64,000 nt of DNA from Candidatus Latescibacterota bacterium. GTDB taxonomy: Bacteria > Latescibacterota > UBA2968 > UBA8231. Below the pieces are notes generated by a model. That model saw only the letters and a program-made list of their open reading frames with translations, did not search any database and had not been told where the DNA came from. Location of the stretch: positions 1 through 64,000 of the forward strand of contig JAGWBY010000013.1 of the NCBI GenBank assembly GCA_021295675.1. The letters are read 5' to 3'. Numbering within the stretch: the stretch's first letter is position 1; each line of letters begins with the position of its first letter. Positions 1 to 64,000 of this stretch are shown in pieces. Made by a program: the position numbers and the translations under genes.

Positions 1-81
1 AAGGAAAGCATCAGCCCCTGTCATGCTGAGCGTAGCGAAGCATCTCCTACCCAAGAAGCCTCTTATGCGTAACATCAGTAA
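1..81. repeat. Right half of a dispersed palindromic (MITE-like) element, cut by the window edge
   Basis: Bases 1-80 match 39710-39790 almost base for base, including the core GTCATGCTGAGCGTAGCGAA and the end TAACATCAGTA. At the 39.6-kb copy the same sequence is one arm of a long imperfect inverted repeat, so this copy is probably the right arm of an element whose left arm lies outside the window. No coding potential is seen. It lies just downstream of the MazG-like gene. Confidence 0.75.
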
Positions 82-86
82 GTAAA

Positions 87-434
87 TCAAGATTGGAGTT
101 TGGGATTTTCCGCGTGACGCCTGCGGTCGCGTTGGGTCTTCTTGGCCAGCGCGCGCTGGAAGGATTCCTCCAAGTCAACTCCGGTCTGATTGGCGAGGCA
201 TATGAGGACGAAGAGCACGTCGGCCATCTCCATGCCGAGATCGGCTTCCTCGCCCTCCTTAAAGCTCTGCTCGCCAAAGGTGCGGGCCATGATCCGCGCC
301 AGCTCGCCGACTTCCTCCATCAGCACGGCCGTGTTGGTCAGCTCAGAGAAGTAGCGCACGCCGACATCGGCGATCCACTCATCTACTACGCGTTGGCAGG
401 CGCGGAGGGTGTGCTCAGGCGCGGGCTGACTCAT
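87..434 (-). CDS. MazG-like nucleotide pyrophosphohydrolase
   Basis: A 115-residue all-alpha NTP-PPase of the MazG/dUTPase-like superfamily, which hydrolyses (d)NTPs to NMP and pyrophosphate with Mg2+. The metal-binding signature is visible as EEVGELAR (first ExxE) followed by EMADVLFVL (ExxD), with a basic tail KKTQRDRRR. Length fits the short single-domain MazG-like proteins. The ATG at 434 is preferred because it starts at the conserved first helix (MSQPAPEHTL); an upstream in-frame ATG at 473 has GAGG near it and remains possible. The start overlaps the end of the DUF362 gene by about 20 bases, so the two are probably co-transcribed. Substrate cannot be told from sequence. Confidence 0.85.
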   Translation of the reverse strand: MSQPAPEHTLRACQRVVDEWIADVGVRYFSELTNTAVLMEEVGELARIMARTFGEQSFKEGEEADLGMEMADVLFVLICLANQTGVDLEESFQRALAKKTQRDRRRHAENPKLQS

Positions 435-1209
435 AGGGAACGGGTGCCAGACCTTCCTGCTGGCGTTGGGCATTGACCTCGTCCAAGCGCCAAGGCACGG
501 CTGATCCGTCGCTGCGAAAACGCTTGTAGTAGCCGCCTTTGCAGCGGGAGATGGGCATCAGCGGTGCGGCGGGCCGCAACTCGGCTAGGGCCGCGCCAGA
601 AAGTGCCGTGCTGCTGGCGAGATCGACGACTTCGATTTGCGCGGGGTCAATGGTTCCTAGGCCGCGAGCGTGGGCGAATTGCAGATAGGGGGTGGCCTGT
701 GGATCGAGACCCATCAGGTAGGTGGCGACTGTATCTACGTGTACCTCGTTGACGCCGGCCACAGCCCAGCCGAGGGGGTAGTTGCCCCCTTCGTTGAACG
801 CTGTGCCGTCGCGGCCGACAAGGCCATCTACCACTGAAAGCCGAGGCATCCCCAAGCCGCGCAGCGCAACCAATAGATCGCAGAGCTTGTGATAGAAGCG
901 GTCTTCAAAGAGGCTGAAGCCGCTGTCGGTCAGCCGCCACAGGTCCTCGGCAAAGGGCTCGTCCACGGTTTGGAGCGCGCACAGGTGGCGCTCGGGCTTG
1001 GCGATGATGCCCATCAGGTTTTTTATCGACAAGGTCGTGCAGCCCAAGTTGTGGCACTTGGCGAGGGGAACGTTGAAAAAGAAGGAGCAGTCGGTCACTT
1101 CCCGGTACAGGGGATAGCGCTCGTACACCACGCCATCGGCGACCTCGACGACGCGAGAATCCTCGTCGGTGTTCATTTCTGCGAGCCGCACGCCCCGCGC
1201 CTCGGTCAT
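415..1209 (-). CDS. DUF362-family protein, C-terminal part (frame broken)
   Basis: This 264-codon frame holds the larger part of a DUF362 protein. The family signature region with a cysteine and lysine, KCHNLGCTTLSIKNLMGI, lies near residue 53, and the frame continues to a normal stop. The ATG at 1209 overlaps the TGA of the N-terminal frame (ATGA), so coupled translation of two polypeptides is conceivable, but DUF362 proteins are normally one chain and the text joins naturally across the junction. I read it as one gene with a frame break near 1206-1215. DUF362 proteins are poorly characterised; some family members are iron-sulfur proteins, but no ferredoxin cysteine cluster is visible here. 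Confidence 0.7.
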   Translation of the reverse strand: MTEARGVRLAEMNTDEDSRVVEVADGVVYERYPLYREVTDCSFFFNVPLAKCHNLGCTTLSIKNLMGIIAKPERHLCALQTVDEPFAEDLWRLTDSGFSLFEDRFYHKLCDLLVALRGLGMPRLSVVDGLVGRDGTAFNEGGNYPLGWAVAGVNEVHVDTVATYLMGLDPQATPYLQFAHARGLGTIDPAQIEVVDLASSTALSGAALAELRPAAPLMPISRCKGGYYKRFRSDGSAVPWRLDEVNAQRQQEGLAPVPYESARA

Positions 1210-1517
1210 GGCGCGTGCCCGGCCGTGGGGTTTTCCCCGGACTGGCCGTCGGCAACTACCATGCGCTCGGCGGGTACGCCGCGGTCGCGCAAGGCGTCGA
1301 GCAGGCCGCCGACAAACCCGGGGTGGGTGATGACGCGCTTTTCCGGTGGATAGAGCACGGTGGCGTTGGGCTTGAGCAAGATGGTGCCTGCGTCAGGTAG
1401 CGGCACCTCAAGGGCGGCGAGGGTGCGATAGGCCAACTCCTGGTAGGTCGCAAAAGGAGCGTCGGCGCGGTCGATGGGGGAGCGCGCTAAATACACGGCG
1501 TCTGGGTGTACGAGCAT
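1206..1517 (-). CDS. DUF362-family protein, N-terminal part (frame broken)
   Basis: A 103-residue frame with the DUF362 N-terminal features: ILLKPNATVLYPPEKRVITHP, where the KPN and the following THP are typical, then VVADGQSGENPTAGH just before the stop. ATG 1517 is chosen over the longer frame because GGAGAGG sits six bases upstream. It continues into the 415-1209 frame after a shift near 1206. It is the first gene after the murA terminator, so it probably has its own promoter in 1518-1549 or is reached by read-through. Confidence 0.7.
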   Translation of the reverse strand: MLVHPDAVYLARSPIDRADAPFATYQELAYRTLAALEVPLPDAGTILLKPNATVLYPPEKRVITHPGFVGGLLDALRDRGVPAERMVVADGQSGENPTAGHAP

Positions 1518-1548
1518 GGTGCCTCTCCTTATTAGAGTAACAGACAAG

Positions 1549-1588
1549 CAAAAAAAAGCGGCCGAGAGCCGCAAGCTCCCGACCGCTT
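1549..1588 (-). terminator. Rho-independent terminator after murA
   Basis: On the minus strand AAGCGGTCGGGAGC (1588-1575) pairs with GCTCTCGGCCGCTT (1569-1556), allowing two G-U pairs, around a 5-base loop. A run of T follows immediately (complement of the A run 1549-1557). It lies 25 bases after the murA stop and before the DUF362 gene. Confidence 0.85.
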
Positions 1589-1613
1589 ATTCTCATTAAG
1601 TGTGCAACGCGCC

Positions 1614-2012
1614 TTAGTGTCTTTCGATGTCGGCTCCCAAGGCCCGCAGGCGGCGCTCGAGGTGGGCGTGCCCTCGGTCGAGTTGGTAGAGATTGCCGAT
1701 CTCGGTGCAGCCCTCGGCCGCTAGACCGGCGAGCACGCAGGCGGCCCCGGCGCGAATGTCCATGGCCTTGACCTTGGCCCCTTTGAGTTGAGCCGGCCCG
1801 TGCACCAACACCAAGTGGTCCTTTTCCGGTGCGATGCGAGCGCCGAAGGAGCGCAGGGCCTTGACGTGGCCGAGGCGATCTTCGAATACGGTCTCGCGGA
1901 CGTAGCTATCGCCTTTGGCCATGCACGCCAAGGCCGTCATCCCGGGCTGTAGATCCGTTGGGAAGCCAGGGTAAAAGGTGGTCACTATTCTGGCCCGCGC
2001 ACCCGCATCCAA
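1614..2012 (-). CDS. murA: UDP-N-acetylglucosamine 1-carboxyvinyltransferase, C-terminal part (frame broken)
   Basis: This frame completes MurA. It carries the hallmark PGFPTDLQPG, normally near residue 300 of the full enzyme, and the final lobe MDIRAGAACVLAGLAAEG..., ending at a stop right before a terminator. The first codons (MDAGARA) are an out-of-frame extension; the homologous part begins around 2000 at ARIVTTFYPGFPTD. Together with 1985-2866 it gives about 418 residues, the usual MurA length. Confidence 0.85.
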   Translation of the reverse strand: MDAGARARIVTTFYPGFPTDLQPGMTALACMAKGDSYVRETVFEDRLGHVKALRSFGARIAPEKDHLVLVHGPAQLKGAKVKAMDIRAGAACVLAGLAAEGCTEIGNLYQLDRGHAHLERRLRALGADIERH

Positions 2013-2866
2013 GCCCCTTCCTCTGTCATCTCGACACCCATCTGCTGTAGCTTGGCCTCAAAGACGTATAGATGATCGCGCACCACGCCCTTGAGGGCGA
2101 TGTCGCCGCCGGTAATTGCACTCGCCATCATCATCAGACCGGCATCGAGGCGGTCGTACATGATCGTATGCTCGGCACCTACCAACGCATCGACTCCCTT
2201 GATATGCACTCGCCGCGTACCAACTCCTTCGACTTGGGCACCCATCTTTTGCAGGAGCGATGCGAAATCGACGATCTCCGGATCGGAGGCCGCGTTTTCG
2301 ATCACGGACTCGCCCTCTGCTAGGCAGGAGGCCATAACGAGGTTTTCCACTCCGGTATGGCTGGGCAAATCGCAGTACATAAAGGCACCGGATAGCTGCT
2401 TGGCCATCACGTCGATGCCGCCGCCGTTCACGCCTTGGACCTCGGCACCGAGCCGGACAAAGCCGCGATAGTGATAGTCGGTCGGCCGCGAGCCAATCGT
2501 GCAGCCGCCGACCTCTTGGATCCAAGCGCGGCCAAAACGGGCCAACAGCGGACCAACGAAAAGCAGCGAGGCGCGGAAGCGATTGGTCAAATCCGCGGGA
2601 AGCTGGGTTTCTTTGACATCGCGGGTGTCTAGGACGGCCACTTCCTCGGTTGCATCGTAATCGACGCGCGCGCCGAGCCGACGCAACACTTCTAGGGCCA
2701 CCAATACGTCGTTGACCGGGGGTACCCGGTGCAGAACGGTTTGCCCTTCAGTGGCCAACAGCGAAGCGGCCAACATGGGCAGAGCGGCGTTTTTGGACCC
2801 TTGGACCTCGACCTCACCTTGGAGAGGACGTCCGCCGCGCACTAAAAGGACTTCTAGAGAACTCAT
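1985..2866 (-). CDS. murA: UDP-N-acetylglucosamine 1-carboxyvinyltransferase, N-terminal part (frame broken)
   Basis: MurA transfers enolpyruvate from PEP to UDP-GlcNAc, the first committed step of peptidoglycan synthesis, in the cytoplasm. Visible features are the substrate lysine loop GSKNAALP (K25), the fosfomycin-target cysteine C122 in GGCTIGSRPTD, and the SGAFMYCDLPSHTG stretch. The start ATG 2866 has AGGA upstream. The frame ends early at TAG (1987-1985) after VRGPE; the rest of the enzyme is in another frame. A MurA gene is normally essential, so unless another copy exists the break is more likely a sequence error than a true loss. Confidence 0.88.
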   Translation of the reverse strand: MSSLEVLLVRGGRPLQGEVEVQGSKNAALPMLAASLLATEGQTVLHRVPPVNDVLVALEVLRRLGARVDYDATEEVAVLDTRDVKETQLPADLTNRFRASLLFVGPLLARFGRAWIQEVGGCTIGSRPTDYHYRGFVRLGAEVQGVNGGGIDVMAKQLSGAFMYCDLPSHTGVENLVMASCLAEGESVIENAASDPEIVDFASLLQKMGAQVEGVGTRRVHIKGVDALVGAEHTIMYDRLDAGLMMMASAITGGDIALKGVVRDHLYVFEAKLQQMGVEMTEEGAWMRVRGPE

Positions 2867-2928
2867 TGCTAATCCTGAGTTAAGAGGGCGAGCAGGTACT
2901 CAAGGGGAGGGGGATATTTCAAATGTAA

Positions 2929-2994
2929 CATTGGGTATTCGGTTCGTCAATCACCCAATGCTCTGCTTGACAGAGAGGGGCGCGGCTCTATATT
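2929..2994 (+). promoter_or_regulatory. Sigma70-type promoter with an upstream palindrome, for the glutaredoxin gene
   Basis: TTGACA (2967-2972) and TATATT (2989-2994) are separated by 16 bases, about 48 bases before the glutaredoxin ATG. Just upstream is a perfect 8-base inverted repeat, CATTGGGT (2929-2936) and ACCCAATG (2953-2960), centred about 25 bases above the -35 box. That placing suits an activator or repressor site; the regulator is unknown. Confidence 0.65.
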
Positions 2995-3042
2995 CCACCA
3001 AGGACAAAATTGTCTCTATCACGCCAGAAAGGAATCCCAATC

Positions 3043-3312
3043 ATGACTGAATCCCCCCATATTGTCGCCTATCTGAAGCCGGTTTGCGGCTGGAGCAATA
3101 GCGTGCGCACGGCCTTCGCCAAATACGGCTTGGCATACGAAGACAAAGACATTATCAACAATCCAGATATTTACGCTGAGATGGTACAGAAAAGCGGCCA
3201 GCCTCTCTCGCCCTGCGTCGAGATCAACGGCCAGATGCTAGCCGACGTCGATGGCGACGAGGTCGAGGCTTGGATGCTCGAAAACGGAGTAGTAGAGCCG
3301 GTCTCGGCCTAA
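3043..3312 (+). CDS. Monothiol glutaredoxin-like protein
   Basis: An 89-residue thioredoxin-fold protein. The active site is C15-G-W-S in YLKPVCGWSNS, close to the CGFS of monothiol glutaredoxins, which bind glutathione-ligated 2Fe-2S clusters or act as reductases; the dithiol second cysteine is absent. The cis-Pro region SGQPLSPCVEINGQ and the C-terminal GDEVEAWM helix fit the fold. ATG 3043 has AAAGGAA nine bases upstream and a strong promoter at 2967-2994, which excludes the longer frame from 3010. Its 3' end overlaps a convergent gene by about 75 bases. Confidence 0.85.
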   Translation: MTESPHIVAYLKPVCGWSNSVRTAFAKYGLAYEDKDIINNPDIYAEMVQKSGQPLSPCVEINGQMLADVDGDEVEAWMLENGVVEPVSA

Positions 3313-3807
3313 TCGCGCATCCGGCCACAGATTGGGCTGCTCGTGGTTGAGCGGCCCGCTCGCCGCTCGGCGAATCAGCGTCAACGCGCCCCATAGCGGG
3401 CCGTCGCTGGTCTGTAGAGGCAACACGTAACTAAAGCCGATAGACCCGCCTTCAGCCCCCTCCAGGAGGAAGCGCACCACTCTTGCTGGCAGGGGGCTTT
3501 CTTCGTCGGCTTGGGCCTGTCCCACCAGCAACAACGCGGAGTGACCGACCCCGTCCTGATCGGCGAAGGCGCGCACGCCGTCTTGTTCTAATACCCGCTG
3601 CAGGACCTCGGCTCCTGCCCCGGCCGTGTGGACTACCCCTTGGCCGACGCGCTCATATACGATGGTGTCTGCCGCTTCGATGCCCAGCAGCAAATTCATG
3701 CCTTGGATCACGGCTTCGTCTGGAGACATGGCTTCGAGTGATGCGACGATGTGGGGAGGAATTGCAGCGGGTTCGGGCATGTTGAACGGGATGATCGAGA
3801 CGGGCAT
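3238..3807 (-). CDS. Hypothetical protein, 189 residues, possibly GAF-like
   Basis: No family is recognised with confidence. The central part (GQGVVHTAGAGAEVLQRVLE ... GGSIGFSYVLPLQTSDGPLWGALTLIRR) has the alternating beta-strand and GALTL pattern seen in GAF-type sensor domains, which is only a structural guess. No signal peptide or membrane segment is seen. ATG 3807 has AAGGA upstream and is preferred to ATG 3828. The last 75 bases overlap the convergent glutaredoxin gene, unusual enough that the C-terminus could be wrong. Confidence 0.5.
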   Translation of the reverse strand: MPVSIIPFNMPEPAAIPPHIVASLEAMSPDEAVIQGMNLLLGIEAADTIVYERVGQGVVHTAGAGAEVLQRVLEQDGVRAFADQDGVGHSALLLVGQAQADEESPLPARVVRFLLEGAEGGSIGFSYVLPLQTSDGPLWGALTLIRRAASGPLNHEQPNLWPDARLGRDRLYYSVFEHPSLDLVAIDVG

Positions 3808-3862
3808 GGCGCATCCTTGACAATGCAAATGAGGGGGCTTTAATTTTAATCTTCCTTTTGGT

Positions 3863-3935
3863 GGCGCTTTAGCTCAGTAGGTAGAGCAGGAGACTGAAAA
3901 TCTCTGTGTCCGCGGTTCGATTCCGCGAGGACAGC
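3863..3935 (+). tRNA. tRNA-Phe (anticodon GAA), acceptor stem mismatched
   Basis: The cloverleaf is clear in three arms: D stem GCTC/GAGC (3872-3875, 3884-3887), anticodon stem GGAGA/TCTCT with loop CTGAAAA and anticodon GAA at 3896-3898, and T arm CGCGG-TTCGATT-CCGCG (3911-3927). The 7-base acceptor GGCGCTT (3863-3869) does not pair with 3928-3934 (AGGACAG). No CCA is encoded. It is either a degenerate tRNA or has an altered 5' end; a hairpin follows at 3936-3960. Confidence 0.7.
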
Positions 3936-3960
3936 CTCTTAGCTTACACAAGCTGAGGGG
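3936..3960 (+). terminator. Hairpin after the tRNA, possible terminator
   Basis: CTCTTAGCTT and AAGCTGAGGG form a stem around ACAC directly after the tRNA. The following sequence (CTGTTTGCATTTG) is only moderately T-rich, so terminator function is tentative. It could also end minus-strand transcription of the SUMF1-fold gene. Confidence 0.4.
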
Positions 3961-3980
3961 CTGTTTGCATTTGTGCGAGT

Positions 3981-4898
3981 TCATCGCGCATCGCCCGGCC
4001 CTGCTCTGCGCTTGATTTGTCCCCAACTTGCGGACTGCACTGCCGTGGCGGGAAGTTCGTGCGCAGCGCAGCGAAATCCGACGATGATGTAGGTCGCCGA
4101 GGGCGGTAGCCCACTGCGGTCGGTGGTGCGCAGGCGATACGGATCGCTGCTCATCGACCCGCCCCGCAGCACCCGGCTGATCCCTGCGTCTGGCCCCTGC
4201 GGATCGCGCTCGGGGCTTTGCGCGTAGTAATCTTCGCCGTACCAATCCACCACCCACTCCCAGACATTGCCCCCCATATCGTAGGCCCCATAGGGAGAAA
4301 TCCCGCGCTGGTAAGAGCCTACTGGGGCCGAGTCGAAAAAGCCGTCGCTAGCGTCGCCGCGACAGCAGCCCTCCTTGCCGTAGTTGGCCCGGCTGCGGTC
4401 GATGTGATTACCCCAGGGATAGATGCGGCTGTCGGTACCGCGAGCGGCTTTTTCCCACATGGCCTCGGTCGGCAACTGCATGCCGGCCCAAGTGCAATAC
4501 GCGCGGGCACCGAACCACGAGACTTCGGCGACTGGCCGCTGCTCGGTGCCGAGAATCGGGGCGTAACCCGTGTCGCCGTAGCGGATTTGCGCGTCGGCGT
4601 CGCGCGCGTCGAGCAGCAGGTGCCCTTCCTCATCCGCGTTGTGGTCGCTGGCGTTCAAAAAGGCAGCGTACTGGTCGTTGTTGACTTCAAAGCGGTCGAT
4701 GTAGAATTCGTTGAGATGGACCTGGTGGACCGGCTGCTCGTCCGCCCGTCCCGCGGCCGATCCCATTGCAAAATAACCGGCGGGGACGCGGGCCAACTCG
4801 TGCATGGTGCCGGCTGGCGTCTGCACTTGGACTATCTCTTGGGCCAAGACGCCCGGTGCCCATGCCAACAAGCACCAAAGAATTCCGCTGCGTGCCAT
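3981..4898 (-). CDS. Secreted SUMF1/formylglycine-generating-enzyme-fold protein
   Basis: A 305-residue protein with a signal peptide (MARSGILWCLLAWAPGVLA) and a full FGE-sulfatase domain: VPAGYFAMGS near residue 39, EVNNDQYAAFL, PVAEVSWFGARAYCTW, LPTEAMWEKAARG, and the diagnostic YDMGGNVWEWVVDWY and VLRGGSM blocks, ending GFRCA. In true FGE the two copper-binding catalytic cysteines lie just after the RGGS block; here that segment (RLRTTDRSGLPPSATYIIVG) has none, so this is probably a SUMF1-fold binding or regulatory protein rather than a sulfatase-activating oxidase. It is divergent from the MFS gene; 4899-4989 would hold both promoters, though I see no clear boxes. Confidence 0.82.
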   Translation of the reverse strand: MARSGILWCLLAWAPGVLAQEIVQVQTPAGTMHELARVPAGYFAMGSAAGRADEQPVHQVHLNEFYIDRFEVNNDQYAAFLNASDHNADEEGHLLLDARDADAQIRYGDTGYAPILGTEQRPVAEVSWFGARAYCTWAGMQLPTEAMWEKAARGTDSRIYPWGNHIDRSRANYGKEGCCRGDASDGFFDSAPVGSYQRGISPYGAYDMGGNVWEWVVDWYGEDYYAQSPERDPQGPDAGISRVLRGGSMSSDPYRLRTTDRSGLPPSATYIIVGFRCAAHELPATAVQSASWGQIKRRAGPGDAR

Positions 4899-4989
4899 AT
4901 CGCCTCTGCTGCATTGCCTTTGTTCGCCGCAAGCCGTTGATTTACCGCCCTATACATAACTGACCTCTCCCGTTTCGTCAAAAAAGAAA

Positions 4990-6232
4990 TTGGTCTCTAC
5001 TCACCGCGAGGCGCTGGCGCTTTTCAACCGCGACGTGCGCTTGGTGCTCTTCAGCCAAGCTCTGATCGGCTTTACGATTTTCGGCGGCGTCTATACGGTC
5101 CTGCTCAATCTGTATCTTTTGCGCTTGGGCTACGGCCCCCAATTGATTGGCCAAGTCAATGCCGTTGGTGCGCTGTCGTTTGCCCTCTTGAGTATGCCCG
5201 CAGGGCTGTTGGCCAACCGCTGGGGGGCGCGTCGGAGCATGATCGTCGGCATGGTGGTCGCCGCTCTCGGTTTTGGCTTGTTGCCCTTAGGTGAATTTGC
5301 GCCCATCTCCGCGCAGTTGGCTTGGGTCATGGGAGCGTATGCCCTCGGCGTCCTCGGCAATACGCTTTTCCTCGTCTGCTCGATTCCCTTTCTGACCTTG
5401 ATCTGTCCGCCGCGCCTGCGCAATCACGTGTTCTCGACCCAGGTGGCGTTGTGGCCGCTGGCGGGTTTTGCCGGTAGCCTGTGCGGTGGCCTGCTGCCCG
5501 GCCTGTTCTCCGCGCTCCTCGGCCTGCCCGAAGACCACCCGGCCCCCTACCGCTATCCGCTGCTGCTGGCCGCTGGCGTGCTATTCATCAGCGCCGGCGC
5601 TATCGCCGCCACCCGCTCCCGTCCGCACAAGCCGCCCGCTAGGGAACGCAGCGAAGCGGTGCCCTTTCCGCTGGCCATCATCCTCGCCTTGAGCTTGGTC
5701 ACCTTTCTGCAGATGGCTGCGGAAAACAGCCTCCGCATCTTCTTCAATGTGTACATGGACGACGGTCTCGGGGTCTCCACGGCGCTGATCGGCAGCCTGA
5801 CTGCCGGAGGTCAGCTCTTGGCCGCCTGTACCGCGCTGGCCGCTCCGGCGCTCAGTCGGCGTTTTGGTCGGGTGCCGGTGATTACTGCGGGCGCTGGGGC
5901 GATGGTACTGTGCCTCATCCCGCTGGCCTTGGTCGCCCATTGGGCGGTGGCCGGAGCCGCCTGTATGGCCTTGGTCGCTCTCAGTTCGATCCGCCGCTCG
6001 GTCTATATCGTCTTTCAGCAGGAGCTGGTCCCCGAGCGCTGGCGGGTGACCATGAGTTCGGCGCTGACTATGGCCTACGGCATCAGCATTGCCGGCGTTT
6101 CGCTCGGCGGCGGCTGGATGATCGACGCGCACCAGTGCCGTGATTACGGCTGCGGGAGTACTCTGCTTTCAGGGGTACTTCCGCAGCCCGCGCGGCGAGT
6201 ACGCCAAACGCCTGACAGACGAGGACACATAG
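4990..6232 (+). CDS. Major facilitator superfamily transporter (frame broken near the 3' end)
   Basis: About 12 hydrophobic segments, with the MFS loop 2-3 signature in LLANRWGARRSMIVG and the second-half equivalent ALSRRFGRVPVI. The start is TTG 4990, since an in-frame stop lies 33 bases upstream. The frame reads well to GGWMIDAHQ (about 6141) and then turns to non-MFS sequence. Another frame carries a plausible last helix and tail, VITAAGVLCFQGYFRSPRG..., stopping at 6232, three bases before the convergent sulfatase. I therefore end the gene at 6232 and reject the open-frame extension to 6585. The shift comes with an apparent loss of part of the last helix region. Substrate unknown. Confidence 0.78.
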
Positions 6233-6235
6233 GCA

Positions 6236-7564
6236 CTAAGCGCATTCAGCGCACATTTCGTCGCATTGTCGTCTCAGTCGTGCGAGTTGATCCGAGAACT
6301 TGGGATTTGCTGCGAGATTGCAGGATTCGCGCGGGTCTTCGAGAAGGTCGTACAACTCCTCATAGACGGGCTGTTGCTCGTAGTAGCGAATGTATTTCCA
6401 GCGTTGCGTGCGCACGCCTTCGCTCTTGGGGATGTCGGCGCGGTCGAATCGGTGCTCGCAGAGGAACGCTTTGCGCCATTCGACTTCTTTGCCGCGCAAC
6501 AGTGGGACGAGGGATTTTCCCTGTATTTCGTCCGCAGCGTCCAGACCGGCTAGTTCGAGGATGGTTGGTGCCACGTCGATGTTGAGGGCCATTTGGACGA
6601 TCCCTCGCTTGCTCCCGTTCGCTCGTGGATCGAAGACGATTAGAGGAATGCGGATCGATTGTTCGTTCAACTGCCAGCAGTCGCTAAGCCCGCGATCGCC
6701 GTAGTACATCCCGTGGTCCGAGGCGAAGATCACGACTGTGTTGGCCGCTAACGATAGCTGCTCCAACGCCGCGAGAATTCTGCCGATGTTGCGGTCGACG
6801 CCGCTGATCATCCTGTACAGTCCACGCATGTTCCGCTGATAGTCCCTAGGCGTCGCATAGCGGGCCTGCCACCGCACGCGGCTTTCCGCCTCGCGCAGGA
6901 ATTTCGGCAGCCGCCTGAAGAAGTCGGGATGGGCGTTGAGTGGCTCTGGTATTCTAGCATCCGCGTAGAGTGGATCTTCAGCGGCCGGCCAGATGTAGTG
7001 GCGCGGGTCGTTGTCTTGCGCGTGCGGCGCGTTGAAACTGACGGAGAGGCAAAACGGCTGGCTGGAATGGGTGCGGAGGAAGTCGATTGTTTTGTCGCCG
7101 GTAATGTCGGTCAGGTGGCGCACACGGCCGTCCGGCTGTCTGATTTCATATCCTTCTTCAGTCCAGTGTTCGTAGTTGTCGAACGCGTCAAACATCTTTC
7201 CGAGCGCACCCTCGTCTGCGAGGGAAGGGTCGATTCCTTTTGCGGCAATGCCGAACTTGCCGATTAGCCCCGTGCGGTACCCGGCCCTTTTGAGAACTGC
7301 CGGGTAGGAGCTGTCGGTGAATGCGCGTTGCAGGGGCGGCGTGAGGAAGGTGAAGCGGTGGCGGCTTTCATAGACGCCGGTGAGATAGCTCGCCCGGCTG
7401 GCGGCGCAGATGGGACTGGTGCAGAATGCGTTTGCAAAGCGGACGCCATTTGCGGCAAGCCGGTCGATGTTCGGGGTTTGGATGATTGGATTGCCGGCGC
7501 AGCCGAGCAGGTCGTTGCGCTGGTTGTCGGTCAGAAGGAAGAGGATGTTCGGGACAGAGGCCAT
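6236..7564 (-). CDS. Type I sulfatase (S1 family)
   Basis: A 442-residue arylsulfatase-type hydrolase that cleaves sulfate esters through a formylglycine made from cysteine. The motif is C53-A-A-S-R57 in SPICAASRASYLTG, a C-x-A-S-R version of the usual C-x-P-S-R. Metal-site residues begin at TDNQ (D13, N14), and the later ASDHGMYYGDRGL block is typical. There is no signal peptide (MASVPNILFLLTDNQ starts at the first strand), so the enzyme is probably cytoplasmic, unlike most polysaccharide sulfatases. No good ribosome site precedes ATG 7564. A 54-base palindrome sits just upstream. The SUMF1-fold protein nearby lacks FGE cysteines, so the maturase may be encoded elsewhere. Confidence 0.92.
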   Translation of the reverse strand: MASVPNILFLLTDNQRNDLLGCAGNPIIQTPNIDRLAANGVRFANAFCTSPICAASRASYLTGVYESRHRFTFLTPPLQRAFTDSSYPAVLKRAGYRTGLIGKFGIAAKGIDPSLADEGALGKMFDAFDNYEHWTEEGYEIRQPDGRVRHLTDITGDKTIDFLRTHSSQPFCLSVSFNAPHAQDNDPRHYIWPAAEDPLYADARIPEPLNAHPDFFRRLPKFLREAESRVRWQARYATPRDYQRNMRGLYRMISGVDRNIGRILAALEQLSLAANTVVIFASDHGMYYGDRGLSDCWQLNEQSIRIPLIVFDPRANGSKRGIVQMALNIDVAPTILELAGLDAADEIQGKSLVPLLRGKEVEWRKAFLCEHRFDRADIPKSEGVRTQRWKYIRYYEQQPVYEELYDLLEDPRESCNLAANPKFSDQLARLRRQCDEMCAECA

Positions 7565-7581
7565 AATGGTTGCATAAATAA

Positions 7582-7635
7582 GGCCGTCCCACTCGCATAC
7601 GCGACCCTAAAGGTCCGTATGCGAGTGGGACGGCC
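7582..7635. repeat. Large palindrome with perfect 20-base arms
   Basis: Arms 7582-7601 and 7616-7635 are exact reverse complements (GGCCGTCCCACTCGCATACG and its complement). The 14-base centre adds four more pairs (GACC/GGTC). Read on the minus strand it follows the stop of the sigma-partner gene by 24 bases and is followed by TTATTTAT, so it could terminate that operon before the sulfatase. Such GC-rich palindromes are also common as dispersed intergenic repeats. Confidence 0.85.
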
Positions 7636-7659
7636 GTGATGGCGTTAGTTATAAACCGC

Positions 7660-9405
7660 TTACTTTGCGCCTTCGCTGTGCGGACGCATCACCAATACTT
7701 CGTAGGTAATCGGCTCGGATACGCGCTCCATCGCCACTCCGAAGTGCTCGCGCAAATAATCGAGGGCCACGTCCCAGCCGGCGGAGAAATCGACGTCGAT
7801 ATCTACTGGACGATCAAAGGGATTATCTGCTGCTGCGCCATCCCATTGCATCTCAATTTCGTCGAGGTCTTCGTTATAGCCTTCGACTATATCGTTGAGC
7901 GCGGAGTTTTCGAGCATCTCTGGGATCGCAAACCCGAGCAGACATCCCGTACAGCGGTAGCGTTTGCCGTTGGTCCACATATTCCCCTCCGGCGGGGTCG
8001 TTGGAAACTCGGAGCCGTCTTGGGTAAAGATCCAACACGTCCTAGTCCCCTGCCGCTCTTCCTCCTCAGCGACAAAGCCAAAGCGTTGGCCGAGGCGTTG
8101 GACGCGCTCGGTGGGGGTTAGGCTATGGCTGTAGGCAATCCGCACGGAGTAGCGCTGCTTGGCCAGTTTCTCCTCTGGGGTTTCCATCGGCTCTTTCCAA
8201 AGGATCCGTATGATCTCCGATCTCAGGCTCGGGATCGTTTGCTTGATGCGAGGTTCCACCGGCATTTTTCCAAGGCGCCGCACGATTTCGGCTAGCGGAG
8301 TGCGGTGAAATTCGTGGCGCGTGATCCCGCCTACTGTGTGAGAAGTACTGCCTTGGATGCCCTTGCTTGGGTCATCCGAAGGAGGATGGACGATGATGTC
8401 CATGCCGTCCAGCGGCATGTAGATGGCCTGCTTCCAAGGCACAAAGGGATCTAGGATTTGCTCAAACGGCAAGGCGGACCGCACTGAGTCGGTAAAGGAC
8501 GGAACCGCATCGTCAGTGACCATGAAAAGCTCGTCCGCCAGCGGGGTATTGTAATCCAGATAATTCAATTCACTAACCAGTTCCCAATCTTCTTGGCCCA
8601 CATCCAGATAAACGCGAGCGTGGCTAGGCAAGCGCGTCTGGGCATCTACTTCGACTTCATACCGGATATCCGACGGGGTCTTAGTGCCCAGCGAGGAGCG
8701 CCGCCAGATCGAAAAAAGCACCGTCGGTTCCCGATCTTCGCGCTCAATCTGATAGGTCCAAGGCTCTAGTTGCTCGCTCCCGGGCAGGGCCAGTTGCTCG
8801 GCGACCTTATCTATAGACCACGCGCTTTCCGCGCCCCGGTCTTCCCCATACCAGACGCCGTCCATGTAAACCCGCATTTTGGCATCGTTTACCACGGCCT
8901 CGCGCCGCGCCGCGCCAGTGCCGACTGCAGAGCGGAAAAAGTGCGGTGCCCTGATCCACTGCTGCACTGGCACTTGTTCTCCCTTTTCCCCACGGAACCA
9001 GCCTTCGACGCGCACGGAGTGCAGCTTACGCACCTCGGCGACCACTTCCGCCCACGCCGAAGTGCTCCCCTGCCAGAGTACCCCGAATACCACTCCGGCC
9101 AGTACGGCGGCCAGCCCTGACAGGTACATCGGCCGCGGCAACCGCTGCCAGAATCCCGTGCGCTGACGCTTGTCCGCTGCTTGGATCGCTTTTAATGCGT
9201 TGGTACGAGCTGCCGCAAAAAGCGCGTCCGGCGGCTCGTCGGTGCCGATGTCAGCACTCAGCTCTAGCACGGTACGCACCGCCTCCAAGTCGTCAGCCGC
9301 TTCTGGGTGCTCGGTTAGATAGGTCTCGATTTGTTGCGCTTCTGCAGCCGATAATTCGCCTCGCACGTAGTCGCTTAGTTTGCTTTCAAATTCGGCTCTG
9401 TCCAT
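7660..9405 (-). CDS. Membrane-anchored ECF sigma partner (putative anti-sigma factor) with large extracytoplasmic region
   Basis: ATG 9405 gives 581 residues and overlaps the sigma gene by 20 bases, the usual sigma/anti-sigma arrangement. Residues 1-75 are a short helical cytoplasmic domain (EFESKLSDYVRGELSAAEAQ) lacking the HxxxCxxC zinc site of ZAS proteins. A single membrane span (LSGLAAVLAGVVFGVLW) follows near residue 90. The rest is outside the cytoplasm: a stretch resembling LolA-type lipoprotein-carrier folds (AEVVAEVRKLHSVRVEG, repeated strands to about 280), then a region with two similar C-terminal segments (TPTERVQRLGQRFGFVAEEE; WDVALDYLREHFGVAMERV). Function as anti-sigma is inferred from position. 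A palindrome follows the stop. Confidence 0.7.
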   Translation of the reverse strand: MDRAEFESKLSDYVRGELSAAEAQQIETYLTEHPEAADDLEAVRTVLELSADIGTDEPPDALFAAARTNALKAIQAADKRQRTGFWQRLPRPMYLSGLAAVLAGVVFGVLWQGSTSAWAEVVAEVRKLHSVRVEGWFRGEKGEQVPVQQWIRAPHFFRSAVGTGAARREAVVNDAKMRVYMDGVWYGEDRGAESAWSIDKVAEQLALPGSEQLEPWTYQIEREDREPTVLFSIWRRSSLGTKTPSDIRYEVEVDAQTRLPSHARVYLDVGQEDWELVSELNYLDYNTPLADELFMVTDDAVPSFTDSVRSALPFEQILDPFVPWKQAIYMPLDGMDIIVHPPSDDPSKGIQGSTSHTVGGITRHEFHRTPLAEIVRRLGKMPVEPRIKQTIPSLRSEIIRILWKEPMETPEEKLAKQRYSVRIAYSHSLTPTERVQRLGQRFGFVAEEEERQGTRTCWIFTQDGSEFPTTPPEGNMWTNGKRYRCTGCLLGFAIPEMLENSALNDIVEGYNEDLDEIEMQWDGAAADNPFDRPVDIDVDFSAGWDVALDYLREHFGVAMERVSEPITYEVLVMRPHSEGAK

Positions 9406-9910
9406 GGCGCTTAGTCCTTGCAGCCAGCACCCAAATGGGCGCGGATTTTTTAAGTGCTTTGTACTCGCTGGCTCTGGCCGACTCCTCGCTGCATCCCAGT
9501 CGTGCGGCGATTTCGGCAAAGGGCCAGCCTTCGAAGTTGCGCAGGGCGAAGACGGTGCGCTGGCGCTCGGGCAATTCAGCGGCCAAGTCGCGCACTCGGT
9601 CCATGAGCAAGCGGTGCTCGGCGTCTTTGTCGGCATCGGCTTCCACCGTGGTGTTTTCCTCTTCGTAGAGCAGCGCCCGATGTTGGTAACGCCGGACTTT
9701 GAAGGCCGAGTTGGTCGCCACCCGGCAAAGCCATGCCTTGGGGTGGGCGATGATCTCGCCGCGCATACAGGTGGCGTGGAAGCGGAGGAAGGTCTCTTGG
9801 AAGACCTCCTGTGCTTCGTCGGCATTGGCGACGATAGTATAGGCCACCTTGAGCACTAGGCGTCCGTAGTGCTCTACGGCTTCGGCGCTTATGTCGGCTG
9901 GTCGGCGCAA
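9386..9910 (-). CDS. ECF-type RNA polymerase sigma factor
   Basis: 174 residues if started at TTG 9910. Region 2 is visible in YTIVANADEAQEVFQETF and region 4 in LPERQRTVFALRNFEGWPF followed by the helix-turn-helix AEIAARLGCSEESARASEYK. Nothing suggests region 3, as expected for ECF factors. The longer open frame upstream to 10123 lacks sigma features and overlaps a better small ORF, so it was trimmed. The TTG start lies three bases past the stop of that small ORF, pointing to translational coupling. The overlapping downstream gene is the likely regulator of this sigma. Confidence 0.85.
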   Translation of the reverse strand: MRRPADISAEAVEHYGRLVLKVAYTIVANADEAQEVFQETFLRFHATCMRGEIIAHPKAWLCRVATNSAFKVRRYQHRALLYEEENTTVEADADKDAEHRLLMDRVRDLAAELPERQRTVFALRNFEGWPFAEIAARLGCSEESARASEYKALKKSAPIWVLAARTKRHGQSRI

Positions 9911-9912
9911 AA

Positions 9913-10047
9913 TTAGTTGGCGGCTAAGAGGGCTTCGATCTGCTCTGCACTCGGCACGCTGCCCAAAAGACCCGTCTCGGCGAGACGACCATCGCGGCCG
10001 ATCAGCAGGGCCACTGCTGCCGTGGCAATAATCGTTCGATTCAACAT
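9913..10047 (-). CDS. Small ORF upstream of the ECF sigma gene (44 residues)
   Basis: ATG 10047 has an AGGAG eight bases upstream, better than the sigma gene itself. The product begins MLNRTIIATAAVALLIGRDG, a short hydrophobic helix, and ends PSAEQIEALLAAN. The second half resembles the last strand and helix of TlpA/thioredoxin-fold proteins (LIGRDGRL.E.GLLG...IEALL), so it could be a decayed tail of one, or a leader peptide coupling translation to the sigma gene. No function assigned. Confidence 0.5.
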   Translation of the reverse strand: MLNRTIIATAAVALLIGRDGRLAETGLLGSVPSAEQIEALLAAN

Positions 10048-10145
10048 GATCCACGCTCCTGTTTAGCATGTAAGTCGTGTGCGTCTGCGCCGGCCGGTGG
10101 CGCGTTTGCCCTATATGACCCACAAGGCGCGACTATGTGAACCGC

Positions 10146-10179
10146 AAAAATAAAAAAACCGCCTAGTCGCCTAGACGGT
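10146..10179 (-). terminator. Rho-independent terminator ending the large minus-strand gene run
   Basis: On the minus strand ACCGTCTAG (10179-10171) pairs with CTAGGCGGT (10166-10158) around GCGA, followed by seven T, A and five T. It lies 25 bases after the stop of the last 888-residue gene and is the only clear terminator between 10.1 and 32.7 kb on that strand. Confidence 0.88.
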
Positions 10180-10203
10180 AGCACAAATAATGTTTCCGGC
10201 CCC

Positions 10204-12870
10204 CTACCGCTCGACCCCCGCGTAAATAGTGATAAAGCTCCGCGTTGTAACCTCGCTCCGCCGATCCGCGAAGCTGGTTCGCGTCAGTTCGAAGCCCAAG
10301 GTCGTAGTTAGCTGATAGCCTAGGTAGTCCGAGGTATTAATCAGTTGTGCCGTGGTGGTCAACCCGCGGAAGCTATCCTCCGCACCCGGTGGCGTGGGAT
10401 TGCGCAACTGCGAGAAGATCTCGTATTCCACGCCAGCCGCGACGGTGCTTCGACGCATCAGCGGGAAGCGGAATACCAGCATCAACAGTTCGTCGAGTTC
10501 TAGGCGCGCTGGCGTCTCCGCAAGCACTGGCCGGCGGCGCGAGAATTCGCTCTTCCAACGCGGTAGCAAGGTGTACCCCCCCGCGCTCAAGCGATACTCC
10601 GCCTTGTTGATTACACCCAAAAACGAGGCTGTCTGGCGCAAACCCCTCAGCTCCAAGTCGATCCGGCCATCCAGTTGGCGGTGGAACTGCCACTTGGCCT
10701 TGTGCTCCAAGCGCAACCCCGCAAAAGGCCGCTGTTCCCAGCCGAACCACGACATGCCTATGACGGTGTTGCGCGCGGCGAGGGGATCCTCTACTCGGTA
10801 TAGGCCCCCTCGCGTATTGGGTTGCTGCCTCCATTGCAGGAGGGGGTCGGCGATATTGTCCCGTACTTTGCGCAGATCTTGGAAGAGCCGCACCCGACCC
10901 CAGCGGTTGAAGTCGCGGTCGAAGGTCAACACGCCGTAGAGGGCTTGGTTGTGCTCGGCCGCCGCCAGTCGGCGCATGTCCATCTTCCCCAACATCAGTC
11001 GCACGCCCGGCAGCAGATGGGCACCACCGAAGGCGTTGTAGCCCTGCCGGTCGCGGCGGTAGGGCAGGTCGGCTTCCTCGTCGTTTTCAAAGCGATCAAT
11101 GGTGCCGTTGTGGTTCATGTCCATCCCGTAGAGGAATTCGGGTCGGTCTGAGTAGTAGCGCAGGAAGGGCTCCTCGTAGTCGGGGATCAGGTTTGGGCTG
11201 TCCTCGTTGTCGTTTTGGTTGAAATCGGAAATGAAGTCGTTGTTCTCGTCCCATCCGGGAAAGATATAGCGATCTCCCGGCCCCCATCCTTTACGCCGCC
11301 AGTCGGGATAGCCATCCTGATCGTCGTTGTCTTCGACGAACTCGTAGAGTTCAAAGTGGTTGCCATAGTCAAGCGTGCCCTCCTCGCTGGCGGTCACCAT
11401 CGAGGTCTGGTAGGTCGGATCAACGCTGAACGCCTCGACCAAAAAGAAGTACGGATAGGGCGTGCTGGAGAGGTTGGCGAACCAAGCTAGGGCTTCGTCA
11501 CCGGTGGTGTGGTGCCGTTTGCGGTTGGGGTTGGGGAATTGCCGGTAGCGGTTGTTGATGTCGATCTCCGCGTATCCGGTGAACCCGGCTAGGTCGGTCA
11601 GTTCAAAGGTGAATCCGGCGATTTGATTAGCCGTCGGCAGCCCATAGTCGAAGGCCAACACCCGCTGATTGGAACCGTCGTGGACGTTGCCCCGGGCTCG
11701 GGCTACTGGCAGGAAGACGATATTGTCGTCGTCGTTTATTTGGTTGTCGGAGGCGACTTCAATCAGGTAGTCGTTGGCCACCACTAGTTCCACTGCGACC
11801 CGGGTGATCTCGGTCGGGTCAACGCCGACATAGCCGGCGTCGGCTAGGTCGTAGCGCACCAAGATCTCCTCCAACCCGTCCGCGGCCAAAAAACCTTGAC
11901 GCTGGAGGCCGCCCTCGATGAGCGGCCGGAAGCCTATTTCGCTGGCGCGCGTCGCGTTCCCCTCTAAGTCGTACACCAGTAGATCGCTGGCGAAGAGCGC
12001 GCCGCCGCCCTTGCCGTCCGCGGGGGAATCGTCGCGGATGCGGATCTCGATCATGGTCACGGGCGTGAAATTCAGCGCCTCGGTTAGCTGCCCTTTGAAG
12101 ATATCGCCGTTGATTGCCTGCCGCTGGGTCTGCGAGTGATGCGCGTTGACCAGCGTGCCCCCGACCTTGACGAAGTCCCCGACTTGGACCTCCAGCCTGC
12201 CGCCAAACAAGTTGGTATTGTTGGTGCGCTGCTCAGACCACGTCCCCGGCGAGCTAGGTTCCGAAATCCGCGACATCAGCAGCGTCGCTTGATACTTGTC
12301 GGCAGCGTAATCGATTTGCAGGCCGTTGAAGCGCGGTTTGGAGAACGTCATCGGCGTTAGCGTAGTGCGAATCTCGTTGCCGACGGTGATGGCGTAGTGG
12401 TGCTCCCCCTTGTGGTCGGAGGCGACCACAAGGCTGTTGAACCAACCGCTGAAACGCGAGGTCTTCTGCACGGCACTGCCGAAGGGCTGGGGATTTTCCT
12501 GCCGCCAGTCGTAGATCAGCCATCCCCGGGTCAGGAAGTTTCCATAGACGTCGTAGAAGTAACCGCCCTCCAGCGCGATAGGGACGTAACGCTGGTAGTT
12601 TTCGCGTGCGTAGTTGGCGTATTCCCACTGGTTCCAACGGTATTCGGTGTAGAGTTCCTGCGGCACGTACCACTTGCGGATGGCGGGATCGAGCGCGTCG
12701 AAAAGCACGCCGGGGCCTCGGGGCTCGTAGGTGACCCGGCCGCCGCGCTGGACGGTGCCCAAGCGGGCACCGTAGTCCTGGGCTTGGGCGGCGTCAACCA
12801 ACAGTACGACAAGCAGGCTGTATTTTATCAGTTGCGCCAGCCCTCTCGTTTTTAATGGTAGAACGGGCAT
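10204..12870 (-). CDS. Putative outer-membrane barrel protein, 888 residues (paralog E)
   Basis: Signal peptide at residues 1-30 (LIKYSLLVVLLVDAAQAQ). The N-terminal half is a repeated beta-rich domain shared with 14777-17443: RGWLIYDWRQE, SLVVASDHKGEH, TVGNEIRTTLTPMTFSKPRFNG, IRIRDDSPADG. A highly acidic segment follows (EDNDDQDGYPDWRRKG, then NENNDF-like blocks) and a calcium-type loop D-M-N-H-N-G-T-I-D-R-F-E near residue 581. The last ~250 residues are amphipathic strands ending SFITIYAGVER, as expected for an outer-membrane barrel. ATG overlaps the previous stop (TAATG), so it is translationally coupled. No named family recognised; membrane location is inferred. Same length as its paralog. 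Confidence 0.7.
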   Translation of the reverse strand: MPVLPLKTRGLAQLIKYSLLVVLLVDAAQAQDYGARLGTVQRGGRVTYEPRGPGVLFDALDPAIRKWYVPQELYTEYRWNQWEYANYARENYQRYVPIALEGGYFYDVYGNFLTRGWLIYDWRQENPQPFGSAVQKTSRFSGWFNSLVVASDHKGEHHYAITVGNEIRTTLTPMTFSKPRFNGLQIDYAADKYQATLLMSRISEPSSPGTWSEQRTNNTNLFGGRLEVQVGDFVKVGGTLVNAHHSQTQRQAINGDIFKGQLTEALNFTPVTMIEIRIRDDSPADGKGGGALFASDLLVYDLEGNATRASEIGFRPLIEGGLQRQGFLAADGLEEILVRYDLADAGYVGVDPTEITRVAVELVVANDYLIEVASDNQINDDDNIVFLPVARARGNVHDGSNQRVLAFDYGLPTANQIAGFTFELTDLAGFTGYAEIDINNRYRQFPNPNRKRHHTTGDEALAWFANLSSTPYPYFFLVEAFSVDPTYQTSMVTASEEGTLDYGNHFELYEFVEDNDDQDGYPDWRRKGWGPGDRYIFPGWDENNDFISDFNQNDNEDSPNLIPDYEEPFLRYYSDRPEFLYGMDMNHNGTIDRFENDEEADLPYRRDRQGYNAFGGAHLLPGVRLMLGKMDMRRLAAAEHNQALYGVLTFDRDFNRWGRVRLFQDLRKVRDNIADPLLQWRQQPNTRGGLYRVEDPLAARNTVIGMSWFGWEQRPFAGLRLEHKAKWQFHRQLDGRIDLELRGLRQTASFLGVINKAEYRLSAGGYTLLPRWKSEFSRRRPVLAETPARLELDELLMLVFRFPLMRRSTVAAGVEYEIFSQLRNPTPPGAEDSFRGLTTTAQLINTSDYLGYQLTTTLGFELTRTSFADRRSEVTTRSFITIYAGVER

Positions 12871-14780
12871 TAGTACGCTACTCCTATTGTCCCCAGATGG
12901 CGCTCCTCAAACGCGTCTGCCTGCACCCGCAATACCCACACATAGGTCCCCGGCGCTAGCAACTTCCCATCCGCGGTCCTGCCATCCCAACGGTAGCGCG
13001 CTGGCCCGATCCCCCGCTCCTCTGCAAACACTCTGTGCATCCGCCGCCCTGCCAAGTCGAACACGTCTAGTGCCACCGGCGCTGGCTCGACGATCTGCAA
13101 CAAGTTGAAAAACATCTCAAACTGGTCATTGACCCCGTCCCCATTGGGCGTGAACACCCGCGTGCTGATCGCGATCTCGCCGACCAGCTTGCCGATCTGC
13201 GGTTTGGGGATTTCCACTGCCAGCCCCGAGAGCTCGTCTTGGTCCTCCGGCCCGAAATCCACGACCTGTCCCGGCGCGACGATCTGCGGTACCGTTGGGA
13301 ATTGGCTGTTGTAGGCGCGGCTGGAGAACGTGGTGCCGAAGCGGAAGATCGGCAGGTCATAGGTGAATTCCAGCACGGCCCCGTCTGTGCGCACCAGCGC
13401 AAAACTCAGCCGGAAGCCTTCTTGGCGGGCGTATTCTACTGCGAAATCCACCGCCTGCCCATCCAAGCGCACGTTGCGGATATTCTCCACTGGCGCGTTG
13501 GAGTCCACGGCCAATGCGTCATAGCCGCGCACTGCTCCGTTAGCCCGCAGCAACACCGCGTAGTGGAACGTCGCTGGCTTTTCCGCCTCGGCCAGTCGCG
13601 GAAAGACTTCGGCCCGAAGGGTGTCGGCGATTGGCGGGCGCAGGTAGTCGAATTCGAGCCGATCGACGAGGCGCGTATCAAAGAGCCGGCCGGCAAAGGC
13701 AAACTGGAACTGGATAAAGCGCCGCGGCCCCGGTGCTGTTACTAGGCCGCTGTTCAACACGCGCTGCCACGGGCTCCAGTTTTCTTCGTCCTCCTGCGGT
13801 GGCAAGCGCTTGAGGCGGTCAAGCGACCAGTATTCGGCGGCACTCACCTCGGCGTTGGTAGAAAGTGAGAACGGATCTTCAGGCCCAGTTCGCTGCCGAT
13901 AGACGATTGGCGTGTCGTCTCGCCCGGTGCGCACTCGCGCCGTCAGGCGGGAAAAGGGCGCTTCGCCAACCACCTCCTCCACCCAGCGTACCTCGCCGAC
14001 GGTGGCGGGAGCCCCTAAGTCGAGCAGGTCCGTCTGATAGGTCGCCTGGCTCATATAGCCCGTGCCATAGACTTCTAGCTCGTCGATCTCAAAGGGCACT
14101 TCCGACAGCGAACGCAACTTTACCAGCCGCACGTACTGGGGCCTGACCGCCACATCGACCACTGGATCCTCGTTTTCCAATTCGCGGATCACCAAAATGT
14201 CTGGCGCGCCGCTGACGCGGTTGGTCAGCCGCGGGTTGACCCACAGTTCGTACGCGCGCAGGAAATCGTCTTGGTAGGGCTGGCGCGGCGTGGCCGCCAC
14301 GGTGTTGCGCGGATAGAAGCGCACTCGCTGCACGCCCACCTGTTGGACAAAGTCGAGGATGATCCAGATGCCATAGGCCGGAACCAGCGGATTGAAGGGG
14401 GTGGGTTTGCGCTCGAAGGCGACGGTGTGGTCGCCGTTGACGATGCCGCGGAGCTGGGCTTTGCGAAAGTCGGTGCGCCTAGTCGCCGCGTTGGGCACCT
14501 TAACCGAGCCTTGGCCTTCGAGCACTAGGGAGGCGATATTCTCCGCGCCGTCGAAAAAGCGCGGGCTGATCCATCCCGGTCGATGAACGAACTCGACCGC
14601 ACCCACCAGCACGTTGCTCGTATCCACCTGTGGCCGCACCGAGGAGCCAACCAAGAATTCGGGGTCGATGCCGTCGCCGCCGCCTGTCCATTTGTGCTCA
14701 ACACCGCCGAGCTCAAAGGTGCGGACTTGGCCGTCGGCATTCAGGGCCAGCAATAAGAGTGCCGCGCAAGCCCAGTTCAT
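12870..14780 (-). CDS. Secreted discoidin-like protein with FTPNGDGVND C-terminal domain (paralog D)
   Basis: 636 residues from ATG 14780, which overlaps the upstream stop (ATGA); the longer frame to 15215 is out of phase with the upstream gene. Signal peptide MNWACAALLLLALNADGQ. Residues ~110-250 look like a galactose-binding/discoidin beta-sandwich (YGIWIILDFVQQVGVQRVRF ... EVPFEIDELEVYGTG). The last ~100 residues hold FTPNGDGVNDQFEMFF, VALDVFDLAGRRMHR, YRWDGRTADGKLLAPGTYVW and the terminal GVAY. This resembles both FlgD-like folds and the gliding-motility/type-B T9SS C-terminal domain. Followed directly by the 888-residue barrel gene. Confidence 0.75.
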   Translation of the reverse strand: MNWACAALLLLALNADGQVRTFELGGVEHKWTGGGDGIDPEFLVGSSVRPQVDTSNVLVGAVEFVHRPGWISPRFFDGAENIASLVLEGQGSVKVPNAATRRTDFRKAQLRGIVNGDHTVAFERKPTPFNPLVPAYGIWIILDFVQQVGVQRVRFYPRNTVAATPRQPYQDDFLRAYELWVNPRLTNRVSGAPDILVIRELENEDPVVDVAVRPQYVRLVKLRSLSEVPFEIDELEVYGTGYMSQATYQTDLLDLGAPATVGEVRWVEEVVGEAPFSRLTARVRTGRDDTPIVYRQRTGPEDPFSLSTNAEVSAAEYWSLDRLKRLPPQEDEENWSPWQRVLNSGLVTAPGPRRFIQFQFAFAGRLFDTRLVDRLEFDYLRPPIADTLRAEVFPRLAEAEKPATFHYAVLLRANGAVRGYDALAVDSNAPVENIRNVRLDGQAVDFAVEYARQEGFRLSFALVRTDGAVLEFTYDLPIFRFGTTFSSRAYNSQFPTVPQIVAPGQVVDFGPEDQDELSGLAVEIPKPQIGKLVGEIAISTRVFTPNGDGVNDQFEMFFNLLQIVEPAPVALDVFDLAGRRMHRVFAEERGIGPARYRWDGRTADGKLLAPGTYVWVLRVQADAFEERHLGTIGVAY

Positions 14781-17443
14781 AGCTGCAACCCCGCGTTGAT
14801 GCTCATAAAGAGCAGGCTGGCGCGCTGGTCTTCGCTCTGGGCAAAATTGCGCCACAGCCACTGCGCTCCCACTCGGGTCACCAATTGGTAGCCGGCATAA
14901 CCCACTCTGTTGGTTAGCTGGATTACCAACGTCTGGCCCGTGAAGTCCTCCGCGACCTCTGGGTGCCTGCCCTCCAGCATCCAGAACCGGCTCCACTCTA
15001 GCCCGCACTGAAGCTGGGTGTCGAAGATCTGGCGGCCGTGCCGCGCATAGTAGCTGACCGAGACCTGCTCGGCTAGGATCGGCTGCACCCACAGCAGGAA
15101 CAAGGTCTGTTCCAAGCTCTCTGCCACAGGTGCCCGGCTGTGGAAGGGCCGGACGCGGCGGTACTCGCTCTTCCAGCGCGGCTCCACCCGGCCCAGCCCC
15201 AAAGGCACTGTCCACTCGGCTTTGTTGATCGCGCCGAGAAAACCCGAGCTAGCGCGCCCTTCGCGGCTGCGGAACGCCGCGCGATCTCCGCGCTGCCACC
15301 AGCCCTCCCACTTGAAGCGGTGCAGGTGGCGCAGACCCCAGTCAAAAGCCTGTTCCCAGTCGGCGTACAAGGTGTTGCGCCAAGCGTTGTTCCCCGGCAG
15401 CCGATCCACAACAGTCTGCATCCGTCCCACCGCGCCCACGGGCTGCACCCATTGCTCCAAGTCATCCGGGATGTCGTCCCTGACGCGCGCGGCGAAATCG
15501 AAAAATCGCAGTTGCCCGATCCTGAGACTCCAGCGCGCCGCGGCCAGCGCGTACATGGCATGGGTGCGACCATCCCCGGAAATCAGCCGCACGCGCTGGT
15601 GGCCCAACGCCAAACTCGCATCCGGCCCTAGATGCCCGCGGACATACATATTGAAACCGCGATGGTCGCGCTTGTAGGGGTAATCGGGCAAGAGGTCGTT
15701 CTCGAAACGGTCGATTGTGCCGTTGTGGTTGAGGTCGAGGCCGAAGAGGTACTCCGGTCGGTCCGAGCGAAAGCGCAGGAAGGGTTCTTCGTAATCGGGG
15801 ATGAGATTGCGGTTCTGGTTGTGGTCGTAGATGAAGTCGCGGTTTTCGTCGTAGCCGGGAAAAGCCACCCGCGAGAAGCTCTGGAAGGGCCGCTGCCATT
15901 CCGGGATGCCGTTGTCGTCGTCGTCGTCATCGACGAATTCGTAGAGGTTGGGAGTCGGCGCTTGATAGCGGATATCGCCGTTGCCCTGCACGAGCCAGTA
16001 GTTGGTCGAATAGTCGTCGGACAGCGAGAACAACTCCCCGGCTATGTCATAGGGATAGCGCTGGTAGGCCACTTCCGCGTACGCGGCGTGGGCGCTTTGG
16101 ACGAAGTGGTGCAGGTGCTTGACGTCGCGGCTGGGATACATGCCGTGCTGCCGGTTGGCTACGGCCTCGCCCCGGAATGAGAGTCCGCGCCACTCGACCA
16201 AGTCCCAGTTGATCCCTAGTAGTTCGTTGGCGGTGGGCAACCCGTAGTCTAAGCGCAACACTTGGCTATTGCTGTTGTCTTGGACATTGCCCGGCGATCG
16301 CGCGACAGGGAAAAACACGATCTGCGGATCGCGCCGCTCTCCATCGGTCTGCAAGTTTGAGGCCATCTCGACTCGGTAGTCGTCGGCTACCACCAACTCA
16401 ACCGCGGCTCGGCGCAAGGTGGCCGAGCGCAATCCTTCGTGGTCGAGGGCGGCAAAATCGTATTCGAGCAGGATCGTCTCCGAACCGTCGGCTACCAGCG
16501 CCCCAGCCCGCGTCCGCCCGCCCTCAATGCGCGGCAAAAAGCCGATTTCTCGCCCGCGCACTTGGGTGCCGCTGGTATCGACCAGCACGATGTCGTACCT
16601 GAACAGCGCCGTGCCACTCACCCCGTCGGCCGGCGAGTCATCCCTGAGCCGCACCCATAGTTTGTCCAGCGGCTTGTTCTGGCCGGTGGTCAGCGTCCCG
16701 GACAGAGGGTTGCCGTACGCAATCTGCACTTGGCTTTGCGCGTTGTGGGCGTTGATATACGTAACGCCGAGGAGCGCCGCATCGCTGGCTTTAAACTGGG
16801 CGTGGCCCCCCAACAGGTGCGTGGTATTGGTGCGGTAGGCGTTGTCCGGCTGGCTCGGCCGCGACAGCAGCAGGCTCCCCACGAGGTGCTCGTTGGCCCA
16901 GTCGAGGCGCAGCCCGTTGAACTCGGTCTTGTTGAAGGTCAAGGGCGTGAAAGTGGTGAAGATCTCGTTGCCGATCATCAACCGCGCGCTGGTTGCCCTG
17001 CTCTCGTCTGAGGCGATCACCAGATTCTGGAAGAATCCCGAGTAAGGAAGTCCTTGGCGGATCAGGCTACCCTCGCGTTTGGTTTGCTCCTGTTCCCAAG
17101 TATAGACCAGCCAGCCGCGTCCCAAGCGGTGGCCGAAGGTGTCGTACCATGGCTCGCCCTCTAGGCTGGCGTTTAGGAGAGTCCGATAGCGTTCTCGCGA
17201 GTAGGAGGTCCCGTAATCGTACCAAGGCTGCATATAACTTTCGGCCAGATGCCGGGGTGCGTACCAGCGGTGCATTCGCGGCATGATGTATTCTAGCTCA
17301 AAGTGCGGCACTTCCCACGCGGCCGACGGTAGGCCCTGCAACCCCCACCGGCTCGCGTCCGCACGTTGCGCCTCAACCGCTAGCGGGCGCAGCGCACAGC
17401 AGGCCAAGACGCCCGCCAGCCAAGCTGTTTTTCGCCTCGTCAA
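14777..17443 (-). CDS. Putative outer-membrane barrel protein, 888 residues (paralog C)
   Basis: TTG 17443 overlaps the upstream TGA (TTGA) and gives 888 residues, exactly the length of its paralog at 10204-12870; this supports the start over the longer open frame. Signal peptide LLTRRKTAWLAGVLACCALR... to VEAQ. Shared blocks with the paralog: RGWLVYTWEQE, NLVIASDESRA, MIGNEIFTTFTPLTFNKTEF, VRLRDDSPADG, LDYGLPTANELLG. Acidic DDDDDDNGIPEWQRP and the EF-hand-type loop D-L-N-H-N-G-T-I-D-R-F-E lie near residues 520-570. The C-terminus (LLFMSINAGLQL) is barrel-like. Function unknown; location inferred. Confidence 0.7.
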   Translation of the reverse strand: MTRRKTAWLAGVLACCALRPLAVEAQRADASRWGLQGLPSAAWEVPHFELEYIMPRMHRWYAPRHLAESYMQPWYDYGTSYSRERYRTLLNASLEGEPWYDTFGHRLGRGWLVYTWEQEQTKREGSLIRQGLPYSGFFQNLVIASDESRATSARLMIGNEIFTTFTPLTFNKTEFNGLRLDWANEHLVGSLLLSRPSQPDNAYRTNTTHLLGGHAQFKASDAALLGVTYINAHNAQSQVQIAYGNPLSGTLTTGQNKPLDKLWVRLRDDSPADGVSGTALFRYDIVLVDTSGTQVRGREIGFLPRIEGGRTRAGALVADGSETILLEYDFAALDHEGLRSATLRRAAVELVVADDYRVEMASNLQTDGERRDPQIVFFPVARSPGNVQDNSNSQVLRLDYGLPTANELLGINWDLVEWRGLSFRGEAVANRQHGMYPSRDVKHLHHFVQSAHAAYAEVAYQRYPYDIAGELFSLSDDYSTNYWLVQGNGDIRYQAPTPNLYEFVDDDDDDNGIPEWQRPFQSFSRVAFPGYDENRDFIYDHNQNRNLIPDYEEPFLRFRSDRPEYLFGLDLNHNGTIDRFENDLLPDYPYKRDHRGFNMYVRGHLGPDASLALGHQRVRLISGDGRTHAMYALAAARWSLRIGQLRFFDFAARVRDDIPDDLEQWVQPVGAVGRMQTVVDRLPGNNAWRNTLYADWEQAFDWGLRHLHRFKWEGWWQRGDRAAFRSREGRASSGFLGAINKAEWTVPLGLGRVEPRWKSEYRRVRPFHSRAPVAESLEQTLFLLWVQPILAEQVSVSYYARHGRQIFDTQLQCGLEWSRFWMLEGRHPEVAEDFTGQTLVIQLTNRVGYAGYQLVTRVGAQWLWRNFAQSEDQRASLLFMSINAGLQL

Positions 17444-19995
17444 TAGACCACCCCCACCAAGCTCGCGGCTTGAGTTTTGCCCGCACCCACATCCGCGGCG
17501 AAAGCGACGCGCACCAGATAAGTTCCCGGCCGCACCAGTGCTCCTGTGTCGTCGCGACCATCCCAAACCACAGCGTGGTCGCCGCTGGGATTTTCCCGGC
17601 GCAGCGAAAGCTCGCGCACCTTGCGGCCGGACAGGTCGTAGATGCCGACGTCAATCCGCCGTTCCCGGATGAGGCGGTAGATGGTAAAGCGGATCTCGGC
17701 TTGGTCGTTTAGGCCGTCGCCGTTGGGGGTAAAGACCTCGGGTTGCAAACGCACGCGGTCCAACAGCGGGAAGTTTTCCACATCGGCCACCACCACTAGC
17801 GACTGACTGGCAGCCAACGACCCAGCGTCGCCCTCGCTCACCGCCTGAACGATCCCGGGTCGGGTCGCGCGTTTCAGTTCGGCACCAAAGGTGGTGCCGC
17901 TCAAAAACACCCGCGTGCGGAAGCGCGCCTCGTACAGCGACCGCCCACCGGTGACCGGCGCGGGAAAAGCCAATTCCACGGACCCGTCCTCTAACCGCGC
18001 TAGCTCCAGCGGCCCTGGCCATAGCTCTCGCCCGGTGCCGACGCGCAACTGCGTCTCGCTGCCTTGCCGGAACGAGACAAGCTCAATCGGGACCGAGGAT
18101 GACGAGTGCAGCCGAATCCGGTCAAAGCCGGAATTGCCGGGGCCAAAAACCGGGCGGATGTACATGGAGAAGCGCTGTTCTGCCCCTGGCTCCACCCCAT
18201 CGATAGGCCACACTTCGGCAAAGGTCTGGTCCACCAATGGCGGCGCTAACTTGAGCCGCAAGCTCCTCATCTGCGCCGTCCGCAGCGGTTCCTGGGTCAA
18301 AAGCCGTATCTGCGCTTGGGCGAAGCGCCGGGGGCTAGGTGACTTGAAAGGCTCTCCCGACGTTAGGTAAACCCCACTCCAATTGCTCCATCCCGGTCCC
18401 GGTATTTCCCGGACTATCACCTCGCCGCGATTTTTCTCGTAGCGAATAGACTCCCACTCCTCTTGGCTGATTTCCTGCCCCACTACGTCGAAGTAGCGCC
18501 GCTCCTCAATCACTTCGTCGCCGCTGCGAGTGCGGATTTCTAGCTGGGTGCCCGGGGGCTGGTCTCCGTCCCATTCCACGGCGGAGAAAATTCGCGGGCG
18601 GCCTAGGCGGATAACGGGCGATTCGAACGCGACTTCGGACACGTAGCCTTCGCCATAGGCTTGGATCTCGCTCAAGTTGCCCGTCTCGCTTAGCTCTCCC
18701 ACCAATTCCAGACGCCTCAGTTCCAAATAGCGCACCTCGCGCAAGGGGAACTGCTCCTCTAGCTGGAGAAAGGACTCCCGATTCTGCCGCTCCTCCAAAG
18801 CCTCCCACAACAGCGAGCCATCGGGGTCGAGACGGCCGTCCGAGATTCGGAGTTGATAGGCGTTTAAAGGCCCCTCGGCGCTTATTAGGCGCACCCGGTC
18901 CAGCCAGAACCGGGCTCCTAGGTCCACTAGGAGCTGATTGCGGTCGCGCACCGAATCGTAAGTCCGCAGCGGGTAGAAGGAGCGGAAGAGGCCATCGGTC
19001 GCCAGCGCGAGCAGGATATTGTCGAAGATGCTCACGTCGCGATTGCGGAGCCGCTGGGTCAGATTGACGACATTGTCCCCTATGGTATAGACCTCAAGCT
19101 CGGCCAAACGCGGCCGCTCGCGGCGAAAATAGCGCACTTGACCCTGTTCCTCTGCGGGCAAATCTCGATGCGTCTGCTCGTCGATTAGGATTTGGCGGCC
19201 AATGACTGTCTGGCGGAAGTACTCGACCGTCCCTTGGTCTGCGGGCGACAGCGCCTCGTAGGTAGCTCGATCTACTTCCGCGCCCCGCGTACTGTCCGAA
19301 GCCAACGCCTGAAAGCGCACGATCTGCGCCACTTCGCCCTCGACTCCGGCGGGCAAGGGGCGCTGGGGCCGGACCTCAAAGCTGAACTCCCGCTCCGTCT
19401 TGTTGGGGTACGTCACCTGCCCGACGCGGAAAAACTTCAGCGGTCGCTCTGGATGTCCCCGCCCGTCCGAGAGCAGCACCCTGAACTTGAGGAAGGGATC
19501 GCCCGCTTGAGCGAAGCGCACGACCACCCTTTTGGCGATTACTGATCGCCCTAGTTCTACATCGACAAACCAGTCTTTCAGTGGGTCGGTCGGGTCGGGC
19601 TCCCAATAGGTGGCTTGGTCCCCGTCCATTGTGAACGGTGCCTGCGCGGCGCTGCTGCCCGCCCGGCGGATTCCCCCCACCAAGGTGTCTCCGCCGGCCT
19701 CCGGGGTCTCGAACTCCATTGCGTTGAGTGCGGCGTTGATGTCGCGGCGCAGGAAGCGGGGCAATACTGCACCTTCGGCCGCAACTACGTGTGCCCCTAC
19801 AGGTGCCTCCCATTCGGCCCAGTGCGCTGCTTGGTCGATGACGACCTCGTCCCGCGTCAGCCGGTAGCCGGTCTGGGCGTTGAGGGTGGGTGGATGCGTC
19901 AACAATAGACAGAGTACCGCCGACCAAGATCGCCGAATAGATGTTCTTAGGTTCATGCCGTCAGGCCAGCTAGAAAGCGATCTGGTCTTATTCAT
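17440..19995 (-). CDS. Secreted discoidin-like protein with FTPNGDGLND C-terminal domain (paralog B)
   Basis: 851 residues from ATG 19995, one base after the upstream stop; the longer frame to 20154 is antisense-like and lacks a signal peptide. A signal peptide follows a short basic lead (SWSAVLCLLLTHPPTLNAQ). A discoidin-like domain is visible around MDGDQATYWEPDP and WFVDVELGRSVIAKRVVVRF; a second beta-sandwich region ends SEIQAYGEGYVSEV. The C-terminal ~100 residues read VFTPNGDGLNDQAEIRFTIY, VGIYDLSGRKVRELSLR, WDGRDDTGALVRPGTYLVRV and end VGVVY. This is the largest of three proteins sharing this tail; the next gene overlaps it by four bases. Confidence 0.75.
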   Translation of the reverse strand: MNKTRSLSSWPDGMNLRTSIRRSWSAVLCLLLTHPPTLNAQTGYRLTRDEVVIDQAAHWAEWEAPVGAHVVAAEGAVLPRFLRRDINAALNAMEFETPEAGGDTLVGGIRRAGSSAAQAPFTMDGDQATYWEPDPTDPLKDWFVDVELGRSVIAKRVVVRFAQAGDPFLKFRVLLSDGRGHPERPLKFFRVGQVTYPNKTEREFSFEVRPQRPLPAGVEGEVAQIVRFQALASDSTRGAEVDRATYEALSPADQGTVEYFRQTVIGRQILIDEQTHRDLPAEEQGQVRYFRRERPRLAELEVYTIGDNVVNLTQRLRNRDVSIFDNILLALATDGLFRSFYPLRTYDSVRDRNQLLVDLGARFWLDRVRLISAEGPLNAYQLRISDGRLDPDGSLLWEALEERQNRESFLQLEEQFPLREVRYLELRRLELVGELSETGNLSEIQAYGEGYVSEVAFESPVIRLGRPRIFSAVEWDGDQPPGTQLEIRTRSGDEVIEERRYFDVVGQEISQEEWESIRYEKNRGEVIVREIPGPGWSNWSGVYLTSGEPFKSPSPRRFAQAQIRLLTQEPLRTAQMRSLRLKLAPPLVDQTFAEVWPIDGVEPGAEQRFSMYIRPVFGPGNSGFDRIRLHSSSSVPIELVSFRQGSETQLRVGTGRELWPGPLELARLEDGSVELAFPAPVTGGRSLYEARFRTRVFLSGTTFGAELKRATRPGIVQAVSEGDAGSLAASQSLVVVADVENFPLLDRVRLQPEVFTPNGDGLNDQAEIRFTIYRLIRERRIDVGIYDLSGRKVRELSLRRENPSGDHAVVWDGRDDTGALVRPGTYLVRVAFAADVGAGKTQAASLVGVVY

Positions 19996-19996
19996 A

Positions 19997-21799
19997 TCAG
20001 TACGCCACTCCCACCGAGCCCCAGCGGCGCTCTGAGTCCTCGTCGGCTTGTACGCGCAACTCGTACAGATACAGCCCCGGCGGCACCAGTAAACCCTGGT
20101 CGTCCGTTCCGTCCCACTCCACTGCATAGGACCCGTTGCTGCCCATCCCCTCATAGGCCCGCCGCACCCGGCGACCAGCCAAGTCGTACATTTCCAGCGT
20201 CACCGCAGCCTCCGCAACGAGCTTCAACAGCGCGTAACTCAGTGCGAAGGCGTCGTTGATCCTATCGCCGTTGGGCGTGAACAACCGGGTCCCCTGCAAC
20301 TGCGCCACCAGCGGCACGTTGCCGTCCGCGAAGCGCACGACCAGATTGGTCCCTTCCAGCGAGGGATCCACATCGCGCTCGTCGGCCACTTGGTATGCTT
20401 CTTCAAGTTGGCCGTCCGCATCTCTGCGGTCGAGTGCCCGCACTTCAAAGCGGGTGTAGTCGCGGAACACAGTGCCGCGAAAGACGATCTGCACGAAGGT
20501 TCCCGTTTGCTCGATGTGCCGCCACAAGTCGATGTCGAAGCCTGCGCTGGGCTCGTAGGTGGCGGAAAAGGAAATCTCCTCGTCATCGACGAGTATCCGC
20601 TCGATTTCCGTTACCTGCGCGTCCGTGCGCACCTGCAGGAAGCGGAAGCCCGTGGCTTGCGGGTCTCGGCCTCTGTCGGGGCGCAGGCGCACTTCCATGG
20701 ACAGGGTAAAGCGCGTTTCGACGCCCGGCTGCACGACGCCGGGGCTAATCTCGGCCAGCAGGCTGCTGACCACCGGCGGTCGCGCAAATTCGAAGACCAG
20801 CCGCCTGAGCACGGCCCCCGGTGAGGCCATGCGCACCCTGAACTGCAAAAAGCGGCGCAGCCCTGGCGAGCGCATCAGGCCGCCGCTGACCGTCTGCCAG
20901 CTACTCCACAGTGGATTGGGTTTGATCGGCCCCTTTTCCTCATCGGGCAATGCTTGGTAATCCTCTCTGCTCACCCGCAGCAACCCGTCCTCTGCTTGGA
21001 GGTCTAGGCGGAAGTAGTGCTCGGGGTCGCGGTCGGAGCCGGTGCGCGTCTGCACGGTGGCGGGGGCGTTTTCTATGGAGCCGCCCTCGTAGCGCACTTT
21101 GCCCCAGACGATATTGGGATAGCGCGCCCTGACCGGCCTGGAGACATAAGTGCCCACGGGCGCGTCGCCAGCGCCGTAGATTTCCACTTCCGCCAGTTCC
21201 CACTCGCGCTCAGTGCTAGGCTCTATGAGCACGTAGCGCACGTCGCGGCTATCAATGCGCTTTTCCACCACAGGCTCGACATTGGGTGTGGAGGCGAAAA
21301 AGCTGAAGGCTCGGTCGTACTCTGCTTGGCTTTCGGCTTTGGTGAGAAGGCGAAAAACTTGGAGGAAGCGGCGTCTGTTCTGGCGGTCAAGGCGCGGGAA
21401 GAGGCGGACGCGATCGATGCGGAAGACGGCACCGAGGTCGATCTCTACGGGCGTACTGCGGTTGATAGCGTCAAACTGATCTGGATCGAAGGCCGTGGAG
21501 GTATCACCGTCGTATAGCAGAGTGCCTAGGGGCACGCGAAAGGTGCCATCGAGATTTGCCACCAGCCCCACCGCCATGCCTCCGCGCTCGGCCAAGCGCA
21601 GCGACAGGTTTTCGCCGGCTTCTGCCGGCCACGTCCAGATGGAATCGCGCGCTACGCCTAGGAACTGAGCCTCTTCGACAATGCTGTCCCAGCGGCCTAG
21701 GCGGCCGTCTTGGCCCACGTCGAGGGTATCGACGGCCAGCACGGAAGTGGCGCTGGAGAGGAGGCCGATTAGCAGGGCATAGTGTGTGGCTTTATTCAA
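19997..21799 (-). CDS. Secreted discoidin-like protein with FTPNGDRIND C-terminal domain (paralog A)
   Basis: 600 residues from TTG 21799, 14 bases after the preceding gene; no better start exists in frame before the signal peptide (YALLIGLLSSATSVLA). Domain order: discoidin-like sandwich (LYDGDTSTAFDPDQF, VEIDLGAVFRIDRVRLFPR, EWELAEVEIYGAG), a middle beta-rich region, then LFTPNGDRINDAFALSYALL, VTLEMYDLAGRRVRRAY, VEWDGTDDQGLLVPPGLYLY and the final GVAY. It opens the five-gene module A-B-C-D-E and, unlike B and D, is not directly followed by a barrel gene. Confidence 0.72.
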   Translation of the reverse strand: MNKATHYALLIGLLSSATSVLAVDTLDVGQDGRLGRWDSIVEEAQFLGVARDSIWTWPAEAGENLSLRLAERGGMAVGLVANLDGTFRVPLGTLLYDGDTSTAFDPDQFDAINRSTPVEIDLGAVFRIDRVRLFPRLDRQNRRRFLQVFRLLTKAESQAEYDRAFSFFASTPNVEPVVEKRIDSRDVRYVLIEPSTEREWELAEVEIYGAGDAPVGTYVSRPVRARYPNIVWGKVRYEGGSIENAPATVQTRTGSDRDPEHYFRLDLQAEDGLLRVSREDYQALPDEEKGPIKPNPLWSSWQTVSGGLMRSPGLRRFLQFRVRMASPGAVLRRLVFEFARPPVVSSLLAEISPGVVQPGVETRFTLSMEVRLRPDRGRDPQATGFRFLQVRTDAQVTEIERILVDDEEISFSATYEPSAGFDIDLWRHIEQTGTFVQIVFRGTVFRDYTRFEVRALDRRDADGQLEEAYQVADERDVDPSLEGTNLVVRFADGNVPLVAQLQGTRLFTPNGDRINDAFALSYALLKLVAEAAVTLEMYDLAGRRVRRAYEGMGSNGSYAVEWDGTDDQGLLVPPGLYLYELRVQADEDSERRWGSVGVAY

Positions 21800-21813
21800 T
21801 TGGGTCGGCTCGC

Positions 21814-23922
21814 CTATTCGAGTTTGACCATTTTGCGGGTGCGCGTCTGCTCGTCCACCTGCACCCGATATACATAGACCCCAGTGGCGACGGGTTGCCC
21901 CTGCGCGTCGCGGCCATCCCAAGTCAGCTCGTGCTCGCCAGCCGGCAGCGGACCATTCCACACTTGGCGTAGCGGCTGCCCTAGGATGTTGTAGATGGTT
22001 AAGGTCACATTCTTGGCTCCAACGGGAACGGCCAAGGGGATGGTCGTGGCGGGGTTGAACGGGTTGGGATAGTTGGCCCCGAGGGCAAAGATCGTTGGTG
22101 TGGCCGCCGTCTCGTTGGCTACGGCGGTGGCCGGGGGGCCTTGGTTTTTAAAGACGAAGACGCCGCCGGGATTGCTTGCCGGACTCGTTCCCAGCACGAC
22201 TATATCGGTGTCGCCATCGCCGTTGACATCGCTGGCGAGGACCTGGTTGCCCTCGCTTGGCAGGGGGTAGTAGCCTTCGAGGACGGGTGCGCCGTTGCGT
22301 TGGCCGAGCAGCACCACCAGCGCCGGACCGATGGGCGAGTTGCCAGCGATCATGGCCACATCCAGTACGCCATCGCCGTTGAGGTCGCTGGCGGTCGCCT
22401 CTGACGGGAGCACCTTCCAGTCAAGCAAGGAATGGCGTACCAATCCGCCGGAGGCATCCAGACGCCACAGGACCAAGCCGTAGTAATCGAATTCGCGGAA
22501 CGGATCTATGCTCTCGGAGGAGCCGAGTAGATCCACCATCCCATCGCCATCGAAGTCGGCCAGGAGGTGCAGGTCGCAGGGATTGATCGGGGCCGCAAAA
22601 GAGAGCGGCGGTTCCTCGATGGCGGCCCACGGCTGGGTCAGTTGCCAAAAGTCTTGCGGCTCAAAGCAACTCCCACTCCACAACAGGCTCGCAGCTTCGC
22701 CGAGGGGTTGTCCGGCGGGCAGCCAGGGCCAGCGCCACTCCTCGCTGTGGAGGACGAAGGTATCGCTATCGACAAAGTCGTAGCCGTCGTTGATCCACAT
22801 AATCACTATTTGGAAAAGAATATCGCCGACCAACAAGTCCGTATCGCCGTCGCCGTCGCCATCGGCCAAGCCAACGAGCCCGCCGTCGAACAGTTGCAGG
22901 GTGGGTTCAAAGCCGCCGCCCCAGTTGTACCACACTTCGACGTTCCTCCCCGATTGGTAGTCAACGACCAAATCGAGGAGTCCATCGCCGTCGAAGTCGC
23001 TTCCCCGCAGGTCCATACGTGGAGGGCCGTCAGCGGGTTCGGTTGCGAGGAGGAACTCTTGGGTGGGTTCAAAGCCGCCTAGCCCGTCGTTGGACGCCAC
23101 AATCCAGCCCAGTTGTCTTTCGCCGTCCACAAGGCGGTGCCAAGCCGCCACGAGGTCCGCATCGCCATCGCCATCTACATCGCCCATCGCGCCGTGCGAT
23201 TGGTCTTCCCAGTAGCCTCGCCCGAAGGTTGGGATGCCGATGCCCTCGCCGAGCGGGAAAAAGTCGGGTTCGGCGAACAAGGTGCCGGACGGCCCCAACC
23301 CCACACCGAGATCTCTAGGCGACAATTCTCCCTGCGTCACCTCTTCGGCTCCCGTGAGTTGGATCCAGTCTATTTCTAAAAACTTGGGATGGTTGTCTAT
23401 ATCCTGCGAGTCTCGGTATAACATCATGTCTATGCGAATAATATAGAGGGTATCCTGCCAGATGATCTCCAACTCTGGGTCTGCTGCCAAGGCGCGTAGA
23501 TCTAGGGTGATTTCTTCCCATTCGATGGGATAGGGTTGACGATCTATCCCCGCGGCACTAAGCCCCGCTTTAGGGTGGCGTCTTTTCTCGGCGTTGGACC
23601 AGAACATCGAGAATGGCCCCTCAGTGGGGCTATGATGGATGAGGCGCAGCCGTAGGGTAATGCGGTCGAACAGGGCCGAGTCTTGCCCAATCAGCGGCGC
23701 GCGCAATTGAACGGTGGGGGTGCGACCCGGCACGGGCGCAATGCGCCAGACGCCATTGACGATTTCGGTCTGTAGTGGGTCGTTACTGCCTAGTTCGTTG
23801 CTATAAATAGTACTTTCCCGGGCGCTCCAGCCATAGGTGGAGCCGTCGTCGAAATCCCACGTTAGAGCAAAGGCTCCGCATGGAGCGGCCACCAATAAAA
23901 TTGCTAAGAGAACGCGGCGCAT
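21814..23922 (-). CDS. Secreted FG-GAP/VCBS-repeat protein with type-A T9SS sorting domain (copy 1)
   Basis: 702 residues; signal peptide MRRVLLAILLVAAPCGAFA. Residues ~20-175 form a beta-sandwich-like domain opening LTWDFDDGSTYGW, similar in style to carbohydrate-binding modules. From ~230 to 600 run FG-GAP/VCBS repeats with calcium-loop cores: GDVDGDGDADLV, SDFDGDGLLDLV, ADGDGDGDTDLL, ADFDGDGMVDLL, SDLNGDGVLDVA, SDVNGDGDTDIV. Residues ~615-702 are a type-A T9SS C-terminal domain: NYPNPFNPATTIPLAVP, YNILGQPLRQVWNG, WDGRDAQGQPVATGVYVYRV, ending RKMVKLE. GGAGG lies upstream of ATG 23922. Expected at the cell surface or released; ligand unknown. Confidence 0.85.
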   Translation of the reverse strand: MRRVLLAILLVAAPCGAFALTWDFDDGSTYGWSARESTIYSNELGSNDPLQTEIVNGVWRIAPVPGRTPTVQLRAPLIGQDSALFDRITLRLRLIHHSPTEGPFSMFWSNAEKRRHPKAGLSAAGIDRQPYPIEWEEITLDLRALAADPELEIIWQDTLYIIRIDMMLYRDSQDIDNHPKFLEIDWIQLTGAEEVTQGELSPRDLGVGLGPSGTLFAEPDFFPLGEGIGIPTFGRGYWEDQSHGAMGDVDGDGDADLVAAWHRLVDGERQLGWIVASNDGLGGFEPTQEFLLATEPADGPPRMDLRGSDFDGDGLLDLVVDYQSGRNVEVWYNWGGGFEPTLQLFDGGLVGLADGDGDGDTDLLVGDILFQIVIMWINDGYDFVDSDTFVLHSEEWRWPWLPAGQPLGEAASLLWSGSCFEPQDFWQLTQPWAAIEEPPLSFAAPINPCDLHLLADFDGDGMVDLLGSSESIDPFREFDYYGLVLWRLDASGGLVRHSLLDWKVLPSEATASDLNGDGVLDVAMIAGNSPIGPALVVLLGQRNGAPVLEGYYPLPSEGNQVLASDVNGDGDTDIVVLGTSPASNPGGVFVFKNQGPPATAVANETAATPTIFALGANYPNPFNPATTIPLAVPVGAKNVTLTIYNILGQPLRQVWNGPLPAGEHELTWDGRDAQGQPVATGVYVYRVQVDEQTRTRKMVKLE

Positions 23923-23982
23923 TGTTTACCTCCAGAGTTTGCGGTCGTATGGTTTAGATTTCTCAGCTTCAAGCCCTATCGC

Positions 23983-24018
23983 CTATTCGAGTTTGACCAT
24001 TTTGCGGGCGTGCGTTGT
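23983..24018 (-). pseudogene. Fossil 3' end of a VCBS-family gene
   Basis: Reading the minus strand, codons T-T-H-A-R-K-M-V-K-L-E-stop match the last residues of the neighbouring VCBS genes (TRTRKMVKLE). The stop lies exactly 60 bases before the copy-1 ATG, the same spacing and sequence as the spacers 26097-26156 and 28323-28382. Only the tail remains; the body is replaced by the thioredoxin-like gene ending at 24054. Confidence 0.85.
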
Positions 24019-24053
24019 GCTTAATTAAACCGTATCGATCTTAAAACGGCTTC

Positions 24054-26096
24054 TCACAAGCTCTTCTCGATCGCCGCTACAGTCGCGTCTGTATTTCCTC
24101 TTAAGCCATGATCCTCCACGATCAGTCCTTGGGAGTCCACCAAGTAATACGAAGGGATGCCGCTTACTTGGTAGGTTTTGGCTACCTCCGCATTCCAGCC
24201 ATCCGCCCGCACGTGGACGCCTTTGATTTCGTGTTTGTCAATCGCCTCTCGCCAATCAGCCTCATCCGCGTCCAGCGATATGTTGAGGAAGACGACCGAC
24301 CAGTCGGCCGTTTTTTCTTTGACTTGGCGGAGATAGGGTAGGTCGTCGATACACGGGACGCACCAACTTGCCCAGAAATCGAGCAGAATCACTTGCCCTT
24401 TGAACTGGCTCAGTGATACGGGTTGGCCGTCGAGATTGGGGAGGGTGAATTCGGGTGCGGGTTGCCCGGGTTGCAGCTTTAGGGCTATATCCAGAACCGC
24501 TTGGACGGCCTCATTGTACTCTGGGTGCGGGTTGATCTGTTGGAACTCTTCCCACTCGCGCTGGGCCGCGGCAAAGCCTTCACTGCTACTGCGCTTGAAC
24601 CTATTGATCAGCTCTCCGGCTAAAAACCAGTAGAGCACTCTCCCTTCGAGTTTTTCGTTAGCCAGATCGTATCTAGTAGGCCCAAACCACTGTCCTTTTC
24701 CGGCATAGATCGAGTCGAGTTGCGCTTGAGCGGCTTCCGATAGTCCCAAGCCCGCTAGATCGATCTTCGCCGACAGCTTGAGCGGTTGACGATGTTCGTA
24801 CAGGGAGTCGAGTTGCGCCTGGGCGGCTTCTGACAGCCCCAAGCCCGCTAGATCGATCTTCGCCGATAGCTTGGGTGGCTCCTTGGCTAGGGAATCCAAC
24901 CGTACTCCACGCGGTATGTAGAACACCACCTCTCCGTCCGTCGTATCCGCCCTAGGCGACTTCTCTTCCTCACTTAACAACGGGTAGATGTTGAGGGCCC
25001 TAGCGGACTTTTCGTATAGGGAGTCGAGTTGCGCTTGGGCACTTGCCGCAACACCAAACGCCGATAAATCGTACTGATCGGACAGCTTGAGCCAGCGGCC
25101 ATCCTTTTCGTACAGGGAATCGACCTCGGCTTGGGCACTCGCCGCAACACCAAACGCCGACAAATTGACCATTTTCGACAGCACGGGCTGGCGGCCGTCC
25201 CTTTCGTACAGGGAGTCGAGTTGCGCTTGGGTTTCCTCCGCCAACTCCAAACCCGATAGATCGTACATCTTGGACAGCTTGGGGTTATCGTCACGCTCAT
25301 GGTCTTCCCCCCAGCTTAGGGTGCGCTCCAGAAACCAGCGATAATTGGCTACGCCGATGGCCTTTTCGTCCACTAGGGGAAATTCTTGCAGGAAGTCGTG
25401 GTACTCTGGGGTGATGTCTCTGTTCTCGCGTCCGTTGGCAAACCGGTAATTCATTGGGTAAGACATCATCCTATTAGCCCATTCGTAGTTGACGTAGGCC
25501 GTCACATAGTCGATGCACTCTGAAGACAGCGCGTATTGCTCGCGCCCTGAGGCCAAGAACTCGAACTGATCCTGCCGCCACTGTTCCATTTGGTGCTTGA
25601 AATCCTCGACCTCCAGCCCCTTGTATTCGAGGCGTAGGGGGTAAGATTGCGGGATCCACTTGGAAGTGAAGCGGCTGTTGTCCGCGTTGGAGCCGCTGAA
25701 CGAGTAAGAAGGACCAAAAAAGCCCTCCTCCACGGTCACGTGCAGACTGTCGCCGGGTTCGACAAAGAGGGATAGGGATCTCCGATCGAAAAGGAACGAT
25801 CCTAACCACTGCACCCATTCCCATCTCGTGACGGAGGTCCCTCGGACGACGGGCAACTCGAAGGCGAAGCAATCCAAGCTGTCGAGCGCGACGCGCTGCT
25901 CGGAGTTTTCCAACGCCGACGGCGATTCGTAGTGAAATGTGATTTCCCGCGAGCGAGGGTCCCGGACTTCGCCGGTGATAGTCGCAACCGATGGCTGGCT
26001 GGGAGTGCTTTCGGCGGCCTCGGCGAAATCTCGCGTTAAGTCAAAGACTCCACATGGAGCGACCACCGGCAAAATTGCAAAGAGAATGCGGCGCAT
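24054..26096 (-). CDS. Exported TlpA-type thioredoxin-fold protein with five internal ~30-residue repeats
   Basis: 680 residues. The first ~25 codons (MRRILFAILPVVAPCGVFDL) and their DNA match the signal peptide of the flanking VCBS genes. The middle region is helical and includes five copies of a repeat with consensus DL-x-x-x-G-x-x-x-x-AQAQLDSLYE at about residues 272-465. The C-terminal ~140 residues are a TlpA/AhpC-TSA domain: APEFTLPNLDGQPVSLSQF, redox motif W-C-V-P-C in LLDFWASWCVPCIDDLP, and cis-Pro SGIPSYYLVD. A periplasmic or surface thiol oxidoreductase is likely. It lacks the MVKLE sorting tail of its neighbours. It appears to have replaced the body of a VCBS gene. Confidence 0.85.
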   Translation of the reverse strand: MRRILFAILPVVAPCGVFDLTRDFAEAAESTPSQPSVATITGEVRDPRSREITFHYESPSALENSEQRVALDSLDCFAFELPVVRGTSVTRWEWVQWLGSFLFDRRSLSLFVEPGDSLHVTVEEGFFGPSYSFSGSNADNSRFTSKWIPQSYPLRLEYKGLEVEDFKHQMEQWRQDQFEFLASGREQYALSSECIDYVTAYVNYEWANRMMSYPMNYRFANGRENRDITPEYHDFLQEFPLVDEKAIGVANYRWFLERTLSWGEDHERDDNPKLSKMYDLSGLELAEETQAQLDSLYERDGRQPVLSKMVNLSAFGVAASAQAEVDSLYEKDGRWLKLSDQYDLSAFGVAASAQAQLDSLYEKSARALNIYPLLSEEEKSPRADTTDGEVVFYIPRGVRLDSLAKEPPKLSAKIDLAGLGLSEAAQAQLDSLYEHRQPLKLSAKIDLAGLGLSEAAQAQLDSIYAGKGQWFGPTRYDLANEKLEGRVLYWFLAGELINRFKRSSSEGFAAAQREWEEFQQINPHPEYNEAVQAVLDIALKLQPGQPAPEFTLPNLDGQPVSLSQFKGQVILLDFWASWCVPCIDDLPYLRQVKEKTADWSVVFLNISLDADEADWREAIDKHEIKGVHVRADGWNAEVAKTYQVSGIPSYYLVDSQGLIVEDHGLRGNTDATVAAIEKSL

Positions 26097-26156
26097 AATG
26101 TACCTCCAAAGTTTGTGGTCGTGCGGTTTAACTTCACCATCTCCAAGCCCTATCGT

Positions 26157-28322
26157 CTATTCGAGTTTAACCATTTTGCGGGTGTCCGTCTGCTCGTCCA
26201 CCTGCACCCGATACATATAGACTCCGGTGGCGACGGGTTGGCCTTGGGTGTCGCGGCCATCCCAAGTTAGCTGGTGCTCTCCGGCGGGCAGCGGCCCCGT
26301 CCACACTTGGCGTAGCGGCTGTCCTAGGACATTGTAGATGATTAAGTCCACGTTCTTGACTCCGGCGGGTACGGCTAAGGGGATGGTTGTGGCGGGATTG
26401 AACGGGTTGGGGTAGTTGGCTCCCAATGAAAAGGCCGTTGGCGTGGCCGCCGTCTCGCTGGCTATGGCGGTGGCCGGGGTGCCTTGGTTGATAAAGACGG
26501 AGACGCCGCCGTTGTCGCTTGCAACGCTCGTTCCTAGCGCGACTATATCAGTGTCGCCATCGCCGTTGACGTCGCTGGTGAGCACTTGATTGCTCTCGCC
26601 GGGTAGGGGATAGTAGCCTTCGAGGACGGGTACTCCGTTGTGCTGGCCGAGCAACACCACGAGGGCCGGACCGACGGTCGAATTGGCAGCGACGATAGCC
26701 ACGTCCAACACGCCATCGCCGTTGAGGTCGCTGGCGGTGGCCTGTGACGGGAGCACCTTCCAATCGAGCAAGGAGTCGCGCGTCCACCCGCCGGAGACGT
26801 CCAGACGCCACAGAGCCAAGCCGTAGTAGTAATTTTCAAAGAATATATCTATGCTCTCGGGGGAGCCGAGTAGATCCACTGCCCCATCGCCATCGAAGTC
26901 GGCCAGTAGGTGTAGGGCGCAGGGATTGATCGGGGCTTCAAAAGAGAGCGGTGGTTCTTGGACGGCGGCCCACGGCCGGGTCAGTTGCCAAGAGCCTTGG
27001 GACTCAAAGCAGGATCCGTTCCACAACAGGCTTGCAGCTTCACCCAAGGGTTGCCCGGTGGATAGGGAGGCCCAGCGCGCCTCCTCCCAAGGCGTCTCCT
27101 CGCTGGCGAGTCCATGCTCATCCGTCTCTTCGCTGTGTACCTCATTGCTGTCGAGAGCGAATCTATCGTCGAGGACGAATCTATCACTGTTGACAAAGTC
27201 GTAGCCGTCGTTGATCCACATAATCACTTGGGACGGAGCATCGCGGACTAACAAATCTATATCGCCGTCGCCGTCGCCATCGGCCAAGCCAACGAGCACG
27301 ACGCCGGACAGTTCGAGGAAGGGATCAAAGCCGCCGCCCCAGTTATACCAGACTTCGACGATCCCACTTTCGGCAGTGACTAAATCGAGGAGTCCATCGC
27401 CGTCGAAGTCGCTTCCCCAGAGATCCAGTGGAGGGTGATCAGAGGATACGGTTGCGAAGGAGACCTCTTGGGTAGGTTCAAATCGGCCTAGCCCGTCGTT
27501 AGACGCCACAGTCCAGCCTAGTTGTCTTTCTCCGTCCACGAGGCGGTTATAGGCCACCACGAGATCCGCATCGCCATCGCCATCTACATCGCCCACTGCG
27601 CCGTGCGATTCTTGCGAACTGCTTTGCCAACGGCTTGGGATGCCGATGCCTGCGCCGAGCGGAAAAAAGTCGGGTTCGGCAAACAAGGTGCCGGGCGGTC
27701 CCAACTCCACACCGAGATCCCGAGGCGACAATTCTCCTTGCGCCAACTCTTCGGCCCCTGTGAGTTGGATCCAGTCTATTTCTAAAAACTTGGGATGGTT
27801 GTCCACGTCCTGCGAGTCTCGGTATAACATCATGTCTATGTGAATATTATAGAGGGTATCCTGCCAGATGATCTCCTGCTCTGGATATGCTTCTACCAAG
27901 GCGCGTAGATCTACGGTGAGGTCTTCCCATTCGAGGGGATAGGGTTGAAGATCTCTCCTCGTGCTAACCCTCCCTTTAAGGAGGCGTCTTCTCTCGGCAT
28001 TGGACCAGTACATCGAGAATGGTCCCTCGGTGGGGCTGTGGTGTATGAGGCGTAGCCGTAGGGTGAGGCGGTCGAACAGGGCCGAGTCTTTGCCGATCAA
28101 TGGCGAGCGCAATTGAACGGTGGGTCTGCGACCCGGCACGGGCGCAATGCGCCAGACGCCATCGACGATTTCGCTGTGTAACGGGTCGTTACCGCCATTG
28201 CTATGAGTAGCACTTTCCCGGGCGGTCCAGCCCCAAGTGGAGCCGTCGTCGAAATCCCACGTTAGAGCAAAAGCCCCGTGTGGAGCGGCCACCAACAACA
28301 TTGCAAAGAGAACGCGGCGCAT
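26157..28322 (-). CDS. Secreted FG-GAP/VCBS-repeat protein with type-A T9SS sorting domain (copy 2)
   Basis: 721 residues, same plan as copy 1: signal peptide MRRVLFAMLLVAAPHGAFA, LTWDFDDGSTWGW sandwich, FG-GAP repeats, and NYPNPFNPATTIPLAVPAG sorting domain ending RKMVKLE. It is longer mainly because of an acidic insertion around residues 375-405 (DDRFALDSNEVHSEETDEHG) in the middle of the repeat region, a stretch that also varies in the other copies. GGAGG precedes the ATG. Spaced 60 bases from both neighbours' coding ends. Confidence 0.85.
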   Translation of the reverse strand: MRRVLFAMLLVAAPHGAFALTWDFDDGSTWGWTARESATHSNGGNDPLHSEIVDGVWRIAPVPGRRPTVQLRSPLIGKDSALFDRLTLRLRLIHHSPTEGPFSMYWSNAERRRLLKGRVSTRRDLQPYPLEWEDLTVDLRALVEAYPEQEIIWQDTLYNIHIDMMLYRDSQDVDNHPKFLEIDWIQLTGAEELAQGELSPRDLGVELGPPGTLFAEPDFFPLGAGIGIPSRWQSSSQESHGAVGDVDGDGDADLVVAYNRLVDGERQLGWTVASNDGLGRFEPTQEVSFATVSSDHPPLDLWGSDFDGDGLLDLVTAESGIVEVWYNWGGGFDPFLELSGVVLVGLADGDGDGDIDLLVRDAPSQVIMWINDGYDFVNSDRFVLDDRFALDSNEVHSEETDEHGLASEETPWEEARWASLSTGQPLGEAASLLWNGSCFESQGSWQLTRPWAAVQEPPLSFEAPINPCALHLLADFDGDGAVDLLGSPESIDIFFENYYYGLALWRLDVSGGWTRDSLLDWKVLPSQATASDLNGDGVLDVAIVAANSTVGPALVVLLGQHNGVPVLEGYYPLPGESNQVLTSDVNGDGDTDIVALGTSVASDNGGVSVFINQGTPATAIASETAATPTAFSLGANYPNPFNPATTIPLAVPAGVKNVDLIIYNVLGQPLRQVWTGPLPAGEHQLTWDGRDTQGQPVATGVYMYRVQVDEQTDTRKMVKLE

Positions 28323-28382
28323 TGTCTGCCTCCAGAGTTTGTAGTCATGCGGTTTAGCTCCCCCATCTCCAAGCCCTATCGC

Positions 28383-30512
28383 CTATTCGAGTTTGACCAT
28401 TTTGCGGGTGCGGGTCTGCTCGTCCACCTGCAAGCGGTAAACATAGACCCCAGTGGCAACGGGTCGGCCTTGCGCACCTCGGCCATCCCAAGTCAGCCGA
28501 TGCTCGCCAGCCGGTAGCGGACCCGTCCACACTCGGCGCAGCGGCTGCCCCAAGACATTGTAGATAGTTAAGTCCACGTTTTTAGCTCCGTCGGGCACGG
28601 CCAAAGGGATGGTTGTGGCGGGGTTGAATGGGTTGGGATAGTTGGCTCCGAGGGTAAAGGCTGTTGGCGTGGCCGTCTCGACTGCTACGGTGGTGGCCGG
28701 AGTGCCTTGGTTGATCAAGACGAAGACGCCGCCGTGGTCGCTTGCGGGACTGGTTCCCAGCACGACCAGATCGGTGTCGCCATCGCCGTTGACATCGCCG
28801 GTGAGCGCTTGACTGCCCTCGCCGGGCAGGGGGTAGTAGCCTTCGAAAGCGGGTACTCCATTGCGCTGGCCGAGCCACACCACCAGTGCTGGACCGACGG
28901 GCAAGTTGCCAGCGACCATAGCCACATCCAAGAGTCCATCGCCATTGAGGTCGCTAGCGATGGCGTCGTGCGACGAGAGCGCCTTCCAGTCGAGCAAGGA
29001 ATCGTGCGCCCATCCGCCCGAGGCGTCCATGCGCCACAGAGCCAAGCCGTAGTAGTCGCTGCCGAAGTTCGTCTCTATGCGCTCGGGGGAGCCGAGTAGG
29101 TCCACCGCTCCATCGCCATCGAAGTCGGCGATCAGGTGCAGGGCACCGGGATTGATCGGAGCCTCGACAGCGTGCGGCGGTTCTTGGATGGCGGCCCACG
29201 GTCGGGTCAATTGCCAGGATCGGGACTTGCAGAAGCGCTGCCTGCAGGGTCGGAACCACAACAGGCTGGCGGCTTCGCCGAGGGGTTGCCCGGCGGGTAG
29301 GAAGGGATAGAATCCCTCCTCCTCGCTGTCGAGGGCGAAGGGATCGCTGCTGACAAAGCCGTAGCCGTCGTTGATCCACAAGGTCACGTAATACGATACG
29401 CCGTCGTACTCCATGACTACGAGATCCGCATCGCCGTCGCCGTCGCCATCGGCCAAGCCAAGGAGCCAGACTTCGGACAGTTGCAGGATCGGATCAAATT
29501 CGTCGCCCCAGTTGTACCATAGTTCGACAGTCCGGCCTTCATTAATGACCAAGTCCAGGAGTCCATCGCCGTCGAAGTCGCTTCCCAGCAGGTCAATGAG
29601 TGGAATGGAGTGACCAGAGAATGTGGATATAGTTGAGAGGGCGATCTCTTGAGTAGGTTCAAAGCGGCCTAGCCCGTCGTTGGACGCCACGGTCCAGCCC
29701 ACTTGTTCTATTTGTTTTTTGCGGTCTATGTTGCGGTCCCAAGCCACCACGAGATCTGCATCGCCATCGCCGTCCACGTCGCCCACCACGCCGCGCGATA
29801 CATCCGAGTCTGGGGTGCCGATAGGCCCTCCGAGGGAGAAAAAGTCGGGCGCGGCGAACAACGTGCCGGGTGGCCCCACTTCCACCGCGATATCCCTAGG
29901 CGATAATTCCCCCTGCACCAATTCTTCGGCCCCGGTCAGCTCGATACTGTCTATTTCTAAAAACGTCGGAGGGTTGTCCCAGTCCTGAGAGACCGTATAT
30001 AAGAAAATGGTTATATGAAAATTAAAGAGGGTATCCTGCCAGGTAACCGCCTGCTCTGGGGCTGCTTCTGCCAAGGCGCGTAGATCTACGGTGATGTCTT
30101 CCCATTCGATGGGATAGGATTGACGACGTTCCACACGAAACCTCGCTCTATTTACGCTATAGTCAGTGCGGCGGTTGTACTTGACATTGGACCAGTTCAT
30201 CCAGAGGAACCCCTCGATGGGGCTGTGGTGTATGAGGCGCAGTCGCAGGGTGAGGCGATCGAATAGGGCCGAGTCTTCGCCAATCACCGGCGAGATCAAT
30301 TGAACTTTGCTTTGATCAGGCACTAGCGCAATGCGCCAGACCCCATCGGCGACTTCGCTGTGTAGTGGGGCATTAGTGCCTTCTACATTGGCATAAATAG
30401 TAGTTGCCCGAGCGGTCCAGCCATAGGTGGAGCCGTCGGCAAAATCCCACGTTAGGGCAAAGGCTCCACATGGAGCAACCAACAAGAGAATTACAAAGAG
30501 CATGTAGCGCAT
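28383..30512 (-). CDS. Secreted FG-GAP/VCBS-repeat protein with type-A T9SS sorting domain (copy 3)
   Basis: 709 residues from ATG 30512, which has GGAGG six bases upstream; the frame open to 30641 runs into the previous gene and is rejected. Signal peptide MRYMLFVILLLVAPCGAFA. The N-terminal sandwich is the most divergent of the four (VKYNRRTDYSVNRARFRVER insertion). FG-GAP cores GDVDGDGDADLV, SDFDGDGLLDLV, ADGDGDGDADLV, ADFDGDGAVDLL, SDLNGDGLLDVA, GDVNGDGDTDLV are intact. It ends with the NYPNPFNP...RKMVKLE sorting domain. Confidence 0.85.
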   Translation of the reverse strand: MRYMLFVILLLVAPCGAFALTWDFADGSTYGWTARATTIYANVEGTNAPLHSEVADGVWRIALVPDQSKVQLISPVIGEDSALFDRLTLRLRLIHHSPIEGFLWMNWSNVKYNRRTDYSVNRARFRVERRQSYPIEWEDITVDLRALAEAAPEQAVTWQDTLFNFHITIFLYTVSQDWDNPPTFLEIDSIELTGAEELVQGELSPRDIAVEVGPPGTLFAAPDFFSLGGPIGTPDSDVSRGVVGDVDGDGDADLVVAWDRNIDRKKQIEQVGWTVASNDGLGRFEPTQEIALSTISTFSGHSIPLIDLLGSDFDGDGLLDLVINEGRTVELWYNWGDEFDPILQLSEVWLLGLADGDGDGDADLVVMEYDGVSYYVTLWINDGYGFVSSDPFALDSEEEGFYPFLPAGQPLGEAASLLWFRPCRQRFCKSRSWQLTRPWAAIQEPPHAVEAPINPGALHLIADFDGDGAVDLLGSPERIETNFGSDYYGLALWRMDASGGWAHDSLLDWKALSSHDAIASDLNGDGLLDVAMVAGNLPVGPALVVWLGQRNGVPAFEGYYPLPGEGSQALTGDVNGDGDTDLVVLGTSPASDHGGVFVLINQGTPATTVAVETATPTAFTLGANYPNPFNPATTIPLAVPDGAKNVDLTIYNVLGQPLRRVWTGPLPAGEHRLTWDGRGAQGRPVATGVYVYRLQVDEQTRTRKMVKLE

Positions 30513-30537
30513 CGTTTTCCTCCAGAGATCGGCTCGT

Positions 30538-32643
30538 CTATTCGATTTTGACCATTTTACGAGTGCGCGTCTGCTCGTCCACCTGCAACCGATACATATA
30601 GACTCCAGCGGCGACGGGTTGGCCTTGGGCGTCGCCGCCATCCCAAGTTAGCTGGTGCTCGCCAGCGGGCAGCGGACCATTCCACACGTGACGGATCGGC
30701 TGCCCTAGGACATTGTAGATGGTTAAGTCCACGTTCTTGGCTCCGGCGGGCACGGCCAAGGGGATGGTGGTAGCGGGATTGAATGGGTTGGGATAGTTGG
30801 CCCCCAGGGTAAAAGCCGGCGGCGTGGCCTCCGCCTCGCTGGCTACGGCAGTGGCCGGAATGCCTTGATTGATAAAGACTAAGACGCCGCCATTGCCGCT
30901 TTCGGGACTCGTTCCCAGCACGACTAGATCGGTGTCGCCATCGCCGTTGACATCGCTGGTGAGCGCTTGACTGCCCTCGCCGGGCAGGGGGTAGTAGCCT
31001 TCGAGGACGGGTGCGCCATTGCGCTGGCCGAGCCATACCATCAGTGCCGGACCGACGGTCGAGTTACTCGCGACCACGACCACATCGAGGACGCCATCGC
31101 CGTTGAGGTCGCTGGCGGTGGCCGCGGACGGGCGCACCTTCCAGTCGAGCAAGGAATCGCGTGTCCACTCGCCGGAAGCGTCCAGACGCCACAGGGCCAA
31201 GCCGTGATAGAACCAATCTATGCGCTCGAGGGAGCCGAGTAGGTCCATCGTCCCATCGCCATCGAGGTCGGCGATCAGGTGCTCGTGCAGGTTGCATAAA
31301 TTGACTGGGGCCTCGACAACGAGCGGCGGTTCCTCAATGGCAGCCCACGGCCGAGTCAGTTGCCAAGAGTCCGATGCTGAGGGCTGATGGCAAGATGGAA
31401 TCCACAACAGACTCGCGGCTTGGCCGAGGGGTTGCGCGGCGGGCAGGTAGGCAAAGCGCTCCTCCTCGCTGTCGAGGGCGAAGGTATCGCTATCGACAAA
31501 GTCGTAGCCGTCGTTGATCCACAAAGTCACTTGGGACGGGACCAAATGATCGGAGTCGTCGAACTCGATTAACAGGTCCACGTCGCCGTCGCCGTCGCCA
31601 TCGGCCAAGCCAAGGAGCCAGACGTCGAACAGTTGCAGGGCGGGATCAAAGCCGCCACCCCAGTTGTACCACACTTCGACGATCCCGTCTTCGGCAACGA
31701 CCAAATCCAAGAGTCCATCGCCGTCGAAGTCGCTTCCCCGGAGATCAATGTGTGGAATAGAGTCAGAAGAGGGTGTGGTTGAGAGGGCGACCTCTTGAGT
31801 GGGTTCAAAGCGGCCTAGGCCGTCGTTAGACGCCACGGTCCAGCCGCGTTGTCTTTCGCGGTCCACGAAGCGGTCCCAGAGCACCACGAGATCCGCATCG
31901 CCATCGCCGTCCACATCGCCCACTGCGCCTTGCGATCCATGTAGAGAACTTGAGCCGATGCCCTCGCTGAGCGGGAAAAAGTCGGGTTCGGCGAACAACC
32001 TGCCGGGCGGTCCCAACTCCACACCGATATCCCTAGGCGACAATTCCCCCTGCGCCAACTCTTCGGCCCCGGTGAGCTGGATCCAGTCTATCTCTAAAAA
32101 CTTGGGATGATTGTCCACATCCTGCGAGTCCCGATACAACATCATATCTATCTGAAAATTGAAGAGGGTATCCTGCCAAGTGATCGCCCTGTCTGGGTCT
32201 GTTGCCAAGGCGCGTAGATCGATGGTGATTTCTTCCCATTCGATGGGATAGGATTGAGTACGTCCTGTCCAAAACACCCCGTTTGTGCCAGAATCAGGGC
32301 GGCGGCTCACGGCATTGACCCAGCGCATCGAGAGGGTTTGTCCCTCGGTGGGGCTATGGTGGATGATACGCAGCCGGAGGGTGAGGCGGTCGAACAGGGC
32401 CGAGTCTTGGCCGATCAATGGCGAGCGCAACTGAACGACGGGTCTGCGATTAGGCACGGGCGCGATGCGCCAGACGCCATCGACGATTTCGCTCTTCAAT
32501 GGTTCTCTATCACCTCTTATACTGCTAAAATCACCTTCCCAAGCGGCCCAGCCCCAAGTGGTGCCATCGGCGAAATCCCACGTTAGAGCAACTGCGCCGC
32601 GTGGGGCGACCAGCAATAGAATTGCCAAGAGCATGTAGCGCAT
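30538..32643 (-). CDS. Secreted FG-GAP/VCBS-repeat protein with type-A T9SS sorting domain (copy 4, first gene of the run)
   Basis: 701 residues from ATG 32643 (GGAG upstream); the frame open to 32706 lacks a ribosome site. Signal peptide MRYMLLAILLLVAPRGAVA, LTWDFADGTTWGW sandwich, six FG-GAP cores, and the NYPNPFNPATTIPLAVPAG sorting domain ending RKMVKIE. The spacer to copy 3 is only 25 bases, against 60 between the other copies, so part of the spacer was lost. Being first in the run, it lies behind the palindromes at 32672-32713. Confidence 0.85.
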   Translation of the reverse strand: MRYMLLAILLLVAPRGAVALTWDFADGTTWGWAAWEGDFSSIRGDREPLKSEIVDGVWRIAPVPNRRPVVQLRSPLIGQDSALFDRLTLRLRIIHHSPTEGQTLSMRWVNAVSRRPDSGTNGVFWTGRTQSYPIEWEEITIDLRALATDPDRAITWQDTLFNFQIDMMLYRDSQDVDNHPKFLEIDWIQLTGAEELAQGELSPRDIGVELGPPGRLFAEPDFFPLSEGIGSSSLHGSQGAVGDVDGDGDADLVVLWDRFVDRERQRGWTVASNDGLGRFEPTQEVALSTTPSSDSIPHIDLRGSDFDGDGLLDLVVAEDGIVEVWYNWGGGFDPALQLFDVWLLGLADGDGDGDVDLLIEFDDSDHLVPSQVTLWINDGYDFVDSDTFALDSEEERFAYLPAAQPLGQAASLLWIPSCHQPSASDSWQLTRPWAAIEEPPLVVEAPVNLCNLHEHLIADLDGDGTMDLLGSLERIDWFYHGLALWRLDASGEWTRDSLLDWKVRPSAATASDLNGDGVLDVVVVASNSTVGPALMVWLGQRNGAPVLEGYYPLPGEGSQALTSDVNGDGDTDLVVLGTSPESGNGGVLVFINQGIPATAVASEAEATPPAFTLGANYPNPFNPATTIPLAVPAGAKNVDLTIYNVLGQPIRHVWNGPLPAGEHQLTWDGGDAQGQPVAAGVYMYRLQVDEQTRTRKMVKIE

Positions 32644-32671
32644 AAGGCTATCTCCAGAGTTTTTGGTCGTT

Positions 32672-32713
32672 TTGACGCTCGGTCCGTCAACAAGATACTT
32701 GCACATTTTGTGC
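32672..32713 (-). promoter_or_regulatory. Two short palindromes upstream of the 22-kb gene run
   Basis: TTGACG-7-CGTCAA (32672-32690) and GCACA-TTT-TGTGC (32701-32713) are perfect inverted repeats 29-70 bases before the first gene's ATG. They sit where the promoter must be, because a terminator for the upstream gene ends at 32732. No convincing -10/-35 pair is seen with them; operator function is a guess. Confidence 0.4.
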
Positions 32714-32731
32714 CAAGTACCATGAATTAAA

Positions 32732-32763
32732 CAAAAAATCCTTTAGAATTAACCTAAAGGATT
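32732..32763 (-). terminator. Rho-independent terminator after the M16 protease gene
   Basis: A perfect 10-base stem, AATCCTTTAG (32737-32746) with CTAAAGGATT (32754-32763), 7-base loop, followed on the minus strand by TTTTTTGTTT. It separates the protease gene from the VCBS run. Confidence 0.85.
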
Positions 32764-32830
32764 GAAAATAAGACACTTAAAAATATGGAGAGGCTTCCTC
32801 AAGGAAGCACCTCAGTCGGTTGGCGCAAGA

Positions 32831-32894
32831 TTTTCCACGTTTTTTCGTGTATTTTCCACGTTTTTTCGTGGGCTTCCACGACTTTCCGTGTTGG
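32831..32894. repeat. Three tandem 21-base repeats with CACG/CGTG dyads
   Basis: TTTTCCACGTTTTTTCGTG occurs at 32831 and again at 32852, and a third, worn copy begins at 32873. Each unit contains the dyad CACG-6-CGTG. They lie in the ~235-base intergenic stretch after the protease gene. No ORF is present. They could be protein-binding sites or simply a microsatellite-like expansion. Confidence 0.75.
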
Positions 32895-32938
32895 CCACGC
32901 AGCCGAAAGGTCTGCAAACGCAAGGTGCCCTTCGGACG

Positions 32939-32962
32939 TGAAGAGGGTATCCTGCTAGGTGT
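32939..32962 (-). pseudogene. Short fragment matching the VCBS genes
   Basis: TGAAGAGGGTATCCTGC here matches the same stretch inside the VCBS genes (for example near 32162-32178, encoding WQDTLFNF), with two differences over 24 bases. It is probably a scrap of a further, lost array member beside the protease gene. Short, so uncertain. Confidence 0.4.
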
Positions 32963-32999
32963 AAGAATCGGCCGCCGAGCGCATCGTCCCCCTACATCC

Positions 33000-34373
33000 T
33001 CACAGCACTTTGACCGGCGTCAGCCAATTGCCAGCCGCGGCAATCGCGTCTGCCGACCCCAACACCGCGACCCGGCCCGCTGCGCCGACTTGGTCCAGCA
33101 CCGCGGCAAAATCGGCAAAGTGCTCGGCCTTGGTGCCCAAGACTTGGTCGCGCATTTGCTGGCGATAGGCGTCGTCGATGCCAGTCAGGTAGCGCGTTAG
33201 CGAGGCGTAGCCCTTGGCGTCGGGGAGCTGATAGGCGTCGATGTCGCCGATGGTGCCGATGATGGCCTTGGTCAGCTCGTCGTGGCTGATTGGATAGTCG
33301 CGCAAGAAGGCCCCGCTCTGGTCGTACACTTGTAGCGTCTCCAGCAGGTTGGGGTCTCGGTACGACCCGTAAGCAAACACGCCGGTAAACGGGTCGAGGG
33401 AGCAAAAGGCCCCGTAGGCCCCGCCTTGCACCCGCACCCGATCCCACAGCCAAGTGGTGGCCAAGTAGCGCGTGATGACGGCCGACGATCCGTCCAATTC
33501 GTAGCCGAGCGCGAAGAGGTTGGCCGCCTTGCCCACGTAATTGACTTGGGCGGGGACGGTCAGGCCCTCGTCGGCCGCGGTCAGGTGCGGCGTCCAAGTC
33601 GCGGGCGGGTGCGCCTCTTGCGGCAACTCGCGCAACAGCGCCGCTAAGCTCTGGTCGCAGGCAGCGCGGTCGCCGCCGGCCACGGTTGCGTTGCACAGCA
33701 TACCCGGCCGGTTGACCAGCAGGGCGCGGATCTGCTCCAGCCGCGCCTGCACGGCTGGCCAGTCGCCGCGGATGTCTTCGATGAGCTGCCGCAGGAAGAA
33801 CAGATAGCTCAAGCCGCGCATCTGCTCTGCGAGCCAGCCAATCTCGTCAAATTGCGCGCGCAGCCGCGTTAATACCACCCGATGCCCGCCCGGCACTAGC
33901 CCGGCCTCCGCGCTGGCCCGCTCTTCTAAGGCCATCTGCAAGAAGCGCTCCTGATCGTCGAGGCGGCCCTCTAGCAGCACGTCGCGCACAATCGCCGTCA
34001 AGTCGGCGACCCGTTCGGTCATGGCCTTGCCGCGCAAAAAGAGGTACGCCGCGGCCGGCCCGCCGTCGGGGCGTGAGCCCACCAGCGAGTGGGCGCTTAG
34101 TCCACCAGTCTGGCTGCCGATCCGCTGTTGCAGTTCGACGAAGCTCATGCGCTTGGTGCCCATCTCCAACAGGGCGCGGCCAAAGAGCGGGATATAGGGC
34201 ACAAGCTCTTGGGGCAACACTCGCAGATCGCAGCCCACGTCGAGATAGGCGATGCCATTGGTGAAGAGGTCGTGGTGGAGCACCGGCACCTCAGCGATTT
34301 GGTCCTCTTGCCGAGGCACGGTCTTGATCGCTTTGTCGAGGTCGCTCAATTGCAGGCGGGGCAGCTTGGCCAT
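33000..34373 (-). CDS. M16C (PreP/Cym1-like) metalloprotease, C-terminal half (frame broken)
   Basis: The 457-codon frame starting MAKLPRLQLSDLDKAIKTVP continues the N-terminal half of a presequence-protease-like enzyme; the LPRLxLSDL hinge is where PreP proteins pass from the first to the second half. Later hallmarks: KAANLFALGYELDGSSAVIT, LWDRVRVQGGAYGAF and FAYGSYRDPNLLETL. Normally one ~970-residue chain. The ATG at 34373 overlaps the other frame by 83 bases and could allow two subunits, as some M16 enzymes are split, but the join inside a conserved linker suggests a frame break. Confidence 0.8.
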   Translation of the reverse strand: MAKLPRLQLSDLDKAIKTVPRQEDQIAEVPVLHHDLFTNGIAYLDVGCDLRVLPQELVPYIPLFGRALLEMGTKRMSFVELQQRIGSQTGGLSAHSLVGSRPDGGPAAAYLFLRGKAMTERVADLTAIVRDVLLEGRLDDQERFLQMALEERASAEAGLVPGGHRVVLTRLRAQFDEIGWLAEQMRGLSYLFFLRQLIEDIRGDWPAVQARLEQIRALLVNRPGMLCNATVAGGDRAACDQSLAALLRELPQEAHPPATWTPHLTAADEGLTVPAQVNYVGKAANLFALGYELDGSSAVITRYLATTWLWDRVRVQGGAYGAFCSLDPFTGVFAYGSYRDPNLLETLQVYDQSGAFLRDYPISHDELTKAIIGTIGDIDAYQLPDAKGYASLTRYLTGIDDAYRQQMRDQVLGTKAEHFADFAAVLDQVGAAGRVAVLGSADAIAAAGNWLTPVKVL

Positions 34374-35877
34374 CTTGCAGGTGCCTGAGCTTTGCGGTGG
34401 ACGCGACCAGTTCCTCTAAATCCGCTTGGCTCAGATGTGCTCGGGCTTCTGCTAGGCGCGTGGTCTCTTCTTCCTCCTGTCGCGTCCCTAGTTCGGCGTC
34501 GGGCTGCAGGACCACGGTCGTGCGGTGTGCGTTGTCTAAGAGGTGGCGTTGGATCAGGCCCTCTAGATAGCGGTCGTCCGCTGCCAGCTTGTCCTTGAGC
34601 GCGGCAAAGGAGTCGGCAAAGCGCAAAGGCGTGAAGGGATCGCGGTCGTAGAGCCAGTCGGTCAACAGCCGCAGCATCAGCCCCAAGCCGCGCGGAAAAG
34701 ACCCGGTGTTGTTTTCGCGGAACCGGAACTCCGCAGTGTGCAACGCGGCCGCGACCATCCCTTGGTCGATCCCGCCGTCCGCCAAGTCGCTGAGGAGTTG
34801 CAAGATCAGGGCTTCGACCGCATCCGCCTCGCCCTGTTGCACGCCCTTGAGGCCCACGCTGAAGAACATCTGCGCCAACTCGACCTCTAGCCCGCTGCCG
34901 GTCAAATCCTCGCCCAACCCGGAGTCGATCAGGGCCTTGCGCAGCGGAGACCCCGGAGTGCCGAGCAGCGCGTGTTCGAGCACTTGGAGGGCGCGGCGCT
35001 CGTCGGCGTCAATCGCATCTTGCAACAGCCAAGAGAGCACGACAAAGCACTTTGGCTCTTCGACCGCGTCTGGATCGACTGCATAGGGAAATTGCTGCCG
35101 CTTGGGCGCGGCAAAGCGCGGCTGGGTGCCGATGGTCGAGTCAACGGAATGCGCCTCGTAGGAGCTTAGATAGTCGTGCAACAGCGCGAGGCGCTGCTGG
35201 GGATCGTCGTCGCCGTAGAAGTAGATGCGGGCATTAGATGGGTGGTAAAAGTCGTCGTGGAAGCGCTTGAACTGGTCGAAGGTGAGGGCCGGGATGTGGC
35301 GCGGGTCGCCGCCGGAATCCACGCCGTAGGTGGTGTCGGGGAAGATGGATTGCTGGATGCGCTCGCCTAGGATGCTCTCGGGATCGGAATACGCGCCCTT
35401 CATTTCGTTAAATACCACGCCTTTGTAGCGCAGCGGGTCGCCGGGGTCTTCTAGCTCATAGTGCCAGCCTTCCTGTTGCAGAACTTCTGGCGTCAGCCGC
35501 GGATAGAAGACGGCGTCGAGGTACACGTCGATCAGGTTGTAGAAATCCTGCAAGTTGGTGCTGGCGACCGGATAGCAGGTTTTGTCTGGATAGGTGAAGG
35601 CGTTGAGAAAGGTGTTGAGCGAGCCTTTGATTAGTTCGACAAATGGCTCCTTGACCGGGTATTTGCGCGAGCCGCACAGCACGGAGTGTTCGAGGATGTG
35701 GGCAATGCCGGTTGAGTCGGCCGGCGGGGTGCGGAAGTTGATGCCAAAGACCTTGTTTTCGTCGTCGTTGATCAGCGAGACGATCTCGCAGCCGGTGCGG
35801 TGCCGGTAGAGCAAGGCGCGGGTATTGAGTTCGGGAATTTCTTCGTCGCGCAGCAGTTCAAAATCGCGGCGATCCAT
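34291..35877 (-). CDS. M16C (PreP/Cym1-like) zinc metalloprotease, N-terminal catalytic half (frame broken)
   Basis: Carries the inverted zinc motif H60-I-L-E63-H64 in GIAHILEHSVLCGS and the distal glutamate region VVFNEMKGAYSDPES. It belongs to the group that degrades peptides inside a closed clamshell chamber. ATG 35877 has AAAGGAG upstream and removes a spurious 19-codon lead. No signal peptide is visible, so cytoplasmic. The genuine sequence ends near TAKLRHLQ (about 34380); the remaining residues are out of frame. Confidence 0.88.
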   Translation of the reverse strand: MDRRDFELLRDEEIPELNTRALLYRHRTGCEIVSLINDDENKVFGINFRTPPADSTGIAHILEHSVLCGSRKYPVKEPFVELIKGSLNTFLNAFTYPDKTCYPVASTNLQDFYNLIDVYLDAVFYPRLTPEVLQQEGWHYELEDPGDPLRYKGVVFNEMKGAYSDPESILGERIQQSIFPDTTYGVDSGGDPRHIPALTFDQFKRFHDDFYHPSNARIYFYGDDDPQQRLALLHDYLSSYEAHSVDSTIGTQPRFAAPKRQQFPYAVDPDAVEEPKCFVVLSWLLQDAIDADERRALQVLEHALLGTPGSPLRKALIDSGLGEDLTGSGLEVELAQMFFSVGLKGVQQGEADAVEALILQLLSDLADGGIDQGMVAAALHTAEFRFRENNTGSFPRGLGLMLRLLTDWLYDRDPFTPLRFADSFAALKDKLAADDRYLEGLIQRHLLDNAHRTTVVLQPDAELGTRQEEEETTRLAEARAHLSQADLEELVASTAKLRHLQDGQAAPPAIERPRQSDQDRASARGPNR

Positions 35878-35949
35878 TGGGTCTCCTTTGTGGTATATAG
35901 CGAAAAAGCTAGCGGGCAAACATATTGGCGGCACGGATTTTTATCAAAT

Positions 35950-35977
35950 GTAGGGACGACCGCCCAGTCGCCCCTAC
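35950..35977. repeat. Intergenic hairpin GTAGGGACGAC...GTCGCCCCTAC
   Basis: Arms 35950-35960 and 35967-35977 pair over 11 positions with one mismatch (a G-U pair in the minus transcript). It sits between anmK and the protease gene. No T tract follows, so it is an intergenic repeat or processing site rather than a standard terminator. Confidence 0.55.
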
Positions 35978-35982
35978 GCGGT

Positions 35983-37119
35983 TCACGGCAGGGCGATTTT
36001 GCCGAGGACGACCGGGCGCTGTGCGCGGGTGACGGCTGGGATATTGCCGGTGCGGCCCATGAAAGAGAGCGCTTCGCGCGCGTCTGGATCGACGCCCAGT
36101 TCGGCCAGCGACTGCACCGCTATATCTGGCAGCGCGTGTTGCAATCCGGCCATAATGCGCGGGTTGTGGACGCCGCCGCCGCCGACCCAGAGCTTGGCGA
36201 ACTCGCCGGGGCAGAAGCGACGAATGCCCTCGGCAATGGACTGCACGGTGAAGGCGGTCAGCGTGGCGATCAGGTCGGAGTCGCTCCACGTGTCGCGCCG
36301 GAGAATTTCCGCGAGGAACGGCTCGCCAAATTCCTCGCGGCCCGTGGATTTGGGTGGCTCGCGCTGCAAGAAGCTGTGGCGCATCAGCTCCGCTAACAGG
36401 GTCTCATCGACGTGCCCCTGCGCCGCTCGCTCACCTCCTCGGTCAAATTCCTCGCACCCCTCGGTGCAGTGCGCCACCGCCGCGTCAATGAGCATGTTGC
36501 CCGGTCCTAGGTCAAAGGCTCGCACTGCGCTGGTATCGGCGTTGGCCGGCAGGGCCGTGATGTTGGCGATCCCACCGATATTGAGCAGCAGACGCCCCTC
36601 GTGACGATGGGCAAAGAGCAGGTGATCTACTAGGGGCACCAGCGGTGCGCCTTCGCCGCCGACGGCCATGTCGGCCGTGCGAAAGTCGGCAATGGTCACT
36701 GCGCCCGTGCGCGCGGCAATGACGGCTGGCTCGCCAATCTGCAAGGTGGCCCCGCTAGCTGGCAGATGGCGCACGGTTTGCCCGTGCGAGCCGATTAGGT
36801 CGATGGATTCGGGGCCGAGCTTGGCCTGCTCGACTGTGGCTAGGGCCGCTGTTGCAAACGCCTCGCCGAGGGCAAAGTTGACCCGGCACAGCGCGCCGAG
36901 CGACGCATCCTCGGCGAAGAGGGCGAACACCTCGCGCCGCAGGTCGCTAGGCAGCGGCGTGGTATTAAAGGACAAAACTTCGTAGCGCGTGGATTCGCCA
37001 CAGCCCCACAGATCAACTAGCACGGCGTCAATCCCGTCGGCTGAGGTGCCGGACATTAGCCCCACGACCCGCCGCCGCTTTTTGGCGGCCAATTCCGCCA
37101 GCCTCGACTGCGCAGGCAT
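35983..37119 (-). CDS. anmK: Anhydro-N-acetylmuramic acid kinase
   Basis: 378 residues, normal length. AnmK phosphorylates and opens 1,6-anhydro-MurNAc, recycling cell-wall muropeptides in the cytoplasm. Key blocks: phosphate loop GLMSGTSADGIDAVLVD (residues ~20-36), DLIGSHGQTVRH, LQIGEPAVIA, VADFR-like ITIADFRTADMAVGG, the catalytic-Asp segment APLVPLVDHLLF, LNIGGIANIT, and LWVGGGGVHNPRIM. Begins six bases after the stop of the upstream D-serine dehydratase-like gene, so the two are probably co-transcribed. Confidence 0.93.
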   Translation of the reverse strand: MPAQSRLAELAAKKRRRVVGLMSGTSADGIDAVLVDLWGCGESTRYEVLSFNTTPLPSDLRREVFALFAEDASLGALCRVNFALGEAFATAALATVEQAKLGPESIDLIGSHGQTVRHLPASGATLQIGEPAVIAARTGAVTIADFRTADMAVGGEGAPLVPLVDHLLFAHRHEGRLLLNIGGIANITALPANADTSAVRAFDLGPGNMLIDAAVAHCTEGCEEFDRGGERAAQGHVDETLLAELMRHSFLQREPPKSTGREEFGEPFLAEILRRDTWSDSDLIATLTAFTVQSIAEGIRRFCPGEFAKLWVGGGGVHNPRIMAGLQHALPDIAVQSLAELGVDPDAREALSFMGRTGNIPAVTRAQRPVVLGKIALP

Positions 37120-37125
37120 TGCTAA

Positions 37126-38229
37126 TTAGGCGCGGTCGCGGGCCGAGTGCAGGTAATAGTCGGCGACCTGTCCGTGGCCGTCGATGACGTGTGCGCCTGG
37201 GTAGCGAATCGTCGTCGGACACACGTGCCAAGGCACGGCGAGGAGGTAGTCGCCGACTTCGGGCTGAGGACCGGACCAGGAGAAGACGCCGTGTTCCTCG
37301 TTCTGCCTAGTCAACTCGGCCTGTGGGTTCTGCAAGAGCTTGGCCCTGGTCGCCAGAGGGCCATCGTCGCTGATGGCCTTGGTGCCCAAGTCCGTGGTGA
37401 GCGTCTGGTGCCCGGGATAGCGATCGACCACTTGCGTCAGGACGAGGGCCGCCCATTTGAAGGGCAACTCGGCCATTTTGCTGCCGTACCCAGCATCCCA
37501 GTACACGCAGGTGCCTGGAGAGCCGTGCATCCCCTCAGTGCGGGCGTAGTACAAAGAAGAAAAGGAGCCACCGCCGACGACTCGGGGCACGGCCAAGCCC
37601 TCGCCTTCGAGGGCCGCTTTTAGGCGTTGGACATCGCAGATGTGCTGCTCGGCCGCTGCTTGGCGCGCCTTAGGCTCGGAGATGGTCTCGTGCCCGTCGT
37701 ACAAGTGCAGCCCACCCGGCGACAGGTGGGGATGTTGCGCGACTTGGCGGTAGAGGTCGGTGGCCGCGTCCAAAGGGGCACCGGTGCGGAACATGCCTAC
37801 GTTGAGGTCGATCATCGCCCGCAGCGTTTGCTGCCGCTCTTGCGCCACGTCGCCCAAGACCTCTACGTGTGCGGGGGCGCTGGCAATCGCGCTGATGGTC
37901 GCCTCTCTTTGCGTCAACGCAGCGAAGCGCAGGACCTTGCTTTTTTGCACCAGCGGATAGGACAGAATGGCTTCCTGCGCGCCGGCGTCGAGGGCCATTT
38001 CCAGCTCCTTGAGCGTGGCGCATTTGAACCCGGCGACGCCGGACGCGAGCTGTTTGCGCGTTACGTCGATGGACTTGTGGGTCTTGACGTGGACGAACAG
38101 ATGCTCGCTGCCACCGGCTAGTTCGCCGACTACTTTTATGTTGTGGTCGAGTTGGTCGGCAAAGACCAGCATGGCTGGCGTCTCAATGCCGTCCGGCTCG
38201 GCGACTTTGTATTCTCCTACTTCGATCAC
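37126..38229 (-). CDS. D-serine dehydratase / D-threonine aldolase-like PLP enzyme (DSD1 family)
   Basis: 367 residues from GTG 38229, which has GGAAG seven bases upstream; the frame runs on to TTG 38289 but that lead has no family features. Fold-type III PLP enzyme: IETPAMLVFADQLDHNI then the PLP lysine in FVHVKTHKSIDV. The C-terminal domain has the zinc-type pair H and C in LAVPWHVCPTTIRYPG, as in eukaryotic-type D-serine dehydratases and D-threonine aldolases. It acts on D-hydroxy amino acids; which one cannot be told. Divergent from the isomerase gene, with promoters expected in 38230-38379. Confidence 0.87.
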   Translation of the reverse strand: MIEVGEYKVAEPDGIETPAMLVFADQLDHNIKVVGELAGGSEHLFVHVKTHKSIDVTRKQLASGVAGFKCATLKELEMALDAGAQEAILSYPLVQKSKVLRFAALTQREATISAIASAPAHVEVLGDVAQERQQTLRAMIDLNVGMFRTGAPLDAATDLYRQVAQHPHLSPGGLHLYDGHETISEPKARQAAAEQHICDVQRLKAALEGEGLAVPRVVGGGSFSSLYYARTEGMHGSPGTCVYWDAGYGSKMAELPFKWAALVLTQVVDRYPGHQTLTTDLGTKAISDDGPLATRAKLLQNPQAELTRQNEEHGVFSWSGPQPEVGDYLLAVPWHVCPTTIRYPGAHVIDGHGQVADYYLHSARDRA

Positions 38230-38379
38230 AGCTTTGCTTCCCGTTTGAGGTGAAGCGCGGAAAATAGCACAAGCCTTGGCGGTGGACAAATTGGCCGCCG
38301 TTCCGTAGTTCGTTATTTTTTCGGCGCAATACGTGCGAAGTGCAGATTGCGCCCCATTCCACTCTAAAGGAGACCTCTA

Positions 38380-38967
38380 ATGCTCAAACTTGGCTGCATG
38401 TCCCTCAGCTACAAAGACGAATTCGCCGCGAACAAGCTCGACTTGGAGCAGTTTATTGAACGCGCCTACCAGCTCGGCCTCGACGGCATCGACATTCACA
38501 CGCGCGCCTTTGCCTCGCTCGACCCGGCCTATCTGCGCAGCATTCGCATGCAGGCCTTCCGACGCGGGCTCGCGCTTTCCTATATCGGCGTCAGTTCCAA
38601 TTTCGGCAAGCCACAAGACGAGCTCGGCGCGGAAGTGGCCACCGCCAAGGAGTGGATCGACGTGGCCGCGTTCATGGGCATTCCGCTGGTGCGGGTTTTT
38701 GCCGCGTGGATTCCCGAAGGCGACCGCGAAGAGGACGTGTGGGCGCGGATGATGCCTTGCCTGGAGGAAGTGGCAGCACACGGCGAGGAAAAGGGCGTGG
38801 TGGTCGGCTTGCACAACCACAACCACGGCTGCGTCACGCGCACGGGCAAAGATGTGCGCCGCATTATCGAGGGCGTCAATAATCCCTATTTCTCGCACAT
38901 CCTCGACACGGGTCAATACGTCGGCTCGCCTGGGGCCTCGGGCCAGCAACTTTTACGGCAGCATTGA
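38380..38967 (+). CDS. Sugar phosphate isomerase/epimerase (xylose-isomerase-like TIM barrel), N-terminal part (frame broken)
   Basis: ATG 38380 has AAAGGAG upstream. Family features: LGCMSLSYKDEF, the GLDGIDIHTRAF strand-helix, MGIPLVRVFAAW, and the metal-site block VVVGLHNHNHGCV, then HILDTGQYVGSPGAS. After about 38944 the frame runs into unrelated codons and stops; the remaining barrel strands continue in another frame. A divalent-metal aldose-ketose isomerase or epimerase; substrate unknown. Confidence 0.83.
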   Translation: MLKLGCMSLSYKDEFAANKLDLEQFIERAYQLGLDGIDIHTRAFASLDPAYLRSIRMQAFRRGLALSYIGVSSNFGKPQDELGAEVATAKEWIDVAAFMGIPLVRVFAAWIPEGDREEDVWARMMPCLEEVAAHGEEKGVVVGLHNHNHGCVTRTGKDVRRIIEGVNNPYFSHILDTGQYVGSPGASGQQLLRQH

Positions 38968-39196
38968 GGAAACCGCGCCGTTGGCCGTCCACGTCCGCTG
39001 CAAGATCTATCGCATTCAAAGCGGCGTTGAGGAATGGCTCAACTATCCGCGCATCTTCGAGATTTTGAAGGGGGTCAACTACAATGGCTGGCTGTCGGTG
39101 GTGTACGAAGGGCAGGATGCGGAAGCCGAGGCGACGGCTATACCCAAGGCCGTGCGCTACTTGCGCGGCTTGATGGCCGAATACGACGCAGCGTAA
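38945..39196 (+). CDS. Sugar phosphate isomerase/epimerase, C-terminal part (frame broken)
   Basis: Continues the previous entry in the second frame: NFYGSIEETAPLAVHVRCKI, then YPRIFEILKGVNYNGWLSVVYEGQD, the last strand with its catalytic glutamate (YEG), and ends at 39196. Relative to related proteins a handful of residues between GSPGAS and NFYGSI seem missing, so the lesion may be a short deletion rather than a single-base slip. Total about 265 residues. Confidence 0.75.
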   Translation, partial: SNFYGSIEETAPLAVHVRCKIYRIQSGVEEWLNYPRIFEILKGVNYNGWLSVVYEGQDAEAEATAIPKAVRYLRGLMAEYDAA

Positions 39197-39215
39197 ACAG
39201 CGAGGTCCGCGCAAA

Positions 39216-39623
39216 ATGATCGCTGCGTTTGGCACACCCCGCACCTTTGTAAAATTCTGCCTGACTGGCCTCAGCGGGGTGGTGGTCAACTTAGGTTCGT
39301 TCCATCTCCTGCTCGAACTCGGCGTCCACAAGTATCTGGCCTCGCCCATTGCGATTGAGATTTCGGTTTTTTCGAACTTTTTCATCAACAACTATTGGAC
39401 CTTTGCCGACCGCGATCTGAGCAGCCGCAAGCGGATCCGGGGTTTGCGGTTTCACATTGTGTCGCTGCTGGCCCTTGGGGTGAGTTATTCGACGTTTGTC
39501 GTGTTGTCGGAACTGTTGCCGCAAGTTAATCCGGTGTGGCTGCAAGGATGCGCGATCGCGCCGGGGACGTTGTTTAACTACTTCCTCAATTCCTATTGGA
39601 CGTTTCGGGAGGAAGAGCGTTGA
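39216..39623 (+). CDS. GtrA-family membrane protein
   Basis: 135 residues with four hydrophobic segments, the GtrA plan: FVKFCLTGLSGVVVNLGSFH, then the family motif SNFFINNYWTF after segment 2, and a second NYFLNSYWTF near the C-terminus. GtrA proteins are thought to help move undecaprenyl-phosphate-linked sugars across the membrane for surface glycan modification. It precedes a cluster of GT-C glycosyltransferases, separated from them by a palindromic element. Confidence 0.88.
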   Translation: MIAAFGTPRTFVKFCLTGLSGVVVNLGSFHLLLELGVHKYLASPIAIEISVFSNFFINNYWTFADRDLSSRKRIRGLRFHIVSLLALGVSYSTFVVLSELLPQVNPVWLQGCAIAPGTLFNYFLNSYWTFREEER

Positions 39624-39639
39624 TCGGCCTTAATATCTA

Positions 39640-39791
39640 ACTGACGTTACGCACAGACCCGTAGGGATGAGATGCTTCGACTCCGCTCCGCTCCGCTCAG
39701 CATGACAAGAAGGAAAGCACCAGCCTACTGTCATGCTGAGCGTAGCGAAGCATCTCCTACCCAAGAAGCCTCCTATGTGTAACATCAGTAT
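39640..39791. mobile_element. MITE-like palindromic element with long terminal inverted repeats, no transposase
   Basis: The left arm TAACTGACGTTACGCACAG...GATGAGATGCTTCG...CTCAGCATGAC (about 39640-39705) is the imperfect reverse complement of the right arm GTCATGCTGAG...CGAAGCATCTC...TGTGTAACATCAGTA (about 39729-39790). Right-arm sequence recurs at 1-80. A folded single strand would form a ~70-base hairpin. No ORF lies inside. It could be moved in trans by a transposase not seen here; the core is also of a kind common as intergenic repeats in environmental genomes. Confidence 0.7.
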
Positions 39792-39824
39792 CTAAAATGA
39801 ATAAGCACATATAGGAGATAGTTT

Positions 39825-41537
39825 TTGTCCAAGCGCAATCGATCTCAAGCACATGGTCGCGGCGCCGCCGCACGCCAAGAGAAGCGCCAGCAGGCGCTGC
39901 CTTGGTCAGTGCGCCTGCGCTCGATGCTGGATCTTCTGCTACATTCGTCCCCGCCTGATGAGCGGCCGTGGAAATTTTTGCTGCCGGTGCTCGCGCTGTC
40001 CTTTGTCGCACGGGCGGCCATTGCCCTGTCCGGCGACTTCGTCTTGCACCCCGACGAAATCATGCAGTACCTCGAGCCGGCTCATCGTCTAGTCTTCGGC
40101 AACGGCGTAACCTATTGGGAGTACTTTTACGGTGCCCGTTCGTGGCTGGTGCCTGGGTTAGTCGCTGGCGTCTTGAAGTTGTTCGACATCGTCGGCCTCG
40201 GTCAGCCTTTCTGGTACGTCGGCGGCGTCAAGCTCGTGTTTTGCGCGATTTCTCTGCTCATCCCGGCGAGCATGTACTTTTTTGCTCGGTGGCACTTTGG
40301 CGAAACTGCGGCGCGGGTCGCGTTGCTGATGGGTGCTTTCTGGTACGAGCTGGTCGGTTTTGCCCACAAGCCGATGACCGAGTTTGTCGCCACGGCCCTG
40401 CTGGTGTCCTTGCTCGCGCTCTGTGTGCGGCCTGCGCCGGACAAACTGCGGGTCGTCTTGACGGTGGCAGTGCTAGCGGTGCTGGCGGCGGCGATCCGGG
40501 TGCAGTATGCCCCGTTGGCCCTGCTGATTTTCGGCCTGCTCTTTTTGCGCACGGGGAAGAAGATGCAGCTTGCGCTGGCCGCGGCCACGGTTTTCGTGGC
40601 CGTAGGCGTATTTGACGCGATTACGTGGGACGGTGGTTTGTTTCACTCTTACATCGTCAACATCCGCGTCAATCTCGCCCTTGGCGACTTGCGCGCCGGT
40701 GAGAGCCCGGCATGGCAATTCCTCTATTGGCTCCTGATAGCCAATATGGGGCTGGTGGCCCTGTGCGTCTTGGCTTTGCCCGACCTCCGACGCTACGGAT
40801 TCCTGCTGACGCTCATAGCGCTGACGCTCCTGATTCACTCGACACAGTCGCACAAGGAGTATCGCTTCATCTTCGTCGTCATTCCGCTCTGGCTGCTGAT
40901 TGGTGCAGACTTTGTGGTGTGGTTTGCGTCCCGCGCTAGCGAGGGCAGGTCGCGCCCATCGTTGGGGCCGACTTCCCTCGCGCTGGCGGCATCCTTTGCA
41001 GCGATTTCCCTCGCCGGCATCCTGAACGCGCTGCCGTACCAAGACAGAGTATATCGGGCTTATTCAAGGGAGACCGGTATCGTTGGCTTCCTGCGCAATC
41101 AGGACCCGATTTTCGCCGCCTACCGCTATCTTGCCAGTGCGCCCGGGGTCTCTGCCGTGTGGCAGGTGGACCGTCCCTATTTCAACCTCCCCGGTTATTA
41201 CTATTTACACCGCGCGATACCGTTCTACGACGCCAATACGGGGAGCCTCATATTCGCGGGCCAAGAGAAGACAGAGGTGGAAGCGATTGCAGTCTCGATC
41301 AGCCACATCGCGTCGGCGGACCCGGCCACTTCCGTTCCCGGCTACTCGGTGGAAAAAACATTCGGCCCCATCCGAATTCTGCGCCGAGATGCGGACGAGC
41401 CGACTGTCCGCCCATGGCAGGAGTACGCCCCGACGATCACTGGCGGTACCTTCACGAAGGTAATGCGCAAACTCTACCCCGACGCGCCCACTCCGCCGCC
41501 CGATGCGGGCATCCGCTTTGCCGAAGGGGAACATTGA
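39825..41537 (+). CDS. GT-C glycosyltransferase, GT22-like (PIG-B/ALG9-type)
   Basis: 570 residues; TTG 39825 has AGGAG seven bases upstream. After a basic N-terminus come about 10 membrane spans. The first large loop holds FVLHPDEIMQYLEPAHRLVF and GVTYWEYFYGARSWLVPG, matching the HPDE...E..H...G...TWEY-type pattern of GT22 mannosyltransferases, where the acidic pair is catalytic. Transfers a sugar from a polyprenyl-phosphate donor on the outer face of the inner membrane. The C-terminal ~170 residues are a soluble extracytoplasmic domain. First of three consecutive GT-C genes. Confidence 0.78.
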   Translation: MSKRNRSQAHGRGAAARQEKRQQALPWSVRLRSMLDLLLHSSPPDERPWKFLLPVLALSFVARAAIALSGDFVLHPDEIMQYLEPAHRLVFGNGVTYWEYFYGARSWLVPGLVAGVLKLFDIVGLGQPFWYVGGVKLVFCAISLLIPASMYFFARWHFGETAARVALLMGAFWYELVGFAHKPMTEFVATALLVSLLALCVRPAPDKLRVVLTVAVLAVLAAAIRVQYAPLALLIFGLLFLRTGKKMQLALAAATVFVAVGVFDAITWDGGLFHSYIVNIRVNLALGDLRAGESPAWQFLYWLLIANMGLVALCVLALPDLRRYGFLLTLIALTLLIHSTQSHKEYRFIFVVIPLWLLIGADFVVWFASRASEGRSRPSLGPTSLALAASFAAISLAGILNALPYQDRVYRAYSRETGIVGFLRNQDPIFAAYRYLASAPGVSAVWQVDRPYFNLPGYYYLHRAIPFYDANTGSLIFAGQEKTEVEAIAVSISHIASADPATSVPGYSVEKTFGPIRILRRDADEPTVRPWQEYAPTITGGTFTKVMRKLYPDAPTPPPDAGIRFAEGEH

Positions 41538-41561
41538 ATAACTGCACATTGGAGGTGGTTC

Positions 41562-43472
41562 TTGGCTAATCGTAGGCAATCTCGACGGCAGACCGGCCGC
41601 TCGCTCGTCCGGGAACAAAATTCGCGCAGCGAGAGCAAGCATCTGGTTGTTCAATCCCCCTCCGGCACCCGCGACCGATGGGCTGTGGCAGCAGCGGGGT
41701 GTGCTGGGGTACTGTTTGCCTTTGTGTTTTTCAAAAACGCTTGGCTGTGCGACGATTTCTGGATCATCGCACGGCAGGTTGAGCAACTGTTCTCCGGCAA
41801 CGGTTTGCGCTGGAATCCGCATGAACGGATTCAACTTTTCACCAGCGTGATGGGCTTCTTTTTAACCGCGTTCGGGCGGTTGTTTGCGACGGACTACTTT
41901 GTCAATTTCGCTGTGCAGGCGGTTATTTTGAATGGCATCGTACTTGCATTGTTGGCGTTGCTACTCAAAACTCCGGCAAAATGGACCACCGCGATGCTGG
42001 TTTTGACCGCGTCCAACTCGTATATGGATTTTACTTGGTCAGGGCTTCACAATCCCTTTGGTTACGCGACGCTGGTCGGGTTTTTGATTTTTTGGCAACA
42101 ACTCAGGCACGGGCAAGAAGCCCCTGCCACGGGCAAGGCGTTGCTTGCGCTGGCCGCTTTGGCCGGTCTCGCACCGCTGTTCCGCTACGACTTCGCCCTG
42201 ATTGTCTGGCCGCCGCTGTTTTACGCGCTTTGGGAGATGCGGCGGGCGTGTCCCCGGCGAGTTCTGGTCAGCGCAGTGGTTTTACTACTGCTACCGCTGG
42301 CTGCGTGGACAGCGTTTTCGCTGCTGTATTTTGGATTTCCGCTACCGATGACCGCTTACAACAAACTTGGCAGCGGACTTTCGCGTGTGGTGTCGATACA
42401 AAACGGCCTTCACTATTATCTCTTTACCCTGAGAAACGACCCGCCGGTGCTGCCGATTATTTTCGCGGCACTGGTCTGGCTGGTCTCGCGCAACGGTGCT
42501 TCCCGCGCCCTCGCCTTGGGTGCCACCCTGCACCTGCTCTACACGCTGTACACGGGTGCCGACTATATGGGTGGCCGGTTCTTCACTTATCCGTACCTGC
42601 TGGCGGTTATCGTCCTCGTTGACCACTGGGAGGAAATCACGACAACAATCCGGTCGGGGTTCGCCGGGCGCAAAAGCGCGCAGCCGCGACGGAGAAACCG
42701 AAAGCGGCAGAGCCGGGCGTCTCTTCCCGCGCCACCGGTCGCTTGGTGGCAGAGTGCGCCAGTGCCCGCCGCTTTTGCCGTGCTATGGATGGTCGCGCTG
42801 CCACATACGCCGCTAATGTCGCCCCTTTCGTATCACAAAGTGGACCCGACCGAGGCTGGTGGTATTTCCGACGAAAGAGCGGCGTATCATCGTGGGACGA
42901 GCATAATGGATTACATTGCTTTCCGGCGCGGCGATGCCGAAATATACCCCGACCACCCCAGTGCGCGGCTGGGCAAAATCATCGCTCGTTCCCAAGTGCC
43001 GGTCATTCACCTGTGCGATATGGGAATGGCACCCTTTTTTGCCCGCACGGACCAGAAGTTGATTGATGTTTACGGATATAGCGACGTGCTGCAGGCACGC
43101 CTACCGGGATTGAATTCGCGCCCCAGCCACATCATGCGCCGCCTGCCAGACGGCTACCTAGAGAGCATCGCCGCCAATGAAGCGCGCATTACCGACGGGC
43201 AACTCAACCGCTACTACGAACAACTGCGCCTTGTTACTCAAAGCGAAAACCTGTTCGCCGACGGGCGGCTCAAGGCGATTTTGACAGTCAATTTGCAAAA
43301 GCCGCCCACCGCGCATATCAACTGGCCGCCGATCTCCGGCGGACTGCGATTACCCATGCTGTGTTACGCAAAACACCGACCCAACGTCCTCGCTTATCTT
43401 CGCGAAAACATAGAAAAATTGACGGCCACTGAGCTCAACCATTCCTCTCTGTCGCCGTCCACCGGCCAGTAG
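41562..43472 (+). CDS. GT-C-type membrane glycosyltransferase-like protein
   Basis: 636 residues; TTG 41562 with GGAGG upstream. The first periplasmic loop WLCDDFWIIARQVEQLFSGN-GLRWNPHERIQLFTS follows the DD...GxG(L/W)NP.ER...T pattern of bacterial GT-C proteins, with the DD pair as likely catalytic residues. About 10-11 membrane spans follow, then a ~170-residue extracytoplasmic domain (HLCDMGMAPFFARTDQKLID). Acceptor and sugar unknown. It has the same lead sequence type (basic, Arg/Gln-rich) as its neighbours. Confidence 0.72.
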   Translation: MANRRQSRRQTGRSLVREQNSRSESKHLVVQSPSGTRDRWAVAAAGCAGVLFAFVFFKNAWLCDDFWIIARQVEQLFSGNGLRWNPHERIQLFTSVMGFFLTAFGRLFATDYFVNFAVQAVILNGIVLALLALLLKTPAKWTTAMLVLTASNSYMDFTWSGLHNPFGYATLVGFLIFWQQLRHGQEAPATGKALLALAALAGLAPLFRYDFALIVWPPLFYALWEMRRACPRRVLVSAVVLLLLPLAAWTAFSLLYFGFPLPMTAYNKLGSGLSRVVSIQNGLHYYLFTLRNDPPVLPIIFAALVWLVSRNGASRALALGATLHLLYTLYTGADYMGGRFFTYPYLLAVIVLVDHWEEITTTIRSGFAGRKSAQPRRRNRKRQSRASLPAPPVAWWQSAPVPAAFAVLWMVALPHTPLMSPLSYHKVDPTEAGGISDERAAYHRGTSIMDYIAFRRGDAEIYPDHPSARLGKIIARSQVPVIHLCDMGMAPFFARTDQKLIDVYGYSDVLQARLPGLNSRPSHIMRRLPDGYLESIAANEARITDGQLNRYYEQLRLVTQSENLFADGRLKAILTVNLQKPPTAHINWPPISGGLRLPMLCYAKHRPNVLAYLRENIEKLTATELNHSSLSPSTGQ

Positions 43473-43544
43473 AAATGTCCGAGCCGATTCAACCCCGACT
43501 TTGCCATAATAGGGGAACGTTTCTGATGTACATGAGGAGGTATC

Positions 43545-45329
43545 ATGCCTAGCTTTTCCGCCCTGTGCTCATCACTGTCGGTCCGTTTGCAGGCCGCGCC
43601 ATATACTGCGGCGTCCATGGGCGTGCTGTTGGTCGCCGCCTATCTGTGCTTGGTGAACTTAGACTACGCTGCGCTGTGGCACGACGAGGCCCCCGCCGCC
43701 TTTTTCGGCAAGACCTTACTGCAACAAGGCAGCATCACCGGCTGGGACGGGCGCAACCTAGTAGGCGGCACGAACGGGCGTACACTCAACGAAGAGCTAC
43801 GCGGCGTGCTGCCGCCGCTGATGTACGCGCTGAATGCGGTGGGGCTCGCCATATTCGGCGTCAACGAGACGGGCGCGCGCATCGTCCACGCCATCATCGG
43901 CATCGCCGCGCTCGGCGTCTTCTACCTGCTGCTGGGCCAGCACCTGTCGAAGCACTCAAGGCTGATGTTCTTCATCTTCGCGTTCACCGCTGGGTCGGCG
44001 CAACTACTGCTGTATTTCCGCCAGAGTCGGTATTTCTCGGTCATGGTTCTCGCGCTGATACTCCTCTTCTATCTATACGAACGCTACTGGCGGAGCAAGC
44101 ATTTGGCATACCTGCCGGCTCTCTCGCTGGTGGCTGCGCTATCGTTTTTCAACCACTACGCCAGCGGCGCGGCAACAATGCTCTCGCTGGCGGCGTATCA
44201 CCTGCTCTTTCGCGCTCGCGCGACCACGCGGCGAGAGTGGGTGTTGTTCGCTATCTGCGGCGCGGCTGTCGTGGCGGTGGGTACCAGCTACCTCTACTGG
44301 CTGGGTGTCATCGGCGGCGAGCGCAGCGGCTTCATGGGATTTGCCGGGCAAGCGCCCACTCCGTATCAAGGCGACAAGTCGGAGCTAGTCATATTCATAG
44401 AAAGAATCTGGATATACACCCGGGAGCTATTCACCGCCGACTGGATTTCATGGCCGGTATTCTCGTGGTTCGCGGGCATGGCACTAATCGCTTGGCAGAC
44501 CCGCCGGAAGCAGGCGGTCGGAGCGTCGCGACAGGTGCGGCGACGGGCTCAGCGGGCCAACGCCGGCACATCCATTGCCCAAAAGATACTCGGCGACGAC
44601 TTCCCACTGGCAGCGGCAGGAAAAATCATCCTAATGGGCGCGCTGTTTGCGCTGTTTTCGGCGATGCTGTCGGTGCAGCCTATATGGCTGAACCCGGTTG
44701 CCGATCTGCGCTATTACGTGGGAGCGTTGCCGTTGCTGTTGGCGATGAAGGGGCTATTCGTGGAATGGGCGTGGCGTCGGCACATCATGGCCGGTACGGT
44801 TGCACTCGTCGTGTTATTGTTCTCCAGCGTGGGCGCGGCCCCCTTCAACATTGCGATGCACTTTAGCGGCCAAAAAACGCTCGGGCTGCACCTGTTCGAG
44901 TTCATCCGCGAAGTGCACCGCCCGTACCGCGACTCGATCTCGGTAGTCTCTAGCTACTTGTTGCAAAACGCCGACAGGGATGACCTCGTGTACGTGCCGG
45001 GCTTTGCCAACCGCGAGGTGCTGATTTTCTACGCTGGCGACCATGTGCGGTTTTGCTGCGTCTTGGACGAAACTACGCCACTGCCTAAAGACAAGATCGC
45101 CGCGCTAGATGCACCGCTCTACATTGAGCAGAATACGCCCGACTGGATCGTCGGCTTCGGGGGGTTGCGCCGAGGGAGGGTGGAACAATTCGCGGCAAGC
45201 TACGAGGTCATCGCCAAGCTCAAAGTCCACCCTTATCCGACTCAGCGACCAGAACTAAACTTTCACGCCTTTTCTCCGCTGGATCCTGGCGACCGCGGCG
45301 TGTTCATCCTCCGGCGCCAAGAGGAGTAG
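43545..45329 (+). CDS. GT39/PMT-like membrane glycosyltransferase
   Basis: 594 residues; ATG 43545 has GAGGAGG upstream. The first loop ALWHDEAPAAFFGKTLL carries the D-E pair of the ArnT/PMT (PF13231-type) group, followed by PPLMYALNAVGLAIFGVNE with the next conserved region, and about 11 membrane spans. The C-terminal ~160 residues lie outside the membrane. Uses a polyprenyl-phosphate sugar donor by family knowledge. Its stop overlaps the ribosome site of the following TPR gene (AAGAGGAGTAG), so the two are translated together. A scrap of a second copy lies at 47335-47385. Confidence 0.78.
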   Translation: MPSFSALCSSLSVRLQAAPYTAASMGVLLVAAYLCLVNLDYAALWHDEAPAAFFGKTLLQQGSITGWDGRNLVGGTNGRTLNEELRGVLPPLMYALNAVGLAIFGVNETGARIVHAIIGIAALGVFYLLLGQHLSKHSRLMFFIFAFTAGSAQLLLYFRQSRYFSVMVLALILLFYLYERYWRSKHLAYLPALSLVAALSFFNHYASGAATMLSLAAYHLLFRARATTRREWVLFAICGAAVVAVGTSYLYWLGVIGGERSGFMGFAGQAPTPYQGDKSELVIFIERIWIYTRELFTADWISWPVFSWFAGMALIAWQTRRKQAVGASRQVRRRAQRANAGTSIAQKILGDDFPLAAAGKIILMGALFALFSAMLSVQPIWLNPVADLRYYVGALPLLLAMKGLFVEWAWRRHIMAGTVALVVLLFSSVGAAPFNIAMHFSGQKTLGLHLFEFIREVHRPYRDSISVVSSYLLQNADRDDLVYVPGFANREVLIFYAGDHVRFCCVLDETTPLPKDKIAALDAPLYIEQNTPDWIVGFGGLRRGRVEQFAASYEVIAKLKVHPYPTQRPELNFHAFSPLDPGDRGVFILRRQEE

Positions 45330-45333
45330 ATAC

Positions 45334-45978
45334 ATGGCCAAAAGAAGAGCGACGGAAAAGACTCAGCACCAACCAAGGCCTTCGCGGCAGGAGCGCAGGC
45401 AGGCGGCCCGCAGCGATGCAAAAGCTCGACAGACGGTTGCAACCGCATCGCCCCTAACAGCGGTGATCTCCTATTCGCGGCAAGACATGCTAGCCTTTCT
45501 CGCGCTCGGCTTGCTGGTGGTCGTCAGCTACCTACCGGCGATGCTGTGGGGTGGCTTTATCTGGGACGATAATTTGTGTATCAAGGTCGATCCGGTGCGG
45601 GACGTATCGGGTTTGTGGCAAATCTGGTTCTCTCCGAGTGCTATTGAAGAAGAGCATCACTACTGGCCGCTGGTTTATACAACCTTCTGGCTGGAGCACA
45701 AGTTGTGGGGATTTGCCCCAGCGGGCTATCACATCGTCAACGTGCTGCTGCATCTAGCGAATACACTGCTTTTGTGGCATCTTTTGCGGCGGCTGGCCGT
45801 GCCCGGCGCGTGGGTGGTAGCCGCGGTGTTTGCCGTGCATCCGCTGCACGTGGAGTCGGTGGCTTGGATCATTGAGCGCAAGGATGTGCTTTCAGGTCGA
45901 CGTGGATGCGCTTTGTGGAAAAGCCGAGTTCGCGCTGGTATGCGTGTTCGCTGGTGTTGTATGCGGCGGGTCTTTTGA
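45334..45978 (+). CDS. TMTC-like membrane TPR protein, copy 1, N-terminal part (frame broken)
   Basis: Begins with the same basic lead as copy 2 (MAKRRATEKTQHQ), then a membrane span and the GFIWDDNLCIKVDPVRD loop with its D-D pair, typical of the TMTC/O-mannosyltransferase-like GT-C group. It follows copy 2 closely up to RKDVLSG (about 45897) and then leaves frame. Compared base by base with copy 2 it has two extra bases (GTCGACGTGG against GTCCGTGG), which explains the break. Confidence 0.8.
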   Translation: MAKRRATEKTQHQPRPSRQERRQAARSDAKARQTVATASPLTAVISYSRQDMLAFLALGLLVVVSYLPAMLWGGFIWDDNLCIKVDPVRDVSGLWQIWFSPSAIEEEHHYWPLVYTTFWLEHKLWGFAPAGYHIVNVLLHLANTLLLWHLLRRLAVPGAWVVAAVFAVHPLHVESVAWIIERKDVLSGRRGCALWKSRVRAGMRVRWCCMRRVF

Positions 45979-47333
45979 GCAAGTCCATCGTGGTTACGCT
46001 GCCAGCGGCTCTTTTGATCTGGCATTGGTGGAAACAGGGCCGGTTGACCTCGACTGATCTGTGGCGGTTGGTGCCGTTTTTCGCAGTAGGGTTGGTCATC
46101 ACCGTCGGCGATTTGTCGTTTTACTGGTCTGAGACAACTGCGTCTCTTGACTACTCATTAGTGGAACGGATGCTCATTGCCTCCCACGCTCTGTGGTTTT
46201 ATGCCGGCAAGCTGCTGTGGCCGTCGGAGTTGGCCGTCATCTACCCGAGTTGGGATATCCATGTCGCCGACCCACTGGCTTGGGGGTATCTCGTTGCTGC
46301 TATCGCGTTGGTGGTAGCCCTCTGGCACTTCCGGCGGCAGCTTGGGCGCGGACCGCTGGCCGGGGCGTTGTTTTTTGCGGTCACGATATCGCCGGTTTTG
46401 GGCTTTGTCGATTACACCTATATGAAGTATGCTTTTGTCGCCGATCGCCATCAGTATCTTGCTGGTATTGGGGTTATGGCCGTCGTCATCAGCTCGGCTG
46501 CTTATGGCGTGCGTCGTCTGTCAAGTATGTGGCAAAAGGGCGCATTGGGCATTGCGGCGGTTGTGCTGGTTGTGCTGGGGACGCTGACTTGGCGTCAGGC
46601 AAGCATTTATCGGGACGACGAAACGTTCAATCGCCACATCATCGCGCTCAATCCGCAGGCACGGAATGTCCACCGCCATTTGGGCATTGCCCTTTATGAG
46701 CAGGGACGATATGAGGAAGCCCTCGACTCGTACCGCGTCGCCGTTGCCCACCGCCCAAACTACGCTAAGGTACATTCCAACCTCGGCATGGTGCTCAACA
46801 AGCTGGAACGCTTCGAGGAAGCGGAGACACATGTACGTCGTGCAATCGCACTCGACCCAAAGACAAAGATCCGCTACCAACGTTTAGGCAATGCACTGTA
46901 TGGGCAGGACCGGTATGCGGAAGCGGCTGACGCATACCGCGTCTCTGCCGAACACCACCCAGACTACGCACAGGCACATTCCGGCCTTGGTGCGGCCCTC
47001 AATGAGTTGGGCCGCTTCGAAGAAGCGGAAACCCATCTGCGCCGCGCTATCGCGCTCAACCCGAACCATACGGAGGCCCTCTATCATCTGGCCACGCTAC
47101 GGTTCAAGCAGCAGCGCTTAGATGAGGCGATAGAATTCTTGCAACACCTCATCGGCATTGAGCCCGGCCACGCAAGGGCCTTAGGAGACATAGGCGTCGC
47201 CCTCTTCTACTTGGGCAGAAGCGACGAGGCGCTACAACACTTCGACCGAGCACTTTCCCTCGACCCAACCTTGGAAGACGTGCGTGCCAACCGCGAGGCC
47301 GTGCTGGAGGCGATGAAAGGAAATGTCGAGTGA
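45906..47333 (+). CDS. TMTC-like membrane TPR protein, copy 1, C-terminal part (frame broken)
   Basis: 475 residues that align with copy 2 from MRFVEKP onward: membrane spans (YAAGLLSKSIVVTLPAALLI, LLWPSELAVIYP), then from about residue 255 TPR units such as VHRHLGIALYEQGRYEEALD and VHSNLGMVLNKLERFEEAET, five or six in all. It has one TPR block fewer than copy 2. TPRs in these proteins face outward and probably bind acceptor proteins. An ATG at 45906 exists, but no good ribosome site is seen, so independent translation is doubtful. Confidence 0.8.
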   Translation: MRFVEKPSSRWYACSLVLYAAGLLSKSIVVTLPAALLIWHWWKQGRLTSTDLWRLVPFFAVGLVITVGDLSFYWSETTASLDYSLVERMLIASHALWFYAGKLLWPSELAVIYPSWDIHVADPLAWGYLVAAIALVVALWHFRRQLGRGPLAGALFFAVTISPVLGFVDYTYMKYAFVADRHQYLAGIGVMAVVISSAAYGVRRLSSMWQKGALGIAAVVLVVLGTLTWRQASIYRDDETFNRHIIALNPQARNVHRHLGIALYEQGRYEEALDSYRVAVAHRPNYAKVHSNLGMVLNKLERFEEAETHVRRAIALDPKTKIRYQRLGNALYGQDRYAEAADAYRVSAEHHPDYAQAHSGLGAALNELGRFEEAETHLRRAIALNPNHTEALYHLATLRFKQQRLDEAIEFLQHLIGIEPGHARALGDIGVALFYLGRSDEALQHFDRALSLDPTLEDVRANREAVLEAMKGNVE

Positions 47334-47334
47334 C

Positions 47335-47385
47335 TTCGACATTGCGATGTACGTTAGCGGCCCCAAAATCCTCGGGTGGTACCGG
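47335..47385 (+). pseudogene. Remnant of a second GT39-like gene
   Basis: Bases 47335-47376 match 44845-44886 inside the GT39-like gene over 42 ungapped positions (codons F-D-I-A-M-Y-V-S-G-P-K-I-L-G against F-N-I-A-M-H-F-S-G-Q-K-T-L-G), in frame, ending at a TAG just before the second TPR gene. This shows the duplicated unit once included glycosyltransferase plus TPR gene. Confidence 0.7.
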
Positions 47386-47392
47386 TAGATAA

Positions 47393-49618
47393 ATGGCCAA
47401 GAGAAGACCGACAGACAAGACGCAGCGCCAACCATCGGCCCCGTCTAAACCTACTCGGCAGGAGCGTCGGCAGGCGGCCCGTGACGACGCAAAACCCCAG
47501 CGGTCAGTTGCAACCACATCCCCCCTAATAACAGCGACATCCTATTCGCGGCAGAATGTGCTAGCCCTTCTCGCGCTTGGCTTGCTGGTGGCCGTCCCCT
47601 ACCTGCCGGCAATGCTGTGGGGTGGCTTCGTCTGGGACGACAACACATACGTCAAGGTCGATCCGGTGCGGGACGTATCGGGTCTGTGGCAAATCTGGTT
47701 TTCTCCCAGTGCGCTTGAAGAAGAAGGTCACTATTGGCCGATAACCTATACGACCTTCTGGGTGGAGCACAAACTATGGGGGTTTGCCCCGGCGGGCTAT
47801 CACATCGTCAATGTGTTGCTGCACTTGGCGAATACGCTGCTGCTGTGGCATCTGATGCGGCGGTTGACGGTGCCCGGCGCGTGGATGGTGGCCGCGGTGT
47901 TTGCCGTGCATCCGCTGCACGTGGAGTCGGTGGCTTGGATCATTGAGCGCAAGGATGTGCTTTCAGGTCCGTGGATGCGCTTTGTGGAAAAGCCGAATCC
48001 GCGCTGGTATGCGTGTTCGCTGGTGTTGTATGCAACGGGTCTTTTGAGCAAGTCCATCGTGGTTACGCTGCCGGTGGCGCTTTTGATTTGGCACTGGTGG
48101 AAACAAGGCCGTGTGACCTCGACGGATCTGTGGCGGTTGGTGCCGTTTTTTGTAGTAGGGTTGGTCGTCACCGTCGGCGACTTGTCGTTTTACCGGTCTG
48201 AGACAACTACATCTTTTGACTACTCATTAGCGGAACGTGCGCTCATCGCCGCTCGCGCTTTGTGGTTTTACGCTGGTAAACTACTGTGGCCGACGAACCT
48301 GGCCGTCATCTATCCGCGTTGGGACATTCGCGTCGCCGAACCGCTAGCTTGGGGGTATTTGGTAGGTGCCGTTGCCCTAGCAGTGGCCCTCTGGCGCTTT
48401 GAGCCGCAGCTTGGGCGCGGACCGCTGGCCGGGACGTTGTTTTTTGTGATCACACTGTCGCCGACGCTCGGCTTCGTTGACTACAACTATATGTCATATG
48501 CTTTCGTCGCCGACCGCTATCAGTACCTCGCTGGTATCGGGGTCATAGCCATCATCATCGGTGCGTCAGCTTATGGTATTGGCCGCCTGTCAGGCTTGTG
48601 GCAAAAAGGCGCGCTGGGTGGTGCGGTGGTGGTGCTGATTTTGTTAGGGCTGCTGACGTGGTGGCAGGCAAGCATTTATCGGGACGACGAAACGTTCAAT
48701 CGCCACATCATCGCGCTCAATCCGCAGGCGCGGAATGCCCACTACAATTTGGGCAAAGCACTGTATGAGCAGGGTCGATATGAGGAAGCGGCTGACGCAT
48801 ACCGCGTCGCCGCCAAACAACGCCCAAACTACGCTAAGGTACATGCCAACCTCGGCATAGTGCTCAATGAGTTGGGACGCTTCGAGGAAGCGGCGACCCA
48901 CCTGCGCCGCGCCATCGCGCTCGCTCCAAAGACAAAGCACCGATACTACCATTTAGGCAACGCACTGTATGGGCAGGGTCGATATGCGGAAGCGGTCGAC
49001 GCGTATCGCGTCGCCGTGGAGCAAATCCCAGATTCCTTTGAGGTACATTCCAACCTAGGTATGGCGCTCAATAAGCTAGGGCGCTTCGAGGAGGCCGAGA
49101 CCCACCTGCGCCGCGCCATCGCGCTCGACCCGCAAGACGTTGACCTTTCCCAGAAGTTGGCCGCGAAGTTGGCCGAGGTACTCACGCCACAGGGACGCTA
49201 CGCAGAAGCGATTGACGTCCTAGCGCAGGCGGTGGCGTTGAACCCTGCCTCATCGCAGACAGGGGAGTTGCATTTTCTCATGGGGATGGCAGCCGAGGAG
49301 AACGGACAACCCGAGACGGCGGGATACTACATGCGCGCCTTTGAACTAGATCCCCATCATACGAAGGCTATCCGTAGGCTAGCCCATCTGCGGTTAGAGC
49401 AGCAGCACTACGACGAGGCACTGGAACTTTTTCAGCGGCTCATCGACATCAATCCGAGCGACGCAATAGCTCGTGGCAACATGGGTATCGTCCTCTTCTA
49501 TTTGGGCAGAAGCGACGAAGCACTTCAAAGCTTCGACCAAGCGCTCTCCCTCGATCCGACCTTGGAAAGCGTGCGTGCCAACCGCGAGGCTGTGCTGGAG
49601 ATTATGGAAGGAAATTAG
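47393..49618 (+). CDS. TMTC-like membrane TPR protein, copy 2 (intact)
   Basis: 741 residues. About 10 membrane spans (residues ~50-430) with the GFVWDDNTYVKVDPVRD acidic loop and HPLHVESVAWIIERKDVLSG, then about eight TPRs from residue ~440: AHYNLGKALYEQGRYEEAAD, VHANLGIVLNELGRFEEAAT, VHSNLGMALNKLGRFEEAET and so on, ending LESVRANREAVLEIMEGN. Related eukaryotic TMTC proteins O-mannosylate secreted proteins; a similar role here is inference. Directly after DVLSG the protein goes to PWMRFVEKP, lacking a helix usually present there in the family. A 190-base duplication of its 3' end occurs downstream. Confidence 0.85.
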   Translation: MAKRRPTDKTQRQPSAPSKPTRQERRQAARDDAKPQRSVATTSPLITATSYSRQNVLALLALGLLVAVPYLPAMLWGGFVWDDNTYVKVDPVRDVSGLWQIWFSPSALEEEGHYWPITYTTFWVEHKLWGFAPAGYHIVNVLLHLANTLLLWHLMRRLTVPGAWMVAAVFAVHPLHVESVAWIIERKDVLSGPWMRFVEKPNPRWYACSLVLYATGLLSKSIVVTLPVALLIWHWWKQGRVTSTDLWRLVPFFVVGLVVTVGDLSFYRSETTTSFDYSLAERALIAARALWFYAGKLLWPTNLAVIYPRWDIRVAEPLAWGYLVGAVALAVALWRFEPQLGRGPLAGTLFFVITLSPTLGFVDYNYMSYAFVADRYQYLAGIGVIAIIIGASAYGIGRLSGLWQKGALGGAVVVLILLGLLTWWQASIYRDDETFNRHIIALNPQARNAHYNLGKALYEQGRYEEAADAYRVAAKQRPNYAKVHANLGIVLNELGRFEEAATHLRRAIALAPKTKHRYYHLGNALYGQGRYAEAVDAYRVAVEQIPDSFEVHSNLGMALNKLGRFEEAETHLRRAIALDPQDVDLSQKLAAKLAEVLTPQGRYAEAIDVLAQAVALNPASSQTGELHFLMGMAAEENGQPETAGYYMRAFELDPHHTKAIRRLAHLRLEQQHYDEALELFQRLIDINPSDAIARGNMGIVLFYLGRSDEALQSFDQALSLDPTLESVRANREAVLEIMEGN

Positions 49619-49739
49619 GGAATGCCCAGCTCCCGCCGGTACACCTCATCTGCGTGGGATTGCAACTGCCAGTAGGGCACCCGGATCGTCTGCATCAATT
49701 CGCCGCGCCCGCCATCGCCGTCCTCCCAGCGCACAATCC
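49615..49739 (-). pseudogene. Duplicated 3' end of the downstream secreted-protein gene
   Basis: These 125 bases match 50442-50566, the last ~41 codons of the gene at 50442-51302 (ending K/E-L-G-I-P-stop), without gaps. No start or upstream part is present. It forms the left copy of a direct repeat around the HigBA module. Confidence 0.88.
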
Positions 49740-49765
49740 ATTAACGAAAGCCGTTATATTGATTT

Positions 49766-50047
49766 ATGATCAAATCCTTTAAGGACAAGGAAACCGAGAA
49801 AATTTTTCACGGCCAATTTTCCCGCAAATTGCCACAGAATATTCAACGAGTAGCTGCACGCAAGCTTGAGCAACTTAACGCTGCCACGGTTTTTGAAACC
49901 CTACGCATACCGCCTGGCAACCGACTTGAAACGTTGACCGGTAATCGACAAGGGCAGCATAGCATTCGCGTAAACGATCAGTGGCGTGTGTGCTTTGTGT
50001 GGCGCGATAATAATGTTTTTGACGTCGAAATCGTTGATTATCACTGA
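49766..50047 (+). CDS. higB: HigB-type toxin (RelE superfamily)
   Basis: 93 residues of the HigB/RelE mRNA-interferase fold: MIKSFKDKETEKIFHGQFSR, the helical KLPQNIQRVAARKLEQLNAA, then PPGNRLETLTGNRQGQHSIR and WRVCFVWRDNNVFDVEIVDYH, the typical C-terminal strands. HigB cleaves mRNA on the ribosome. It lies before its antitoxin, the usual HigBA order. Codon and base use is more AT-rich than the flanking genes, suggesting transfer. No clear ribosome site; TATATT at 49755 is so close that the mRNA may be nearly leaderless. Confidence 0.92.
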   Translation: MIKSFKDKETEKIFHGQFSRKLPQNIQRVAARKLEQLNAATVFETLRIPPGNRLETLTGNRQGQHSIRVNDQWRVCFVWRDNNVFDVEIVDYH

Positions 50048-50056
50048 GGAGATACA

Positions 50057-50356
50057 ATGACTAAGCGAGACTTTCCGCCAATCCATCCGGGTGAGGTTCT
50101 GTTAGAGGATTTTCTTAAGCCTATGCAGATGAGTCAACATCATTTGGCTCAGGCAATCGGCGTGTCGCCACGTCGCATTAGTGAAATTGTACACGGGAAG
50201 CGAGGCATCACGGCAGATACAGCCTTACGGCTGGGACATTTTTTTAGCATGGAAGCGCAATTCTGGATGAATCTCCAAGCCCGTTATGATCTTGAAACGA
50301 CCCGGGAAAATTTAGCCGACAGACTAGACCAAGAAGTTCGGATACATACGGTCTAA
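50057..50356 (+). CDS. higA: HigA-type antitoxin (XRE family)
   Basis: 99 residues: the family lead FPPIHPGEVLLEDFLKPM, the helix-turn-helix SQHHLAQAIGVSPRRISEIV, then HGKRGITADTALRLGHFF and FWMNLQARYDLE. Binds HigB and represses the operon. GAGGAG lies upstream and the gap to higB is nine bases. Together the pair fills the 637 bases between two 190-base direct repeats. Confidence 0.94.
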   Translation: MTKRDFPPIHPGEVLLEDFLKPMQMSQHHLAQAIGVSPRRISEIVHGKRGITADTALRLGHFFSMEAQFWMNLQARYDLETTRENLADRLDQEVRIHTV

Positions 50357-50376
50357 CGCAAGGCATAGTGCCCTTG

Positions 50377-50445
50377 CTCGACCCAACCTTGGAAGACGTG
50401 CGTGCCAACCGCGAGGCTGTGCTGAAGGCGATAGAAGGGAATTAA
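50377..50445 (+). pseudogene. Fossil 3' end of a TMTC-like TPR gene
   Basis: In-frame codons LDPTLEDVRANREAVLKAIE-GN-stop match the ends of both TPR copies, closer to copy 1 (EDVRANREAVLEAM) than to copy 2. It is the left part of the right-hand 190-base repeat and shows that a third TPR gene, or a duplicated end, once stood here. Confidence 0.85.
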
Positions 50446-51302
50446 GGAATGCCCAGCTTCCGCCGGTACACCTCATCGGCGTTAGCCTGCAACTGCCAGT
50501 AGGGCACCCGGATCGTCTGCATCAATTCGCCGCGCCCGCCATCGCCGTCCTCCCAGCGCACAATCCCCGTCCACAACGTTCGCTGCCGCTGGCCGATGTG
50601 CAACTCCCACCGCACGCTGGCTAGCGGACCAGTTGTCGTTTCGATCTGCTCCTCGGCGACCTTGTGGATCCGCCCGGCCACGGTCGCATGGGGCTGATGC
50701 GCCTGACGAAGCTGCCAAAAGCTCGGCAGCACTTCTACCTCCAGCACCTCACCTATATCCATAAACGGCCCTTGCAGCTCTCGGATGCGGATCAGCAGAT
50801 TATCTTCGCTGACGAAGCGCGCTGGCTGCTTTAGCTGATAGGCCCCTCGGCCCTCGCTGGCAAAATAGCTGCTGATGTGTCCGTCGATCTGCCCGTTGCG
50901 AAACAGGGCCTCGTCAAAAACCTGCCCGCACCACTCTTGCGCGCTGAACGAAATGCGCCGCAGTTCAAAGGGATGCCGCTCGCCCGCCACTTGGCTGAAC
51001 ACCGAGGTCATTACCGAATAGTCGTAGATCCCGGTCGTAAAGTTGAGGATGTGGTTGAGCTTGAGCGCGTAGAATTGGTCGGCCTCCGGCGTCGGCGGAT
51101 CGGCTTTGATAAAGGTCTGCCGATGCAGGCTCTCGGTCACGAAAATCATCACCCCGTACCCCTGCCGCAGCGCGCCGTAGCGCGGCTGAACCACCTCGTA
51201 GCTAGAGAGCTCGGCCTTCCCGTCGGCCCAATGCGCGTAAAAATCCACTGCGCCCACGTGCGCCGCGCCGAGCAATAGCACCCCTAGAATCCACTTTGTC
51301 AT
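50442..51302 (-). CDS. Secreted protein of unknown function, 286 residues
   Basis: ATG 51302 starts at a signal peptide (MTKWILGVLLLGAAHVGA); the open frame to 51530 crosses the feo promoter region and is rejected. After cleavage: VDFYAHWADGKAELSSYEVV, QPRYGALRQGYGVMIFVTES, KLNHILNFTTGIYDYSVMTS and SAQEWCGQVFDEALF. Similar exported proteins, in my recollection, occur in Bacteroidota and relatives without a known function. All-beta in appearance. Its 3' end is duplicated at 49615-49739. Confidence 0.75.
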   Translation of the reverse strand: MTKWILGVLLLGAAHVGAVDFYAHWADGKAELSSYEVVQPRYGALRQGYGVMIFVTESLHRQTFIKADPPTPEADQFYALKLNHILNFTTGIYDYSVMTSVFSQVAGERHPFELRRISFSAQEWCGQVFDEALFRNGQIDGHISSYFASEGRGAYQLKQPARFVSEDNLLIRIRELQGPFMDIGEVLEVEVLPSFWQLRQAHQPHATVAGRIHKVAEEQIETTTGPLASVRWELHIGQRQRTLWTGIVRWEDGDGGRGELMQTIRVPYWQLQANADEVYRRKLGIP

Positions 51303-51425
51303 AGCTGCCCTGCTTTCTTTTGGCAAAATCGCGTTTTGTCGATCGGAACTTAAAGATGGATAAGGTCTCATCGCTTGTCGAATTTTAATCGGTTGATATT
51401 TTTTTAAAAATTGCATAAAAACGCA

Positions 51426-51455
51426 TTGACGTATTGCTCCTTGGTTGACTATATT
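51426..51455 (+). promoter_or_regulatory. Sigma70-type promoter for feoAB
   Basis: TTGACG (51426-51431), 18-base spacer, TATATT (51450-51455), in an AT-rich stretch upstream of feoA. It overlaps the first codons of the longest feoA frame, which supports the later GTG start. I could not recognise a convincing Fur box. Confidence 0.6.
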
Positions 51456-51552
51456 TACAGAAGTTTGGCATACAGAACAGCTTATTGGCAGCCTAAACAC
51501 TTGCTTTTTCGCAACCAATCTGATTGCCACCTTATCTGGCCGGAGCTATCGC

Positions 51553-51810
51553 GTGGAACTTAGCGAAACCCCCTGCACCTCAGACACCCCCGCCCCACTC
51601 GACTTATCGCAACTGCCTCGGCACGCCGAAGCCGTCGTCGCCGAAATTTTGGCTCCGGCGCGCTTGGCTGCCCGCCTGCGCGAATTGGGCTTTTTGCCCG
51701 GTGAGCACTTGCGCGTTTTGCGCTCCGGGACCGCGATCATCGTCCAAATAGGACAGACCCGCCTTGCGCTGCGGCGCAGGGATGCTGCCGCCATCCGCCT
51801 CGTCCCCTAG
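51553..51810 (+). CDS. feoA: FeoA, ferrous iron transport accessory protein
   Basis: 85 residues from GTG 51553 (GGAG eight bases upstream). FeoA is a small SH3-like cytoplasmic partner of FeoB. Visible: VVAEILAPARLAARLRELGF, then LPGEHLRVLRSGTAIIVQIG and LALRRRDAAAIRLVP, the usual four-strand order. The final codons lie just ahead of, or overlap, the feoB start. Confidence 0.85.
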   Translation: MELSETPCTSDTPAPLDLSQLPRHAEAVVAEILAPARLAARLRELGFLPGEHLRVLRSGTAIIVQIGQTRLALRRRDAAAIRLVP

Positions 51811-51835
51811 CTTTTCTCTGTTCAGCAGACGCTCT

Positions 51836-53494
51836 GTGCGGACCCTCGCACTTATTGGCAATCCCAACACGGGCAAAACCACGCTTTTTAACGCGCTGAC
51901 CGGCCTTGCGCAGCACTCCGGCAACTACCCAGGCGTCACGGTGGAATACAAAGTGGGAACCCTGACGCTGGATGGCGAAGACGCGCTCGAGCTGATCGAT
52001 CTGCCCGGTGCCTATAGCCTCGCTGCGCACTCTCCCGACGAGATGCTGGCCATTGACGTGCTCTTGGGCCAACAGCAAGACGCGCCATCTATAGATGGCA
52101 TCTTGGCGGTCGTCGATGCCAGCAACCTGCGGCGCAATTTTTACTTGGTTTCTCAACTTGCGGAAATAGGGTTGCCCTTGGTCGTGGCCCTCAACATGGG
52201 GGACATAGCCACCCGGCGGGGCATTCGCATCGACGCCCGTGCTTTGTCTGAGGCGCTTGGTGTGCCAGTGGTACCCATCTGTGCCCACCGGCGGCAGGGA
52301 TTGGACGAGTTGCGACGCACGTTGGCGACTTTGAGTGCAGATCCCGCGCCCGCGCAGCCGCAGCAGGTGGCCTTGCCCGACCAACTCCAGCGCGCCACTG
52401 CCAAGTTGCAAGCCGCAGTCCCCGGGCCGCTCTCTTCGGTAGAGGCCCTGCGCGCGCTAGTTGATGAAGACGGCTATGCCGAGCGCCGCTTGTTGGCGTC
52501 CGCTGGTGATGGAGCCGCGGACCGCTTGCACGACCTACGCACGGCCGGTGTGGGTGCTCTGTCCGAGCTAGAAAGCAACGCCCGCTATGCCTGGATCGAC
52601 GGCCTGCTCGCGCAAGCGATTGACCAGCCCAGCCGCCTAGAGGGCCGACGCTCGGATCGGGCCGACCGAGTTCTTGCGCACCGCCTCTTCGGCGTGGCGA
52701 TTTTTGTGCTAGTCAACGTCTTGGTGTTTGAAGCCATTTACACGTGGTCGGGGCCGCTGATGGATGGCATTGACGCGCTCTTTGCTGCCTGCGGCGACCG
52801 CGCCGCTGCGCTCATCCCCGCTGGCCCCCTGCAAAGCCTCATCGTCGATGGCCTCATTGCCGGCGTCGGTGGCGTGCTCATCTTCCTGCCGCAGATCGCC
52901 ATCTTGTTCTTTTTTATCGCCCTGCTCGAAGACAGCGGCTACATGGCCCGCGCTGCGCTGTTGATGGATCGGCTGCTTACCCGCGTGGGGCTGTCTGGCA
53001 CGGCCTTCATGCCCCTGCTGTCCAGCTTTGCCTGCGCCGTCCCGGGCATTATGGCCGCTCGCACCATTGAAGACCGGCGCGACCGCTTTGCCACCATCTT
53101 GGTTGCGCCGCTGATGAGTTGTTCGGCGCGTCTGCCAGTGTACGTACTCTTTATCGGGGCCTTTGTCCCGGACCGCTCGCTGTTGGGTGGAGTCATCGGC
53201 TTGCAGGCGCTGACCCTGCTGGCCTTCTATTGCCTCGGCGCGCTCGTCGCCATCCCAGTGGCTTGGTTGCTCAAGCGGACCTTGCTCAAGGGCGATCCTC
53301 CGCCCTTTCTGCTGGAGCTACCTTCGTACAAGACGCCCGACCTGCGCACGGTGCTGCTGCGCGTGTACCACAGCAGCCGGGCCTTTGTCGTCCGCGCTGG
53401 CAGCCTCATCTTGGCTGGCGTACTTCCCGCGCTCGGAAGCCGTAGTCGAGCGCCACCAAATCGAGCGCCAAGCGGTTGCGCCCGCAGCCTTTGA
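51836..53494 (+). CDS. feoB: FeoB ferrous iron transporter, N-terminal part (frame broken)
   Basis: G domain from the start: G1 IGNPNTGKTTLFNALTG, switch region YPGVTVEYKVG, G3 DLPGAYSL, G4 as VALNMGD, then the helical spacer. The membrane part follows (LFGVAIFVLVNVLVFEAIYT, LPQIAILFFFIALLEDSGYM with the FeoB DSGYMAR motif, PLLSSFACAVPGIMAART, MSCSARLPVYVLF). GTG 51836 puts the G1 loop near the N-terminus as in other FeoB; ATG 51782 is an alternative. The true sequence ends near VRAGSLILAG (53415) and goes on in another frame. Confidence 0.9.
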   Translation: MRTLALIGNPNTGKTTLFNALTGLAQHSGNYPGVTVEYKVGTLTLDGEDALELIDLPGAYSLAAHSPDEMLAIDVLLGQQQDAPSIDGILAVVDASNLRRNFYLVSQLAEIGLPLVVALNMGDIATRRGIRIDARALSEALGVPVVPICAHRRQGLDELRRTLATLSADPAPAQPQQVALPDQLQRATAKLQAAVPGPLSSVEALRALVDEDGYAERRLLASAGDGAADRLHDLRTAGVGALSELESNARYAWIDGLLAQAIDQPSRLEGRRSDRADRVLAHRLFGVAIFVLVNVLVFEAIYTWSGPLMDGIDALFAACGDRAAALIPAGPLQSLIVDGLIAGVGGVLIFLPQIAILFFFIALLEDSGYMARAALLMDRLLTRVGLSGTAFMPLLSSFACAVPGIMAARTIEDRRDRFATILVAPLMSCSARLPVYVLFIGAFVPDRSLLGGVIGLQALTLLAFYCLGALVAIPVAWLLKRTLLKGDPPPFLLELPSYKTPDLRTVLLRVYHSSRAFVVRAGSLILAGVLPALGSRSRAPPNRAPSGCARSL

Positions 53495-53945
53495 CGCCTT
53501 GGAAAAGCGCCAGGCGGCTGAGTTGGTAGAAAACAGCTATCTGGGCCAAGCCGGGCACTGGGTCGCGCCGGCTGTGCGTCCCTTGGGATGGGATTGGCGC
53601 ATTGGCATGGCGGTCATCGCCTCTTTCCCGGCTCGCGAAGTCATCATCTCGGCCTTGGGCACCATCTACAGCCTCGGCGCGGGCGAAGACGAAGGCTCCG
53701 AAACGCTGCGCACGACCTTGGCCGCTGCTACATGGCCGGATGGCCGCCCGATTTACACGCTGCCGGTGGCGCTGTCGATCATGGTTTTCTTCGCCCTCTG
53801 CGCCCAGTGCCTCTCGACCCTAGTCGTCATAAAAAAAGAAACCGGCTCCTATCGCTGGTCCCTGTTCAGCTTTGGCTATATGACGACCCTCGCATATCTC
53901 GGGGCCTTGGCGACCTATCAGGTCGGCACGGCCTTGGGCTTGTGA
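53415..53945 (+). CDS. feoB: FeoB ferrous iron transporter, C-terminal part (frame broken)
   Basis: Picks up FeoB at WLAYFPRSEAVVERHQIERQ and continues with GWDWRIGMAVIASFPAREVI, ALGTIYSLG and the last helices VALSIMVFFALCAQCLSTLV and FGYMTTLAYLGALATYQ. About five residues between SLILAG and WLAYFPR appear absent relative to typical FeoB. Full chain would be about 700 residues. Confidence 0.87.
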   Translation: MAYFPRSEAVVERHQIERQAVAPAAFDALEKRQAAELVENSYLGQAGHWVAPAVRPLGWDWRIGMAVIASFPAREVIISALGTIYSLGAGEDEGSETLRTTLAAATWPDGRPIYTLPVALSIMVFFALCAQCLSTLVVIKKETGSYRWSLFSFGYMTTLAYLGALATYQVGTALGL

Positions 53946-53946
53946 A

Positions 53947-54084
53947 ATGGACTGGCAAACGCCGGTGGCCGTCGCCGTTGCCGCGCTCGCCGCAGCGTAC
54001 GTGCTATGGCGTTTGGCGCGGCCTTTTTTTCAAGATAAATCCCGCCGCGACGAACCTTTGCAGATCGGGGACTCGGATGAATAG
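53947..54084 (+). CDS. Small single-span membrane protein downstream of feoB
   Basis: 45 residues starting two bases after the feoB stop: MDWQTPVAVAVAALAAAYVL then WRLARPFFQDKSRRDEP. One membrane helix followed by a basic stretch, the plan of the small FeoB-associated membrane proteins in other bacteria, though the cysteines of the Cys-rich type are missing. Probably translated by coupling from feoB; role in iron uptake is inferred from position. Confidence 0.65.
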   Translation: MDWQTPVAVAVAALAAAYVLWRLARPFFQDKSRRDEPLQIGDSDE

Positions 54085-54118
54085 CCGCGGTGATCTGTGT
54101 GTTGGCGACTGGGTGGGA

Positions 54119-55195
54119 TTACCCCGCGCGCCGCAAAAATCGCTTGCCCGCGAGCTGATCTACTAGGCCGTCGAGTTCCAACCTCAGCAGTACGTCGAGC
54201 AGGGTCGCGGGGGGCAGGGTGCTGTGTTGGGCGAGTTCGTCGATGTGCCGGGGTTGGCGCGACAGCAGAGCATAGACGCTCTCGTCCTCTGGGGGCAAAG
54301 CGGGCGCGGGGGCACTTTGCAGGCGCGGTACCGCCCACATGGTCAATTCCTCTAGCACGTCGTCCACATTCTCCACCAACTTCGCTCCGTCTTTGATGAG
54401 TTGATGGCAGCCCGCGTTGCGGCCCGAGCGCACATCTCCGGGCACGGCAAATACCTCGCGGTTTTGCTCTAGGGCGTGTTGGACCGTAATCAGTGCGCCG
54501 CTCTTTTGCGGGGCCTCGACGATGACCGCCCCCAAGCTTAGGCCACTGATAATGCGGTTGCGGCGCGGGAAGGCCCCCCGCTCCGGCTGTGCCCCCCAAG
54601 CAAACTCGGAGACGATGGCTCCGCGCTCGCGGATTTGGCGGTAGAGTTGGGTGTGGGCGCGGGGATAGGGCACGTCGGCTCCGCAGCCCAATACGGCGAT
54701 GGTGCGCCCACCGGCTGCGAGCGCGGCTTGGTGGGCAGCCGCGTCAATGCCGAAAGCCATGCCGCTGACGATGCAGATGCCTTGGGTCACTAGCCCGCGG
54801 GCCAGCTCGGCGGCGAACAGCTTGCCACTGTCGGATGCCTTGCGCGAGCCGACGATAGCTACGGTGGGAGGAGCCAAGTCGTCCGCCCCCAACGCAAACA
54901 GCACGGGGGGCGGCGCGGCGATTTGACCCAGCAGTTGGGGATAATCCGCGTCTGCTGGGGCTAGACAGCGTCCACCGGCCGCGCAGAGCCGTTGCCACTG
55001 CTCGCCGGCCCAAGCGAAATCGGCCTGCGTCGGACGCTGCTCGGGCGCGTTGGTGCCCAAGGCCGCAGTCCAACTCGCGGCGGCAAGGGCTTCTTGCGCC
55101 GAGCCAAAGTGGGCGAGCAAGCGCCGCACGCGCCTAGGCGGCTCGGCTTGGCTCAGCGCGAGGAGTGCCTGCACTTCGCGTTGAGACTCAGGCAT
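54119..55195 (-). CDS. dprA: DNA processing protein DprA
   Basis: 358 residues with the full DprA plan: an N-terminal SAM-like helical domain, then the Rossmann core PPTVAIVGSRKASDSG, IVSGMAFGIDAAAHQAAL, TIAVLGCGADVPYPRAH, ERGAFPRRNRIISGLS and GALITVQHALEQNREVFAVPG, ending in a winged-helix domain (RQPRHIDELAQHSTLPPATL). DprA loads RecA on incoming single-stranded DNA in natural transformation. Its start overlaps coaD by eight bases. Presence with comEA and Pil genes suggests competence. Confidence 0.95.
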   Translation of the reverse strand: MPESQREVQALLALSQAEPPRRVRRLLAHFGSAQEALAAASWTAALGTNAPEQRPTQADFAWAGEQWQRLCAAGGRCLAPADADYPQLLGQIAAPPPVLFALGADDLAPPTVAIVGSRKASDSGKLFAAELARGLVTQGICIVSGMAFGIDAAAHQAALAAGGRTIAVLGCGADVPYPRAHTQLYRQIRERGAIVSEFAWGAQPERGAFPRRNRIISGLSLGAVIVEAPQKSGALITVQHALEQNREVFAVPGDVRSGRNAGCHQLIKDGAKLVENVDDVLEELTMWAVPRLQSAPAPALPPEDESVYALLSRQPRHIDELAQHSTLPPATLLDVLLRLELDGLVDQLAGKRFLRRAG

Positions 55196-55682
55196 TGTGG
55201 AATTTCTCCCGCAGGCGGCTTTCGATACAAGGCGGCACGAACTGGTTCAACTGCCCGCCCATTTGCGCCACTTGGCGCACGACCGACGAACTGAGATACA
55301 TGTACTCGGCCTTAGTCATTAAAAATACTGTGTCGAACTCTGGCCATAGCGAGCGGTTGGTCAAGGCCATGGCAAACTCGTTCTCGAAGTCGGTCACCGC
55401 CCGCAGGCCCCGCACGGCCGTGCGGATGTTGTGCTGCCGCGCATAGTCAACGGTCAGGCCGTCGTGGAAATCGACCTTGGCTTGCGGCCACTCGCTAATG
55501 GCCTCGGAGATCATCGCCCGGCTCTCCGCCAGCGAAAAAAGCGGCTTTTTGTTGGGATTGATCGCCACCAGCAGGGTGACTTGGGAGAAAATGCCCAAGG
55601 CCCGCTCTAGGATATTTAGGTGGCCAAAGGTGATGGGGTCGAAGCTACCAGGATAGATGGCTGCGTCTGCAAAGCGGTTCAT
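55188..55682 (-). CDS. coaD: Phosphopantetheine adenylyltransferase
   Basis: 164 residues, normal length. CoaD makes dephospho-CoA from 4'-phosphopantetheine and ATP. Nucleotidyltransferase motif TFGH in AIYPGSFDPITFGHLNIL (usually TNGH), INPNKKPLF, AVRGLRAVTDFENEFAMALT with the pantetheine-site residues, and the ISSTIVR-equivalent YLSSSVVRQVAQMGG. Start ATG overlaps the upstream stop (TAATG), so it is coupled to the PilN/O-like gene. Confidence 0.95.
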   Translation of the reverse strand: MNRFADAAIYPGSFDPITFGHLNILERALGIFSQVTLLVAINPNKKPLFSLAESRAMISEAISEWPQAKVDFHDGLTVDYARQHNIRTAVRGLRAVTDFENEFAMALTNRSLWPEFDTVFLMTKAEYMYLSSSVVRQVAQMGGQLNQFVPPCIESRLREKFHNA

Positions 55683-56695
55683 TAGGGTGCGTCCACAATG
55701 ATGTCCACGGCCGCGTAGAGCCGCGCTTGAACCCAGCCGCGTTCGTCGCTTGTGACGGGCATGAGCAAGACCTCGCCGAGGGTTGCGACTTCTTCGGCCT
55801 GTTGCAATTGCTGCAAGAAGGCGTTGATCTGCTGAGAGGAGCCAATGCCCCGCAATTTTTGCCGCTGGTGCGTGCGCGCCGCCGACAAGACCCTATGAGT
55901 AGGCTCTTCGATCGAGAGGCTGTCTAGACCACTCGCGTCGGCCCAGCGCGCCACCTTGCCGAAGAATTGCTCCGCTTGGTCGGACGAGAGGACAGCCGGT
56001 GGGGGGGTATCCTGCTCAGCAAAACGGCCTTGGAATGCAAAGCGCAACGTGCGCTCCTCCTGCCAAGCCGAAAACGAAACCCGCGATGGCAACGTTTGTA
56101 GGCGAAGCCTGAACATGCGCAATACTTTGTACGAGGGGCTGGTTCCCTCCAGCCAGTACTCCCCGCTCGAATTGCAGTTCAGCGAAGCCACGCGAATCCC
56201 GGTGGGAACCTGTTCGTCAATCCGCATGACTTGGTGGCAGACTGTGCTGCGCTGGGGCGAAGAGGCTTGGGACGGCGTTGAGTCGGGACGGGATGTTGCT
56301 TCTCGCTGGTCTCTCTGGACTATGGGGCTTGATGCGGTCTCTTGCTCAGGACTTGGAGTCTCCTCTTGTTGCACCGTAGAGCTGCGGGCGATCTCTTGCT
56401 GCGCCGCAGGCTTGGGAGCGGTTTTTTCCACGGGTCTAGAGATAGCCTCTTCGGAGCTTGGAAGGGTCTCTCGCTGTACCTCTTCGGGGCTTGGAAGGGT
56501 CTCTCGCTGTGGTGCGGTCTCTTGCTCCGCTGCGGCAATAAGGGAGGAACTCGCGCTAAAAATCGGCCCCGTCAGCACGGGGAAGAAGTGGTGGATGCCG
56601 TATAGTCCGCCACAGACGAGTAGGACTAGGACCGAAAGCAAGGCTTTGGGCCAAGGCGACCGCTCTTGGCGACCGAGAAGCTCGACGCGGATCAT
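55682..56695 (-). CDS. PilN/PilO-like inner-membrane protein with long Glu/Pro/Ser-rich linker
   Basis: 337 residues. A short cytoplasmic lead (MIRVELLGRQERSPWP) and one membrane span (ALLSVLVLLVCGGLYGIHHF), then ~100 residues of low-complexity linker with repeats such as RETLPSPEEVQRETLPSSEE, then an alpha/beta domain (~165-337) like those of PilN/PilO or GspL/M. ATGA overlap with the pilM-like gene upstream supports the Pil assignment; sequence alone does not settle N or O. The linker spans the periplasm. Confidence 0.6.
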   Translation of the reverse strand: MIRVELLGRQERSPWPKALLSVLVLLVCGGLYGIHHFFPVLTGPIFSASSSLIAAAEQETAPQRETLPSPEEVQRETLPSSEEAISRPVEKTAPKPAAQQEIARSSTVQQEETPSPEQETASSPIVQRDQREATSRPDSTPSQASSPQRSTVCHQVMRIDEQVPTGIRVASLNCNSSGEYWLEGTSPSYKVLRMFRLRLQTLPSRVSFSAWQEERTLRFAFQGRFAEQDTPPPAVLSSDQAEQFFGKVARWADASGLDSLSIEEPTHRVLSAARTHQRQKLRGIGSSQQINAFLQQLQQAEEVATLGEVLLMPVTSDERGWVQARLYAAVDIIVDAP

Positions 56696-57585
56696 CGCAC
56701 CAATCCCCGCTGAGCTAGCCCGACGGCAATGGCATACTCGGATCGCTGCGCGGGCGGGGTGCTATCGAGCAGCTTGGGTTTGACTGCGGCGAGTGGGTCG
56801 AGAATTGAGTGCGGCACCCCCAAATGCGCGGCCAAGTCCTCGCTCCAATACACGAAGCCGGCCCCCCACAGGCGTTGGAGGTCGTTGCCGCCTGCGCTTA
56901 GCAACTTGCGCGCTGCGCCTTCTAAAGCTGCGGGCGCGTCATCCTCTTGCTCCCAGCAGCAACTGGTCACTGCGCACAGTTCGCCTTCCTCTATTAGCAG
57001 GAGCCAAGCCTCGCTCGCATCCGCGTAGAGCAGCAGCGAGAATGTATCTTTGGCGAGCAGATTGGCGCATTCGCTGGCGTTGTACAGGGCGAAAGGCACT
57101 AGATCCACGTCGAGCCGACCGACCGCCGCGGCCTTGCCTAGGGTGCGATAGCCATCGAGCGCGCGGTGGCGCGCCGCCACCATAAAGCCCCACTGCGAGG
57201 TCAGCACAAAATCGCAGCTAAACGCCTTCGCGTCTCCGGCCAAAATTTGCTCGGCTTCCCACAGGAGTTGTTTGAGGTTTTCGCGCTCAGTCCTCGCTAC
57301 GAGGGGCCGACGCTGAATGAGACCCAAGCGCCGGTCTAGCGAGAAACAAGCAGTGCTATAGTCAAAGTCATAAGTCGCCGCGAGCGCGGCTAATTTGGTG
57401 GCTAGCTCTTGTCGCTGCTGCTCGTCGCCTAGGGACACCGGGTCGAAGGGGCGCTCCAACTCTTCGGCTGTCAAGACTAGCGGCCGGATGCCAGCGCGGT
57501 CAGCGTCTAGAGCAGCGACGCGCATAGTCTGGCCGCTGATGTGAATCCCGGTGGCCTTTGTCCTGCCAAATCCAAACAATCCCAA
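56692..57585 (-). CDS. pilM: PilM-like actin-fold protein
   Basis: 297 residues opening MGLFGFGRTKATGIHISGQT, the PilM lead (LFGFG..K..GIDIG) followed by the first actin-fold strands; later blocks SLGDEQQRQELATKLAALAA, SLLLYADASEAWLLLIEEGE and YAIAVGLAQRGLV match the fold. PilM is the cytoplasmic ATPase-fold ring component bound to PilN. Shorter and more divergent than standard PilM (~350). Reads into the next gene by a four-base overlap. Confidence 0.65.
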   Translation of the reverse strand: MGLFGFGRTKATGIHISGQTMRVAALDADRAGIRPLVLTAEELERPFDPVSLGDEQQRQELATKLAALAATYDFDYSTACFSLDRRLGLIQRRPLVARTERENLKQLLWEAEQILAGDAKAFSCDFVLTSQWGFMVAARHRALDGYRTLGKAAAVGRLDVDLVPFALYNASECANLLAKDTFSLLLYADASEAWLLLIEEGELCAVTSCCWEQEDDAPAALEGAARKLLSAGGNDLQRLWGAGFVYWSEDLAAHLGVPHSILDPLAAVKPKLLDSTPPAQRSEYAIAVGLAQRGLVR

Positions 57586-57608
57586 CCCCTTCTTCTACAA
57601 AGTGACCT

Positions 57609-57974
57609 CTACTCCACTGTGAGTAAAGGACGGAGCTTTGCTAGCGTCTTCGCACCGATGCCATTGACTTCGGTTAGTTGCTCCAGCCGTGCAAAAGGAC
57701 CGCGCTCGCGGCGGAAGGCGACGATCCGCGCGGCGATCTTGGGGCCGATGGCCGGCAGTGCGACTAACTCTGCTACCGTAGCCGAATTGAGCGACAGCGG
57801 CCCCTGCTCGGCTACTACCACTTGGCGCGGTGGCGGCGGAGCGACTGCGCGCGGCACGACGCTAAATTCCTCTGACTGAGAGGGGCGATACCAATCGCCG
57901 ATGGCGACGAGCATCCCGATGAGCAAAGCCGCTGTCAGGCCGATGAGCGCGCGTTGCTCGCGTTGATTGAACAA
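57609..57974 (-). CDS. comEA: ComEA-like helix-hairpin-helix DNA-binding protein
   Basis: 121 residues: one N-terminal membrane anchor (LIGLTAALLIGMLVAIGDWY), a Pro-rich linker (PRAVAPPPPRQ), and a ComEA HhH pair: LNSATVAELVALPAIGPKIA and RLEQLTEVNGIGAKTLAKLR. ComEA binds DNA in the periplasm and pulls it in during transformation. Lies 35 bases after the sprA stop and 23 before pilM, so the whole run sprA-comEA-pilM-pilN/O-coaD-dprA could be one transcript. Confidence 0.82.
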   Translation of the reverse strand: MFNQREQRALIGLTAALLIGMLVAIGDWYRPSQSEEFSVVPRAVAPPPPRQVVVAEQGPLSLNSATVAELVALPAIGPKIAARIVAFRRERGPFARLEQLTEVNGIGAKTLAKLRPLLTVE

Positions 57975-58009
57975 ATAATACCTCCCACAGCCGCGTCGGG
58001 CAATATGCT

Positions 58010-61000
58010 TTAGCGGAGGAAGAACGTGCCCGAAAGCCGCACTTCACGGATTTTTCGCGTCTTGTCTCTGAGGTGGTCTTTGTTGTTTTCGATGCGAATC
58101 CGCCCCTCGCCGCGGAAATTCGTGCTGAAGTTGTAGGTCATAGATAACTGAGTGCGCCAGCGGTTCTCTTTGCCATTGGGAACGCGCTCTTCGTCGCCGG
58201 TGGCGATAGAGCGCGTTTCTCCTTCAAACTTCTGTTCTAAGTTGAGGGTGACGTCGCTTTTGAGCCGGCCTATTAGGGGCAGTCGCCGCGGCTTGAGGTT
58301 ATGGGTGATCTTGAAGGTGGTGATCACCTGCTCTCTGTCGCGGGTGCCGCGCAGGGGCTGCTCGCCGCCGTCTCCCCCGGCAGTTGGTTCAAAATCGCGG
58401 CTCTCCGAGGTGGAGAGCACGCGTTCGATGGTCGTGGTCGGTCCCCAGCGCCAACGGCCATTCCACGACGCCCTAAACTCGGTCTTGGTCTCCTCAGAGA
58501 GCAGGTGGCCGGGCGCGAGGCTGCCTTCGCCCTCGCTGGCCTCCGAGGTCTCGAAACTCGCGTTTACCTGCGCGCTGTTGATCACTCGCTTTATCAGCGG
58601 AATCCGGTCGGCTCGTCCCCAGCTAAGACTCACGCGCGGGTAGGTCCGCTCGTTGCGCAAACGCAGCCGTTGCTGCGAAGCGCCGCTGCGCTCTGTGGTC
58701 TGCTCCTTGGAGTTGACTTTGACGCTAACGCCAAAGGGCAACCGCATCCCTGAACCAGCCTCAAACGAGGACGTGTGCGACCAATTGTCTTGGTGGGTCA
58801 GCCCTTGGGTCACTTGCCGCACTTGCAGTGTGTCTTCAAGGCCGAGCTGGTAGGAAAGCGAGGGCCGATGCAGCAAATTGAAGTGGCGCGAGTTGGTGTT
58901 GCGCCGCCAACTGGCGTTGACCGGCTCGACGAGGCGGCCAGTCCATCCGGCGAGGCGACGGAGGATATTGGGCCCTTGCGGCGGCTCGGCTTTGCTTTGT
59001 TCCTCTTCGGCTTGGTTTTTCTTCTGTTCGGCTTTGCTTTGCTCTTCCTCGGCTTGGTTTTTCTTTTGCTCGGCTTGGCCTTCCTTCGAGGTTGGCGCGT
59101 CCTCGTCTATGTTTCGATTGCGACTGCGGTTTCGATTGCGATCTCGGTCGTCGCGCTGTTGTGCCTTGCGGCTTTGTCCCGGGGGCTGGCCTAAGTTCTT
59201 GAGCAGGGTTGGAATTTTGAAATTGAGGCGAGCGGAGAGGTCGTTTTGGTTGCGGATTTCAAGGGTATTGAACGGCAGGCCGCTGATTGAATCGATCGGG
59301 GCCGCTCCGCGCCGTTGCGCTGGGTCATTTTGCTCTTCGTAATTGGCCTTGAAGGTGTAGTTTTGGTCCAGCCACGAGACCAAGCGCAGCGAAAAGCCCA
59401 AGTCGGCTGTCTGTCTGCGCCCGACCTCGCGCCCAAAGCTGCGCTTGTCCGGGACGAATTTTTTGCGCAAGTCTCGGTCGATTTTGAGGTTGTAGTTGGC
59501 CGATAGACCTGAGAGCGGATTGAGCTTAGAGGCATAGGTTTCGACGAGCGTAAAGTCCTCCTGTGCGGTCGGCTCGTCGTCGCCACGGCGCAAAAGTCGT
59601 GAGGTTCGCCGGCTGCCGTTGACCGCGTAGGTCAGGCTCGTCGGCAGCGGGCGAAACTCCATCCGCGTCCAGCCCGTGGGCATGAACTCCGGCAGCCAGC
59701 GCATGATCCGCAGTTCTGGTTTGGGCAGGGGCATGCTGTAGTTGAAGTTCATCGTCTGGGCTTCGCGCTCGTTGATCGGGCGCACCGGATCCGAGCTGTG
59801 TTCGCGCGAATGCGACAGCCGCAGATTCATCTGGTCGAGCGTCCAGCGCAAGAAGAAGTTTTTGCCCTGCCGCCGGCTGATGGACACGTCGTAGAATTCT
59901 TTGGAGCGAACGGCTTGTTGCTCTAGCTTCTCTTCGGCGGTCAGTTCCACGTCCGAGCCGGGGCCGAAGCGCGGCAAGCTGGTCGAACGGCTGAGATTTA
60001 CCTTGAGCGGGATCAAAAATCCCCAACTACTCGGCAGGAGCTTTTGCGCGTTGGTGGAGACCGACAGCGCGGCTTCGCGGTCGGTGCTGTTGCCGCCTTG
60101 GCCGGTAAAGCTGCGGAAGTTTTCCTGCCGCCAGAGCACGTTGCCGCCGAGGTTGGCAAAGTCGGCTAGCTTGGTGTTGAGCTGGGCGTACGCGGCCAGC
60201 CCGGGATCGTTGCGCGCCTCGTCGAGGCGCAGCTCGTCGAGGAAGATGCGGCCGCTGTACGCGCGGTTTGCAGCGCGATTGCGCAGGCCAATGCTCAGTT
60301 GTTTGATCGACTGCATTGACGGGTTGCCGCGCACCCGGTAAATGGCTTGCTCGCCGCTGCGCAGGCCCGCCCGCGCAAAGACATGGTCTAGGGAAAAGCG
60401 CTCGACTTGGGGATCGTAGCCAGCCGCGTGCAGCGCCTCCAACTCGCGTTGAGCGATCAAGCTCTTGCCGTCTAGCGGTGCCCCGCGCGAGTCAATTACC
60501 CGATAGGTGTAATAGAACTCGCCTGTGGTGGTATCGGCCAGCCCGGATTGCAGCAGGGCCTTGAGTTGGGAGATGACCGGCAGGTCCACATCTACTTGAT
60601 TGCCCTTCCAGCCCTTGCGCGCCCCGGTCCAACCTGGGAAAATGGGGCTGATGGTCTCGTAGTAGTTGGTCGAATCCACGCCAAAGCGCACGAAGAGCAC
60701 CAAGTCGCTCGAATCGCCGTGGGCGTATTCAATGGTTCCGCTCGAATCGCCGTACACGTACATGCGCAGCCGCTCGTAGCTGGTGTAATTGGCAGAGCGG
60801 GTCAGGATGCGAGTCGCCGACATCTGGTGCCCAGGCTCTAGATTTTCGTAGGCCAGCACGAGGGACTGCTCGCGTTCGCGGGTGCGCGATTGCACGTTGC
60901 GGCGGATCTTCACGCCGGGTGGCGGTCGGTAGCTCTGGCTTTTGTCGGTGCCAATGACCGTGACGTCGAGGGCCTCGCGGTCGCCGAGCGGGAAGCGCTC

Positions 61001-61837
61001 GTCGAGCCGCACTACTTCGTCTTCCTGCCACTTGTTGCCCACGATTTCCACCAGCGCGATCTCGGCTCGCACGGTGTCTGCTACGTCCGACCGCGGCCCG
61101 CTTGAAAGCATCAGGCGCGCGTATTCGATGCGGGTGGAGTCGGGCAAGCCCACGCGCTCGACGTGGGGGCCGAACAGGGGCACGCGGAGCTGACGCCAGC
61201 CCTCGTTTTGGGTCCCGGCGACCTCGTAATGGCTCGATGCTAGGTCGATTTCGTAGTGGTAGTAGTTGTTGCGTCGGTCGAGTACGCCGTTGTTGTTGAG
61301 GTCTTCGGTGTCTGGGCGGTCGCCGCTTTCGACATCTTTTTTGTTGTTCTCGGTGCCGTTGATGTGGCTGTAATCGTTCTTGTTGCGCTGGGAGTCGTAT
61401 TTCCAGTTGTCGCCCTCGGGGTCGTCGGGCGAGCGGTTGGGGCGCAGGGGATCGGGGTCTGGGTAGAGCGCGGCAAAGGCCTGCTGCCGCTCGGCTAGGG
61501 AGCGGGTGGTGTCGAATGCAGCGTCTTGCAGCCGCAAGTAGAAATTCAATTCGGCTTCGTCGTTGCGGCCATCGATGCCCACGTCTTCCTCCCGCGACAC
61601 CAACCCGTCTCCTGCGGCTTGCCCGGGGAAAGGCTCGTCTTCGGTGTCGAGGCGGCCATTGGCGATGTAGTCCTCATTGATTTGGTCGCCTAAGTTCAGA
61701 TGCAAGGTGCCCTCTTGGCCCCGGACCCAGATCTCTAGGAACTTGGACTCGGACAAGTCGTTGACAGTCGAAAAGGCGAGGGAGACTCCTCCCCAAGACT
61801 CGGCGGCTTCGAGGCGCGGCAGCAGCTCTAGCGCCAA
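58010..61837 (-). CDS. sprA: T9SS outer-membrane translocon SprA/Sov, C-terminal part (frame broken)
   Basis: 1275 codons that continue the N-terminal frame. SprA hallmarks: AAESWGGVSLAFSTVNDLSE, SKFLEIWVRGQEGTLHLNLG, EDYIANGRLDTEDEPFPG, then many long barrel strands (MNFNYSMPLPKPELRIMRWL, GWTRMEFRPLPTSLTYAVNG) and a strand-like end (EVRLSGTFFLR). SprA forms the 36-strand conduit of the type IX system. Between barrel strands, around residues 920-955, is a charged insert with two 14-residue repeats AEQKKNQAEEEQSK (DNA 58988-59071). The first few codons here are out of frame with the true chain, which joins near 61845. Confidence 0.87.
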   Translation of the reverse strand: MALELLPRLEAAESWGGVSLAFSTVNDLSESKFLEIWVRGQEGTLHLNLGDQINEDYIANGRLDTEDEPFPGQAAGDGLVSREEDVGIDGRNDEAELNFYLRLQDAAFDTTRSLAERQQAFAALYPDPDPLRPNRSPDDPEGDNWKYDSQRNKNDYSHINGTENNKKDVESGDRPDTEDLNNNGVLDRRNNYYHYEIDLASSHYEVAGTQNEGWRQLRVPLFGPHVERVGLPDSTRIEYARLMLSSGPRSDVADTVRAEIALVEIVGNKWQEDEVVRLDERFPLGDREALDVTVIGTDKSQSYRPPPGVKIRRNVQSRTREREQSLVLAYENLEPGHQMSATRILTRSANYTSYERLRMYVYGDSSGTIEYAHGDSSDLVLFVRFGVDSTNYYETISPIFPGWTGARKGWKGNQVDVDLPVISQLKALLQSGLADTTTGEFYYTYRVIDSRGAPLDGKSLIAQRELEALHAAGYDPQVERFSLDHVFARAGLRSGEQAIYRVRGNPSMQSIKQLSIGLRNRAANRAYSGRIFLDELRLDEARNDPGLAAYAQLNTKLADFANLGGNVLWRQENFRSFTGQGGNSTDREAALSVSTNAQKLLPSSWGFLIPLKVNLSRSTSLPRFGPGSDVELTAEEKLEQQAVRSKEFYDVSISRRQGKNFFLRWTLDQMNLRLSHSREHSSDPVRPINEREAQTMNFNYSMPLPKPELRIMRWLPEFMPTGWTRMEFRPLPTSLTYAVNGSRRTSRLLRRGDDEPTAQEDFTLVETYASKLNPLSGLSANYNLKIDRDLRKKFVPDKRSFGREVGRRQTADLGFSLRLVSWLDQNYTFKANYEEQNDPAQRRGAAPIDSISGLPFNTLEIRNQNDLSARLNFKIPTLLKNLGQPPGQSRKAQQRDDRDRNRNRSRNRNIDEDAPTSKEGQAEQKKNQAEEEQSKAEQKKNQAEEEQSKAEPPQGPNILRRLAGWTGRLVEPVNASWRRNTNSRHFNLLHRPSLSYQLGLEDTLQVRQVTQGLTHQDNWSHTSSFEAGSGMRLPFGVSVKVNSKEQTTERSGASQQRLRLRNERTYPRVSLSWGRADRIPLIKRVINSAQVNASFETSEASEGEGSLAPGHLLSEETKTEFRASWNGRWRWGPTTTIERVLSTSESRDFEPTAGGDGGEQPLRGTRDREQVITTFKITHNLKPRRLPLIGRLKSDVTLNLEQKFEGETRSIATGDEERVPNGKENRWRTQLSMTYNFSTNFRGEGRIRIENNKDHLRDKTRKIREVRLSGTFFLR

Positions 61838-64000
61838 GATGTCGGTGCGCCTTCTTGGTTGGGCCAGATGTCGGTGCGCAGCACTCCGTTATAGGGATTG
61901 TACCAGATGAAATGTGCGCGATTTTCCGCGCCGAAGCGCGCGCCAACCGGTGCGCTGGCCAGTGCCCAGCGCGTGCGGTTGACGACTAGGGAAATGGGCC
62001 GCTCGCTGTCTTCAAAATCGTCGATATAGCCGCGCCCCTTGGTGTTGAGATTGGGGCGGCTTTGGGCGATTTCGGCGTCAAGGGTCACTTCCGAGGGAAC
62101 GGCCGTCTTGACCAGCGGCAACATATCGACGACGCGGGTGAGGATTGGCACTTCGCGCCGGGCGCGCAGGTCGAGGTTCCAGATCACCGTGCGCGTCGGC
62201 TCATTGCCCACCCGCACCCGCCGGTCGCTCGAACGCTCGTTGTTGTAGATCATGGTGCTGCCCACGCGCCCATCGCCCCCCCAGAACTCGTACTCGGTGC
62301 GCAAGCCCAACAAGGTCTTCTGCTGGCTGCCGATGTTGAAGACATCCTCGGATTCAAAGGAGATTTCCAAGTCCGCACCGGGGTCGGCCACTTCCTGAGC
62401 GACCGAGCCGACAAACGTCACGCTGCCCGTGTAATCGACTCGGTAGTCGGTGTCTCGCGCCAGAGGGCGGCCGTTTAGCTGGACCTCCACGGTCTCGGGC
62501 CGGACGCCGCCGAAGATGCCGCCCAGCCGGATGCGCTGCTCCGAGGAGGCAGCGCGGACGAGGATTTTGTAGCGGCTGGCCTCGATCTGGGCGCGCTGTT
62601 GCTGCTCGTCGTAGATGGCGGGGACGGGTTCGTCGAGTAGGCCGCGATATTTGTCGGAGCGCGGATCAAAGGGGCGCTGATCGGGGAAAATCAAGTGCCC
62701 GCGGATGTCGTCTAGCCCTATGTAGTCGGCGTCGATGACGCGGTCGGGCGCGCTGCCGGGGTCTTTGCCGCGCTCGTCCAAACCCAAAATCTGCAAATAG
62801 GAGCGACCCTGTTGCGACAGTTGGTCCTCTTGGCCGGGCACTTCCTTGGCGATATCGACCTGCAAAGTCTTGGGATCGAAGCGGCGACCAGTGGAAAACC
62901 CAGAGGCAATGCGGTACACGTTTTTCCACTCTAGATTCCAAGTGGGAAAACCCGGGCGGGGATTGCGGGCTTTGATCAGCTTCAGGTACAAGGAGTCGGA
63001 TTCTGCGCCAGCTTTGAGCCGCGCCGTCTCCTGTTGGAGCGTGCCGTCGAAGTCCGGCGCGTTGGTTTTGAAATGCACGGCCATGGCATAGGGGCCGGAT
63101 ACGGGCCTGTTGAGGATGATATAACCCGCCTCGGCCACGACCGAGTAGTCGTCGTCCGGGTCGAGCCGATGCCAGGTCCCCTCCTCAAAGCAGCCGCTGT
63201 TGCTCAGGCGATTGCCCGCCGCATCAAAGCACTCGATGGTAGAGAGGGAGTCGGACGGATCGACCCAAGCAACGCCGGGCTTGGCGAACAGTTCGGCGTC
63301 GTTCCGCGTATTGAAGTCGTTGATATAGACTTCGAGGCGGCTGATATCGACGAAGTTTTCCGGGCCAAACTGCACTCCTTCCAGCAGACTGCGGAAGTCG
63401 GCAAGGTGGGCGCGGTAGAACTCGTGCAAGAAGAAATACGTGTTGCGGATGTATTGGTAGTCTTTGAGCTGAAGCGTGTCGATGGCCGCTCCGCCCTTGA
63501 AGGTCTGGCGGTTGGACTTGCTCTTTTCGTGGCTGGCTACGGTCGTAAAGGTCAACGGCCCGACGTGCCCTTTAGCGCGGATGCCAAAGAGGCCCTTGTT
63601 CTTCTGCCGGAAGCCGACGAAGCGCGTGTTGGGCAGCTCTAGGGTGGTATTGCCGGCCTGCACCTCTTGGAATATGGAGTCTTCCTCGCCTTCGTAGTCG
63701 AGCTTGATCTGGTTGGATAGCTGATCGCCCAAACCGGAGCCAAAGGCCGAGCCTAAATTTTGGGTGTCTTGGTCGATGCGGATGTTGATCAGATCGCCGA
63801 CTTTGCCTTCCACCGTGAAATCGGATTCCTGTTCGATGCCCAGCGAGGGGAACTTGGAACTGCGGCCAAACGAGGTCTGCACCTCGCCGTCGGTCCACTC
63901 GCTCTTGCCAGAAATGATAATGGTGCGCGAACCATTGAGCGCGAGGCTGGGGCCTTCGTCGCCGATAAAGCGCCGCAGGGGCTTGGGCGCGGAAAAGGGC
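61828..64000 (-). CDS. sprA: T9SS outer-membrane translocon SprA/Sov, N-terminal part (partial, open at window edge; frame broken)
   Basis: The frame is open to the edge (…GPSLALNGSRTIIISGKSEW…), so the true start lies beyond 64000; 724 codons are visible here. SprA features: SLGIEQESDFTVEGKVGDLI, DYEGEEDSIFQEVQAGNTTL, ELPNTRFVGFRQKNKGLFGI, and GRGYIDDFEDSERPISLVVN with the FxDDFE signature, then AHFIWYNPYNGV. It leaves frame after DIWPNQEG. Full protein would exceed 2000 residues, in the SprA range (~2300-2500). Confidence 0.88.
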   Translation of the reverse strand, partial: PFSAPKPLRRFIGDEGPSLALNGSRTIIISGKSEWTDGEVQTSFGRSSKFPSLGIEQESDFTVEGKVGDLINIRIDQDTQNLGSAFGSGLGDQLSNQIKLDYEGEEDSIFQEVQAGNTTLELPNTRFVGFRQKNKGLFGIRAKGHVGPLTFTTVASHEKSKSNRQTFKGGAAIDTLQLKDYQYIRNTYFFLHEFYRAHLADFRSLLEGVQFGPENFVDISRLEVYINDFNTRNDAELFAKPGVAWVDPSDSLSTIECFDAAGNRLSNSGCFEEGTWHRLDPDDDYSVVAEAGYIILNRPVSGPYAMAVHFKTNAPDFDGTLQQETARLKAGAESDSLYLKLIKARNPRPGFPTWNLEWKNVYRIASGFSTGRRFDPKTLQVDIAKEVPGQEDQLSQQGRSYLQILGLDERGKDPGSAPDRVIDADYIGLDDIRGHLIFPDQRPFDPRSDKYRGLLDEPVPAIYDEQQQRAQIEASRYKILVRAASSEQRIRLGGIFGGVRPETVEVQLNGRPLARDTDYRVDYTGSVTFVGSVAQEVADPGADLEISFESEDVFNIGSQQKTLLGLRTEYEFWGGDGRVGSTMIYNNERSSDRRVRVGNEPTRTVIWNLDLRARREVPILTRVVDMLPLVKTAVPSEVTLDAEIAQSRPNLNTKGRGYIDDFEDSERPISLVVNRTRWALASAPVGARFGAENRAHFIWYNPYNGVLRTDIWPNQEGAPTSWR

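Follow-up and report, generated by a model that had tools for sequence, protein, structure and literature searches.

Adjacent genes for cargo-like proteins and a large, probably barrel-forming partner family in Latescibacterota

In Flavobacterium, the type B cargo proteins of the type IX secretion system (T9SS) form cognate pairs with their shuttles, and type B proteins may be anchored through the binding of a PorP-like protein, according to passages of two papers (PMC12618676, PMC9143113). Excerpts of the former add that the PorP/SprF gene commonly lies directly downstream of the type B cargo gene and that, in Flavobacterium, five motifs of the C-terminal domain (CTD) are required and yet insufficient for recognition, the minimal signal extending up to 235 residues (PMC12618676). 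How widely the T9SS is distributed is described differently in the relevant passages of recent sources: it is called exclusive to Bacteroidota (2025; PMC12618676), is placed in the wider FCB group (2024 review; PMC11205867), or is treated as Bacteroidota-specific with SprA being FCB-specific (2025; PMC12611786). Nothing was found in the open-licence literature that links Latescibacter with type IX secretion or the T9SS.

The DNA analysed here (the window) is a stretch of 64,000 nucleotides from a Candidatus Latescibacterota bacterium, and contains five tightly packed minus-strand genes, A to E (Table 1). A and B are separated by a single base, B/C and C/D overlap by four bases and D/E by one, and the coordinates thus confirm the gene packing reported in a first-pass annotation of the same DNA. 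A, B and D finish in GVAY, GVVY and GVAY, respectively, which agrees with the G-V-(A/V)-Y ending it had noted, and they are paralogous over much of their length, beyond the tail too (26–30% pairwise identity). The paralogy that it had seen between C and E is likewise evident, the two aligning end to end with 350 of 902 identities (39%). The length of exactly 888 residues given for both holds for E and, with a TTG start at position 17443, for C; a start at the following in-frame TTG (17407) would shorten C to 876 residues. Since the start of C is a matter of choice and the listed E-family relatives range from about 850 to more than 1000 residues, the number has no meaning in itself. The locus resembles SprB–SprF of F. 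johnsoniae and PG1035–PorP of P. gingivalis in that cargo with a CHU_C-type end is followed directly by a partner gene, SprA is present and there are many pairs per genome. It differs from them in that the partner is about 890 residues long and has no PorP/SprF match, the cargo tails score below the cut-off of the type B sorting model TIGR04131, and the partner covaries better with other parts of the cargo than with the CTD. The arrangement is of a known kind, cargo with a dedicated membrane partner, and the partner family itself is absent from the named families that we could find in the libraries searched.

Table 1. Positions of the features discussed in the text, numbered from the first base of the window
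Feature	Position	Strand	Remarks
A	19997-21799	minus	600 aa, TTG start; probable secreted surface protein, D family
B	17440-19995	minus	851 aa, ATG start; probable secreted surface protein, D family
C	14777-17443	minus	888 aa from TTG start; E-family partner
D	12870-14780	minus	636 aa, ATG start; probable secreted surface protein
E	10204-12870	minus	888 aa, ATG start; E-family partner
A CTD	about 20000-20287	minus	CHU_C 31.5 bits, FlgD_ig 34.9 bits; TIGR04131 19.0 bits
B CTD	about 17443-17742	minus	CHU_C 29.1 bits, FlgD_ig 34.2 bits; TIGR04131 17.0 bits
D CTD	about 12873-13160	minus	CHU_C 34.3 bits, FlgD_ig 24.4 bits; TIGR04131 21.9 bits
EF-hand-type loop of C	15701-15736	minus	residues 570-581, DLNHNGTIDRFE; ligand positions conserved in alignment A3
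EF-hand-type loop of E	11086-11121	minus	residues 584-595, DMNHNGTIDRFE
Terminator-like hairpin	10158-10179	minus	9 pairs and T run; 25 bases behind E
SprA, downstream part	58010-61837	minus	frame broken; TIGR04189 262 bits
SprA, upstream part	61828-63882	minus	frame broken; TIGR04189 341 bits

The CTDs of A, B and D all pass the cut-off of Pfam CHU_C (PF13585; 27 bits). Of the two models with which the first-pass annotation had suggested comparing the tails, FlgD_ig (cut-off 27 bits) is matched over the cut-off by A and B and not by D, while the T9SS type B sorting domain TIGR04131 is reached by all three with 17–22 bits only, against a curated cut-off of 35 bits. At E≤0.1 CHU_C was matched in 64 of 65 D-family members, and the galactose-binding-like F5/8 type C domain in 12 of the 65 at the same threshold. 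One member, from locus L090, reaches 42 bits with the latter, over the cut-off, and A itself has a weak F5/8 type C match in Pfam. A PDB search with a family alignment (A4) matched FlgD and C5a peptidase, in both cases at the CTD. SusD was not among the 13 Pfam families matched by the 65 members, nor was it matched by A, B or D.

The pairing of the two families was followed in relatives found by a contig scan with 12 family members, the best 80 of 400 confirmed loci (L001–L080) being kept. The A–E stretch shares 93.6% DNA identity with L001, whose record title reads Gemmatimonadetes bacterium, and 92.9% with L002, the 6.27 Mb chromosome OX638377.1 of an uncultured Latescibacteria; we take the record labels of the 80 loci (Latescibacterota, Gemmatimonadetes/Gemmatimonadaceae, Handelsmanbacteria and others) to denote one phylum. 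These loci, among which there are closely related strains and genomes represented by several loci, contain 110 E-family ORFs, of which 14 lie too near a contig end; directly upstream of the 96 assessable ones (same strand, at most 300 bases away) there is a D-family gene in 83 cases, another E gene in 6 and neither in 7. Profile searches identified 47 E-family genes in the chromosome G001 and 41 in the chromosome G002. Directly upstream (within 300 bases), 33 and 22 of them, respectively, have a D gene and 9 and 10 have another E gene, which leaves 5 and 9 whose closest D or E gene lies farther away or is missing from the region taken. D-family matches are more numerous, at least 159 in G001 and at least 157 in G002 among the best 150 candidates per genome, with two matches possible per gene. 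Within the regions taken, 56 of 150 D genes have an E gene directly behind them and most D genes have none; the layouts D-E-E and D-D-D-E also occur. D–E pairing is conserved and widespread, contrary to the possibility, raised in the first-pass annotation, that the pair might not be conserved together in any other genome.

Across 60 genomes from the phylum of G001, the E family scores strongly in 32 (best E no higher than 1.9e-303) and weakly in 4, and is absent from 24. The best D scores fall into the same three grades with no exception (1.4e-77 or lower, 1.2e-18 to 3.9e-23, and 3.7e-14 to 3.5e-10, respectively), although this co-occurrence represents few independent events since the distribution follows clades. 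SprA is over its cut-off in 57 of the 60 genomes and in 23 of the 24 that lack E; hence SprA does not need E. In the window, as in OX638377.1, SprA is encoded about 36 kb upstream of A on the same strand. The gene probably starts beyond the end of the window, and its frame is broken at 61828-61837, between two overlapping ORFs, which could be an assembly error; in G001 and G002 it is a single frame of 2171 and 2106 residues. PorV_fam is over its cut-off at seven places in each of two genomes. PorP/SprF (TIGR03519) is over the cut-off in 0 of the 60 genomes, with the positive controls also silent, and weak matches below the cut-off occur in 11. A weak PorP/SprF match in G001 (50.7 bits) was set aside, as PorV_fam scores higher on the same protein (70.8 bits, also below its cut-off); it is absent from the 60-genome survey. 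GldM (TIGR03517) gave no match, and the controls were silent here too, which means that this is not evidence of absence. SusC is over the cut-off in 11 of the 60 genomes and gives weak partial matches in all 60, Bacteroides ihuae being among the controls that were matched. In other genomes of the phylum (L158–L161), proteins of about 920–1160 residues share a stretch of about 90 residues with SprA (model positions 603–692) and match neither the E nor the D profile. This is a phylum outside Bacteroidota with SprA in nearly every genome sampled, many cargo-like proteins and no recognised type B carrier, so that how the cargo is retained at the surface becomes a sharp question for which a candidate family is at hand.

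Neither C nor E has a match in Pfam or NCBIfam, the models of PorP/SprF, SusC (TIGR04056) and the TonB plug included, and at about 890 residues they are indeed unlike the ~300-residue PorP/SprF proteins, as had been remarked at the outset. E matched no PDB chain, PDB searches with alignments A3, A5 and A9 were also without credible result, and a search of a plasmid collection returned no match. The start of E resembles a signal peptide, and no later stretch is equally hydrophobic. Acidic loops abound at about residues 510–600 of E. They include a 12-residue loop of EF-hand type, in which the 84 sequences of alignment A3 show no variation at residues 584, 586, 588 and 595 and hardly any at 592. 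A strict 12-residue pattern, which we take to be that of EF-hand-type loops, is present in 64 of the 105 E-family sequences taken from L001–L080 and the window and in 47 of the 88 taken from G001 and G002; among 188 D-family sequences it is present in one, and shuffling E sequences gives it in 1.6%. The segment may bind calcium.

The fold of the family was approached through a diverged branch (A5), which aligns to E over 770 columns with an hhalign probability of 100. SlpA_C (PF21620) is the precomputed label of 40 of the 120 diverged members listed, and a rescan of those 40, picked for their label, returned it in all of them (best E 2.1e-8). Scores of 20.3, 19.3, 18.3 and 12.4 bits lie under the 35-bit cut-off, with matches of about 90–175 residues (92 residues at 20.3 bits in P0247), the three matches from an earlier scan of nine diverged members being among those below it. 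The C-terminal segment of SlpA is described as a 30-stranded outer-membrane barrel in a passage of PMC9388160. The likeness to this barrel domain of Deinococcus SlpA is partial and confined to diverged members; C and E themselves differ from SlpA in having neither SlpA_C nor SLH matches in Pfam and in being paired with a cargo-like gene. We regard the SlpA_C matches as moderate evidence that E forms a barrel, which is its likely fold. Strand counts gave z values of 1.7 for E, 1.7 for D, 1.4 for PorV and 5.0 for SprA, and a second form of the statistic gave 1.5–1.9 for E (1.3–1.7 for its last third), 3.0–3.5 for D, 1.4–1.8 for PorV, 7.4–8.6 for SprA and 3.2–4.1 for the diverged branch. Such amphipathic-strand tests are unable to show a barrel here because D, held to be soluble, scores above E. 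A candidate homology of E to SprA was rejected as not significant (hhalign probability 0.6, E 0.095).

Covariation was analysed in adjacent D–E pairs, 129 of which were reduced to 75 by dropping E proteins at least 85% identical to one another. Distances between E proteins correlate with those between D proteins at r=0.369 for the CTD, 0.583 for the N-terminal part and 0.661 for the middle, the CTD value being above zero (permutation maximum 0.163). In 90-column segments of D, r is 0.428–0.706 before the CTD, where segments near the N-terminus are less fully occupied and rest on 1128–2211 of the 2775 comparisons, and 0.387 and 0.392 for the two segments wholly within the CTD; the stronger conservation of the CTD can alone depress its correlation, though the segments are equally long. 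For pairs whose E identity is under 0.5, the values are about −0.14 for CTD segments and 0.02–0.47 for body segments. Columns 406–540, just before the CTD, reach r=0.65, and the partial correlation with the CTD peaks in the last of the three thirds of E (0.218). When D proteins were labelled by their nearest neighbour as E-adjacent or other (chance level about 0.53), the CTD was correct for 114 of 145, columns 440–540 for 124 of 145 and columns 181–280 for 116 of 144; with only partners of at most 45% identity allowed, the correct labels numbered 96, 107 and 92, respectively. Since body segments covary most with E and the CTD least, it is apparently the body of D, and not its end, that is the specific partner of E.

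The regions around the pairs are enriched in parvulin-type isomerases, which occur in 25 of 31 regions of G001 and 20 of 28 of G002 (L086–L144). Genome-wide, 24 of 33 parvulins in G001 and 20 of 32 in G002, the totals being of our own grouping, are found no more than 10 kb from an E gene, where uniform placement would give 3.7 and 3.3; circular shifts reached the observed proximity in 1 of 5000 and 0 of 5000 trials. Passages of the respective papers describe an isomerase subunit of unknown function in the SprA translocon of F. johnsoniae (PMC10994853) and isomerase folds carried by Bacteroidota BAM complexes (PMC12611786), so that the parvulins could be linked to export or to membrane insertion. 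Recurrent neighbours in G001 include TPR proteins and FG-GAP/ASPIC proteins, and PMT-TPR genes adjoin E genes there. Among 120 leftover G001 neighbours there are 12 with DUF6785 and 21 members, in 21 regions, of a secreted-looking family of about 300 residues (for example L086:16854-17852), one of which has a CBM9 match below the cut-off; a further G001 family of about 250 residues has 11 members, with a cysteine after a signal-like start in the three inspected. Solute-binding proteins, permeases, sulfatases and their activators, and DHDPS, MR_MLE and PhyH enzymes are also found near pairs, although genes of this catabolic kind make up a minority of the neighbours and glycoside hydrolases are missing from the top 25 of 77, 96 and 55 neighbour families.

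We propose that each pair encodes a two-part surface complex in which E is a dedicated dock for the body of D, a proposal for which we judge the chances to be even. A protein of the B or D type would be exported by Sec and then pass through the SprA channel, its CHU_C-type CTD serving as a generic signal for exit that common machinery (SprA and perhaps PorV-family carriers) recognises. The outer membrane would be the destination of the C/E-type protein, which would probably form a large barrel that includes a calcium-binding segment; the discoidin/Ig-like body of the cognate partner would pack onto this protein and be retained at the surface. The first-pass annotation had instead suggested E as a cognate T9SS carrier, both shuttle and anchor, that recognises the type-B-like CTD at SprA in place of PorP/SprF. 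Its observational part is upheld, with D followed by an unrelated large partner in the numbers given above, SprA in most genomes and PorP/SprF over the cut-off in none, albeit with silent controls. The gene order is also that of type B cargo and PorP/SprF in excerpts of PMC12618676, the last third of E is the one best correlated with the CTD, and a signal as long as the 235 residues of Flavobacterium may be compared with the covariation of columns 406–540 with E. The proposed mechanism fares worse, as the tails fall below the TIGR04131 cut-off, and the CTD covaries least with E and labels E-adjacent D proteins no better than the body does, which speaks against E as the cognate reader of the signal and favours a dock with general signal reading. 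PorV-family genes are present, E is about three times as large as PorP/SprF, and the D-E-E and D-D-D-E layouts do not suit a shuttle. We therefore consider the carrier mechanism less likely than a dock for the D body and, taken by itself, improbable.

A strong rival, which is compatible with the dock and would give it a purpose, is that the pairs are Sus-like uptake complexes in nutrient-acquisition loci that arose independently of SusC/SusD, D being a ligand-binding lid delivered by the T9SS and E a large outer-membrane channel. As with SusC/SusD, there are many adjacent pairs (47 and 41 E genes per genome) of a probable secreted, binding-type protein and a large presumed membrane protein. 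The F5/8 type C matches in part of the D family, the recurrent ~300-residue secreted family with its one CBM9-like member, the transport and catabolic genes among the neighbours, the scarcity of SusC over the cut-off and the covariation of E with the D body, as of a lid on a channel, all fit such a role. Against it, catabolic neighbours are few and glycoside hydrolases do not rank among the top families; C and E lack a TonB plug and a SusC match, leaving no visible energy link; and A, B and D differ from SusD in having no SusD match, a T9SS-type end and signal peptides that by eye look like those cleaved by signal peptidase I. We rate uptake as rather unlikely on this balance; were it correct, the pairs would be a second, unrelated answer to the problem solved by SusC/SusD. 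That C and E are instead beta-rich proteins, secreted or periplasmic, with D as their binding partner seems very improbable. The lack of Pfam, NCBIfam and PDB matches and the failure of the amphipathicity tests to discriminate leave room for it, but diverged family members match the SlpA barrel, and the signal-peptide-like start with no later hydrophobic helix also speaks against it, though a soluble protein could look the same. Extending the dock proposal, such genomes may possess more than 40 docks independent of both SusC/SusD and PorP/SprF, each receiving, by way of SprA and not in lipoprotein form, a body-matched lid or adhesin and each having a local parvulin to serve it, an idea that we hold tentatively and at somewhat less than even chances.

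Several features of the surroundings of the cluster were also recorded. By eye, no parvulin isomerase is among the ORFs listed for the cluster in the window. The terminator-like hairpin behind E is one of 11 such sites in the region, a number equivalent to the mean of 11.3 in shuffled sequences and hence no enrichment. Directly behind E, positions 7660-10123 encode an ECF sigma factor and a protein with an anti-sigma zinc finger match below the cut-off, and a similar protein with a zf-HC2 match below the cut-off lies behind the cluster at the matching locus of G001 (L112:15110-16870). On the other side, positions 21814-32706 contain, by eye, four similar FG-GAP-type proteins of about 700–750 residues. 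The protein at 21814-23922 has an FG-GAP match and scores 38 bits with the type A sorting domain (cut-off 23), and between members of the set, at 24054-26096, stands a protein that by eye has internal repeats and an end resembling thioredoxin. Farther on, at 41562-49618, membrane proteins with TPR-like repeats can be seen by eye.
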